Shown here in pieces: positions 1-64,000 of a stretch of 64,000 bases of DNA. Position 1 is the stretch's first letter, and the number at the start of each line of letters is the position of its first letter. Origin of the DNA: Heterobilharzia americana (taxonomy: Eukaryota > Platyhelminthes > Trematoda > Strigeidida > Schistosomatidae); NCBI GenBank assembly GCA_944470555.2, contig OX104127.1, positions 95,132,708 through 95,196,707 on the forward strand, given 5' to 3'. The position numbers and the translations under genes are program-made. Under the pieces are notes generated by a model that ran no database searches, had not been told where the DNA came from, and saw nothing but the letters and a program-made list of their open reading frames with translations.

Positions 1-1
1 T

Positions 2-439
2 AAAACGTATTATGCAGCTAAGGTCATCATTGTAGAGAAGACCAAGTCCATGTTACAGCACAAACCGAAACAGCATATATACGATTACATCACATCCCAC
101 TGTGTTTATCAATTTACATGTATGTGTGGGCACACATATATAGGGAGGAGTAATCGTGATATGCAGTTAGGGAAGGTTGAACATGTACCTAGGTAGCTAC
201 AAAAACAAATGACCTCAACAGGCCCGATAAGTGCAGGTGACAAACATCCATCTTCGTCTATCGCTAAACATATACTAGAAAGTAACCATAGAATAGACAT
301 GAAAGCAGCTTTTAAAGTACTACATAAAAGTAGTCAGAGCCAAGTGCTTAAATTTATTGAAGCTCTTGCCATCCGTAAATTTAAACCCCTTTTATGTATA
401 CAAAAACAATTCGTACTCACGTTGAACCTACCTTGGTAG
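2..439 (+). pseudogene. Penelope-like element, C-terminal GIY-YIG endonuclease remnant
   Basis: Frame 2 is open from the window edge to a TAG at 437-439, apart from one internal stop. It begins in the linker after the reverse transcriptase (TYYAAKVIIV...). It then shows the PLE endonuclease pattern: YQFTCMCGHTYIGRSNRD (GIY-YIG core with the CxCG pair), a late SSSIAKHILESNH block, and an ending KFKPLLCIQKQF...LNLPW. These blocks are typical of PLE proteins, which use RT plus GIY-YIG for target-primed insertion. The single break is an amber codon near 196-198, where the pattern expects Trp after HVPR (TGG to TAG), so the copy is probably dead but fairly young. The RT part lies outside the window. 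Family assignment rests on motif order; the subfamily is not known. Confidence 0.8.
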
Positions 440-1150
440 TATTGATTTTAGCTTTCATACCAAGAGTAAGGTTTTTCTTTTTCTATCCCTTCCTATTCCT
501 ATGTTTCCTATTAACTTCTTTGACCTTTTTCGTAAATTGTCACATAAGTAGTTCGACGAGTCCATGTGTGATAAGATTGTTCGAAATGTATAGCGCTAAT
601 ACATCACATGTTTCAGATAACCTTCGTCTTCTCATTACGCAGTTTAAGATGGAATGTGATACGCTCGTTCCAATGTTGTGTGTCTGTGTTGAAGCATGGG
701 CTTTTTCATCTCTACTAAAATTACCTGGATAACATAGTATATCGTCCTAACAACTGATTCAAGTCTTTTCTACTAGATCAAGCCATTTGATTTACCCCTG
801 TCTGGCAATGCGAAATAGATATTTTTCTAAGGGGGGGATTAATGGTTAGTCTGTCTCAATGTTCTACCAGTTTCACACCTGTTTATACTTTTCAATGGAT
901 ATTCATTTTGCACCAACTTATCCGTCAGTGATTTGGCTTTCATTTCATTTGCATCCTCCAAATCTGATTCCAATTTCTGATTTTCGTTCTACCCTTATTA
1001 TTTGTCCTAACTGTAACTCCATTGGCTTAATTTTGTTTCCATATAAATTATTTGACAAGTTCAAGTGTGATCAGATTACTCGAAGTGTATAGTTCTAACA
1101 CATCACATGTTTCGGATAATCTACATCTCACGACATTATTTAAAATTATG
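440..1150 (+). repeat. PLE 3' noncoding region with a duplicated ~80-base motif
   Basis: Directly downstream of the PLE stop lies pyrimidine-rich sequence. A motif containing GTGTGATCAGATT, TTCGAAGTGTATAG and CATCACATGTTTC occurs at about 559-634 and again at 1052-1131. A third diverged copy lies at 20523-20606. Because the first copy abuts the PLE coding end, the motif is most simply part of the PLE 3' untranslated or terminal repeat, and 1052-1131 is a second, tandem-like end. No coding potential was recognised in 440-1150. Confidence 0.55.
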
Positions 1151-1180
1151 GCGTAATAATGCAACCGAAAGTATTGTCTG

Positions 1181-1331
1181 AGATTATTATTGTTTGTCCC
1201 TTGGGTTCCTAATAGAATATAGGGCTTCAGTGGCACGTCTCTAATGCGCTCTGTTCTCTGAAATCTTTTAAACCTGGCTCCACGACAGCCCACAAGCTCT
1301 CATTTCGTCCTCGCACGATCTCCTCCATGTC
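1181..1331 (-). mobile_element. 5'-truncated RTE retrotransposon, 3' end only
   Basis: The reverse complement matches the last ~150 bases of the RTE copies elsewhere in the window (for example 58850-58990). It runs from the CATGGAGGAGATCGTGCGAG segment through the GGAACCCAAGGGAC end and then AATAATAAT-type tail units. The tail is slightly altered (GGGACAAACAATAATAAT). Only the extreme C-terminal coding part and tail are present, as expected of a heavily 5'-truncated target-primed insertion. Confidence 0.85.
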
Positions 1332-1905
1332 TGAGATAAAGCAGGTCACTATTAATCATAATCAAGTTATGTAGTATAATTCAATTACATATAGCCTTAT
1401 TTCTATCTTTTATTATTGAGAAGTTGTCAAAGATGTTAAAGTTGACAAATTAGATGTGAAGGCAAATTTCAGTTCCAGTCTGTGCACTACAAGGAACTCT
1501 CACCACTTGATTGTAATTGGTAACTGCCTGATTGTAGCTGACATTAAATACACTGTCCTGTAAAATGTAAGCTGCAGTTCATTTAGTTATGATTTAGAAA
1601 AAAGTAGTTTTCATTGATTTTAAGTTATTAAATCGTTACATTGTGTATCAGTGAGTATATCTGAATTGGAAAGACGTCATCAAAATGTTTCAGTCAAGTT
1701 GAAAAAACCCAAATTTTTTGCTTTACAAGTTTGGCGTCTTGCTCAATTACAATTATATGCCAAATAAATTCATTAAGTTTTTTGAAAAAAATAACAATAT
1801 TGATAGCTTTATTCGAAATAATATACTTGTTACAATATGGAATTCCCAGCATGTATTATTTTAACAAATTCACTCCCATAATAATATTTTCAAACCGAAT
1901 AATTA
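1332..1905. other. AT-rich stretch, no feature recognised
   Basis: No coding frame, RNA gene or repeat related to the rest of the window was recognised here. Confidence 0.5.
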
Positions 1906-1997
1906 TTGAATTTTGAGGGGTTTTTGGGGATTTAAAGACTTTCCAAGTTGGTATTCATCGTAGACTGACTCAGTTGGACGATCAGGGGAAACCTGGG

Positions 1998-2044
1998 AGC
2001 ACTGGACAGCCGTTTCGTCCTACTATGGGACCCCTCAGCAGTGC
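1998..2044 (-). ncRNA. Hammerhead ribozyme-like motif (foldback arm 1)
   Basis: Read on the minus strand: stem I GCACTG pairs with CAGTGC; core CTGAGGG (consensus CUGANGA, so the last A is G); stem II GTCC/GGAC; GAAA; a very short stem III (AC...GT); cleavage triplet GTC followed by CAGTGC. This is the permutation found in Sm-alpha elements. The A9-to-G core change should weaken or abolish cleavage, so activity is doubtful. Confidence 0.7.
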
Positions 2045-2526
2045 ATACCCACGACCCTGCCAGGGACAGAAACCGCCACCCTCAAGCTCCGTGGCCAGCA
2101 TGTTACCACAGAGCCAGCGGGTAGGAATCCAGTAGTCCATATTTCCAACTTCTGTCAGTTTACAACATAGCGCGACCGCCAACTAATGTCATCTTTGAGT
2201 ATTTGTCAGTCTCAGATGAATACCAACTTGAAATATCTCTAAATCCCCATAAACCCCTCAAAATTCAATTGGACTCGGGCTCATTGGTGAATAGCTTCAA
2301 GAGGTGACTCCTGGAGTTTCAGTGAGAAGTCGTGACCAGTGGGGCAAATCTGATGACCACGAGGACAAATACTCAAAGATGACATTAGTTGGCGGTCGCG
2401 CTATGTTGTAAACTGACAGAAGTTGGAAATATGGACTACTGGATTCCTACCCGCTGGCTCTGTGGTAACATGCTGTCCACGGAGCTTGAGGGTGGCGGTT
2501 TCTGTCCCTGGCAGGGTCGTGGGTAT

Positions 2527-2573
2527 GCACTGCTGAGGGGTCCCATAGTAGGACGAAACGGCTGTCCAGTGCT
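2527..2573 (+). ncRNA. Hammerhead ribozyme-like motif (foldback arm 2)
   Basis: This is an exact mirror of the motif at 1998-2044: stem I GCACTG/CAGTGC, core CTGAGGG, stem II GTCC/GGAC, GAAA, GTC cleavage triplet. It carries the same core change, so the lesion predates the inversion or was copied between arms. Confidence 0.7.
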
Positions 2574-2640
2574 CCCAGGTTTCCCCTGATCGTCCAACTG
2601 AGTCAGTCTACAATGAATATCAACTGGAATAATTATTGCC

Positions 2641-5600
2641 CCTTACTGATGTTTATAATAACAACATTGAAGTCAATAATATGAAGTAACCGGTCGGTGT
2701 TGGATTAGCGTTCGGTGATTAGTGATGGTGGCTCACTCAGACAGAAGAAGGGTATGTTATACGAGGTAGGTATCCAAGGTGTAGGAATGCTACGTATTTT
2801 TATCCATTCAAAAGTCCATTTCCGTCTAACATGACATTTTTTCCTTTCTTTGGTTATTAATTCGAAAAGCAGCTAGTTCGAAACATTTAAAAAATCCTCT
2901 AGATTACAGGATGCTTTTTGAAGACATGTTTAATAGATTGAAATTGACTGAGAGGGAGGGATTTATATATTATGTAGATAAGGATATGGAGAAGGAGACG
3001 GAAGATAATACAACAATAGGGTGATTGTAAATAGTTAGCTTGGATGAAGTTGTTAAGATTGTTCAAACGCTGGCTATTTACGAAGTTATAGAAGGAATAT
3101 TTCATAAAAGATAGTTTATGATTACATTATTTAGAAAACCACTATGTCGTTCGTTTGATGAAAAGAGAACACAACTAGCTGCAAGCTTTATGCGATATAG
3201 TTGAGTTGAAGATGTAAAAATAAGATTGTAGATGAAGATAGGAGGTGTTTATCTGCTTTTAATTAAAAGGTGGTGATACTGAAGGCATGATTCATTCATA
3301 ACAGAAAACAGTACTAGAGAGAGCCTTTTCTGAAAACACGGTTTCCTGGTACCGAATAGGGTTCATAAATAGTCAAAAGTCAAGAGATTCCCATCTTGTG
3401 TTTCCTTTAACCGTATCACTTTACATGTCGCTGTCAAAACGGGTACATTAAGATATAAAAAGAGAAAGCTTTATCTGAGATTTTTTGCAACTGTTTGAAA
3501 GAGTCTTCTATTTAGGATTTCAATAACTTGAACGTTGCAGTCATCAGTTAGTCGATCCACAAAGGACATCAGACAGTTGTTCTGAGGCTTTTAAAGGTAA
3601 TCAGAAAATGAACTAGCATAAAGCTTTAACCTGTAAACACCTGAAGGATGAAGAGTGTGTTCGAAAAGAAGCCATCATCAATAAGTCTTTACGTCAGTAA
3701 CCTGATTCTTAACCTCTTTATTTGCTGAAATAATTTTTTTGTGTTGACTTTCACTCTTATTTTGCTATGACAACTTTCGTCTAACCTGACACATTATTGT
3801 AGCAAAATTGAACTAAATACACCAAACAAATTGATAACCACTGAGAAACGAATGTAGCTGTTGAATAACTGAGCTGTGTTTTTAGCAAAGTGTGTCTTTC
3901 CTGTTTGCGGTTCGGCCACTAATTGGTGTGATACAACACTGCTATGCTTTGTACTTTGATGTTAGATATTATGTTCTAAATGGGAGGAAGCTGCTAGGTT
4001 AAATCTGGTACTTGTTTGCATTATTTACCAACTCGTAACTGCAACTATCGGGAAACTAGTGTTGCCTTGATGATACGCACCTGCGTTACTCACTGCAAAT
4101 TATACTATGTTGTCTTAGCATATCTGTCTGATGAATTATTTAGGTGATTTTGCATCCTATATCTCACAACAGTTTTTTGTATCTCCGTCAATTTTCAATG
4201 ACTTTTGATGGCAGAGTTCTTATTTACTGATGAAAGAGAACATTGCGTAAAAGTTCCCACTTCAAGACAACGCTTTTCATTTCATCCCCCACGATTTTAT
4301 GAAATATAGGTAGAAAATTTTTTGTGTGCCCTGCGGACACCGAAAATTCCCCTGTCTTGCATTATTTACTTCAGGGCAGAATTTGTAATCATAGCATCCA
4401 TAGGCATAGCAACAACAGAAAAATGTGTTGCTAGTAAGTTCTTGGGGCCTAAATAAGCCATAAGGCACAATGTTTTCTATTGCTTCCTATTCTGTCCAAT
4501 CTAGTGAGTTTGAAAAAATAGCCAATAGGCTGGTAAGTTTCTTCATATATTCAACAAAAACATAATATTCTTTTACTGGAGTACAGAAATTTGAAGTGAT
4601 TAAGAGTATGGAATTAGTTTCCAGTGGAAATATATTGAGTGCTGGCTGAATCCTTGTGAATCCAAGTACTTCTCCGATGGACATGGGTGATCATTCTCGA
4701 AATAGGGATTAATTAACGGAGTAAGCAGTGAGAAATATCCTGACTATCTTTAAAACAACAACCACTAGGAAATAAGAATTTTAAATGAGAAGATTTAAAA
4801 ACTGGTAATACATATACAATGTCCTGTTTCTTAGAGGATATTTGTGTAGTATTCTTAATTTAGGATTCATGGAATAAAAGTTGACTGTTGCTCTTCAAAT
4901 GTTTGCATTCGTATGTACACATCACTAGTCTTGGTGGCGTTATCGTAACCAATTTAATTCGGAATTGAATGTTTTAAATGGTTATTTGCTTTCCATGACA
5001 TTATATTCACCTAGGTTATTGAGCAAAACGTTTCCTCACCAAACTTTGACCGTTTCAAATGAAACTCTCATAGACCATACTATGAAAAATCTTGGTTATA
5101 GTGCAATTTCACTCTTTGTTATTGTTTCATCAATAATTTATGTAGTCAATTTCTATTCTGTTGATGCGATTGAGATTAGAGGTGGATTCTGGGTTCACAG
5201 TTACCTTGATTTCTGTTATATGCCTATTTCAGTTTTTATAAGAATCTTTTACGGTTTCTCGGTTCACAACTTTTAAAATCCCACCATTCCCTTAATCAAA
5301 CTGATTACCTCGGTCATCTTAATATGTACCACGATCAAAGATGTCGCTTTGTGTTAACCTGTAATGACATCTACTTTCCTTTGTTTTCTATTTTGGTCTG
5401 TTAAATTAGCAATGTCACACAGTGAAACACTATTAGTTACTGGATAGTGTTTCGGACATACTTTATTGTCTACATTCATATGATTCATATAATATGACTA
5501 TGAAGAATAAATTATTGCCGAAACGTTATCCAGACAATGATACTGTTTCATTTCGTGACATTCCTAATAAACAGACCAAACTAGAATTACAATCTGCTAC

Positions 5601-6060
5601 ATTATTCAAGTCTTACACATTTAATTACTTTGTTCAGAATATTCTGCAGTCATTTTATTGGTTTATACTCCGATCCTTCCCTAATTGGAGCCAGAAACCG
5701 CTTGACGGTCGTCCCTGAAATGTGCTTGTTATATGGTGAAGTAATCCAAGAGTTGACCGATTTTTTCCATTATCTGTCAGTGAAGTAGTGGATACATGGA
5801 AAACGTGAAGGTTATCAGAAATGGATGATGGGGTGGTCGTTATTTCATTTTTGATAAGGTAGTTACTTGGGTGCACATAATAGAAATGCTAAAAAACATA
5901 GTTATAATCAAAATATTTAGAAAGAAACTGATGACATAATAACCATAAAACCAGTATTAACGTTAATAAGAATTTATCCCACTGTTTGAAGCTTATTCTC
6001 CTAGCATACAATTGTCATCACATTAACCATTATCCATTACCTGTAACTTGCTTGGTGGTG
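2641..6060. other. AT-rich intergenic or intronic DNA
   Basis: No convincing gene. The longest open frame (4965-5276, plus) has one hydrophobic stretch but no recognisable domain and unremarkable splice contexts, so it was not called. No match to the RTE or PLE copies in this window was seen. Confidence 0.5.
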
Positions 6061-6120
6061 GCTAGCAGTGGTGTCCAGGATGGATGTTTTTCACTATTCC
6101 GGACTATTCAGTTGGATGTG
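6061..6120 (-). ncRNA. Decayed Sm-alpha hammerhead ribozyme
   Basis: On the minus strand the order CATCCAACTGAATAGTCC, then a GAAAAAC segment, then CATCCTGG parallels the classical Sm-alpha hammerhead (CATCCAGCTGATGAGTCC ... GGACGAAAC ... GTCCTGG). The flank GCTAGCAGTGG also fits the stem I/loop side of that family. The CUGANGA core is CTGAATA and the stem II 3' strand is lost, so it cannot be active. The comparison consensus is from general knowledge of the family. Confidence 0.5.
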
Positions 6121-7465
6121 TCTGTACCCGAGTGAATGACGTCTCACCTGAAACTGGAAGCCGGCACACCGTTACAAACGCCCATCCGTCATTCACTAGT
6201 GCCCATTTCTTTGGGAAAAAGTGCTAAAACAGTTCATAACTAAAGCCAGACTCGAATCAGGTCACTAGAAGAGAATCTGTAAACAGGAATAGTTGTCATC
6301 ATCATCACCATACCCATTTAGCTTGGTATTCACAGGTGTTTTGATTGGGTTATGCGGAAACATCATGGTTAAAAGCAGTGAATCCGAATTCCCGCAGCAT
6401 ACATCGTACAATTATCCTTGGAATAGCCAGCTCAAAGTTCAAACTTTCATGCTGGTTGAATGAGTCTCCAACACTGGACATGAGCATACTTTCCTGCAAG
6501 AATGTATGCAAAAACGCGACGATAAACTAGCAACAACTGTCTGTTACTTCTAACTGTTCATGTTACTGTAGTTAATAACAGTATTTAGATGCTATGTTAA
6601 TGGCACTTGAAAATATTGAAATATTATATACTGAGAATTATTGCTAAGAAATTTGCTATTAATTACAGATGTTGGGCTATGTAGGTTTCACCTACTAATT
6701 TCTATTCATTAGTGAGAATTCTCTTTCCGAGTGTTTTGTTTTATAAAATGTTGTCCAGAGGCAACTATTTGTATCTGGTGAAGAATGTTTTGCAGAATGC
6801 TGATAGGCCTAGGGATATGTTCTACTATATTAAGGATTATTAATGACTTATTTACCTGGTAATTTTAACTTACAGAAATTGGAATCCAAAGAAGTAGTAG
6901 AAGCATAATTATCTGTACATACCGGAAATCGCGTGGTTTACATCCTCTTAAGAGGTGTTAACCTAATTTTCTCAGTATTTGAGTGTTAAATCTAGTACTT
7001 TACTCTGTCCATGATGTTAAGCACTTAATGCCAATTTGCCTTAGACTATTCTAATCGAGGAACGTCGGGGGTTATTAGATGTTATAGAAAAAACTGATCT
7101 AAAAGTAAGGTATAAATTAGTTCCTTAAGTGTTGAGAATATACATATATCTTACTTCGACTTAATCGAACACTTCATTGAACCAAAAAAGGGTTGAGAAA
7201 ACTCAATTGTTTATCCGAAATAAAAAAAAGAAATTTCGCATGCTCTGCAGATTTTCCACAGTTGATACCAAGAAGCTGTTTCTTAACAATGCAAACCGCT
7301 GACACGGATACGATAAGAATGTGTATGTACTGTAACTATTGAAGAAGAGTCGTTGATCTATTTTTCTCCAGTGTTTCTCTCAAAACAACGTCATACCAAT
7401 CGTCTGAGGTACGAAATACCAGTCTATTTTATCTTCAAAAGTACTATTTTTGATCATTGGATAAT
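6121..7465. other. AT-rich stretch, no feature recognised
   Basis: The first ~130 bases may still belong to the decayed Sm-alpha element. The remainder shows no recognisable coding frame or repeat. Confidence 0.4.
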
Positions 7466-10400
7466 GCTTAACTAGTTCACTAGTTACTAGACGGTCCTAA
7501 GCCCGGGTAAACAGGGAAGGTTCGGCATAGGGCTAGCAACCCTACCCCGTAAAACAAATCTAACCGCTGAAGAAACTTCAAAGCACAAACGAAATATAAA
7601 AAATAATAACAAAATTATTCTTCGCTGGAATCGGAGAGGCGAAATGACGCCAGTTGGTGAAAGCTTTCGAGAAGCCAATTGGCCTATGTGTCTTCTCACT
7701 CTCGATGAAAGCGAAAGTAAACGTGGGGACATGGAATGTCCGAACCATGTTTCAACCCAGCAAGGCAGCCCAGATTGCAAAATAGACACAAGGAGGTATG
7801 GTATGGAAGTGATTGCAATCTGCGAAAGCAGATGGAATGGGAGTGGACTCTCCAAACTGTCAACTGGAGAATCAATAATCTACTCCGATATTGTCACCAA
7901 GACGACAACCACGAGCACACTGAGTTTTCGAGCGGCTATCATGTTGTTCCCAACAGCATCGGAGGCTGTTTCTCATGCAGTGGGAACCAATCTCCTCCAG
8001 CATCAAGATCATGACAGCAAGATTCAACTCAAAAGGAAGGAAGGTCACTATCATACAATGCCAATGCTACGCTACGCCTCTACAAATAGTGTAGAGCAAG
8101 AGAAGAAGGAGGAATTCTACAGACAACTGCAATCAACACTGGACAAGACACCACTCCAGTTGGCGATATCAAAATTCTAATGGTTGGGGTGGCATGAATG
8201 CCAAACTGGGAGGGGACAACACAGGAAGAGAACTAACCATGGACCGAGAAGCGCTCGGTGAGGTGATGAACGAGAATGGAGAATTGTTTGCAGAATTCTG
8301 TGCATTCAAAGATTTGGTGATTGGAGGCTAGGCAGTGTGTTCAAGCACAAAGATATCCACAAAGCGACATGGATTTCACCAGACACCAGGACACACTAAA
8401 AACCAAATCAACTTCATCCCAATCTCAAGAAGATGGAGACGCAGTCTACTTAACACAAGGTCAAGAAGAGGAGCAGATGTAGGTTCACACCACTCACTAT
8501 CTAGTGCAAGGAACCTTCCAAATGAAGTTGAAAGCCTTCAAGAAAGTTGGTGATAGACCTCAATTCAAGTACAACACTCGGAAACTGAAGGACGTGACTA
8601 CAAAGGAGATCTTCACGTCAGGCATCAAGACAAAATGGGAGATATCGAGGAACATTCCTGAAGACACCTGTGTGGAAGAACACTGGAAGTCTTTGAAAGA
8701 GATGTGGAAAGAAACCTGCACAGTCGTATTAGGAAGGAAGAAGAAAGGAGATAAGGAATGGATCTCAATGGATACATGGAAGGTGATAGAGCAGGGAGAG
8801 GAGGATGGTGATACAGAAGATAAACCAGTGCATGGATGCTCAACGACAAGAGGAACTGAGCACAATGTATAAAACATTACACTAGACAAAGAAGTGAAGA
8901 AGAGTGCACGGAAAGACAAAAGACACTTCTACGAAACACTGGCAAGTGAAGCAGAACAGGCTGCTGGTAGGAGCAAGAGAGACCTAACAACACTGTATCA
9001 AATAACTAGGTTACTATCTGGGAAGAGATCAGCGCAGACGAAACCAATAAAAGATGAAGAAGGAAATTTAATTACGAAAGAAGAGAAACAAAAGAAACGA
9101 TGGCCGACCACATCAAGAAGCTCTTGAATTGGCCACCACCTTCACTTCGTCCAAAAATACCACCTGCAGCCCGGCCAATGAACTACAAGTGAACATAAAT
9201 CCTCCAACAAAAATGGAAATCCTGAACACCATAAAGCTACTGAAATGTGGGAAAGCAGCAGGACCAGACGGGATACCGCCAGAAGCACTGAGAACAGACG
9301 CAGAGACAACAGCGGACATGCTCACACCACACCACTATTGCAGAAGGTGTGGAAGGAAGAGAAGGTACCTGGCCAATGACTGGAAGAAGAGTTACCTTGT
9401 CAAACTCTCGAAGAAAGGAGACCTCAGTGCTTGCAAGAACTGGCGAGGAATCACTCTCCTGTCCACCCAGAGCAAGCAAAATATTAAGCCGCATCATCTT
9501 GGAAAGGCTAAAAGATGCGCTAGGTTCAAAACTACGACCGGAACAGGCAGGCTTCAGGAAGTACAAATCATGTGCAGACCAAATTGCAACGCCACTCTAC
9601 ACATCATCATAGAACAGAGTATAGAATGGTAGTCAACTCTCTACCTCACCTCAACTTCGTCGACTTTGAGAAGGCCTTTAACAGCGTCGACCGAGAAGTA
9701 ATTTGGAAACTGCTTCAATATTACGGAGTACCGCAAGCCTTTATCCGCCTGATTCAACAACTATATGAAGATGCCACATGCCAGCCAAGTAATTCACAAT
9801 GGGAAGCTCAGTGATGCCTTTGAAGTGAAGACAGGAGTGAAATAAGGTTGCCTACTATCACCCATGATATTCCTTATTGTGGTGGACTGGATCATGCAGC
9901 AGACAACAGTGGGGAGTGAGAAGAGGGGGACACAATGGATGGACTGCGGAAAAGAACCTAGAAGACTTGGATTTCGCCGATGACTTGTGCCTGATGCACA
10001 TAAACTTGGAGATCTACAGGTGAAAACTAACAAGTTGATAGAAGAGGTAGGGCAGTGAAGACGGGACTTCAGGTGAATATAGAGAAGACATAGGTGATGA
10101 AGATACCGCACCGCCACCATCAACAACAACAAACTCCAATCACCGTCAACGGGAGAAACTTGAAGGAAGTAACCTCCTTCACTTATCTAGGAAGCACTGT
10201 TTCAACTACAGGTGGCGGGACAGATGAGGATGTCAAAGTCAGAATCGGAAAAGCAAGACAGGTGTTCATTAGCCTGAAACCAGTGTGGAGACCTTCTGCA
10301 CTCACTCAGCATGTGGAACAAGATGCGGATTTTCAACACCAACCCAGTCAAGTCAGTGCTTCTGTGTGATGGTTGAGAGACTTGGCGCGTCACGAAAGGC

Positions 10401-10804
10401 ATTTCCAATAAACTACAGACATTCATCAACAACTGCTTACGCTGGCTCGCTACTGAAGATCAGATGGTTGGAAAGAATCAGCAACAAGGAGCTCTGGGAA
10501 CGAACCAACCAAGAAGCTATCGCTCAACAAATATGCACTGGAAGGAAGTGGAGATGGATTGAGCATACACTGAGAAGGCCGACTGGGGACATCATGCGTC
10601 AGGCCGTTGAGTGGAAGCCCGGTGGGAAGCGACGAGTTAGGCGTCGGTACCGAGGGTGACATGGAGGAGATCGTGGGAAGAGGAAATGAGAGGTTGTGGG
10701 TTGTTGTGGAGCCAGGTTCAAAAGATCTCAGAGAACAGAGTTCACTGGAGACGTGCTACTAAAGCCCTATGTTCCATTAGGAACCCAAGGGACTAATAAT
10801 AATG
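7466..10804 (+). mobile_element. RTE-clade non-LTR retrotransposon, copy A (defective, near full length)
   Basis: The 5' end starts at TTAACTAGTTCACTAGTTAC, followed by the family 5' region (GGCTAGCAACCCTACCCCG). Endonuclease pieces follow from 7644. RT motifs include FEKAFNSVDREVIWKLLQYY near 9670-9715 and an intact FADD coding segment near 9970 (TTCGCCGATGAC). The C-terminal RWIEHTLRRP segment is near 10550. The end is GGAACCCAAGGGAC plus TAATAATAA. Frames are broken repeatedly: a shift near 7700, a +5 insertion near 8150, TAG at about 8329-8331, and stops near 9630 and 9842. A target-site duplication is not clear. It belongs to the same family and orientation as copies C, D and E. Confidence 0.9.
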
Positions 10805-11465
10805 AGGAAGCTAGTTTTCATTGTATCAAATTTTGGAGCTAAAATTATTTTCTATATTTAGTAAGCAGTAAAATCAGTTTCCAACTGCTTTAATAGTCGC
10901 TTGGCTTCAAAATTTTCACTATTGCAAAAATGATTTTTTATAGAAATCGTAATCTAACATTTTCAGGAGATATGTATAAACCTTGCACATGCATTCAGGT
11001 CTACTAACTGTTGGCAAACTCAGTCTACCAGTTTGATGGCAGATGGCCCCTTGATTTTACCAGTACAACAGAAGATACACAGTTAAAATTAATGAAAAGT
11101 GTGAAGTGTGACATGTTTACGCATACATATACCAACGATCTGATCACACACTCGTGTTTGAAAGAAATCATGTGAACAATACCAACTGAATACGATCAAA
11201 ATATCCAATTAAAATTTTGGATCATACAGAAGAAAAACTGTAAGTGAACTAAAAACATTATGTTTTCATACCAAAATATGTGTTAAAATTGCAACAGTAA
11301 AACATGAAAGACTTGGAGTATTACATATGAAATAGTCGAGAATATTTGTAGCTCAGGTGGATGGTATTATTTGCATTGTGTTCTCTGAGCTGGATTGTTT
11401 AATCGTAAAGCTTTCATCGTTCCTCTAGACGACATAATCAGCACTATCTTCAGCGTGAAGTGAGC
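10805..11465. other. AT-rich stretch, no feature recognised
   Basis: No coding frame or repeat recognised between RTE copy A and the minus-strand PLE remnant. Confidence 0.5.
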
Positions 11466-11870
11466 TGTCAATATCTCTCTGTGAGTGATTTGGTTGCTTG
11501 CCCTGATGAAGTGGTCTGTGATTGGTTGTTTTCATTGATTGTTGTGTCATCGACTGCATAGATTTTTCTGATATATTCTTTGCGTATGACAGAATGATGC
11601 CTTGATTGATTTCTGTCAGTGACTTTGTAGTTGATGATGTACGGAATAGGGATCTTCTGGTAAAGTTTCATGAGTAGCCGTTCTTCTCTAGGATAGACAT
11701 CAAGTAATCTTCTTCATTTCTCTGTGTTATTGTACTGTAGTGTGTTCTCGCTCTTCTGAATACAGTCTGCACGCAACTGATCTTGTGGGTCGTTGGGTTG
11801 TCGTTGCTGTAGTTGACATATATATCGCGTTTTGTTTAGTAAAAAGAATACTTGATGTGAAGCAGCGACA
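11466..11870 (-). pseudogene. Penelope-like element, RT thumb-region remnant
   Basis: Minus-strand reading across several frames gives PLE signatures in order: NPTTHKISCVQTVFRRARTH, then NEEDYLMSILEKNGYS, then IILSYAKNISEKIY. These correspond to the region after the catalytic YxDD block of PLE RTs (RTLFxRAxxxC, LxxNGYPxxFI, xIxPYVKxxSE). Frame changes separate the blocks and no GIY-YIG part follows before 11466, so this is an internal fragment. Its neighbours are non-coding. It is similar in kind to the other PLE pieces in the window. Confidence 0.6.
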
Positions 11871-14272
11871 CAATATTTTTGTGATTTTGTTTGTTTTTAG
11901 CGTATTCTTCAGACTTATCAATACAACGAAGTGGTTTCTGCAGATAATATGAAGTCAAACTTGTATTTTCACAAACCAGAAATTTAGCATCTGAGTCAAA
12001 TAGTTGATTAAATACATATGAACTTGCAATAGGGCAATAATCTTATCTACCAGCTTATTTAGGAAACTTTACAATCCCATTTATTACTACAAATATAGAA
12101 ACATTATCAAGTATACTGGCATGTCAGTGTGCACATATGAAAAGAGTATGTGTATGCAACATTGCTAGCTGATCGAAGGCATTCTTGTAATTACAGGCAG
12201 CAATCATTTGACATTTCTGCAACTCAGTAAAGAAGAATTTCCGGGAAGGAACAGTCGTGGTCGCTGTACAGGTTTAATTTTTATGGTCTCACAGAAGTCA
12301 CTAGAACTGAGTTGGCCGCTCAGAAAATTGAGATATGGTGGCGTATGACCATTAGTTCCATACACAGTTAGTTTTCATCTCATGAGCCTTAAACTGATTA
12401 TCAGTCAGGTCATTTACCTGAAATTCTGAATCGTAAAAATAGCAACCTGTCATCTCATAGATATCAGTGTCTGTCTACAGTCATCCTCTTTTGCAGCTTT
12501 TACTTTTGAAAGTGCCTCTATCACTCGACTTTAGGTGAACCGAATAACTTTGAAATTCAGAACATTGAGACATTCAATATTTGACAATGAATTACCAAGC
12601 ATCATCTGGAAATGGTATGAAATCATTTGAGTAAATAGATCGGGTCATATAAGTTAGTGGTCACTCGGATTGTTCTTTGATATCAGTCTGACTTAATGGG
12701 ACAATAGCAATGCTTTTCCGTTGGAGAAGTGTCGCACATCTGTTCATACTCTTCTGATGTCAAAAAATATGGTGAACAATACTGATAAGCAATAAAACTA
12801 CAAACAATATGCAAATGGAAAATGGTAGAAAACCTAGTCAGTGACTTACGGCCAGTCTAGTATTGGCTGCGAAAGCAATCAGTTTCCAGTATTTTGCCTG
12901 CATAGGCAGTTTTAGATAAAAAAGGAACTATAATTGGTAATCTCAGCAGTTGTTTAGTTGGTCTTTGAGGTCACTTCAATTTAACTTCACTTTAGTTGAA
13001 TAAACGTTACTTGGTTACGTTATTCTACATGAATCACTCATGGTGCTTTCAGCTCTTCTGAATTGTCTAGCTCACTTCACTGTCCTAACTTTCAGTCCGT
13101 CGAATCTCAGTGTCAGTAACACTACGAAACACATGACAGTAATAACCTCGGGAAAGCTTTGCTGTATTCCTCCTACTTGCAGAGTATAGTTTCCGTCGTC
13201 CTTGCCTTTTTTGTATGAGGTAGTTCTTCACTCGATACATCCAAAATAGATTGCATCTGCACACCTAGCAGATTTCTTTGCGAAAATAAAATATTTTGTC
13301 ATTGTGGTGGGGACGAAAATCTAACTAAATCATGCGATAACCAACAGGCATCAGATTATGATGATGCTATGAGTTGACAGCTCTAAACATTAATGATATG
13401 TGAAGATGTAAGAAACTGTTCAGATACACCTTATCCTTTATTGAACAAATATATATAAAATTATGTATGTAGAGTAAAAAGCTGACGAGCCCTACTGAGA
13501 TTTATGAATTTAATAAGCCCTATTTTAATTAAGTTTGTTAAGTGTTTTATATTAGGGAAATGCCTACACATGAGGCTTTCCGAAGTTTTAATAAGAAGCC
13601 ATGACAGATGGACTAGACCAATTTGGATGTGAGGAAATATTTTAAGCGACTGCATTGGATGATGGACATGATAGATCACAAATTGAAGGAAGCGAAGATA
13701 TATGAAGCATTGGGTACCGTACTGATGAACCATTGGCAAAATACCAGAGGTCAGAAATGAAGTTCCAAGGCTTCATCCCTACTAGCATTATTGGTGTTCA
13801 CTGTTAAGGAGTCCCATAATAAGAGGAGACATAAGTGTTCTCATCAAATGTGTTTAGTGACGCTGTAGTTGATATCAGTCCTCGACAAATGCCACCTCAA
13901 AATCTGTCAATCATTAATAAAATTTCCAAAATCAATTCCATTTGAAATCGACTGTTAAGTATAAACAGTAATGTATAGTATTACATACTGCATGAAATAT
14001 CGTGTAGAATTCATCACTAGAAGTCATGTGATATGAAACAACATTATATGATAAAACAGTGATTGCATCAAATATAAAATAAAGGCTCTAATAATATTAA
14101 CAGAATCTAAACCATACCATGCGAAATCTCAAGAATGAATATAAATAATATGCCTGAATTACATATATATATATACTTTTTCAGTTCCTAAAAGAACTGA
14201 TTGAAAGCTAACAGCAACCTAAAATACTGCCATTTCACCACTGTAACGTAGGCAGTTGGTTATGAATTCGAT
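11871..14272. other. AT-rich DNA upstream of the left LU gene
   Basis: No recognisable gene apart from a speculative signal-peptide exon at 13040-13115. If the left LU gene is real, its first intron and exon should lie in this stretch. A short AT run occurs near 14160-14176. Confidence 0.4.
13040..13115 (+). CDS. Speculative first exon (signal peptide) of the left LU gene
   Basis: An ATG at 13040 opens MVLSALLNCLAHFTVL, which looks like a short signal peptide. A possible donor (A then GTAACA) at 13116 leaves one extra base (phase 1). The LU exon at 14392 starts with two bases of a split codon, so the phases fit. The donor is weak, there is no homology, and the equivalent exon of the right-arm gene was not found. 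It is given only as a candidate. Confidence 0.15.
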
Positions 14273-14391
14273 TAAAATTCCAAGTCACATCTAACGTCTT
14301 GCTTAATAGAAGAAAGTGAGGTGAAGAATATTCATTGAATTATTCAACAACTCTCAACAATAATAATTATTTTCCTTGTGTTATACATTAG

Positions 14392-15689
14392 AAAAAAATA
14401 TTACGTGCTATGCTTGCAGAGAATGTACAGAAAGTACACAAAGAATTGAAACTTCTTGTGGTGCATGCGCAGTAAGTCAAAGTATTCTACTCAGTCTAAT
14501 AAATTTGTATTCATTGTTCTACAGAGTAATTAACATCATAAACAAATAGGATTGAATTGATTTCACTTCATCATTTCACCATTTTCAAAACCTGTACTCA
14601 TAACAGTATATGTACCGTCGGTGACTGAAACTCAGGTGTTTGCAATAAAATTTTAAATCCTTTCTCATAAGGCTATCTAAAGTCTCATATATCATTACCA
14701 ACATCTCCACGATTCATCTCTCATTAAACACACAAGATTTGGTAATGTTAGTAGAACGGATCAGCCAGATACAGGGAAAGTGAACATCACAAGAGACTGT
14801 GGTTCAAATGAGTCAATCTCTAGTCGTTTCATTGATGCATTGAGGTGCTCACCAATTTGCAAATAAACCGAAATAACCAGCACAATTCAGATATCATCTG
14901 ATTGTCATGCATCACGTGTTAGTGCTAAGTAATTAGGAAACAGATATCCTCCTAATCAAGGTTTTGTGTCAACAACCCTGACTTCCAAGCGATGACCACG
15001 ACCGAATGAACCAAGCTGTCTGTCGGATTTGTGGTGAGTTTGTGTGGTGACCAAACAACACCTGGTCCTGAAACACTTGATGTTGCACAGATATTTGTCA
15101 GGATAACCCTAGTCGACAAACCTATTGATGCTTTGCTTCATATCTGTAGTTGGAACATGAGGACCATCGATATTAGAACCATCGGTAGATAAAATCGTTT
15201 CAGCTACAAAAGTACATTTATTAAAACAACATCAGAGAGAAAAGCACCTTCCAGTAGCAAGGATACAGCTCCAAATACAACAGAAATACCCCTTCCATTC
15301 TGGAACAACTTTCCATCTAAACATTTGGAGGTAAGTTGGTTCACTGAGTGTTCGGCATTTCAATGAATGCTATTAATACAAGCATCACTGCAAAGCAATC
15401 TCGTGGTGCTCACTACTTTTCGTTTACATTACATTCAGTGACGCAAAATACGAAACTTCACCTGATGTACTCAACTACTTACTTACAAATAAACCTTTTG
15501 TTTCAGACCCATTTGAAACCAGGATATACTGACAAGTATTGTCTCAACTCATGTGACGAAGCTCCAGATGAACAAGGAATGTATTGCTGCACAACTGATC
15601 TGTGTAACGGAATGACAAAATTGAATTTTCATGGAAGTGCCATCATCTTTATACTTGTGCTCACAGGAATCAATGTCTTCATTCTGTAG
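14392..15689 (+). CDS. Ly6/CD59-like (LU, three-finger) GPI-anchored protein, left copy
   Basis: There are two exons, 14392-14471 and 15507-15689. Acceptor TTAG and donor GTAAGT bound the first; acceptor TTTCAG bounds the second. Exon 1 starts in phase 1 and encodes NITCYACRECTESTQRIETS then CGACA. Exon 2 continues in frame with THLKPGYTDKYCLNSCDEAP, DEQGMYCCTTDLCN, then a hydrophobic tail IIFILVLTGINVFIL. Together they give ten cysteines in LU order with the terminal CC...DLCN motif and a C-terminal GPI-anchor-type signal. LU proteins are small surface or ligand-binding proteins; schistosome tegument carries CD59-like members. A signal-peptide exon must lie upstream and is not securely found. 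The function and partner are unknown. The paralogue at 38288-39584 differs strongly only in the first of these exons. Confidence 0.75.
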
Positions 15690-15885
15690 AACAGTGAGAA
15701 ACTGATAACCCTCACATGACACAACTCACACATGACCATTTTCACAAAACATTCAACATAAGGAGACTAGCTTCTCATCCATTTGCTTGTTCCACTCCAT
15801 CTCATATTTGCATCTCAATCATAGCTTGCATCATTGACTATTTTGAGTTTAATCCCTTCAACACTTTACACAATTATGGCATTTG

Positions 15886-15891
15886 AATAAA
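15886..15891 (+). terminator. Polyadenylation signal of the left LU gene
   Basis: AATAAA lies 197 bases after the stop codon and is conserved in the right-arm copy. Confidence 0.55.
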
Positions 15892-16335
15892 ATATTTCGA
15901 CGATAAGTGATATTTTAGTGTTGTGTTGTGACACATGGGGAAGGTTCTAAGGAATACACTTGACTAGGAACTCGCATCTTGTGAAATATTCCGTTTCCAC
16001 GTTATGGTCAATACTGAGGTTTGTTTCGCATCATTGGAGCTTCACAGTGCATGCAGATTGCGACCTGCAAACACTGAGGTAGTAAGGTTGACTGTCATCA
16101 CAACACAATCACTCATACCATTTTTATACGATCATCCATTTGTTCGAATCAACAAAAGGAATACAACAAATCATCATATTACGATATACAACATAATACA
16201 GTTAAGAGAATGATACTGTGTAAAGGGAAAATGTCTCTTCTCTGCAATTGTGTGTTTTCCTATGTCAACATGGGGTTGTTTCGATATTTGAAGAAGGATG
16301 GAAACTGTATTACTAATCGCAGCCCATCCTTGCTT

Positions 16336-17632
16336 GGTTAACTAGTTACTTGCTGGTCCTAAGTCTGGGTAAAGAGGGAGTTTGGGCATACGGCTAGCAA
16401 CGCTACCCCGTTAAACTAACTAATCCAACCGCTAAAAATCTTCAAAACACAAAAAATGTTTACGAGAAATGAAAGCAAGCTTATTCCTCGCTGGAATCGG
16501 AGAAGCGAAAGGACGCCGGTTGGTAAAAGCCTTGCGGAAGCCAGTCGACCGATGTGTCTTCTCTCGATCAAAGCGAAAGTAAGGATGGATACACGGAATG
16601 TCCGCACTATGTTTGAACCTAGCAAGGCTGCACAGATTGCAAACGAGATGAGAAGTTATAGTTTTGAAGTGCTAGGAATTCGCGAAAGCAGGTGGAATGG
16701 AAGGGGACTCTCCAAAATCTTAACTGGACAGTCAACAATCTACTCCAATGTTGTCACCCACACGACAACCATGAGCACACTGAGATTTGGAGTGGCCATC
16801 ATGATGTCCCCAACAGCATCGAAGGCTCTCAGGCAGTGGGAACCAATCTCCTCCAGCATCAGGATCATGACAGCAAGATGGATTCAACTCAAAAGGAAGG
16901 AAGGAAGGTCACAATCATTCAATGCTACACTACTCACCTACAAATAATGCAGATGAAGAGAAGAAGGAGGAATTCTACAGACAACTGCGATCGCTACTAG
17001 ACAACACTCCAGTTGGCGATATGAAAATTCATTCTGATGGACGACATGAATGCCAAACTGGGGGGGGGGACAACACAGGAAGAGAACTAACCATGGGCTG
17101 AGAAGCGCTCGGTGAGGTGATGAACGAGAATTGAGAATTATTCATAGAATTCCGTGCATTCAACGATTCAGTGATTGGAGGCAGTGTGTTCAAGCACAAG
17201 AATATGCACAAAGCGACATGGACTTCACCAGGCACCAGAACACACAAAACTTCAAATCGACTTCATCTCAATGTGAAGAATGTGGAGATGGAGAAGCAGT
17301 CAGCCTACTAGACACAAGATGAAGAAGAGGAGTGGATGTGGGTTCACACTACTCACTGTCTAGTGCAAGAAATCTACCTTCATAATCAGCTGAAAGCCTT
17401 CAAGACAGTTGGCGATAGACACAGGTTTCAAGTTGAACACCCAGAACAGAAACTGAACTGAGGGATAAACTACAGAGGACATCTTCACGTCAGTCATGAG
17501 AACAAAATGGGAGATATCGAGCATTATCCTTGTAGGATCGGACGTGAAGGAACACTGGAACTCTCTGAAAGAGATGTGGAAAGAAACCTGCACAACCATT
17601 TTAGGAAGGAAGAGGAGACAAGACAAGGAATA
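16336..17632 (+). mobile_element. RTE retrotransposon, 5' part only (copy B)
   Basis: It starts with the family 5' end GGTTAACTAGTTACTTGC and the diverged 5' region. It encodes endonuclease pieces (NVRTMFEPSKAAQIANEM; LGIRESRWNGRG) and stops abruptly inside the region between endonuclease and RT (RKEEETRQG). Several frameshifts, and a G run near 17061-17070. It is more diverged from copies A, C, D and E than they are from each other. The same insertion, but extending through the RT region, is present in the right arm at 34711-37641, so the 3' half was lost or replaced here. Confidence 0.85.
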
Positions 17633-17633
17633 T

Positions 17634-17690
17634 GGTTGTTTCGATATTTGAAGAAAAACAGAAATTGTGTATTTCTAATTGCAGCCTCCT
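17634..17690 (+). repeat. Direct repeat of the sequence upstream of RTE copy B
   Basis: GGTTGTTTCGATATTTGAAG and the following ~37 bases repeat 16274-16330 at roughly 80% identity, so copy B is bracketed by a 57-base direct repeat. This is too long and too diverged for an ordinary target-site duplication. The right arm has only the one copy near 37626-37682. It may be an older repeat that took part in the deletion of the RTE 3' half. Confidence 0.6.
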
Positions 17691-17954
17691 TATGGTGTGC
17701 TGAATTTTTATTATCACTGTGACATACTCGTCATGGTGATAAAGTGTTTTTATGACTAGCTTGCTATTAAATAAAAAAGAGTCTGTCTTAGTTGTTTCGG
17801 AAAATTTTCAAGGGAATAAATTAAGACAGTTTTTGCACTTCATGTGCGTTTTGATTTTCTGTTTAGTCCCATCTTTACTCACTGAACAATCGAAATTCAG
17901 ACCTGTAAGTTGTAGACATAAAAGATGAAATATGCTACTCCTTTGATTTACCAC

Positions 17955-18735
17955 TCAGATTCGATAATGAACTCTATCAACAGGTAGACGGGTTCACCAT
18001 CAGGTCTCCCTCTAGCTGGTCGCTTCACAACCAGTCTTCAGAACAGCTAACTTCGATCGTTATTCAACCAGTTCCATCTATCCAAGAGATAAATACATGG
18101 GTGACATTTTCATTAACCTTAGGAAGAATAGTAACCTGAAGACATACTATGGAAATCCAAGTCATGTCGCAAGTCAATTAACTTTTCCATGGAAACTGAA
18201 AATGACTTAGGATTCAATTTCTTGGAAGTTCTAATGAGAAGAAGACATGATGGTTACTTAAGAAGACCGATTTACGGGAAACAAACCCTTAGGAGACAAT
18301 ATCCTAATTTTCAAATTTGGTTTCAGTTAGGCGAAAAATGACATCCAATTAATCTACTTTTCACACGGATTAGAAATATTTGAACAGATAATACAGTAAA
18401 TTAGGTGCTGGAATTGATTTGAGTTGTGTAAGGAATAGACTACTGCAGTGGGCCACATTTATGTGGGTTTACTAATTCACCTGCTCTCGTAGATTTCGTT
18501 AAGTAGGCCGCACAAAGGGTTTTCTTTCGAAACGCGTCTCAAAACGCTTTCCTGTATGTGTATGTAAAGGAGACTGTAAAGTTATTAACAGCTCAATTTT
18601 TAAGCATCTGGTTAACTTTAGCCAACCTGCTCACCAGAATCTTCTTTCAAAATCACTTACAAAGTGAAATCAAACGTTTTGAAGAGGTTGCGTACTTACT
18701 ACCTCAACATAGCAGAGGCTTTTTTGGCTCAGTGC
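17955..18735 (+). pseudogene. Penelope-like element, RT remnant (left arm)
   Basis: FDNELYQQVDGFTIRSPSSW near 17960-18020 matches the PLE RT block FxNxxYxQxDGVAMGSPLGP. Further on, KYMGDIFINL sits where the catalytic YxDD block belongs (its aspartate pair is damaged). After a frame change comes LTFSMETENDLGFNFLEVLM, then RRRHDGYLRRPIYGKQT, the FLDVLxxRxxDGxLxTxVYRKPT region. A weak match (AAQRVFFRNASQNAF near 18515-18560) may be the later linker. Stops and frameshifts are frequent. The part 18045-18331 is duplicated at 34413-34702. Confidence 0.65.
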
Positions 18736-20522
18736 TTTAAGCCTGATCTCCGTACTCTCATTCTTCTTATAAATTTCCTCAGTAAGATACTATGCAAAGT
18801 AGTTTGTTTCTTTCGAAGGGAAACTTCTGAAGATTGATGTGACGCCCAGTGACAACATACGCCTACCACAAACGTTGGCCTCTCCTAGGCAGTTAGAGAA
18901 TTCGAATAAGTCAGGTGTACTGTAATTATTGATGTAACTCTTCATTGGCTAAATAATCTCTGGTAATCGTTCAGGAGTCTGATGATATGGCAAACTGTTC
19001 ATGACAAGTACTGGAAAAAGATGAACATCTTTCCTATGAACTTTAAAAGACCATTGTGTCGAGGAATTACTGAACCAGATGGCTTTAGTATTTGATTGAA
19101 GCTTATTTGATGGCACACTTCTGGTCCCTAATTTCTTTAAGGTGGAAAAAATTGGGAAAGGAAATATGACTGACTGGTTCCTCTCTTTAAAAAACTGTTT
19201 GTGTGGCCAATAGACATTTTTACTGGATTAAAACAACTATTTGTTGGAATCTGATCACTTAAGTCCAAATAAGATATTTGTGCTTAAATTGGCTGAGAAA
19301 ATCATGATCATTTATCAGGTGAAATCACTTTTGAGAAAGTAATTGGTTAAGACTAAATCCAAAGGTAATGTAGAATTCGCGGAGATTTTTTTTCTATAGT
19401 GACAAAGTTGAAATATTTCAGGAAGCGTGTTTAAAAATGTTTTGAGTGTAATTTATAATTTTAAATGAGGTTTAGTGAAAAATTTAAGTAAATTTTTCAT
19501 GAAAATTTTGTATACATTGTTGTTTTTATTTTTTAATATTTTGAGCAAAATTACTACATGTGACCACATGAACAGTTGTAATATTTTATTCTTTTGCTCT
19601 ATATATTGTCAAAATAGGAGTTGATCATTGTGTGTAAACTTCTCATTAAAAGGTTTTATATAATACATGCATTGACTTATCATCCTTAGAGGAACACACT
19701 GATAGCTGTAATTTTAGTAATAATTTTGGGAAGAAATTGATTAACTCAACTTCGGTAGATATGATCAACATTAGGGTACTCATTTGAAATCAGTGTTAAT
19801 TGAATAAATACGTTCATATAGATAAATTTTAAAATGTATCTTCATGTTTCCCTTGAAATCGCCACCATGGCCTTTGAAAAGTATTACTGAGAGTGGACTT
19901 GTTGCTTAAGGTAAGGTATAAAACAAGTGTGAGAATACAAAGATCTTCGATGAGCCTTCCAGTCATGCTTAAAAGTTTCAGAAAGTATCCTGATTCCTTA
20001 TATGAGCGAGGCTAAAAGTTATCCTCAATTATTAACGTCCTCGTCATAGGTTGTACGACCGTTTGTGAAAATATGAGCATTTTTTGCGTTCTGTATGAAT
20101 ATCTTACTTACGTGCACAGTTTTTACAGTGCCATCTATCATTGAATTGTGTTTCAAACCGTTTATTCATTTGCAAAGTGTTGGTTTCCCTTCCACTTCCT
20201 AGGCGGAAAGTAAGTACAGTTATCTAGGATGAATGATGCTCACACATCTCAGTGAGGTAGCTAAAGCTTCAAGTTACATCCAAAAGGATTTATGATTGCA
20301 GTTTTCACTTCAGAATATATACATACAGAACGCGGTATATACATATTTTCAGATAGAGTGGTATAACACCTGGGGATAACGTTTAGTCTCACCCAAATTT
20401 TTCAGATCAATATTGTCAACTGATTTCTAATCACTAATCACTAATTTCTAGTCAGCCTTCCTACCTGACCCCCTTTTTATTTTCTCACCCCATATCTTCA
20501 TGAGTTTTTATATAAATACCTA
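18736..20522. other. AT-rich stretch, no feature recognised
   Basis: Nothing recognised; long T- and A-rich runs around 19380-19560. Confidence 0.5.
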
Positions 20523-20606
20523 TGACAAGTACGTTTGTGATCAGATAGTTCGAAATGTGTTGCGCAAATACATTACACGGTTCAGACAATTTACGTCTTC
20601 TTATTG
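20523..20606 (+). repeat. Isolated copy of the PLE 3' motif
   Basis: GACAAGTACGTTTGTGATCA, TTCGAAATGTGTTGCGC and CATTACACGGTTCAGAC match the motif at 559-634 and 1052-1131. No PLE coding sequence adjoins it, so it is a solo terminal fragment. Confidence 0.5.
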
Positions 20607-20754
20607 TTTTGTCGAAATCACAGAAACATTGTTTACTGTGAATCTTAGAGTTCACAAATAAGGCTATAACAGAAAAAAAGAACTAATAAAAACTGGTGAT
20701 TCCCATGAAAATCATAAATGTAGTTTCATTGATCAACCAGAAACTTGTCGCAAG

Positions 20755-21470
20755 ACAAAGGAGGGTGACTGTAAAGGTCACCCTAGTAACAACTGAAGTA
20801 ACCAATCAGACTTTGGAATTTCGCCTGGAAAAGTACTTTTCTAGAGAATAAAGGAATGTGATTAGCTGTGTCATCAGTTGCCAAGGTGGCTTTTAAAGTC
20901 ATCCACACATATCAACATTATAGTCACTTTATTCAGTCGCAGTTATGACCATTCCAAAGTTTAGATGAGGCTGAAGTATGCTGCCTCAAGAAACATTTTC
21001 ATTTTAAGATGACTTTGAAAGTCGCTGTAGTAACAACTGAAGTAACCAATTAAACTTCTTCACTTTGTGAAAATTTGCCTTTCCAGCCAAAATGAAGAAG
21101 CCTAACTGGTTATTTGGACTGTTGCTAGGGTGGCCTTGAAAGTCGTCGAAAATAACCAGTCAAGTTGCGTTATCTTTGCTGGAAAGACAATTTTTCATCG
21201 AATAAGGAAACGTGATTTATTGGCTGTTTTGTTCGGTGCTAGTGTGGCCTTTAAAATCACCCAAAATTTAAACAAATTAGTAACCAAAATGTTAACGTCA
21301 AAACAGGTGAGCAATGTTTACGGGTGACTCTGAAGGCCATCCTAGCAACTGATGAGACATTCAATTACATTCTTTTACTTTGTGGAAAAGTACCTTCCAA
21401 GGCGAAATACCGAAGCCTGATTGGTCTATTCAGCAGCTGCTAAGGTAGCCTCTAATGTCACTCAGGCTTA
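20755..21470. repeat. Cluster of three or more diverged ~150-base palindromic elements
   Basis: A unit beginning GGTGACTGTAAAGGTCACCC, CTAGTAACAACTGAAGTAAC (20764-20810) faces a degenerate reverse copy at 20862-20906. The same pairing recurs at 21007-21053 with 21106-21150, a lone reverse arm lies at 21215-21262, and a further pair is at 21323-21365 with 21412-21462. The spacers also resemble one another (CCTGGAAAAGTAC, GTGGAAAAGTACC). This looks like a tandem array of old foldback or MITE-like elements. No coding capacity. Confidence 0.6.
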
Positions 21471-21923
21471 CTCAGGTTCCTACAGTTATTGTAAAACGTT
21501 AAGCCTCATTTGATAAGCTTTTCAGTTACTACAGCGTATTTGCGGAGAAACGATGTTTCAATCTGTATTGACGATATCTATTCAGAAATAAAGTTACTAT
21601 GTAAGGATTGTGCTTCATTATTTAGCAGTGCCGCCGTTTCAATCCCGTATATGAACCGATTTCACCACATACTTTTACGATGATGAAAAGAGACTCAGTA
21701 CTCAAATTTTCCTGGTACATTCGTTATAAATATGGTCTGGATGTTTATAACTTCATCCCACTCCATGCTTTAAGTTAAATAAACACTTCACCATCAGGAG
21801 TAACAGTTTTTAGTCAACATATCAACAGTAAATGAAAATACGTGCTTTTTCACAAACGGCTTACAATCGTTGCATGTTTGAAATCTATTAATTCCAAGTT
21901 TATAAATGAACACTTATTATACA

Positions 21924-21992
<69 letters not shown>

Positions 21993-24900
21993 TATATACC
22001 ATCAGCGAAATGTAACAAGATACCTACGTAATTGAGACACGTTTAAGTAGAACTGCAATTAATGCACTGGACGCCGTTTCATTGATATCACGCTTCCAGT
22101 TGACACTCAAAATTTCAGATATATTACCAAGGAAATCAGTGTATTTGCTTACATCACTTCAGCAGATATCGATCCGTTAATTACAACGAAATCGATTGGA
22201 TGAAATTATATCTTGTTCAATCATTCTTGACTTGAAAGAGACCCGGCGGTTACTGCAGTACTACTCCATATTCCGAGGGAAAGCCGTATTCAGAAAATTC
22301 TTCACAAAAGAAACATTTCTATTTGTAGGAACGAAAGAAGTCATTAAAATCAAAAATGTAATAGCCCTGAGAACGGCCTTTTTCAACTTCTTCCCGTCGT
22401 GAAGTGTAATTTACTTATGTTGCAGTTTGTCTTCATTGAAAATGTGAAAGTGAAATAGGCAACGAACTCTCAGAGTGAAAGGATCTCATTATTAGTCTTA
22501 TAGGTGCTACCGAGATTTATATCTAGAAAATTTTGATTGGTCTCCTGTGGCGAAGAATCAGTATTTCAGCTCTTTATTTTCTCTGACAGAGAAGGATGCC
22601 TATCGACCATCATTGATTATATGCTCCTGCAGTTTTTAATAGCTGCCTACACAGAAATGGTTCTATGGTAAAATTCATATACCGGTCGTCACACTGACTG
22701 AAGAGGCAATAATGCATATTTAACATATCTTGATTATTCAGCTGTTTGCCATAGTGAACATAAACGAAATCAGCAACATTAAATGCAGTCGCATCAGATG
22801 TTACTAACAGACTTATGCTGTCAAACTGAACTCCTGTCAAATTCCTGGCTCAAAAACTATTGCCACAAAGCAGAGAATTGCAGCAGTGAATGTGAATTAA
22901 CAGTCGCCGAGTTATTGTCCAGAAATCGTCTAAAAACTTGGTGAGTACAAACACCGGACAGGAATATTTCGTGAATACTCCTTAAAAAATATGTTGAAAG
23001 CAAACAGAACTGACCTTCGTATCATTTCACCATCTATAAATCGGTGTGCATCAACTTTTCAACACATAAACTCAATTTAAACTCTTCAGTCACCTTGGCA
23101 ACAAGTCTTGCACAACTTAGTGCTTGTTCGCCTGCTTCTCATACTCCTTTAGGGTTTTTTTTCAAAGATTCTAAAGACGGAAATGTGGAGAGACAAAATA
23201 TTTCATTAGGATTGGTTCATTTCCGATCACAAAACCTCGTAAGGTATTATCACTCAGCATAGAAACAAAGAATCCCTTCCTCAGTTTTCTCTGTCTTGTA
23301 GTACTTTTCGATTTCGTTCAACTAGTCGTGTGGGCTGATTCATCGTCCACTTTCATTTGACGACAAGCAAAACAGTTTGTGAGGGAGGGGATGAGTTGGA
23401 AAATGCCACATAAAAGTTATTTGTCGTGGACGAAATGTATTTTTTAGAGATAGTTCAGCGCTGGCGATTGGTTTCATCTTCTTCTTCGAAATTTTTACCG
23501 GCTTTTTGTTCCTAACTCGGGGAACTGTCACCTAAACCCAACAGAAGCCTTTGCAATTCATCAGCTCAAGCCTGACGTCTATGTTCAAGCGAGAGGCGTC
23601 CAATCTCTAATCTATCTTGGCAATAATCTCCCTAAGACAGCTTGTTTATTTATTGATTCCTTTACTTCCTTTCTTCTGTAGTTCTGTTTTCCAGTAGGAC
23701 TGCCCCATTTTTCTTCTCTGTTCTACTAGGTTGTAACTCCAGTAACGATTTTTGATGGCCTTGTGTTCACCCATCAGCCATTAGTGGACAAATAGTTTCG
23801 TTATAGCTATAAAAGTTACTGCATAGGTTCTGCAAATGATTTTATGGAAAATAATATTTCCTCGCTGAACTGGTTTTTCTAATTTCTAACGACCAAGTGA
23901 AGGAATGTTTGTGGACTGTCGGTTTTACGGGTCATGTCAGTTACAATGGAGCAGATGTGTTTTCTCTTTGATATCAACTGCTTGAATATTATCACTTACC
24001 TCCATTGATGTCTCGTCTCCACTTGCATTCACTAACGGCTTTTTTAATATCACTTTTTTACTCGCTTCTTCTTTGCATGCTGCTGGGAATTCTGTCAATC
24101 TGAATCGATACATTTTTGTGCTGGGTTGAACTATGACTTAGCTGTTTATCTGTCTTTGAACTACCTGTTGACTGAAAACCGATAAAACATGTAATTGGCT
24201 TTCATGGCTGTTACTAACTTTTATCTTTACTTTATCCCTCTACATCTTTTGATTCATTCACTACTCATGGATTGCTCTTATGTAATTGTCATTTTGCTTT
24301 GTTTCTATGTGACGAAATGAAAACAGTGAATTTCGATTATTATATTTCCCAAAGTTGCTCTTTCTAATTATCACACTGATTTATTATGATACAGGAATAG
24401 GTCTTTTATATTGTAATAAACCATACAAGTCTGGGAATCTGAATCTGTTTGCTGTCTGCTTACACAGTGATGGTCAAGCGTCTTTTAACTGCTTACTGTT
24501 CTGTATAGTCAAAGAATTAAAGTCATCTGCTGTTTGATCAGCAGCATAGCATTTTGCATTACTGTATGTTTATTCTTCTCACTTGGTTCTTATAACTTTA
24601 GCGATGCCCGTGTTATCTTGAATAATTCTTGTCCTAAGGCATCCCGCGTATTATAGTTCAGCACGTTCTAACAAAGCGTGTACACTTCCACTCTTCGTTA
24701 CTTCAGTTAGTGAAAAAACAGCAGGTTATTTCTGGGATCTCTCAAAATACGATCAGTATACCTCTCTGAAGAAATTTCTTGCTTATCTTACGTGTGCTTG
24801 CCTGATATTTAGCAAGTGTCAGTTTTCTTTGTTTGCTATCAGTAGTAAAATTGTACATCTGAATCTAATAACGTGTATTGGTATGCTGCTCACAGAAAAA

Positions 24901-25350
24901 GATTCACCACAGTGATAACACATAAAGAAAAATAAACTAGAAAGAATGGGCTTGCTCAAAGATAAGGAAAGTAACCATTAGAGGACAGGTAACAAAACAA
25001 ATTTCGAATAAAGTCTAATGAATCTTTTCTTTCTCAGATTTACGGCAGATCAAAACCGCATAAGTCAGACATTCCTCTTCGGATAATGAGCTCACTAACG
25101 GCGATCCTTAGGCTTGACACCACATACTTATATACATCAGCTGAATCCTAGATGGCTGAAGATAACAATTTTGTGTCCCCAGTTGACGACACAAGGCTTT
25201 CAGAAAGCACAAAATTCAATGTTTCCAGTAGGATGAAAGTCACTGATCCTTGTCTAACAACGTCCTTGGAATTCAGTAGTAAGACATAAATAAACAAAAC
25301 AAACTGCAATATGATTACCGATTAATTATAGAGACAGTAATACGAAAACT
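21471..25350. other. AT-rich DNA without recognised genes
   Basis: Apart from the TA microsatellite at 21926-21998, no element or coding exon was recognised. Short open frames in this stretch lack domain signals or good splice context. Confidence 0.5.
21926..21998. repeat. (TA)n microsatellite
   Basis: About 36 TA units with one interruption (G) near 21991. Confidence 0.97.
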
Positions 25351-28300
25351 AACCTCACCTGGTTAACTAGTTCACTAGTTACTAACCGGTCCTAAGCCCG
25401 GGTAAAGAGGGAAGGTTGGGCATACACCTAGTAACCCTACCCCGTAAAACAAATCTAACCGCTAAACAAAATTCAAAGCACAAACGATATATAAAAAATA
25501 ATAACAAAATTATTACTTGCTGGAATCAGGCAGGCGAAATGACCCCGGTTGGTGAAAGCTTCCGAGAAGCCAATTGGCCGAAGTGTCTTCTCTTGATGAA
25601 AGTGAAAGTAAACGTGGGGACATGGAATGTCCGCGCCATGTTTCAACCCAGCAAGGCAGCCCAGATTGCGAACGAGATGAGAAGGTATCACATTGAAGTG
25701 CTTGGGATCTGCGAAAGCAGATGGAATGGGAGTGGACTCTCCAAACTGTCAACTGGAGAGGAGTCAATAATCTACTCCGATATTGTCACCCAGACGACAA
25801 CCACGAGCACACTGAGTTTTCGAGTGGCCATCATGATGTCTCCAACAGCATCGGAGGCTCTCTCTCATGCAGTGGGAACCAATCTCCTCCACGATCCGCA
25901 TCATGACAGCAAGTTTCAACTGAAAAGGAAGGAAGGTCACAATCATACAATGCTACGCTATGCACCTACAAATAATGCAGATGAAGAGAAGAAGGAGGAA
26001 TTCTACAGACAACTTCAATCAACACTGGACAAGACCTCAGTTGGCGATATGAAAATTCATTCTGATGGATGACATGAATGCCAAACTGGGAGGGGACAAC
26101 ACAGGAAGAGGACTAACCATGTGTCGAGAAGCGCTAGGTGAGGTGATGAACGAGAATGGAGAATTGTTTGCAGAATTCTGTGCATTCAAAGATTTGGTGA
26201 TTGGAGGCTAGGCAGTGTGTTCAAGCACAAAGATATCCACAAAGCGACATGGATTCAATTTCACCAGACATCAGGACACACTAAAAATCAAATCGACTTT
26301 ATCTCAATCTCAAGAAAATGGAGACGCAGTCTACTTAACACAAGGTCAAGAAGAGGAGCAGATGTAGGTTCACACCAATCATTATTTAGTGCAAGGAACC
26401 TTCCAAATCAAGTTGAAAGCCTTCAAGGAAGCTGGTGATAGACCGCAGTTCAAGTACAACACCCAGAACAGAAACTGAAGGCGAAACTACAAAGGAAATC
26501 TTCATGGCAACCATCAGGACAAAATAGGAGATATCGAGGAACATCCCTGAAGGCACCTGTGTGGAAGGACACTGGAAGTCTTTGAAAGAGATGTGGAAAG
26601 AAACCTGCACAACAGTATTAGGAAGGAAGAAGAAAGGAGATAAGGAATGGATCTCAATGGATACATGGAAGGTGATAAAGCAGGGAGAGGAGAATAGTGA
26701 AGCAGAAGATAAACCAGTGCAAGGACGCTCAACGACAAGAGGAACTGAGCACAATGTATAAAACATTACACTGGACAAAGAAGTGAAGAAGAAGAGTGCA
26801 CGCAAAGACAAAAGACACTTCTACGAAACACTGGCAAGTGAAGCAGAACAGGCTGCAGGTAGGAGCAAGAGAGACCTGACGACATTGTATCAAATAACCA
26901 GGTTGCTATCTGGGAGGAGATCAACACAGACGAAACCAATAAAAGATGATGACGGAAATTTAATTACGAATGAGGAGAAACAGAGAAAACAAAGGGCCGA
27001 CCACTTCAAGAAGCTCTTGAATCGATCACCACCTGCAGACCGGCCACAGAACTACAAGTGAACATAAATCCTCCAACAAAAATGGAAGTCCTGAACGCCA
27101 TAAAGCTGCTGAAATGTGGGAAAGCAGCAGGACCAGACGGGATCCCACCCGAAGCACTTAGAACAAGCGCAGAGACAACAGCAGACATGCTCACACTACA
27201 CCACTATTGCTGAAGTTGTGGAAGGACGGAAGAGAAGGTACCTGCCTATTGATTGGATGAAGAGTTACCTTGTCAAACTGCCGAAGAAGGGAGACCTCAG
27301 TGTTTGCAAGAACTGGCGCGGAATCACTCTCCTGTCCACCCAGTGCAAGTAAAATATTAAGCCGCATCATCTTGGAGAGGCTTAAAGATGCACTGGATTC
27401 AAAACTACGACCGGAACAGGCAGGCTTCAGGAAGTACAAATCATGCACGGACCAAATTGCAACGCCACTCTACACATCATCATAGAACAGAGCATAGAAT
27501 GGCAATCAGCTCTCTACATCAACTTCATCGACTTTGAGAAGGCCTTCGACAGCGTCGACCACGAGGTAATTTGGAAACTGCTTCAATACTACGGAGTAAC
27601 GCAAACCTTTATCCGCCTCATTCAACAACTATATGAAGATGCCACATACCAGCCGAGTAATTCACAATGGGAAGCTCAGTGATGCTTTTGAAGTGAAGAC
27701 AGGGAGTGAAACAAGGTTGCCGCCTACTATCACCCATGATATTCCTGATTGTGGTCGACGGGATCATGCAGCAAACAGTAGGCAGCGAGAAGAGAGGGAT
27801 ACACTGGACTGCGGAAAAGAACCTAGAAGACTTGGATTTCGCCGATGACTTGTGCCTAATGTCACATAAACTTGGAGATCTGCAGGCAAAAACTAACAAG
27901 TTGATAGAAGAGGCAGCGAAGACGGGACTTCAGGTGAATATAGAGAAGACAGAAGTGATGAAAATACCGCACCACCACCACCACCAACAACAACAAACTC
28001 CAATCACCATCAACGGGAGAAACTTAAAGGAGGTAACCTCCTTCACCTATCTAGTAAGCACTGTTTCAACTACAGGCGGGACGGACGAGGATGTCAGTCA
28101 GAATCGGAAAAGCAAGACAGGTGTTCATTAGCCTGAAACCAGTGTGGAGATCTTCTGCACTCAGCATGTAGAACAAGATGCGGATTTTCAACACCAACCC
28201 AGTCAAGTCAGTGCTTCTGTTTGATGGTTGAGAGACTTGGCGCGTTACGAAAGGGATTTCCAATAAACTACAGACATTCATCAACAACTGCCTACTCTGG

Positions 28301-28660
28301 CTCGCTACTGAAGATCACATGGATTGCCAGAAAGAATAAGCAACAAGGAACTCTGGAAACGAACCAACCAAGAACCTATCGCTCAACAAATATGAACTGG
28401 AAGGAAGTGGAGATGGATTGAGCATACACTGAGAAGGCCGACTGAGGACATCACCCGTCAGGCCAGGCCGTCAATTGGAACCCCGGTGGGAAGCAACGAG
28501 TTGGACTCCCGAGGGTGACATGGAGGAGGTCGTGCGAGGAGGAAATGAGAGGTTGTGGGTTGTCGTGGAACCAGGTTCAAAAGATTTCAGAGAACAGGAT
28601 GAAATGGAGACGTTCTACTGAAGCCCTATGTTCCATTAGGAACCCAAGGGACTAATAATA
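25351..28660 (+). mobile_element. RTE-clade non-LTR retrotransposon, copy C (defective)
   Basis: It starts AACCTCACCTGGTTAACTAG and ends GGAACCCAAGGGAC plus TAATAATAG. Open pieces are: endonuclease 25416-26072 (VNVGTWNVRAMFQPS, GICESRWNGSG); linker 26783-27061 (VKKKSARKDKRHFY); RT palm (FEKAFDSVDHEVIWKLLQYY near 27535-27590); FADD near 27838-27850; C-terminal NGRNLKEVTSFTYL near 28010-28060. There is a TAG at 26209-26211, shared with copy A, and many other frame breaks. Possible degenerate target repeats flank it (AGTAATACGAAAACT before, AGTAAGAAGACT after). Confidence 0.9.
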
Positions 28661-31600
28661 GTAAGAAGACTGGAGGCCATTTTTTTAACTTTTGATCAAA
28701 CCAAATAATTGCATCTGCTTTGTGGAGAACACTTTTGTTATAATAAGAATGAATTGATCAGAAATCACTGACAACTTGAACAACAACGTTTGTGTTGTCA
28801 ACGTATTCGCAGTGTGGAAGGAATCGAACAGCAAGCTGTCATTCCAGGTTGCTAAGGTCAACAGAAACAGTGCGAGACAACCGAAAACTGAACTGTCTAG
28901 AGAGCTAAAGCATTTCGGTTGAATATTCATCTGCAGTAGATATAAACCTGGCGAGACAAAAACATCAGATTTGTACAGATCTTACTGACAAGAGCGGAAG
29001 CACTGCAGTGAACCTTCAAAAAGAAAAAAGCTGCCTTGGCAATTAACATGACAAGGAATATATAGCCAACCAACTCGAAAAGATGCTCACTCTAGTATTC
29101 TTCGAATAAAGTTTCATTACAGTGACTGGAACTATGCAACATAGCACTGATTTAAACAAACTGCTCTATCTGTCGTAGTGATGGTTCGCAAAAAGCTCTT
29201 TCATATTCATGATGATTTCTTTTGCTACATCGTATAAATGTGACGGCTAGAACAGCTGTATGGATTAAACAACTAGGCAGTGTAGTGATTTACAGCTGAA
29301 ATGCGATGACTGACATTTGCTCACATTTGCTGTGTACCATTCCCCACATTTGTGATGGGCTACCTGTTATCTGTCACTCACTTTATTGTTCATATATTGC
29401 TTTTTTGGATATCATATTATTTCTCTTATTTCTTGATGTTATTTTAATCCAACTAGCAGTGTTCTTGGTCTTTTGAAATAGACTGGTTTGAGTTGCATCA
29501 TCAGGCTTTTCGACTCCTGAATATATGTTTTTCATAGATACTGCGTAATACCAAACAAGTGAGTTCAGTCAAGTATATGAACTGCTGAACACGATTCTAC
29601 CTTCTCAACGGTTAAACTCGAGAATTTTCGGACCACTAAACATTTTTTACGAATTCTGTCCAGTAGTGTCAACAGCTGAAAATGCATAAAATTCTCTGCC
29701 AATACGCTTTAGCCAAAATATCAAATATAAAACTGCAGTGAACCACTTAAAAGGGAACGAAAAAATATTCTACAACTCCTGCCACCAAAAGAAAGGTTGC
29801 CCATGAAACTACATCAGAGGATGTCAATCAAAGTGACTATAAAATTCAAAGTAAGCGACGAGAATCAGAAAATGGACCATTCATGACCAGGTCAGAAATT
29901 ACGATAAAACTACTGAGATCATTTTGAATTGATGCGGCTCATGAAATAACAAACACCTTTCAAACCCTGTGCCACACAGAACATACAATGTAAAATCTGA
30001 AGAAAATAAACCAAATATTGTTTGTAATATCAACCGCAACAATTGTGATTAGCAGTAGATCGGGAAAATCGGAGACCGTCTCCACCTTCACCTACATAAC
30101 ATGCAGCTGGTAAGTAAATGACACTACAATTATTCTCTCACATCAATGCGTCTGGTTACCGATGTACACAAATTCAATTTCAAAAAAGTAGAAAAAAGTA
30201 ACAGAAAGAATATCAGAGAATTCCTTAAAAAATGACGTCAACGAGAAATTAACAGGTATACAGAAACAAACCCAATCCATTAGGTAAAAATAAAAACTAT
30301 GAAGAATTGAAAATTTACAGATCAGGTAGGGAAATGGTTAGTAAAAATCTCTGTACATTATATGGCACAACAATCAAACGAATACATCAGTCACACACCA
30401 CTTCTTCAGAGCAGGTTACTGATTTACTTCAGGATGAATACTGATGGCTCACTTCATATTCAATCCAGTGGTGGTAATCTTTAGAAAGACAAAGAAAGCT
30501 TTATGGTTGAACTATCCACATAAGAAAATGCTACAGAAAGGTGAGTGTTCAAGTAAGTTTACAAGTTTTTCCCATCTTTTTCACATAACAGTCTAAGTGC
30601 TTACTGAAAAATGTCCTGTGAAATTGCATTACAAAATAGCAGGGGAATTAGCAGTGGAACCTGCAGTAGACAACAGTTGACATTTGCTCATTGCAGTGGA
30701 AGATACACGACCCAAAACTTCTGCTCATTGCATTTTTCAGCAACAACTATCTTTGCACTACGGTTTCTTACATAGGGTTACTGAAAGTTAGGAAAGATCC
30801 CTCAGAGAACACCGTCAGTGATTTGCAGATAACTTTCAGAAAATAACTGATATATTGGTTTTTGGCAATATTAAAGGCTCTTTTGAGCTTCAAATATCAC
30901 AAATCGGTGTAACTTCAAGGGTTTTTCATGAGCCACTAAGTATGACACTTAGAAGTTTCCTCCTAGAGCATTTTCGTTATTGCTGATGCATACAAATCAT
31001 ATTAAGGTAAATTTCCGTCCACAAAAACAGAGGAGTAATGTGCCGGCCACATCATCAGGGAGATAAATGCAACTAGCATTGCACTTAAAGTAATCAGTTC
31101 CTCCACGTATAAGTAGAAATGCAAGGACGCCAAGGGGGTTGTGGGTTGATAAGACGTGAGTCGGTAAAACTCGCTGTTTTTATTTAGTAGTTGACACAGA
31201 AATAAACGTGTTATTTCTTAGTATGAATGCGATAAATTGTTTCATCTGCTGATTATTGTGCTGTCGAACAAGTACGTAAATGTTATCAACGCCTTCTAAA
31301 ATTATTTCCACAAATGCTTTCAGTGATTCACGAATATTGTGATTTGTTAAGTGCTGCTTTTGGATTCAAGTCTGCTAATCTCGCACGTCTTAGAAATTAA
31401 CGTGACATACTGAAAGGCACGTGCTGCTCTACAATCCACACAAAATTATTTCTCATAAGTTATTTTAGATTTAACTGTATACGGTTCCATTTGACCAGAT
31501 AAAATGTTCATTAGACGAATTATGATTTCGCTGTTAATGTTAGGGTTGATTTTGAATCTAATGGTATTTAGTGTTAGATAGGTGGGTCACAACATTACTA

Positions 31601-33564
31601 TTTGATATAGCTAGACATACTCAGATGAGATTCGTTTAAAGAATCCAACTAAAACCTGCTTTTAAAGAGAAGATTCTTTGTTATAATTCAAGCAGTGCTG
31701 TTTGTTGGAAATTGTTTAATTGCTGCTGGTTGCTAAACCAACTGTTCTACTTCGAAAAAAAATAGTAAAGTTTCTGATACAAAACCTTGCTTTGTGAAAG
31801 GGCATTGGGTTGCAACCATGAGCAAACAATTAACATATTACGGTACTTTAATAATACTTCTAACGCCAATACATGACTTTATGGTCATAGAGAAACAAGT
31901 GATTTTTGTTCATTCGTCAACCGTGAGTATCTTTCAAATGTCATATTTGTAGCAGTATTTAGGGAGATATGTGAACGAATTAGGGAATAACTTTTGGCAG
32001 AAACAAAAATAAGCCCCTCTCACTTCTACACTATGTCAATTTGAGCACACTAGATAAAACTGAAGTTTTCGTAAATGCTGAATGCTAGAATTTTTCATTC
32101 GTAATGCACGTCAAGATGTTTCAAACCATTCCGATTGCTTGAAAATCTCACATTTATTTGAGGAACAATCTGTCGTCAAGACATGGTCCCTGAGTTGGAA
32201 TGCTGTTGATTAACAACAACGACAACACAGGCTAGTACTGCACTGAAATTCATTCGATGTACTATAGCAAATAAATTCGCCTTTTAACAAAATAAACACA
32301 TGAATTAGAAATTCCTAAAGAATGTGGTGATGAATTTTCAAGCAATGTCACTGAGTTCAGTGAGTTTATAATAATTTGCATGTAAAAACAATTTCAGAAG
32401 GCGATTTCATTTAAATACATGGCTCCATCGAGCCAAATTCATATTACATAGGGTATATAGACATAGCTCGATATAAACTGAATGATCTGACACTGAAACA
32501 CGGCCTCGTCAACCTAGATGTTGTTTGTGAAGTTATATGTAAATATGAGAGAGTGCTATATATCCACAGGCAGCCATAAGACGAAGCATCAAACGAATGG
32601 GTGCTACCATAGATAGTTGTATTCACTGCCTGTGATTTTCTCAACAGTCATTTTCACTAACGAGCAAATTTGAAATCACTGCACTTCACAAATCATATGC
32701 TGATCACTGAAATTCAACTAAAGTAACCATACAACCCCTGTATTTGGCAGATATGCGTTTTTCTGGACATCACTTCGGCGGTTCTCATTAGAATGCGGTT
32801 ATTACTGTCGCTGTTTCTTCTTTCTGATTCTTGCAAAAAAGACAGTGCATAGGCATTCAGAAGCGGAATATTCCAGAAATGACATTTGCCTGGAGGATCG
32901 AAGAAATTCCACATGAATATATGAGCTGTAAAATGTGTTTTAGAAGCTGTTTGTGGAAATATACTTCTAGTTGTGTAGCAATAGCATTTCTCAGTAGGAA
33001 AACAAGAACACATAAAGTCACTGATTTGTACAAACAGCTGCTTTTATCATAGTGGAAGCCTAACAAACGCTCTTCCGCATTCGTGGTGACTCCTTCTGTT
33101 CTGTAGAACCAGCTCCTTATGCATTTCATACTTACCTGTATTTGCTGTCTCCTCTATATTCATGATATACTACTGCATGCCTGTCGTTGGACTGCCCTCT
33201 TATTACTTTGCTTTACTCATGTCATTTTTATTGTGTCTCATCGTGAAGTAGGCTTGTATGTCTAACAGTAGTCATCTTACTTTCTAGAGTTAAATTTTCA
33301 CTTAAGCCTTGAATAGGCTTCAATTGGGTAACCAACATAATGTTTTCATAATTTCATGCAGTGGAAGGTAGAGGAGTTTAGTCAACAATATGGAATTTCG
33401 ATTGGGCCTACACTTCATAAACAAGTTTAGGTTGTCTGTTATAAAAAAGGATAGGTTCACATTGAGTGATTTAAGTGATAAAACAATGACTATCGTAGTG
33501 TTACATACATCAGTCAAGTTCACAAAATGCTAAACTAGCTATCAAACCCTTCAAAATAAAATTC
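28661..33564. other. AT-rich DNA without recognised genes
   Basis: No RTE, PLE or LU sequence recognised. Overlapping minus-strand open frames at 32714-33129 lack domain signals and were not called. Confidence 0.5.
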
Positions 33565-33745
33565 AAGAATCCCATATTAGATTTGTTTATTTGATTTACA
33601 ACACGCAGTGGTATAGTATTATTCACTTGATCACGTTCCCAGTATAAACTATTAAGCAATAATTTATACTCAGAATGTCATCAAGTAAATAATATTGTAT
33701 CACTATGCTATATAAATCAAATAAACAAACCTAATGTGGAATTAA
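33565..33745. repeat. MITE-like hairpin element (~175 bases)
   Basis: An imperfect palindrome with arms of ~83 bases. The left arm has CCATATTAGATTTGTTTATT at its outer end; the right arm has the reverse complement of CCACATTAGGTTTGTTTATT. Arms meet at AGTATAAACTATT / AATAATTTATACT around a 4-base loop (AAGC) near 33654-33657. Pairing is spread over the whole length with scattered mismatches. No open frame, and no homologous copy seen elsewhere in the window. Confidence 0.7.
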
Positions 33746-34412
33746 ATCCTACTACAATGCCCGAGGTTTACACTTATACTAATAAAATTTCAGAATATTC
33801 AAAGACATTACAATTGCATACAGTTTGATAACCAGTGTCATGTAAATTTTTTAGAAAAAGATTCTCTTTGTGTAACGAAAGCAAGTTAAGGATACACTGG
33901 GTAGGTTGGTATTTTACTACCGCCGACTGATCATATGACTGAAACATGCTACGAAAATCGATGCATAAAGTTGTGATTTTTTTTCTTTGGCAAACACACT
34001 TCATTTATTAAGAGTTATCTACAGTGTATAGTTCATTTATACATTTGATCACTTTTGATATTTGTTTTTGAGGACTTCTACATAATTACGGTTGAGAAAT
34101 GATTATCGGAATGGTGTGACTTTTTCTGCATGTTTTAAGTTTTCCACCTTCGGACATTGTACATAAAAATAGCCTAATCCAATAAAAGGCATCAGAAGGG
34201 AACATTCGAATCACGAACCTGATAGATTAACAGAGCTTGCATTATATTCCCATCATCCTTATGTATGGCTTACTATCAATGAATATACTTTCTCCGGTAT
34301 GCTGACAGATAATTGTTTGAATGCTAAACTGTACATGTAAAATAAACTTGTCTAAGAATATTTCCTTAATTATCCTCCAATATCTCGGTTATGCGGAGGT
34401 GATCACAGTTTA
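33746..34412. other. AT-rich stretch, no feature recognised
   Basis: No gene or repeat recognised between the hairpin and the right arm of the duplication. Confidence 0.5.
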
Positions 34413-34702
34413 CCCAACTGAAACCAGATTTGAAAATTAGGATATTGTCTCCTGAGGTTTTGTTTCCCGTAAATCGATCTTCTTAAGTAACCATCATGTC
34501 TTCTTCTCATTAGAACTTCCAAGAAATTGAATCCTAAGTCATTTTCAGTTTCCATGGAAAAGTTAATTGACTTGCGACATGACTTGGATTTCCATAGTAT
34601 GTCTTCAGGTTACTATTCTTCCTAAGGTTAATGAAAATGTCACCCATGTATTTATCTCTTGGATAGATGGAACTGGTTGAATAACGATCGAAGTTTACTG
34701 TT
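34413..34702 (-). pseudogene. Penelope-like element, RT remnant (right arm)
   Basis: The minus strand repeats the left-arm PLE block (the LTFSMETENDLGFNFLEVLM region and RRRHDGYL) at about 98% identity in the part compared. It is joined at ~34703-34710 directly to the broken 3' end of an RTE copy. The catalytic core block is similarly degenerate. Confidence 0.65.
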
Positions 34703-34710
34703 TTCGGGAG

Positions 34711-37641
34711 TAGCTATGAAGTGGAACATGGGCTTCAGTAGCACGTCTCCATTGCATTCTGTTCTCCGCTATCTTTTGAACCCGGCTTCAAGACAATCCA
34801 GAAGCTCTCATTTCTTCCTCATACAATCTATTCCATATCACCCTCGCCTCGGACGCCCAACTCGTCGTTTCCCATCTGGGTTCCACTCGAGTGCGTGATG
34901 TCCCCGAATGGTCTTCTTAGTGCATGCCCAATCCATCTCCACTTCCTTCTGCATATTTGTTGAGTGATAGGTTCTTGGTTGGTTCGTTGACAGGCCAAAG
35001 TTCCTTGTTGTTTATTCCTTCTGGCCATCCGAACTCCAGGAACGAGCGTAGGCAGTCGTTGATGAATGTCTGCAGTTTGTTGGAAATCCCTTTCGTAACG
35101 CGCCAAGCCTCTGAACCATACAGAAGCTCTGACGTGACCTTGGTGTTGAAAATTCGGATCTTGTTCCACGCGCTGAGTGCGGAAAATCTTCACACTGGTT
35201 TCAGGGTAACGAATGCTGTCTTGCTTTTCCAATCCTGACTTTTACATCCTCGTCTGTGCCGCTGCCTGTAGTTGAAACGGTGCTGCCTTTCCCAGGATAG
35301 TGAAAGAGGCTACTTACTTTAAGTTTCTGTCGTTGATGGTAATTGGAACTTGTTGTCTTTGGTGATGGTGTTGGTTGGTAATCTTCATCTTCTCTATATT
35401 CACTTGAAGTCATGTCTTCTCTACCCTGCCTCTTCTGTCAACTTGTTATTTTTCGCCTGCAAATCTTCAAATTTGTGCGACATCAGATACAAGTCATCGA
35501 CGAAATCCAAGTCTTCTAGGTTCATTTCTTCGGTCCAGAGAATGTCCATCCTCTGGCTCCACTTGATTTGCTGCGAATCATTAAGTCTCTCCAGAATGAT
35601 GCGGCATGATATTTTGCTTGTGGTGGACAGGGGTGGAGCATGATTCTTCGCCAGTTCTTGCCAAGGCTTAGGTCTCCATTGTTTAGAAGTTTGACAAGGT
35701 AGCCCTTCCTCCAATCAATCAGCAGGTACCTTGCCTTCCTTCCTTCCTTCCTTCCTTCCTTCCTTCGAAACCTTCTGCAGTAGTGGTATGAGCATGTCCG
35801 CTGTTGTCTCTTTTATCTGTTTCCAGTGTTTCTGGTGGAATTCCTTCTGGTCCTGCTGCTTTCCCGCACCTCAGCATTTTTTGTAGCATTCAGGACTTCT
35901 GCTTTTGTCAGAGTGCCTGTGTTCACTTGTAGTTCTGTCATTGCTGGTGGTATTTGTGTACGAGTTGCAGGTGGTGGTGATGGTCGATTCAAGAGATTTT
36001 GAAGTGACTAGCCCATCGTTTCCTTTGTTTCTCCTCTTTGCTAACTAAGTTTCCTTTACTAACTTTCATTAGTTTCGTCTGCGTAGATCTCTTCCCCCTC
36101 AAATAGGATATTTGATATAGTGTAGTCAGATTTCTGCTACCTGCAGCCTGTTCTGCTTCACTTGTCAATAAGTCGTAGAAGTGTGTTATGTCTTCGTGCG
36201 CACTCTTCTTAACTTTTCTGTCCATCACCTTTCACGCTGTACTCAGTTCCTTTTCTCGTCGTTTAACCTTGCACTGGTTCATCTTCTGCTTCACCATCAC
36301 CATCTTCCTCTCTCTCCTCTATCAGCTTCCATATGTCCATCGAGATCCATTCCTTGTCTTATCTCCTCTTCCTTCCTAAAATGGTTGTGCAGGTTTCTTT
36401 CCACATCTCTTTCAAAGAGTTCCAGTGTTCCTTCACGTCCGATCCTACAAGGATAATGCTCAATATCTCCCATTTTGTTCTCATGACTGATGTGAAGATG
36501 TCCTCTGTAGTTTATCCCTCAGTTCAGTTTCTGTTCTGGGTGTTCAACTTGAAACCTGTGTCTATCGCCAACTGTCTTGAAGGCTTTCAGCTGATTATGA
36601 AGGTAGATTTCTTGCACTAGACAGTGAGTAGTGTGAACCCACATCCACTCCTCTTCTTCATCTTGTGTCTAGTAGGCTGACTGCGTCTCCATCTCCACTT
36701 TCTTCACATTGAGATGAAGTCGATTTGAAGTTTTGTGTGTTCTGGTGCCTGGTGAAGTCCATGTCGCTTTGTGCATATTCTTGTGCTTGAACACACTGCC
36801 TCCAATCACTGAATCGTTGAATGCACGGAATTCTATGAATAATTCTCATTCTCGTTCATCACCTCACCGAGCGCTTCTCAGCCCATGGTTAGTTCTCTTC
36901 CTGTGTTGTCCCCCCCCCCAGTTTGGCATTCATGTCGTCCATCAGAATGAATTTTCATATCGCCAACTGGAGTGTTGTCTAGTAGCGATCGCAGTTGTCT
37001 GTAGAATTCCTCCTTCTTCTCTTCATCTGCATTATTTGTAGGTGAGTAGTGTAGCATTGAATGATTGTGACCTTCCTTCCTTCCTTTTGAGTTGAATCCA
37101 TCTTGCTGTCATGATCCTGATGCTGGAGGAGATTGGTTCCCACTGCCTGAGAGCCTTCGATGCTGTTGGGGACGTCATGATGGCCACTCCAAATCTCAGT
37201 GTGCTCATGGTTGTCGTGTGGGTGACAACATTGGAGTAGATTGTTGACTGTCCAGTTAAGATTTTGGAGAGTCCCTTCCATTCCACCGCTTTCGCGAATT
37301 CCTAGCACTTCAAAACTATAACTTCTCATCTCGTTTGCAATCTGTGCAGCCTTGCTAGGTTCAAACATAGTGCGGACATTCCGTGTATCCATCCTTACTT
37401 TCGCTTTGATCGAGAGAAGACACATCGGTCGACTGGCTTCCGCAAGGCTTTTACCAACCGGCGTCCTTTCGCTTCTCCGATTCCAGCGAGGAATAAGCTT
37501 GCTTTCATTTCTCGTAAACATTTTTTGTGTTTTGAAGATTTTTAGCGGTTGGATTAGTTAGTTTAACGGGGTAGCGTTGCTAGCCGTATGCCCAAACTCC
37601 CTCTTTACCCAGACTTAGGACCAGCAAGTAACTAGTTAACC
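34711..37641 (-). mobile_element. RTE-clade retrotransposon, right-arm copy B' (defective)
   Basis: On the minus strand it runs from GGTTAACTAGTTACTTGC (37641 downwards) through the endonuclease (NVRTMFEPSKAAQIANEM), linker and RT remains. It reaches the C-terminal segment (RWIGHALRRP near 34925-34955) and breaks off near GTTCCACTT, without the GGAACCCAAGGGAC(TAA)n end. A TTCC expansion at 35734-35766 and many frameshifts disrupt the RT region. Relative to left-arm copy B it has a 1-base deletion after LGIRES. It is the more complete descendant of the same insertion. Confidence 0.85.
35734..35766. repeat. (TTCC)n microsatellite inside RTE copy B'
   Basis: About eight CTTC units, located where the intact family encodes the segment before the RT palm; it contributes to breaking the frame. 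Confidence 0.9.
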
Positions 37642-38085
37642 AAGCAAGGATGGGCTGCGATTAGTAATACAGTTTCCATCCTTCTTCAAATATCGAAACA
37701 ACCCCATGTTGACATAGGAAAACACACAATTGCAGAGAAGAGACATTTTCCCTTTACACAGTATCATTCTCTTAACTGTATTATGTTGTATATCGTAATA
37801 TGATGATTTGTTGTATTCCTTTTGTTGATTCGAACAAATGGATGATCGTATAAAAATGGTATGAGTGATTGTGTTGTGATGACAGTCAACCTTACTACCT
37901 CAGTGTTTGCAGGTCGCAATCTGCATGCACTGTGAAGCTCCAATGATGCGAAACAAACCTCAGTATTGACCATAACGTGGAAACGGAATATTTCACAAGA
38001 TGCGAGTTCCTAGTCAAGTGTATTCCTTAGAACCTTCCCCATGTGTCACAACACAACACTAAAATATCACTTATCGTCGAAATAT

Positions 38086-38091
38086 TTTATT
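38086..38091 (-). terminator. Polyadenylation signal of the right LU gene
   Basis: AATAAA on the minus strand, 197 bases beyond the stop at 38288; same position as in the left-arm gene. Confidence 0.55.
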
Positions 38092-38287
38092 CAAATGCCA
38101 TAATTGTGTAAAGTGTTGAAGGGATTAAACTCAAAATAGTCAATGATGCAAGCTATGATTGAGTTGCAAATATGAGATGGAGTGGAACAAGCAAATGGAT
38201 GAGAAGCTAGTCTCCTTATGTTGAATGTTTTGTGAAAATGGTCATGTGTGAGTTGTGTCATGTGAGGGTTATCAGTTTCTCACTGTT

Positions 38288-39584
38288 CTACAGAATGAAG
38301 ACATTGATTCCTGTGAGCACAAGTATAAAGATGATGGCACTTCCATGAAAATTCAATTTTGTCATTCCGTTACACAGATCAGTTGTGCAGCAATACATTC
38401 CTTGTTCATCTGGAGCTTCGTCACATGAGTTGAGACAATACTTGTCAGTATATCCTGGTTTCAAATGGGTCTGAAACAAAAGGTTTATTTGTAAGTAAGT
38501 AGTTGAGTACATCAGGTGAAGTTTCGTATTTTGCGTCACTGAATGTAATGTAAACGAAAAGTAGTGAGCACCACGAGATTGCTTTGCAGTGATGCTTGTA
38601 TTAATAGCATTCATTGAAATGCCGAACACTCAGTGAACCAACTTACCTCCAAATGTTTAGATGGAAAGTTGTTCCAGAATGGAAGGGGTATTTCTGTTGT
38701 ATTTGGAGCTGTATCCTTGCTACTGGAAGGTGCTTTTCTCTCTGATGTTGTTTTAATAAATGTACTTTTGTAGCTGAAACGATTTTATCTACCGATGGTT
38801 CTAATATCGATGGTCCTCATGTTCCAACTACAGATATGAAGCAAAGCATCAATAGGTTTGTCGACTAGGGTTATCCTGACAAATATCTGTGCAACATCAA
38901 GTGTTTCAGGACCAGGTGTTGTTTGGTCACCACACAAACTCACCACAAATCCGACAGACAGCTTGGTTCATTCGGTCGTGGTCATCGCTTGGAAGTCAGG
39001 GTTGTTGACACAAAACCTTGATTAGGAGGATATCTGTTTCCTAATTACTTAGCACTAACACGTGATGCATGACAATCAGATGATATCTGAATTGTTCTGG
39101 TTATTTCGGTTTATTTGCAAATTGGTGAGCACCTCAATGCATCAATGAAACGACTAGAGATTGACTCATTTGAACCACAGTCTCTTGTGATGTTCACTTT
39201 CCCTGTATCTGGCTGATCCGTTCTTCTAACACTACCGAATCTTGTGTGTTTAATGAGAGATGAATCGTGGAGATGTTGGTAATGATATATGAGACTTTAG
39301 ATAGCCTTATGAGAAAGGATTTAAAATTTTATTGCAAACACCTGAGTTTTAGTCACTGACGGTACATATACTGTTATGAGTACAGGTTTTGAAAATGGTG
39401 AAATGATGAAGTGAAATCAATTCAATCCTATTTGTTTATGATGTTAATTAATCTGTGGAACAATGAATACAAATTTATTAGACTGAGTAGAATACTTGAC
39501 TTACTGCGCATGCACCACAAGAATGTTGAATTGTTTGTTGACCCTTTGTACATTTTGTACATGCATAGCACATGATGTTTACCG
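38288..39584 (-). CDS. Ly6/CD59-like (LU, three-finger) GPI-anchored protein, right copy
   Basis: Minus-strand exons 39584-39505 and 38470-38288, with the same acceptor, donor and phases as the left copy. Exon 1 encodes NIMCYACTKCTKGQQTIQHS then CGACA. Exon 2 is identical in protein to the left copy (THLKPGYTDKYC...YCCTTDLCN...GPI-type tail). All ten cysteines and the CGACA segment are kept, while most residues between cysteines in exon 1 differ; acidic residues on the left are replaced by lysine, glutamine or histidine here. The start is not in these exons; a phase-1 upstream exon is needed. The LU exon ending at 44792 has exactly that phase, so this gene may be the last domain of a longer protein (exons at 55384-55493 and 44792-44963). 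Confidence 0.72.
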
Positions 39585-39804
39585 CTAAAGTATAACACAA
39601 GGAAAATAATTATTATTGTTGAGAATTGTTGAATAATTCAATGAATATTCTTCACCTCACTTTCTTCTATTAAGCAAGACGTTAGATGTGACTTGGAATT
39701 TTATGTATGTATGTATTATGTTTTTGAAATTTCACTTTTTGTTTTTCAGATTCTTTTAATCGTATTGGATTTTTAGTTAATGTTACACGCCATGATATTG
39801 TATG

Positions 39805-39806
<2 letters not shown>

Positions 39807-39859
<53 letters not shown>
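39807..39859. repeat. (TA)n microsatellite
   Basis: About 26 TA units, just outside the right arm of the duplication. Confidence 0.95.
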
Positions 39860-39861
<2 letters not shown>

Positions 39862-40084
39862 CATTCTAAGGGATTCTATATGTAATACCATATAGTATGT
39901 AATACTATGCAGTGCTATCCGTCCTAAATTAATCGATTTCATATGAAATTCATTTTGTAAGCTAGTGGTGATTTATATGATTGAAGGTGGCATTTTTCAT
40001 GAACAGAAATCAGTTGGAGAATCATTAGAAACCTGAGATCGTTGTACAATTGTCTGCCCTAGGAGTTTGAGCTGATGGAAAATA

Positions 40085-41160
40085 TTTTTACCACAGGAGT
40101 ATTGTTTTGATGGTGCTGGGTTGTCCGAGTCTGATGGTCGAATTGTGAGGCTTTTATATTCATTCTAGGCAACATCATCAGCATAAAGGTCAGAAAAAAT
40201 TGGGCTATAGGGTTTCTTTCATAAGTAGTTTAGTAGTTTTCCCTGATGTCTTTGTATGTGATCGGCTTTTTCTGCCAAAAACGTAACATTGTCTGCATAT
40301 ATTTTTCGATTGGTTGTCATTCTGATATGAAATTCCACCTTCTTTTATTTTCTCATTGGTTCACATATTGGTTCAACGTCAATATGTCTCTTGATTGGAG
40401 ACCGATTGAATGCCAAGTGTCTAGAAATCCTCTGACATTCTTGATGTTTCCCCTACCCAGGATTTTCACATTTTCTTAGTCAACTTCATGTCCACAGTTG
40501 TCTGTAAGCATTGATATTAGCGAAGATATTTCATGACACTTCACTGTTAGTTGACGTTTATGTAAACGGATACGAAAAGAGCGACCACTTTGTCTGATGT
40601 AGTGTTTATCGCAGTTTCTACAGTTAATTTTTTTTGTTTTCCTTTGCCATTGTATCTTTTGACCTGCATATCACAGAGTCAAGGGATTCTTGGAGTTGTG
40701 AGAAACAGCAATGCCAAAAGGCCTCAATAATCTAATTGTGATCTTGGAGACGTTCTTCAGTTCGGGTGGGACAATCCATTTGTTGGTTTCCGAGGCTAAG
40801 TTCTAGTTCAACTACGAATCATACAAACATCTGATGAAGTTGTGTGGATATCTGTTGTTGTTAACGCATTTGAGTATTAGACCCGTATGAATTGGTTTTC
40901 CGTATGCTTCGGTTTCCGATTTCCCCAATTCCGTTCCGGTAATCAGAACATCCCAAGTTGGTTTTTTCATTCCTCCTAAATTGTAAATTTGATGTCGCCA
41001 GAAATGTTTGTGGTTAATTTAATTCGTTTACAATACTGATCAGCTTCATAATGAAAAATGCGTCATCCACATTATGGACCGAAATTTTTGATTCGATCGA
41101 TTGCAATACCACAGTTTCGTATCTTTGAATCATTGCTTCTGCAATTAGTCCTGATATAAG
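40085..41160 (-). pseudogene. Penelope-like element, 3' half (RT C-terminal part and GIY-YIG)
   Basis: Minus-strand blocks in order: LISGLIAEAMIQRYETVV (PLE xxSGxIAExVMQxLE), then KISVHNVDDAFFIMK (the catalytic YVDD block with Tyr changed to Asn). After a frame change comes a segment resembling LDVLITRTE...YRKPIHTG. ETNKWIVPPELKNVSKITI and RLLRPFGIAVSHN follow, then the GIY-YIG part NCDKHYIRQSGRSFRIRL (Gly of YIG replaced by Arg), SLISMLTDNCGHEVD and RGFLDTWHSIGLQS. 3' noncoding sequence follows to ~40085. At least three frame changes and stops. This subfamily differs from the one at 2-439 (different C-terminal motif set). Confidence 0.75.
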
Positions 41161-42430
41161 TGAAACTCGCAACAAAACGTTTTACAACATTGGCAACTGT
41201 GACTGTAGAAGAAACTGGAGAAGACGACACAAAGAACATAGAAAAACATCCTTTGAGATAGTGTGATCAAGATTAGGAAACCAAGAGCAACAAAAGAGGA
41301 AGAATTAAGTGATTGTATAGTTAACTTGCTCCAATGGACTGCAACCAAATACAGCTGAATAAAAGCTAGGTTAGGAGAAAATATACAATCAAACAGTGTT
41401 GCTAACAACTAGCTTTCATCAGGTTGTAATGTAATATGCATAGATTTCCCCACATATAAAACATTAAACCACTCATGGTGAATTTTTTCTCTTTGTAGTA
41501 ACAAGGAGATCAAATGTACAAATGGTTAATATCCAGATATTACAATAATAAAAATTATCATTACCTCAATGGTGGTGATAATAATGGGAACAGCGTGAAA
41601 CTGTAGACATTTAAACAATCAACGTAGATCAAAACAGAAAAATAAAACTTGTACAGCACTAAAGGACAAAGTGTGTATATGTTCAAGGCGCAAGCAAATG
41701 AGCAGTAGGTGAATGGGGTTTAAAAAAGGAAGTGGATGAAAAATTGAAATTATCTTTGAAGTCATCATGAGAAAACTGAATGTCAGAAAGGCAGTTCATT
41801 TCACATTAAAATCGGTGTGTTCAGTGTCCAAGTAAGTGAGTTTCATTAGAAATGTTATTGTTTAGCCCCTCAAGTCTGTGACTTCATGCGTAATATTAAC
41901 CGATCCAATACAAATGTGTGATTCAAAAAATCAATTTCATAAATAAATGACTTAGTTTTATCATCGGAGGATGAAATTGCTAGATTCGAAACTACATAAC
42001 TTCACAGCTCCCAATAATATATAACCAGAATTTAAAGGTTTATTGGCAAAACAGCATAAAGAAGCTTAAAGAAAACCATGGGAAGATGAACCCCTGATTA
42101 TTGGTAAACTAGATAAGGGAGCAAGTGTAATGCTAAGGAACAAAAGCGAATATTTTGGTTAGATGCATTCTTTACTGAATGACAAAACAAAGTATCAAAA
42201 CTTTGTGATGACAAAGATTTAAACAGAGAAGTGGAAAATAATTAACAAGCATCCTGAAGGAAATAACACAAAATGGTATTATCTCTTTGATCACATACAA
42301 GGTAGTTAAAACCACAGGTTGTTTATTAGAATAGAGCCTGATGACAGCTAACGTAAGCAATATTGTTTGATGATATATCTCCATGGAATCCTGGCACTGT
42401 GAATCCATCAGATGGTGATTTGTGGACGAA
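41161..42430 (+). pseudogene. Penelope-like element, 5' part in inverted orientation
   Basis: On the plus strand, adjoining the upstream edge of the minus-strand 3' half, are N-terminal PLE signatures: KEEELSDCIVNL near 41300-41330; LAPQVCDFMRNINRSNT near 41872-41920; SSEDEIARFET near 41965-41990; and LIIGKLDKGASVMLRNKSEY near 42098-42160, followed by MHSLLNDKTKYQNF. The last is the PLE motif xxKxDKGxxxVxxxxxxY. These belong before the RT part found on the opposite strand, so the 5' piece is flipped relative to the 3' piece. Stops and frame changes are present. The outer end near 42430 is uncertain. Confidence 0.65.
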
Positions 42431-44791
42431 CATGGCGTTGATCCACTTCTTTTATAAGCTGGGACCCTCTAGGATTTTGATTATATTTCTCTGAGCCCAG
42501 TATCTTATTTAATATCATTAGTGAAAATTTAGTGCATAGTTCATGACGTTCAAAATAATTTCTATGTATGTTGTTTCTCAATGAATGATTAAATCCAACC
42601 TTTATTAACAATTTTAAAGTTTGTCTGTCTTAAGTTTGTAACTTTGGTGCGATCACTTGAAGAAAATAGGCTACGAACTCAATATTTCACATTATTTATA
42701 TATATCTACTTCCAAATATCGTTTGCAATCAAACGATTATTATTAGCATTATTATTACCACTACTAAGCGAGAGAAAGACTTTCCATACCTCTTGAATTA
42801 AGATAACCAGAAAGTAGAAAATTTCCTATTATTTGAATATAATGGAGTAGTCAAACTATAAAGTCTTCTTAAAGCTAACAAAATCTGAAATTGACGGAGC
42901 GTTTTTTAAATTTAACACAAAGACCTTTCTTTTTCTAGATCAGCATATGCGAGTTGTGTTGAAAAAGCACAATTGTAAGACATATTGATTTTTTTTATCA
43001 ACTATCTATGAATAATCACCGTTAATAAGAAAATCTATGCGGCAGGCTGAGTTTGAACAGGATCTGGTCAGGCAGTATCCTGTATCTTTTTACACTTTCC
43101 ACACTTTCCACTCCAAATTTATAGCCCTATCATTTTCAGATACACATGTGTTACCATTTGATTTAGCTTGATATTTATATCCACAAAAATAAATAATGTC
43201 TAGCAAAATTATATTTTCAAAAGAAAATACACTAGTTGTAAAAACACAGTTCGCTCTCAGTTTGTTTCCTATAAAGAAGAGCAGAAAGAGAATCAGTTGT
43301 TGCGGAACTTCAGAATCTTTGGAATTCTATTGACAGCTGTTATTCATTACAGATCAAGTTAAAATGTGAACGCATATTTCTCAATAAGACATGCTAATTA
43401 TTGATATCACTAAATTTCGTGTGAACAAAAATAAAAGTTATCACCCGAAATTACAACAAGGCTTAAGTTGTAAAGCATTCACCTTCTTTCATTTCGGTAT
43501 TATTGTTTAGAATCCAGTAAATATATATTTTTCATTGATGAATATGATTAAGGTAAATAGAATGCAGTGTTTTGTTTGTAGCTTAAGGATTACTGAATGA
43601 CGCTATGTGAACATTACTGTGAAAGAGGGGGATATTTGATGTTTTGGTTTGAAGTAGGATGCTACCTTATATCACTAAAGAGTCTCAGACTTAGCCGTAT
43701 AGCCGTTTGTGATCAACATTAATAGAATACTTTGGATCTTGGGATTCTTTAATAACAGCCAAAAACTATCCAAATACACTTAATAGGCAGCGTAAAATAA
43801 CTTAATTTTCCTCTGTAGTTAAGCAAAAATGTTCCTGACTGAGTATGATAGGTGTCTAGACATAATATTTTTATCAGTGTGGAAAGGAAAGAGCCTCTCC
43901 ACATGCAAAAGAACAGGTCGCCAGATATGCTATACAGTTATAGGAAATCCGATGGAGGAATTATATCCTGTCTTCTTATCAGAATGTCAGTATTCTGAAA
44001 ATATATCATATATTTTTGACACAGGAATAATGTTTTGATGTTCTGAGAACTATGAGAGAAAGAATATGGCGCTTTTTCTTATTATCGGCTATAAAATATT
44101 CTTAAAAGTGGATTCAGAGGTTGTACGCGGTGTTTACGTCAAACTACCAGGCCTTCTTTTATTGTTTTCCTTACTGCATTACTGTTAAGACGCTGATGCA
44201 AAATAGGAAATGCTTAGTAGGTATTCATCACTTAAAGCTGACAACAACGACGATACAATATTCAGAAAGTATTTTCACAACAGAATAGTGGAAAGCAATG
44301 ATTTCAGTAGAAAAAGCAGTTCACTCCGACTGGATGTCATTTGTTTGATGAAGGATGAGAACAGTAATTACCTGCAACATTTTGACAGACTTAGAAACAT
44401 AATAGATAAGAAACCGTGTTTCAGATTTGTTACATGTGCTAATTTCTAACAAGATATTATCACCTAAAATTATTATTGGCGAATGGCATAAAAGACAGGC
44501 CCCATTAGTTAGAAAAATGTTTGATTGAGGGGTTCAGCCATTTAAAAAATCTTTTAGAAACAAACATCTGTTATAGTCTAATTAAGTACTAAACAAGTAC
44601 TATGGAATGTTTAGTTGAGGACAGGACGAAACATTTTTTGTCGGAAAAACTCATTTCGACAGATGATGAGGTAGTTTTAATTCAATAAAGAAGTTCAGAT
44701 TTCCGATATTAATTTGAGTGACTCGGTAGGAAGAACTAATATGACCAAGTATTACGTAAAATAGAAAGTGTTACGACATTTTACTACTTAC
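42431..44791. other. AT-rich DNA, possibly intron of the minus-strand LU gene
   Basis: No recognisable gene. Short plus-strand open frames (43829-44038, 44210-44449) have no recognisable domain. If the LU exons at 44792-44963 and 39505-39584 belong together, this is intronic. Confidence 0.4.
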
Positions 44792-44963
44792 GTATCTTTT
44801 CAGTCGGTTCACGATGGCTAGGTTCTTCAGTGGTTGGACTAAATTTCTTTACATTACACAGATCTGTAAAACAATGACCTTCATGAGGTTTTGCACCATT
44901 CTGAGGTAGCCACTTGTCGCTTAACAAGCAATTTCTGAAAATTTCGGGGTATGTTCCATAAAA
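44792..44963 (-). CDS. LU-type internal exon (second half of an LU domain)
   Basis: The minus-strand exon is bounded by acceptor TTGCTTGCAG and donor GTAAGT. It starts in phase 0, ends in phase 1, and is open throughout. It encodes FYGTYPEIFRNCLLSDKWLP, then NGAKPHEGHCFTDLCN and a Ser/Thr/Glu-rich linker. CFTDLCN is the closing motif of an LU (Ly6/uPAR) domain; the usual preceding Cys is His here. The phases equal those expected when an LU domain is split over two exons. The exon at 55384-55493 supplies a matching first half and the exon at 39505-39584 could follow. No transmembrane part, so it is not a terminal exon. Prediction only. Confidence 0.5.
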
Positions 44964-45479
44964 CTGCAAGCAATTGGTTAACAGATATAGGTTAACGTTA
45001 CCGTCAAGAATTATAAGAGGAGTTGATGAAATTTGAACGGATAAAAATAACGACTGAAACAGTTTATCTATGAGGTTCAAGTATCCAGTAAAATTAAGTG
45101 CACCGTGGCCAGGTAGGATAGTCTACTTTGAAAAATGTGAGTATAAGCTTTAATAGCCTAAACCGATCGAAGTGAAGCCAAAAGATTATAGTTCTTTTCA
45201 TTCACATAGTTCAACTTCTCAGGAAATAAAACATAACGTTCTGAATAGAAAAAAATATGTGTGAATTGATTATTTGCTTGTCTTCATCCACTGTAATAGT
45301 GGATGAAAAGTAGATACGCATTGTGTGAAGACTACTTTGGAAAAGCGTAATTTCCCTAGATAGTGAAAGACCCGTTTTATATAGCATAGGGGAATGAACA
45401 TTTATCATTAGAACAGTTTAATTTCTTACGATATAATGATGTGAATCTGAGTAATCATTTTTTTCAAGTTTTTATGCAT

Positions 45480-45629
45480 GATAGACTGACCTCGGTTGGA
45501 AGAACGAAGGAAACCCGAAAGCACTGGATATCTGTTTCGTCCTAGTGTGGGACTTCTCAGCAGTGCGCACCCACGACCCCGCCAGGGATCGAGATATTTC
45601 CAAATCCCCACAACTCCCTCAAAATTTAA
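45480..45629 (-). repeat. Sm-alpha-like SINE unit
   Basis: The minus strand shows TTTTGAGGGAGTTGTGGGG, GATTTGGAAATATCTCGATC, CGGGGTCGTGGGTGCGCAC, then the hammerhead motif, then TTCCAACCGAGGTCAGTCTA. This is the order of schistosome Sm-alpha elements, and parts of it match the foldback arms at 1943-2627. Single copy, no clear target duplication. Confidence 0.7.
45520..45566 (-). ncRNA. Hammerhead ribozyme-like motif
   Basis: Stem I GCACTG/CAGTGC; core CTGAGAA (consensus CUGANGA, so G8 is A); stem II GTCC/GGAC; GAAA; cleavage triplet ATC. Stem III is weaker than in the 2 kb copies (C opposite A). G8 is a catalytic base, so cleavage is unlikely. Confidence 0.7.
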
Positions 45630-48138
45630 TCATTTTTTATTTAGGGAACACATAAAATCCCATAAAATATTGTACGACAATTTGAGATTGAATTACAAAA
45701 TTTATCAAAAGGAAGTGAAAAAAGTACAAATTCGAGAACAGAGTTGATTGAAAAATATTGAGATTTGTACTAAATATTGGTCAGTTTTACACTATTTTGA
45801 TATTTTATTTGAAATATTTACTTTGAAAACCAGATATCACCTGCAAATCTTTAGCATATCGCTTACTCCTAGGATTTGAAGTATCCCTCTGCATCAAAAT
45901 TTTATACTAGAAATGAGTCGGAGACCAGCTGGAAATTCAGATGACATCTATTCAAGTTCATAAGTAATGATGTTTCATTTCATCTGATCTCCTTGACTTT
46001 AGATACCGTTCTCTTTTAAAAGGCATATGACAGCATTATATTAAGCATATTAGGCATAATTATTTATAAGGAAGGGTAAATTGGATAGTAATTTAATATT
46101 TTAAAACCTCATAAGCCTAAATCACAGAGTTCAGGTAGATTGTTATTCAAAATTATCTCTAAATCCAAGCCGTATAATTTGAAATCCAGAAGGTTTTAAA
46201 TGCTTGCATCATTGACACACAAAAGATTCAATAACTAAGGCCTAATCTGCTTATGAAGAAGAAAAATTCACAAGCTTAGATTTTCGCTTTGTGTAACCCT
46301 GAACTCATACTGCACATACAACAATTTCATTACTTGGTCACTCATTTATTTTTTTTTTAAGGAACTTAATTTGCTTTCACCTGTGGATTGCATACCTGGT
46401 GAATACCTTTTACCTTTACAAAATCAAACTGCCTTTGCTACATCATACATTTCAATTGAAACGAGGACAGAGATTTATTCCTATCGAATGTTGCGAAAAC
46501 ATCGTATGTTTCCTGATGAACGTTTCATACAGGCCTCAAGAAATAACAGAAATGATACTTACTGTGCATGTTGTGCAACCACTAACTACTTCAACCGTGC
46601 CATTTAATTCAGGACAAAACTTGCATCTGTAGCACTGGATAGTTAAGCAGTAGTCTGCGCATGCAAAAGGAAAAGACATAGCTATTAGGTTTTAATGGCT
46701 GTGATGAATTATGTTTAAGCATTGTTTTGTTGTTTCACACTTTCATGAAATACAATCAACCTAGGGAGAAGAATTCACATCCTATGATAATTCATTTATA
46801 GGCTAGAAATTTTCAACAATTTTTCATGGGAACAATATATCTCAAGTCATTTACGGCAAATATTGTTTTTTTCTAGCCATGTAAAATAATGGTGGTTGTC
46901 AGTGGATTGTTTTTGGTATCTACAAATCTTTCCACTGATACTTATCTGTTAGCATTTTCAGCATAAGGATGCGCACTAAGATCCAGTAAAGAACCAACTT
47001 TGTAACAGGAAAACGTTTGCAGTGTGATAGAGAATAAGTTCATATTAAGTTGTGTTACTACTCACATTGAAATGAATGAGGTTAGAGATTCCATGACTGA
47101 CCTACTGCAACATTCTGCACCAGGCTGCGAAGTCAGTGCAATACATTGACGTTGTCACAAGTTGAGTGTATAATAAGAATTCCAGTCTGCTTTTCACCAC
47201 TTTGCATTTCGAAAATACCACCAGTTCAGGTTAAAAATCTTAGCTACGATATCGAAATTTTAAAAATACTGCTCATTAGGGATTCAACAAGCGTGAAAAG
47301 TATTTTTCACTTCGAATATTCTGATCAAGGAAACATCCTACATTCTAAACAACATGTGAATCTGTCAGTATTTCAGGCTCTAAAGAACTTGTAGACGTCG
47401 ATACTCCAATCTCACCTTACGTACAGAGTAGCACAAATTCCTCACAATAAGTGTTATTGAACATTATTACTTACGTCTGTTCAAAATATTCAGTAGAATA
47501 TAAAGCAGTATCCAAAAGTATTTCGAATTCTGGTTCATAATGCACATAATTCCAAAAGCCAAGGTGTAAGAGAATTGAGTATTGCGTTATATTTGGTAGA
47601 AATTTCTACAAAGACACATAAAAATATAACATGTGCTTCTGTGTTATCCAACCAGAAAAATAAAAGAGATCATCTGACAGTTCATAGAAATACTACTCGC
47701 TCTGTCAATCACACTATAACTGACTCTCGAATTGTGCAAACACTTTGAAAATTTTTAACGATAAATCAGTGATGAATTAGTTGAAAAGTTTCATGTATTA
47801 TAATCAAACTAAGTCTAGTCATACTCGAAATGCAGGTGCTCATTAATCGCATCCTAGATGTTTTACATGTAAAGTCAGTCTGATGAGGTGTAATACATTT
47901 TAAATTAATATACACATTGATGTTGATTAAATTACTACTTCAACTGATCTAAATGTCATGAAAGTAGGTAGTTCTCTGTGATACCTGACATTCTATGAAG
48001 GAATAGGAGTCAACATTGAGTAATACTTTTAAGCGTTAAACCTTTGTAGTGTTTACTAAAATTAACTAGACACAGATCAGAATTAAAAGTTGAAACTTAG
48101 TTTTTCACTCACCATTTTGAATCTCTAGTAAAGATATT
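45630..48138. other. AT-rich DNA with one possible unassigned exon
   Basis: Mostly featureless. At 46363-46607 (plus) a strong acceptor (run of T then AAG) precedes ~80 open codons ending NDTYCACCATTNYFNRAI and a stop. It might be a decayed terminal LU exon, but the closing Cys-Asn is absent, so it is not called as a gene. Confidence 0.35.
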
Positions 48139-48203
48139 AACCACGCCTGGTTAACTAGTTTACTAGTTACTAGCCGGTCCTAAGCCCGGGTAAAGAGGGA
48201 AGG

Positions 48204-48836
48204 TTGGGCATAGGGCTAGCAACCCTACCCCGTAAAACAAATCTAACCGCTGAAGAAACTTCAAAGCACAAACAAAATATAAAAAATGAAAACAAAATTA
48301 TTCCCCGCTGGAATCGGAGAGGCGAAATGACGCCAGTTGGTGAAAGCCTTCGGGAAGCCAATTGGCCGATGTGTCTTCTCTCGATGAAAGCGAAAGTAAA
48401 CGTGGGGACATGGAATGTCCGCACGATGTTTCAACCCAGTAAGGCAGCCCAGATTGCGAACGAGATGAAGAGGTATCACATCGAAGTGCTTGGAATTTGC
48501 GAAAGCAGATGGAATGGGAGTGGACTCTCCAAACTGTCAACTGGAGAATCAATAATCTACTCCGATATTGTCACCGAGACAACAACCACGAGCACACTGA
48601 AGTATGGAGTGGCCATCATGATGTTTCCAACAGCATCGAAGGCTCTCATGCAGTGGGAACCAATCTCCTCCAGGATCATGACAGCAAGGTTCAACTCAAA
48701 AAGAAGGAAGGTCACAATCATACAATGTTATGCACCTACAAATAATGCAGAGCAAGAGAAAAAGGAGGATTTCTACAGACAACTTCAATCAACACTGGAC
48801 AAGACACCACTCCAGTTGGCGATATCAAAATTCTGA
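48204..48836 (+). pseudogene. RTE copy D endonuclease domain (N-terminal part)
   Basis: An open frame of 210 codons. The likely ATG is at the MTPVGESLREANWP segment (48327), although the frame is open upstream to a TTG at 48204 with conserved codons LATLPRKTNLT. Catalytic landmarks of the apurinic-like endonuclease are VGTWNVRTM (Asn) and GICESRWNG (Glu). The later GDMNAKLGGDN and SDHYLV blocks lie beyond the frameshift at ~48806, at 48839-48870 and 49129-49145. Confidence 0.8.
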
Positions 48837-49761
48837 TGGGCGACATGAATGCCAAACTGGGAGGGGACAACACGGGAAGAGAACTAACCATGGGTCGAGA
48901 GGCGCTAGGTGAAATGAATGAGAATGGAGAATTGTTTGCAGAATTCTGCGCATTCAACGATTTGGTGATTGGAGGCAGGCAGTGTGTTCAGGCACAAAGA
49001 TATCCACAAAGCGACATGGACTTCACCAGATGGACACACTAAAAATCAAATCGACTTTATCTCAATCTCAAGAAAATGGAGACGCAGTCTACTGAACACA
49101 AGGTCAAGAAGAGGAGCAGATGTAGGCTCAGACCACTATCTAGTGCAAGGAACCTTCCAAATCAAGTTAGAAGCCTTCAAGGAAGCTGGTGATAGACCTC
49201 AATTCAAGTACAACACTCGGAAACTGAAGGACGAAACTACAAAGGAGATCTTCACGGCAGCCAGCCATCAAGACAAAATGGGAGACATCGAGCAACATCC
49301 CTGAAGAAACCTGTGTGGAAGAACACTGGAAGTCTTTGAAAGCTATGTGGAAAGAAACCTGCACAGCCGTATTAGGAAGGAAGAAGAAAGAAGACAAGGA
49401 ATGGATCTCGACGGATACCTGGAAGCTGATATAGCAGGGAGAGGAGGATGGTGAAGCAGAAGATAAACCAGTGCAAGGATGCTCAACGACAAGAGGAACT
49501 GAGCACAATGTATAAAACATTACACTGGACAAAGAAGTGAAGAAGAGTGCACGCAAAGACAAAAGACACTTCTACGACAGATTGGTAAGTGAAGCAGAAC
49601 AGGCTGCAGGTAAGAGAGACCTGACGACATTGTATCAAATAACCAGGTTGCTATCAGGGAAGAGACCAACACAGATGAAACCAATAAAAGATGAAGAAGG
49701 AAATTCAATTACAAAAGAAGAGAAACAGAGGAAACGATAGGCCGACCACATCAAGAAGCTC

Positions 49762-51244
49762 TTGAATCGACCACCACCTGCACTTCGTCCAGAAATACCA
49801 CCTGCACCCGCTGAATTACAAGTGACCATAAATCCTCCAACAAAAATGGAAGTCCTGAACACCATAAAGCTACTGAAATGTGGGAAAGCAGCAGGACCAG
49901 ATGGAATACCGCCAGAAGCACTGAGAACAGATGCAGAGACAACAGCGGACATGCTCACACCACTATTGCAGAAGGTGTGGAGGAAGAGAAGGTACCTGAC
50001 GATTGGAAGAAGGGTTACCTTGTCAAACTGCCGAAGAAGGGAGACCTCAGTGCTTGCAAGAACTGGTGCGGAATCACTCTCCTGTCCACCCAGTGCAAGT
50101 AAAATATTAAGCCGCATCATCCTAGAGAGGCTTAAAGACGCACTGGATTCAAAACTACGACCGGAACAGGCAGGCTTCAGGAAGTACAAATCATGTGCTG
50201 ACCAAATTGCAACGCTTCGTATCATCATAGAACAGAGCATAGAATGGCAATCAGCTCACTACCTCAACTTCATCGACTTTGAAAAGGCCTTTGACAGTGT
50301 CGACCGAGAAGTAATTTGGAAACTGCTTCAATACTACGGAGTACCGCAAACCTTTATCCGCCTCATTCAACAACTATATGAAGATGCCACATACCAGCCA
50401 AGTAATTCACAATGGGAAGCTCAGTGATGCTTTTGAAGTGAAGGCAGGGGTGAAACAAGGTTGCCTACTATCCCCCATGATATTCCTTATTGTGGTGGAC
50501 TGGATCATGCAGCAAACAGTGGGGCGCGAGAAGAGGGGGATACACTGGACGACGGAAAAGAACCTAGAAGACTTGGATTTCGCCGATGACTTATGCCTAA
50601 TGTCACATAAACTTGAAGATCTGCAGGCAAAAACTAACAAGTTGACAGAAGAGGCAGCTAAGACGGGACTTCAGGTGAATATAGAGAAGACAGAAGTGAT
50701 GAAGATACCGCACCACCACCATCAACAACAACAACAAACTCCAATCACCGTCAACGGGAGAAACTTGAAGGAAGTAACCTCCTTCACTTATCTAGGAAGC
50801 ACTGTTTCAACTACAGGCGGGACGGACGAGGACGTCAAAGTCAGAATCGGAAAAGCAAGACAGGCGTTCATTAGCCTGAAACCAGTGTGGAGATCTTCTG
50901 CACTCAGCATGCGGAACAAGATACGGATTTTCAACACCAACGTCAAGTCAGTGCTCTTGTATGGCTCAGAGACTTGGCGCGCCACGAAAGGTATTTCCAA
51001 TAAACTACAGATATTCATCAACAACTGCTTACGCTCGCTGCTGAAGATCAGATGGCCAGAAAAAATAAGCAACAAGGAACTCTGGGAACGAACCAACCAA
51101 GAACCTATCACGCAACAAATATGCAGGAAGAAGTGGAGATGGATGGGGCATGCACTGAGAAGGCCGACTGAGGACATCACGCGTCAGGCCAGTCACTCGA
51201 GTGGAATCCCCATGGGAAGCGACGAGTTGGACGTCCGAGGGTGA
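49762..51244 (+). pseudogene. RTE copy D reverse transcriptase and C-terminal domain
   Basis: Two overlapping open pieces: 49762-50427 (GKAAGPDGIPPEALRTDA, RPEQAGFRKYKSCADQIA, FEKAFDSVDREVIWKLL = RT motif A) and 50378-51244 (GVKQGCLLSPMIFLIVVDW, LDFADDLCLM = RT motif C with FADD, NGRNLKEVTSFTYLGSTVS, WRWMGHALRRPTEDI). A frameshift near 49980-50095 and one near 50400 (extra bases after YEDATYQPS) split the polymerase. The catalytic aspartates themselves are intact. Confidence 0.85.
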
Positions 51245-51406
51245 CATGGAGGAGGTCGTGCGAGGAGGAAATGAGAGCTTCTGGGCTGTCATGGGACCAG
51301 GTTCAAAAGATCTCAGAGAACAGAGGTCACTGGAGACGTGCTAGTGAAGCCCTATGTTCCACTAGGAACCCAAGGGACCAATAATAACAATTTAAGTAAA
51401 GATATT

Positions 51407-54400
51407 GGTGTTGAAAATGATGTTTCGAAGGTCTTAAGTGATTAATCACGTATCATGATGCCAGTCATTTTCTAGTTCAATATTAATAAAAACAACAAAT
51501 TTTAGTCTATAGACTTGGCGAGCAGCAAATGGTAACAGCAAAAATTGCAAGAACTTGCACACATATCTGCCGCTTACATTTTGATGGCAAACACTTAATG
51601 TTTCAGATTACTGATTACAAGTTCATGCAGTTCGGACTTATTGCCAGCATCCGATTCTCAGTTGTTTTATAGGGAATGACGATTTACCGTCAGTTATAAA
51701 ATATGTCGAAGTCAAAGTAAAGCTACTGAATATCACAGAGAATATCGAACATAAAATATACACCAGTAACAGTCCAAAAGAATTGTCACATAGTATCACA
51801 ATTGAATTATATAGGATATGTTTAGATTTATGACCATACAAAAGCCTAATATACTGTCTAAAGAAGATTTATGATTGCATGAAGGTAGCCAGTATGGTTG
51901 AAGAAATCATCCTGGATGCATGAACAGCTCATAACTGAGTCAAATAAACTGATTATTTCGCCTACCAGCATACTTCTACGTTTATCTAACCAAATAAATT
52001 AATACGTATCATCTTTTATATTCGAAAACGTTTACTACTTTCACTTATTCTGAAATTTCGACACATGTTTCAATGCAAACCTTCTGTAAATGGAGTTTAT
52101 TTCACAATGTTTTCCGTAATTTCTATCATACATAGGATAAGATTAGCAGTCTTATGACAGTCACTTGTTTCAGTTTGAAATTGCTTTGATGAATGCTTCA
52201 AGAATGAAAGTGCTAATAGTTTTGCACTATTAACATTTTCCTTAAACTCTTTTGAACATCAACATGAACTTATTTCATCTTCAGCAGAAATCAAGATATG
52301 CGAATGCCACCTCATCAACAACACTCCAATTTGTAACGGAGAAAGCAGAATGGGGTGGTCTGTGTTGTGACTGAAGGCGTTACCAGGCCTCCGCAAATAC
52401 TGGTGGCATTTAAAAGTGAGTATCACTTTGAAACCAGGGATGATGAATGGCAGAGATATGCCTGAAATTCAGTGATCATTTGGTTGAAACGTTGTTCAGT
52501 AGCGTCATATGGGTAACTCAATTTTTATTCCCTAGTGCATGCTTAACGAATAACTATCATCTTGACTCTCTGAGCCGCGGTTTGACAAACTGGTAATGAT
52601 ACTGGGGGATGATTTGGAGATGAAACGAAGATTCGGACCGTAGCGGCATTCAAACAAGCGACTACCGAGTTTCCTGACTGGTGGTCTACCAACTAATAAC
52701 TGTCCTTATTTTTCACTTTGCATGATCTAAAACAGTATGTTAAAAAGGTATAAGAATTATAAGATACCGGTCAGCTGCATCAATAATGTGTGGAATGCTG
52801 CAGCATTTTGCATCAGCCTATCTGATACGCTACAAAGAAAGACAGTACTACTTATTATGTACCCAGTAGTACTGTATCAGTTTGTGCACTGTCGAATAGA
52901 CTAATGTAATACAGATTCACATTTTACCAGAGTGCCCAAATTCTATGTCAACATTGATGTGCTGACCGTTCACTCAAAAACAGCTGATTATGCGTGGTCT
53001 TCATGACTTTTAATTAGAGATTACAGAAACTGGTTCAACTTAACTTCAGTGACAGCAAACTGTGTGCACCACCAAACAATTCGGGAATAGCAAAAAGGTC
53101 TGACAGAAGTAGCTCAATGAAATGCAGTTCGTTCACTTGCCTTTGAATCCACAAAAGCTTTCACACTTGTGGATAAAACGGTCCTAAATTATTTCTTCCT
53201 TTTACACCGAAGTATAAGAAAGGAAAAACTACTGGACCTCTAATGTCTTACGTTCACGAATACCCACTAATGCCTACTAAGTATACCTACATGCATACAA
53301 ACTAGATGTGAGGTTTTCGAAAGTGGATAGTTGAGGTTGAGACAAAGCTGTGTGAGTCTTGGAGTTAATAGGCTACAAATTAGTGGGAAATCATCCATCA
53401 TCTGCTGTTGCAGCAGCGGCAGTAAAAGAACTAGCTTACCTTAGTTTTCCGACCGAATTGGGATGCTAGTTGGTTTGAAACAAAAAGCTGAGTTGAAGAA
53501 AAGGAACTACAACGAAGTGATTGTTTGGTAACATTATGCCAAGCCCAAGACTTCACTTTTACTAAACAACAAGCTGATGACTTACAAGAGAGAAGACAGA
53601 CTAACTTCTGTTTCGTAGTTTGGTAAAATATACCTAAGTAAGTTTTCGAAATATCCTTATCTTGTGGTAAATAATTCAACAGTGACTAAATAGTTGACAT
53701 CTTTCTTAAATTTTCGTGTCTAACGAATAAATAGGATGTTAGATAATGAACAGCTGATAGGTGAACAGGCTGTTTTCAGCCACTTTGTTGACCTAGCTCT
53801 AAAACATCCGAGTTTTCTCAGTAAAAACGTTCACTGTACAGAAATATTATTAATCAGAATAACTTATCATGAGTTAAATTTGATAAATTTAGAACTATGT
53901 TGAATTCCAGCCACATTTTGGTAGAAGATAATTTTTGATAAACAGTAGGCCACCGCAATTAAATAACTGAAGAATGAACTGTCATCAAAAGTGTAGGTGC
54001 AAGTAATATTTGGTTAGACGTAGTAAGTTTGACGAATGGAACAAAAAAAGTAAGGGCTGGTTCGAAATGGCAAGGCTGAAGACTAGTATCCTCCTACCAT
54101 GCAAAGCTCTGAACTTTCTTTGCAGATAACCAGAGCTTTGAAAATACAAAGAAAGTAAACAAATACATACATATATCTCTCCACTCTGAAGAAAACTTTG
54201 GTTCATGAAGTCATCAAAACAATGTGATCATTGTCAACGAAGTGTTCAATTGCAGCACGCATCATACAACCACTGCCATTCCTTGCAACCATGCCAAAAA
54301 GTGCTATTTAATCCTTTAGATTGGTTGAAGAGGAAGAAATCTTCTTCCAATACTATTAATCGGCTTTCATTGCATGACAGGATGAAGTCTGAAGACGATT

Positions 54401-55383
54401 TATTTACAAATGGTGGACGTCTGGAGGGATTCTCATTTCTACCAGTTTACATCCACTTTCTCCAAGTAAACATTAAACATCAGATAATGATTGTGAATAA
54501 AATGTAATCGAATGCTAAGGTAAAGAAGCGTAATAGAACTCAGACGTCCTGAGTATTCAAGAGGAATTTCCACACAACAGACATCTGTCATCACTATGCT
54601 AGGCAACAAGTGAACGCTCATGTTCACTCTGCCACGTAGTGAAAATACGCTTCACATAGATTAGGTACCATTCTAGAACAATGTTCAAAAACCTAATGGA
54701 CAGAAATTATCAATAATTACCAACGATAAAACACTTTATGTAGACAAAAATTTGAAAGTTTATGGCTTCAGAAATCTGCTTGTTCATTTACTACCCAATA
54801 TAGAATCACCGATCACTCGACCAGAACATATGACCTCTTATTGACTTAGATGCATCTAATATCTTCTCACTGATGTTTTCCTTCACACAAAACAAGAAAA
54901 CTAGTTGTAGTTTTTCAGTGGTATCCATGGAGTCAGGAATACCGAGGAAGGTATTGGAATGAAATAGATCATAATTTCATATCTGGTTTATATTTCCATC
55001 AACTGAAGAGTGTTTCTTGATTTGAAAAATAATAGTTATACAACAAATCATACTCCTTGTACTCACAGTCAATAATCATTTCACTGATACTACTGCTTGC
55101 ATTGACAACTGTGCGTGAATTCTAATTATTGATAAAGTTCAGTAAATCTTTCACTTCTGAAGGCATATTCTAAGATTCTCTTCTGGGCTTGTTATTCGTT
55201 GACAACTTCTTGATGTTGCATAATTTACGACTAGGATTCATGAATACAGTGGCATTTCCTAACCGATTGTTGTTGTGTAGATTGTAGAAGCCAACATTTT
55301 GTTATTGCACATACAGTCGTCAATAATTCATAGAAAAATATACAAGTTAAAAAACAGTGTTTCACTTCAATGTCCTGACTGAC
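51407..55383. other. AT-rich DNA, possible intron; one unassigned open frame
   Basis: No recognised family. A plus-strand frame at 54205-54507 (KQCDHCQRSVQLQH, LQPCQKVLFNPLDWLKRKKS) has Cys pairs and coding-like composition but no known domain or clear splice sites. It is noted, not called. Confidence 0.35.
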
Positions 55384-55493
55384 CTGACAAAATAGAGGTA
55401 TTGAGTTCCAGGACGTCATTGTAAGCAATTTCTTATAACAACAAGAATAACAAATGATCGAGTCTTTAGCATCATCAGAATCATTTTGTGTTC
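55384..55493 (-). CDS. LU-type internal exon (first half of an LU domain)
   Basis: A minus-strand exon with acceptor TGCTTAG, phase-1 start, and donor GTCAGT after ...LFCQ in phase 0. It encodes TQNDSDDAKDSIICYSCCYK then KLLTMTSWNSIPLFCQ, with the ICYSC opening typical of LU domains. Its phases are the same as for the 80-base LU exons. The phase-0 exon at 44792-44963 can complete the domain. An alternative, longer exon using acceptor TTCAG starts at 55619 (236 bases, also open, adding ELIIPCFKLSPALLDDCQHL), so the 5' boundary is uncertain. The donor is GTCAGT rather than the better GTAAGT. Confidence 0.42.
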
Positions 55494-55835
55494 CTAAGCA
55501 GGTTTGATATTCTGGCAGTCTCGATATGTTTGCTCTGAGGTGCTGACAATCATCAAGAAGAGCAGGACTCAGCTTAAAACAAGGTATAATTAATTCACTC
55601 AAAAGGAGATTATTGGCAACTGAAGTCAAGTTTCATCTGTATGCTTGCACATTTATGCAGCTAAAATTACAAACAGCTTCACAGAAGATTTCTACATTGG
55701 ATACCAGGAAGATTAGTATGCGACAACTTCCAACCTATAAGGCATTTTTATCCAACTAATTTTACACCACAACCTCGCCTGGTTAACTAGTTTACTAGTT
55801 ACTAGCCGGTCCTAAGCCCGGGTAAAGAGGGAAGG

Positions 55836-56928
55836 TTGGGCATAGGGCTAGCAACCCTACCCCGTAAAACAAATCTAACCGCTGAAGAAACTTCAAAGCA
55901 CAAACAAAATATAAAAAATGAAAACAAACTTATTCCCCGCTGGAATCGGAGAGGCGAAATGACGCCAGTTGGTGAAAGCCTTCGGGAAGCCAATTGGCCG
56001 ATGTGTCTTCTCTCGATGAAAGCGAAAGTAAACGTGGGGACATGGAATGTCCGTACGATGTTTGAACCCAGTAAGGCAGCCCAGATTGCAAACGAGATGA
56101 GGAGGTATCACATCGAAGTGCTTGGAATTTGCGAAAGCAGATGGAATGGGAGTGGACTCTCCAAACTGTCAACTGGAGAATCAATAATCTACTCCGATAT
56201 TGTCACCGAGACAACAACCACGAGCACACTGAGTATGGAGTGGCTATCATGATGTCCTCAAGAGCATCGAAGGCTCTCATGCAGTGGGAACCAATCTCCT
56301 CCAGGATCATGACAGCAAGGTTCAACTCAAAAGAAGGAAGGTCACAATCATACAATGTTATGCACCTACAAATAATGCAGAGCAAGAGAAAAAGGAGGAT
56401 TTCTACAGACAACTTCAATCAACACTGGACAAGACGTCAGTTGGCGATATCAAAATTCTGATGGGCGACATGAATGCCAAACTGGGAGGGGACAACACGG
56501 GAAGAGAACTAACCATGGGTCGAGAGGCGCTAGGTGAAATGAATGAGAATGGAGAATTGTTTGCAGAATTCTGCGCATTCAACGATTTGGTGATTGGAGG
56601 CAGCAGTGTGTTCAGGCACAAAGATATCCACAAAGCGACATGGACTTCACCAGATGGACACACTAAAAATCAAATCGACTTTATCTCAATCTCAAGAAAA
56701 TGGAGACGCAGTCTACTTAACACAAGGTCAAGAAGAGGAGCAGATGTAGGTTCAGACCACTATCTAGTGCAAGGAACCTTCCAAATCAAGTTAAAAGCCT
56801 TCAAGGAAGCTGGTGATAGACCTCAATTCAAGTACAACACTCGGAAACTGAAGGATGAAACTACAAAGGAGATCTTCACGGCAGCCAGCCATCAAGACAA
56901 AATGGGAGACATCGAGCAACATCCCTGA
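55836..56928 (+). pseudogene. RTE copy E endonuclease domain
   Basis: Two open pieces, 55836-56252 and 56284-56928, separated by one frameshift. They show VGTWNVRTMFEPSKAAQIA, GICESRWNGSGLSKL, GDMNAKLGGDNTGRE and RGADVGSDHYLVQG in the expected order. All catalytic blocks (Asn, Glu, Asp-x-Asn, Ser-Asp-His) of the apurinic-type endonuclease are present. Confidence 0.85.
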
Positions 56929-57068
56929 AGAAACCTGTGTGGAAGAACACTGGAAGTCTTTGAAAGCTATGTGGAAAGAAACCTGCACAGCCGTATTAGG
57001 AAGGAAGAAGAAAGAAGACAAGGAATGGATCTCGACGGATACCTGGAAGCTGATATAGGGAGAGGAGG

Positions 57069-58956
57069 ATGGTGAAGCAGAAGATAAACCAGTGCAAGGA
57101 TGCTCAACGACAAGAGGAACTGAGCACAATGTATAAAACAACACTGGACAAAGAAGTGAAGAAGAGTGCACGCAAAGACAAAAGACACTTCTACGACAGA
57201 TTGGCAAGTGAAGCAGAACAGGCTGCAGGTAAGAGAGACCTGACGACATTGTATCAAATAACCAGGTTGCTATCAGGGAAGAGACCAACACAGATGAAAC
57301 CAATAAAAGATGAAGAAGGAAATTTAATTACAAAAGAAGAGAAACAGAGGAAACGATGGGCCGACCACTTCAAGAAGCTCTTGAATCGACCACCACCTGC
57401 ACTTCGTCCAGAAATACCACCTGCAGCCGCTGAATTACAAGTGAACATAAATCCCCAACGAAAATGGAAGTCCTGAACGCCATAAAGCTACTGAAATGTG
57501 GGAAAGCAGCAGGACCAGATGGAATACCGCCAGAAGCACTGAGAACAGATGCAGAGACAACAGCGGACATGCTCACACCACTATTGCAGAAGGTGTGGAG
57601 GGAAGAGAAGGTACCTGACGATTGGAAGAAGGGTTACCTTGTCAAACTGCCGAAGAAGGGAGACCTCAGTGCTTGCAAGAACTGGCGCGGAATCACTCTC
57701 CTGTCCACCCCAAGTAAAATATTAAGCCGCATCATCCTGGAGAGGCTTAAAGACGCACTGGATTCAAAACTACGACCGGAACAGGCAGGCTTCAGGAAGT
57801 ACAAATCATGTGCTGACCAAATTGCAACGCTTCGTATCATCATAGAACAGAGCATAGAATGGCAATCAGCTCACTACCTCAACTTCATCGACTTTGAGAA
57901 GGCCTTTGACAGCGTCGACCGAGAAGTAATTTGGAAACTGCTTCAATACTACGGAGTACCGCAAACCTTTATCCGCCTCATTCAACAACTATATGAAGAT
58001 GCCACATGCCAAGTAATCACAATGGGAAGCTCAGTGATGCTTTTGAAGTGAAGACAGGAGTGAAACAAGGTTGCCTACTATCCCCCATGATATTCCTTAT
58101 TGTGGTGGACTGGATCATGCAGCAAACAGTAGGCAGCGAGAAGAGGGGGATACACTGGACGACGGAAAAGAACCTAGAAGACTTGGATTTCGCCGATGAC
58201 TTATGCCTAATGTCACATAAACTTGAAGATCTGCAGGCAAAAACTAACAAGTTGACAGAAGAGGCAGCTAAGACGGGACTTCAGGTGAATATAGAGAAGA
58301 CAGAAGTGATGAAGATACCGCACCACCACCATCAACAACAACAACAAACTCCAATCACCGTCAACGGGAGAAACTTGAAGGAAGTAACCTCCTTCACTTA
58401 TCTAGGAAGCACTGTTTCAACTACAGGCGGGACGGACGAGGACGTCAAAGTCAGAATCGGAAAAGCAAGACAGGCGTTCATTAGCCTGAAACCAGTGTGG
58501 AGATCTTCTGCACTCAGCATGCGGAACAAGATACGGATTTTCAACACCAACGTCAAGTCAGTGCTCTTGTATGGCTCAGAGACTTGGCGCGCCACGAAAG
58601 GTATTTCCAATAAACTACAGACATTCATCAACAACTGCTTACGCTCGCTGCTGAAGATCAGATGGCCAGAAAAAATAAGCAACAAGGAACTCTGGGAACG
58701 AACCAACCAAGAACCTATCACGCAACAAATATGCAGGAAGAAGTGGAGATGGATTGGGCATGCACTGAGAAGGCCGACTGAGGACATCACGCGTCAGGCC
58801 AGTCCTCGAGTGGAATCCCCATGGGAAGCGACGAGTTGGACGTCCGAGGGTGACATGGAGGAGGTCATGCGAGGAGGAAATGAGAGGTTGTGGGCTGTCG
58901 TGGAACCAGGTTCAAAAGATCTCAGAGAACAGGATGAAATGGAGGCGTGCTACTGA
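57069..58956 (+). pseudogene. RTE copy E reverse transcriptase and C-terminal domain
   Basis: Open pieces are 57069-57476 (linker: EVKKSARKDKRHFYDRLA), 57464-58051 (GKAAGPDGIPPEA, NWRGITLLST, FEKAFDSVDREVIWKLL) and 58006-58956 (GVKQGCLLSPMIFLIVVDW, LDFADDLCLM, KWRWIGHALRRPTEDI). A His/Gln run (HHHHQQQQQ) lies near 58321-58350. After 58956 another frame completes the conserved end ALCSTRNPRD, whose stop is the first TAA of the tail. It needs few changes to be a full frame but is not functional as it stands. Confidence 0.88.
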
Positions 58957-59019
58957 AGCCCTATGTTCCACTAGGAACCCAAGGGACTAATAATAATAAT
59001 AATAATAATTTTACACCAC

Positions 59020-62000
59020 GGAGCTGATGACGGTTCTCGATATCTCATTCAATACTAGACAGTAAAGTGAATTAACAAGTGGTCATATTTTGAAGGGTAA
59101 TCACGAAAAGCTACGTTTGATAATATGTTAGTCACTCATGCTTTCAAATCCTCCTAATTGCAACTAAATATAGGAAGAATAAATGAAAATATCAGAGTCA
59201 TGACTTCTGTTTCCCAACCGACCCCGCTTTCCAACGCAAACATGAGAACGCAAGACTAAAGGATGATGTGAAACTCGGAATATTTGAAAGCCTTCAAACA
59301 GTATACTTTGAAAAAACGATATCGAAGCTCCGTTTGGTGCAGTCAATCATCGATAGCACTTGACTAACCTACAGACTGCTTAACAACAATATTCAAATAA
59401 AATTTGATTCTGTTCCATTATGCAAATGGAATAGAAATATATATGCTTCCACTAGTCAAACCTCCTCTTCGAAAGAGACACGTGAGTATCCACGCTTTAT
59501 GCAGTTCACATTCATGCCTCAACTGCAATGTAATCAAGAGTAAACCTACAGGGTAGACAAAGTCTCGTCTGCAGTCATCAAAATGTAATTCAGCCTACCT
59601 AAGTATACACTAATTTGCAAAGGACTGGCTACAGACAATGAAAATAAGCTTGAAAGTCTGTGAAACAAATGCAGCTGCTCAATTGTGTACCTTCAGCCGG
59701 ATTATTGCGATAGGACTACGAAGGTCAATTACCAGTTCCAATATATAACTAACAATCGCATATTCATGACACAGCGTTATCAACCACCGTCATCGTATCC
59801 ACCAAGTCTCTTTTGCAAAGTGTTGCGTCAAATCACATTGCAACTAGTCATGGTTTCCCGTTATTTGTAGTTGAAATGATGATGCAGTTGTATGCTAAAT
59901 CTCATCATCCCTTTTGGCGCAGACTTTATGCATCATCAATTTAACTCCTTCGAGAAGTCCACATGGTTTTTGTGCACTTGTTTACAAAAGGTTGCAGCAA
60001 TAACGATCCAAGTCATACCTATTTATGACCAAACAGTGGTTATCCTTCACAACCGAATAACACCAAAGCATCGTCTCCAATCTAAAAATATAAATCCCTA
60101 CATATAATGCCAACCAATTTGCAAGTCAGAGAGGAGTTTGAGAGTTGTGGTGCTGGAATGAGAAATTTCTCACCGACTTCCCTTATTTGAACTGGCTTTA
60201 GAAGGGAACACCTGGAGAGTTGAATATTTTCGTTATATATACAATTCACGTAACCAATGCCTGAGTTCAATTCGTAAACCTGAACCAGTATCTGTGACAG
60301 TAAGCAGTAGGCCAATAAGTGAGTTCACATTTCCTCTCTATGCAGATTTCGAATCTGGCTGGATATTGTTTTCCTTCCACTTAAAATAATGAGATGCCAA
60401 ACGTTTTATTTTCTTCCCAAAACTAAGGTAATAACCCTCTAAATCTTGACTAATCGTCTTAGAGCCTACAGGGTTCAATAGTCGTTGCATAGAAATGAAT
60501 ACTGATGTGATGACTATGTACTAAACAACCCTCTAAATCAATATGTGTAGTTGATTATGTAATGAAAGACAATGTCTCTTTTGACTGCTACTTCAAGTCC
60601 CCGATATATCTGACTCCTTTGTGAGGCCACTGAAATATATTGCTACATTATTTACACAAACCTTCTTTTACTGACATCTTACTTTGCAATCCATTTCTCG
60701 GTTAATCTCTTTGTCTACTTAAACATCAAAACATACCGGTTTTCCAGCCTTTTTGGCTGGGTTAAATGAAGTCAAAATACTCTCAATTAAATATCGAGGA
60801 TATTTCATAGACAGTAGACGAGCAGCAAACTAACCACGAGCCACTAACACTTACATAGCAACCGTAGAATTTTGGAGAGTACCATGTCTTCAAAGTCTAA
60901 TGCAAATGTTAAATGTGTGATCGCGTCAACTGTCTGTTGTGATGTTACGGTTTTTAAACATGTAACTTGGTTGACTGAACAGATGTATCATGCAGTTCAA
61001 ATCCTTTTGTAAACACTTAGTCTGAATTACTTTAAGACCTCCATCAAAACCTGGGGTTAATATGAATACTATTTACATTGAAGTGAATGTCTCACGCCTT
61101 ATCTCAATCACTTATGAGAAACGTAGTGGTCTTTAACTACGTGAGACTTTGTTCGTTTTACAGTAATATAAGACCATGCGATTGTTAATCACCTCTCGAG
61201 AAGGTAGTGATAAGTGTCGCACAAATATTCTCTAAGCAAAAGGACAAGGTTTGTTTTGTTTAATTCTTCTTGCCTCACTTCGCATAAGCACTATCGACTA
61301 AATGTGATAAAGTCAAAATTCGCATTGACTTTACTTATCGTTCTCCTAACCGAGACGATAGGTGCTCAACAATGCTTTTTATGACGTACTTGGCGGTAGA
61401 CCTGATAAAACGTTTACCAGACGATTAGCTGATTTGATGAGTACACACCAAAATGAGAAAACTAAGAGGCTCGTCTTCTGTCTTAGCAAGAATTATCTGC
61501 TGACTAGAAAATGATGAGGAAAGGTTACCAGTATAGAAGGTTCTGCTGATGGCAGAAGAACAAAATTTCACTAGGTGTGCTACCACTGAATCGGTGCTTA
61601 ATGAATAATCATTTCTTTTAAACAGTCATTTTCTAGACCTCTAACTTGTTTTCTTCATTCCTGCCAGCATGTCTTGAACATATTCCAGCTGGTTTTGTTT
61701 CAAAACACCATGGTAGATACATTTAACTGAACTAGCCAGAAGTTTAACTAAACTCCTTGTATTCTAAGTGGATACAAATCAAAGGAAATTAATGTAGCAA
61801 TCCTTAGAAGTAATCTTTCTGTACACTGTGTTTCTCTGTGACCTGTCATATCTTCTAGTGAATTGAACATTTGAAAAATATTAAATGTTTTCATGTTTTT
61901 CATCTCAAATGTAATCAAGTGAAGGAGGTACATCAGTAAATTTCCTCAATAACGTTTTTGTTGATTTTCCGACCACGGATAATGAGAATTTCGTTAATAT

Positions 62001-63602
62001 AACTTTCATGCACATTCCCGTTGTTGATGATATCATTCAGCTGTTCAATCTCTAGTCAGCCAAACAAAAATCAGCTTATTTTGGTCATTAGGTTGAGCCC
62101 AACGCATATCCATTCATTTGTGTATATTATTTATTCTGAATCAAAAGTGTAAATCGATGGTACATTGAAGAAATTGTTATTTCAGAATTGGTTCCAGAAG
62201 GCCAACCGCAATCTTTATTTTTTATCTGAGAGATGAATCCCGCTGTTTCATTAACAGATAGACCGGCGAATAAGAAAGAAGAATCTACAGGCTTGCATTG
62301 TTAGTTTCCTCATATTCACCTTTGCAACCTCTGAGATGAAGGTGAGTAAATCCTTAACATTAATGTTTACAACTTGTTTGTATAAGAGCTCGAGGAGTCT
62401 GGTTAGTCAATCCGCAATCTGAGAACGTGTAGACTAAGCACATCTTTAATCATACGAAGATAAAGTTGGAGTTTCGAAAATTAAGTTTATATATACAACC
62501 ATGTTGGTGCACATCTTGCAAGTCACTGAAATTATACCCTATCGTTTTACTTTTCTCGGAATTTCCCTTTAAATACATAGCCTAACTAAGTCTTTGTTTC
62601 TTTATAGTTTCTGCTGTACACATTTTGCACCATATACTGAGAAGAAAAGCATAACTATTTGTCACAAGTAACTCAGATATTAATCTCAAAATCTAGTCAG
62701 GGATAACACTTTATAATCTTGCAAAAATACAAAAGTGATAGTCAACTCACAACAAACAAAATATAAACTGATTCCAGGAATTCAATCTAAATGTGTTATA
62801 TGCAATGGAAACTATTTTTAGTAATGCAAAATAAATCAAAAGTTTCATATTTTCGCTTATAATACCTTGAATACTAAATAGTTTTACTAAAGTGGAGTGT
62901 TATATTATTAGTATATAATCACCTCACTGACAGACAGATTTAAGCGTAATTTAGATATATGTGATACACATTAAATTTGTGTAAGATGTATCTCTCATTT
63001 TCAAAACCGTTAATTATTTAATTAAATGACTACTTTAGAATTAATAACCAAAAATGAATGACACACCTAGTTCCCTTAACGTATGATGCAGTTTCTGACT
63101 GCATTCAACCAAGACGATATGTAAGAGGGATATTGAATGAATGAAGTGAACAACTCATTTCAAGTAGCATGAAATATAGTTTGCTGTGATATGAGATGAT
63201 ATACACTAATTTGTGTTCACTGACAATTTAAGGCTGCACTCAACTCATGCTTCTTGAAGATATATTAGAACATCAACGATCATGAAATTCAAATAAGTAC
63301 AAGTAGGGCTGCTTCATCAGGAGAATTAAATAGCATGAATTTGAAGAAAGGTTGAATGTCAGGAACTGAAATCGGTGGAATGTCAAGAAAAACGTGGTAT
63401 ATGATTTAACACAATCACATTTCAATACAATCGACAACATTCGATACACGAACATGAAAAGACAGAAAATTGATGACACTGATAGAAATTGATGATACAA
63501 GCGTGGACAGCCCAACCAAGTGATCTTGGCTTCACATCATCCTCGTGCACCAATATTTCCTATGGTGCAGATGTTCTGTTATTATCAAACAGTATGCAAT
63601 GA
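59020..63602. other. AT-rich DNA without recognised genes
   Basis: No RTE, PLE or LU sequence recognised. Open frames at 59685-59870 and 60082-60315 lack domain signals. Confidence 0.5.
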
Positions 63603-63773
63603 GTTGGGCGTCGGAGGATGACATGGAGGAGATCGTGCGAGGACGAGATGAGAGCTTCAGGGCTGTCGTCGAGCCAGGTTCAAAAGATTTCAGAGAACAG
63701 AGATCATTGGAAACGTGCTATTGAAGCTTTATGTTCCATAAGAAAGCGAAGGGACGAATAATAATAATAATGT
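63603..63773 (+). mobile_element. 5'-truncated RTE retrotransposon, 3' end only
   Basis: Starts at GTTGGGCGTCGGAGGATGAC and matches the last ~165 bases of the RTE copies. The C-terminal codons read ALCSIRKRRDE followed by TAA TAA, then further TAA-like units. More diverged than copies D and E; no clear target duplication. Confidence 0.85.
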
Positions 63774-63775
63774 GA

Positions 63776-63777
<2 letters not shown>

Positions 63778-63806
<29 letters not shown>
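63778..63806. repeat. (TA)n microsatellite
   Basis: About 14 TA units directly after the RTE 3' fragment. Confidence 0.95.
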
Positions 63807-64000
63807 ACTCTGAACGAAAAGTGTATTTCATCGTTGAACTCTGGTGTCTCCAAAATAAATGACTGATTTCTAAACATTCCCAACACAGTTCTGTTACCAT
63901 TCGAGTGATCAAGGAGTATTTCTTTCCATTACTTCTTATTCAAATTCCACAATTATATAAACATAATGATGAATCATGCGTCAGCAATATAGAGATTCCG

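Follow-up and report, generated by a model that had tools for sequence, protein, structure and literature searches.

Within the stretch of Heterobilharzia americana DNA analysed here, a window of 64,000 nucleotides (C1:95132708-95196707), one exon is present twice, once on each strand, in two versions that differ far more than the DNA around them. The question raised by this locus is how so strong a difference could arise or persist in the midst of near-identity. The original prediction had seen in it two otherwise near-identical gene copies, one exon of which had diverged by accelerated replacement or by conversion from a third paralogue. The pattern itself proved to be true and unusual, but it had been partly misread: the locus looks like one complete gene accompanied by a truncated copy, and the divergent exon looks older than its surroundings. 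No description of this gene pair was found among the papers listed by the searches, which were confined to open-licence literature and in part covered the first matches only. The two versions of the exon, exon 4 of its gene, are located as follows.

Positions 14392..14471, plus strand: exon 4, left type, the 5' half of LU domain 2, with five Cys; 20 of 80 bases differ from the right copy.
Positions 39505..39584, minus strand: exon 4, right type, placed by global alignment, by tblastn and by reading of the splice sites.

Global alignment of the two arms in which these exons lie (14273-17631 against 39703-36349) gave 38 substitutions and four gap columns in total. Twenty of the substitutions, and no indels, fall within the 80 bases of exon 4, as originally described; the probability that at least 20 of 38 would fall within 80 of 3355 positions is about 7e-24 (hypergeometric), and chance is thus excluded for the clustering. 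The low divergence reported for the flanks was also recovered: two substitutions in the 119 bases of 5' flank (14273-14391), seven plus one indel in the next 290 bases of intron (14472-14761), one in the following 748 (14762-15509), none in the 178-base exon-5 stretch (15510-15687) and one in the 649 bases of 3' flank up to 16336. Left exon 5, in its full length, shows no difference in 183 bases and 100% identity in tblastn, in keeping with the identical 3' exon that had been predicted. Divergence extends from the first exon base to position 14452 (61 bases), the final 19 exon bases being identical, and the nearest differences flanking the block lie at 14387 and 14479.

Both types of exon 4 retain the reading frame, the splice sites and, as had been claimed, all five Cys; the exon boundaries and splice sites described earlier were confirmed by reading the sequence. 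An ungapped alignment of the two types over 78 bases gives 77% nucleotide identity; of the 20 changes between them, 10 adjoin another change. The net K/R/D/E charge is 0 for the left peptide and +2 for the right one, so that the reported flip of charge is a real change, albeit a modest one.

On the right, exon 4 belongs to a complete five-exon gene model on the minus strand, drawn from sequence alone, with two LU domains and phases that fit. The left copy yielded no more than exons 4 and 5. The remaining exons are these.

Positions 47475..47538, minus strand: right exon 1, with the start codon and a hydrophobic, signal-peptide-like segment; the same exon type occurs in paralogues A, B and F.
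Positions 46563..46654, minus strand: right exon 2, the 5' half of LU domain 1.
Positions 44792..44963, minus strand: right exon 3, the 3' half of LU domain 1, without the CC pair and with the donor GTAAGT, from tblastx against paralogues A and B.
Positions 38288..38470, minus strand: right exon 5, from tblastn.
Positions 15507..15689, plus strand: left exon 5, the 3' half of LU domain 2 and the hydrophobic C-terminus.

Right exon 3 ends in phase 1, as exon 4 requires. Right exon 1 lies 7.9 kb upstream, with exons 2 and 3 in between. Pattern, tblastn and tblastx scans of the plus strand upstream of the left copy (15 kb plus wider fetched sequence) revealed no exons 1 to 3 for it, signal-peptide exon and first LU domain included; an exon-1-like stretch 33 kb upstream of the left copy (19.6 bits, with a stop) was discounted. 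When right exon 3 was used as the query, it had a single match in the assembly. The idea of two otherwise near-identical gene copies was therefore not confirmed. Because exons 1-3, the signal-peptide exon included, were not found, the left copy probably does not serve as a second surface antigen exposed to present-day selection; it is truncated and probably not translated.

The flatworm LU domain is described, in extracts of PMC3812095, as containing ten Cys, exactly two residues separating Cys 2 from Cys 3 and Cys 4 from Cys 5. All five aligned copies conform to this spacing, with CxxCxxC, 10 residues and CxxC in exon 4, and C, C, CC and CN in exon 5. With the two 86-residue products of the window, Pfam gave no match up to an E of 1. 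When the limit was raised to 10, Toxin_TOLIP appeared for three of five members (best E 5.5), Toxin_cobra-type for two of five (best 0.45) and a zinc-ribbon model for two of five (best 1.4); no LU or toxin-like Pfam match rose above the cut-offs, which are known for the first of the five members. In a profile search against PDB at E up to 10, 18 of 19 matches were snake toxins, proteins of the three-finger fold, or made variants of them (best E 0.49), the top row being an unrelated enzyme (E 0.3).

In the right copy, exons 2-3 and exons 4-5 encode one domain each, and exon 3 contributes three Cys and no CC pair. Sm29/SmLy6D is a tegument protein of Schistosoma with two LU domains (extracts of PMC4492491 and PMC4350168). 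The right gene model resembles it in domain layout and Cys pattern: there are two LU domains, C7-C8 is missing from the first and ten Cys are present in the second, and both ends of the product are hydrophobic. A protein database search with the 86-residue right product gave no candidate that passed its word filter. Passages of PMC4350168 report fast evolution of Sm29 between species, with dN/dS of 0.83 and 0.41 in other schistosomes, and an extract of PMC4664899 reports that an Sm29-like protein is variable among S. japonicum populations. For seven related S. mansoni genes, two of the encoded proteins were tested and are not complement inhibitors, function being left open in the text excerpted from PMC3812095. 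In most of the Schistosoma species studied, Sm29 is described as a single-copy gene (PMC4350168, in part); in contrast, several complete and partial Sm29-type copies are clustered here at C1:95.06-95.25 Mb.

A search of the assembly (665 million bases in 337 contigs) with the exon-5 peptide, at E up to 1, gave 10 matches. Six lie in the cluster, the two window copies among them; of the others, three are at further places on C1 and one is on contig C225. The cluster was scanned by pattern and by tblastx over 213,708 fetched bases. A five-exon gene type recurs there: exon 1 is signal-peptide-like, exons 2-3 encode the first LU domain, which lacks C7-C8, and exons 4-5 supply the second, which has ten Cys, together with a hydrophobic end. 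To the left of the window, on the minus strand, lies a degenerate-looking member (C1:95108700-95117900) with traces of exons 2, 3 and 5 and no recognised exon 4, and a degenerate exon-2-like stretch occurs at window position 4411, minus strand (tblastn, 26 bits). Exons 1, 2 and 3 occur in extra copies at C1:95208572-95216060 and 95084707-95085878, in stretches that match genes F and B at 97.3-99.8% identity. At C1:95236748-95238005 and 95245225-95246483 lies a second inverted partial duplication; each of its arms carries exon 4 of gene F, with no difference between the two, and no exon 5 was found beside one of these exon-4 copies. Contig C225 duplicates the gene F locus at 99.4% and is taken for a second haplotype that remained in the assembly; no second haplotype of the window locus was found in this one assembly.

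When the assembly was searched at the DNA level with left exon 4 (E up to 0.001), only the two window copies were detected, the right one at 79%. Since the left query found the right exon at that level, a further copy of either exon-4 type should have shown. The donor paralogue or third locus that had been suggested was not found in the assembly at that sensitivity, and conversion from such a donor is retained below as a rival explanation. Five other recent duplicate pairs served as controls, a further pair between two of the same copies being left out. Their six exon comparisons, in which the third exon end is approximate, gave 0/64, 0/98, 2/64, 0/80, 4/126 and 0/64 differences, the 0/80 being an exon 4, and the remainder of the control pairs differs at 0.1 to 2.6%. 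None of the six contained an island of divergence like that of exon 4, which was seen in the window pair alone.

The history of the two copies can be read in part from the inverted repeat that carries them, the main features of which are listed here.

Positions 14273..17631, plus 18042-18331, plus strand: left arm, with 119 bases of intron 3, exon 4, intron 4, exon 5, the 3' flank and the start of a dispersed retroelement-like repeat.
Positions 34413..39703, minus strand: right arm, holding a longer copy of the retroelement-like repeat (34720-37640).
Positions 17632..18041, plus strand: left-arm stretch that replaces right-arm 36348-34703 and suggests that the left arm is derived.
Positions 14882..16689, plus strand: zone of near-zero divergence, with one substitution in 1808 bases, interpreted as the trace of a later conversion between the arms.

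The arms are 98.75% identical between 14273-17631 and 39703-36349, and 97.6% identical between 18042-18331 and 34702-34413; on their outer sides the sequence differs. The left arm contains the first 1295 bases of the repeat 34720-37640 and then other sequence where the right arm has 36348-34703. Because part of the right-arm repeat is missing on the left, the left arm is probably a shortened descendant of a right-type arm. The dispersed repeat is taken for a retroelement, judging from its length and copy number; four more long copies, 88.7-97.7% alike, are present in the window at 7465-10801, 25350-28667, 48139-51391 and 55771-59002, the last two forming the closest pair.

Divergence between the arms is uneven: one substitution in 1808 positions is seen at 14882-16689, and 24 in 1761 across the remaining zones, exon 4 excluded (Fisher P 6e-7, a value that is too kind since the zone borders were set after the differences were seen). 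The middle zone, exon 5 included, fits a later conversion between the arms. As exon 5 sits inside this zone, its identity is barely informative and offers no evidence of selection on that exon, an idea that was consequently dropped.

Upstream of 14273, the left sequence matches the right intron over 194 + 124 bases only. In simulations at K 0.41, with 20 runs for each of two indel rates, the share of the length of right-intron copies that was recovered averaged 98.7% at one rate and 97.5% at the other and was never lower than 89%; at K 0.55 this average fell to 64%, with 27% in the worst run. The left edge at 14273 looks like a real junction. The 194-base match is 67% identical between the arms and gave a Smith-Waterman score of 145 versus a maximum of 63 in 200 shuffles. 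It was considered as a sign of old paralogy and rejected, since the stretch belongs to a dispersed repeat, the left and right copies of which start at different points, as read from the limits of the match. The stretch also matches elsewhere in the fetched sequence (12 hits for the right query and nine for the left, self included), and the right copy is 66% identical to a distant piece, similar to the 67% between the arms.

Over the 26 whole codons of exon 4 (NG86), five silent changes on 15.8 sites and 13 replacement changes on 62.2 sites correspond to a dS of 0.41, a dN of 0.25 and a dN/dS of 0.60. The ratio is thus below 1, and no significant difference separates silent from replacement sites (P 0.5). 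The flanks (119 + 410 bases, the far end being the last difference seen) carry 10 substitutions in 529 bases, so that the silent sites of exon 4 are about 17-fold more divergent than the flanks (Fisher 4e-4, scored as 4/16). Since silent sites are raised as well, the exon-4 types appear older than their flanks and than the duplication. Accelerated replacement as the sole cause does not accord with these values. The earlier count of 11 replacement changes in eight residues and two silent changes, taken from the first Cys, is correct in itself but omits the preceding codons, which hold two more silent changes.

Paralogues A, B and F, 50-59% identical in nucleotides to either exon-4 type, were used as three outgroups. 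At the 18 differing codon positions their majority agreed with the left base in seven, with the right base in seven and was undecided in four, polarising being weakened by outgroup silent sites near or beyond saturation (dS 1.5 to infinite). At the protein level, the outgroups match the left type at residues 14, 17 and 19 and the right type at no differing residue. The dN values to A, B and F are 0.56, 0.60 and 0.58 for the right type versus 0.44, 0.48 and 0.54 for the left type; the right lineage may have changed faster.

The explanation favoured here, tentatively and at somewhat less than an even chance, is that two long-lived versions of exon 4 existed at the right locus and that the truncated inverted duplicate preserved one of them. 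Both versions, each functional, would long have existed side by side at the complete gene, where selection on the second LU domain, through a binding partner or host recognition, would have kept them apart while recombination kept the introns of both alike. The partial duplication would have copied a chromosome with one version, the sequenced chromosome carrying the other, and later conversion between the arms would have wiped out the differences in 14882-16689 and not those in exon 4. The left copy would then be the fossil of an exon-4 version rather than a second working antigen. Both the selected part and the selecting agent, including any role of host recognition, are inferred here.

Such an origin from alleles is supported by the contrast between 20 of 80 differences in exon 4 and about 2% in the flanks, by the raised silent sites and by the preservation of frame, Cys and splice sites. 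It is supported further by the equal split of the outgroup bases between left and right and the lack of a third exon copy in the search, by the probable derivation of a left arm without exons 1-3 together with the signs of exchange between the arms, and by the dN/dS values of Sm29 (PMC4350168, in part) and the population variation of the Sm29-like protein (PMC4664899, in part). Several observations speak against it. The lone haplotype pair of the cluster, that of gene F and C225 (70 substitutions in 15.1 kb), has no difference in exons 1-4, exon 4 included, and one in exon 5. The outgroups lean to the left type at the protein level, and the right type stands further from them in dN. The silent changes number no more than four to five, and multi-base mutations could have carried silent changes along. 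The very sharp edges of the divergent block would require much recombination over a long time, and in the one assembly seen there is no allelic variation in view at right exon 4.

The chief rival to an origin from alleles is micro-conversion after the partial duplication, in which a tract of some 61-90 bases in one arm would have been overwritten from a third paralogue now lost or missing from the assembly. This is judged rather doubtful, while still to be reckoned with: the block 14392-14452 is short and sharp-edged, the last 19 exon bases have no differences, and the cluster is rich in partial duplicates and includes a degenerate gene without a recognised exon 4. A donor that acted after the duplication should, however, be near-identical to one of the exon types, whereas the search with the left exon gave the two window copies only, and paralogues A, B and F are far more divergent. 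The remaining rivals are less likely than either alleles or a donor. Fast point substitution under diversifying selection, in one or both copies after the duplication, would account for the 13 replacement as against five silent changes, the restriction of the changes to coding sequence, the retained Cys and the greater protein distance of the right type from the paralogues, and dN/dS of Sm29 is high among schistosomes (PMC4350168, extracts). It is nonetheless improbable, given the roughly 17-fold excess at silent sites with a dN/dS of 0.60, the missing exons 1-3 of the left copy and the absence of any such effect in the six exon comparisons from five other recent pairs.

A low probability is likewise assigned to old paralogy, in which conversion would have homogenised two ancient copies to either side of exon 4 while selection preserved the difference in that exon, as in red/green opsin exon 5. 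The peak of divergence amid near-identity, the exchange between arms and the 67% match over 194 bases just upstream in both arms would suit such a history; yet at K 0.41 the intron upstream of 14273 should align over nearly its whole length, as the simulated copies did, and the larger of its two real matches, that of 194 bases, lies within a dispersed repeat. Selection on a truncated left copy is also doubtful. Misassembly, by the wrong joining of two haplotypes or loci, is very improbable: at least one haplotype-duplicate contig of the cluster (C225) is present in the assembly, but the arms differ on their outer sides and by the missing part of the repeat, both exons are intact, and neither the left exon nor right exon 3 has a further match in the assembly. 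A long shot, finally, is that the left copy acts as a silent archive, from which a stored exon-4 cassette would be put into the complete gene through conversion or inversion, switching an exon of the surface protein over generations; such an exchange is conceivable because a different exon 4 is preceded by 119 bases of matching intron and followed by kilobases of matching sequence.

Several known systems bear comparison with the locus. In MHC class II exon 2, divergent alleles of the exon are flanked by more similar introns. The favoured reading, of long-lived exon alleles amid recombining flanks, would be of this kind, the polymorphism of exon 4 being here a proposal drawn from one assembly. 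Snake three-finger toxins are known for accelerated point mutation, and they share with the present pair the three-finger scaffold and exon change with conserved introns. The excess of replacement over silent change per site that marks the snake genes is not seen here (dN 0.25, dS 0.41). In the process termed ASSET, described for the same toxins in extracts of PMC2711939, segments are exchanged for unrelated sequence; the two exon-4 types, in contrast, align without gaps and keep Cys and frame.

Divergence peaks between exchanging duplicates are described for human red/green opsin exon 5, with RHCE/RHD also cited (passages of the review PMC3924837), for Drosophila Pre28 (PMC2588116, in part) and for Tigriopus GOT1 (PMC3728101, in part). 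As in the opsin, Pre28 and GOT1 pairs, a short coding stretch differs strongly here in an otherwise near-identical pair with signs of exchange between the copies, the exchange being read from uneven divergence in zones chosen afterwards. The present case differs from all three in that one copy is truncated and probably untranslated, silent sites are highly divergent, and there is no clear old homology outside the arms.

A recent duplicate that contains one older exon is easily mistaken for a product of fast evolution, and counting the silent sites of the exon helps to separate the two. If the exon versions are alleles, the locus would represent an MHC-like polymorphic exon in an Sm29-type surface protein of a fluke, in a family of vaccine candidates, and would mark which part of the second LU domain is under recognition.
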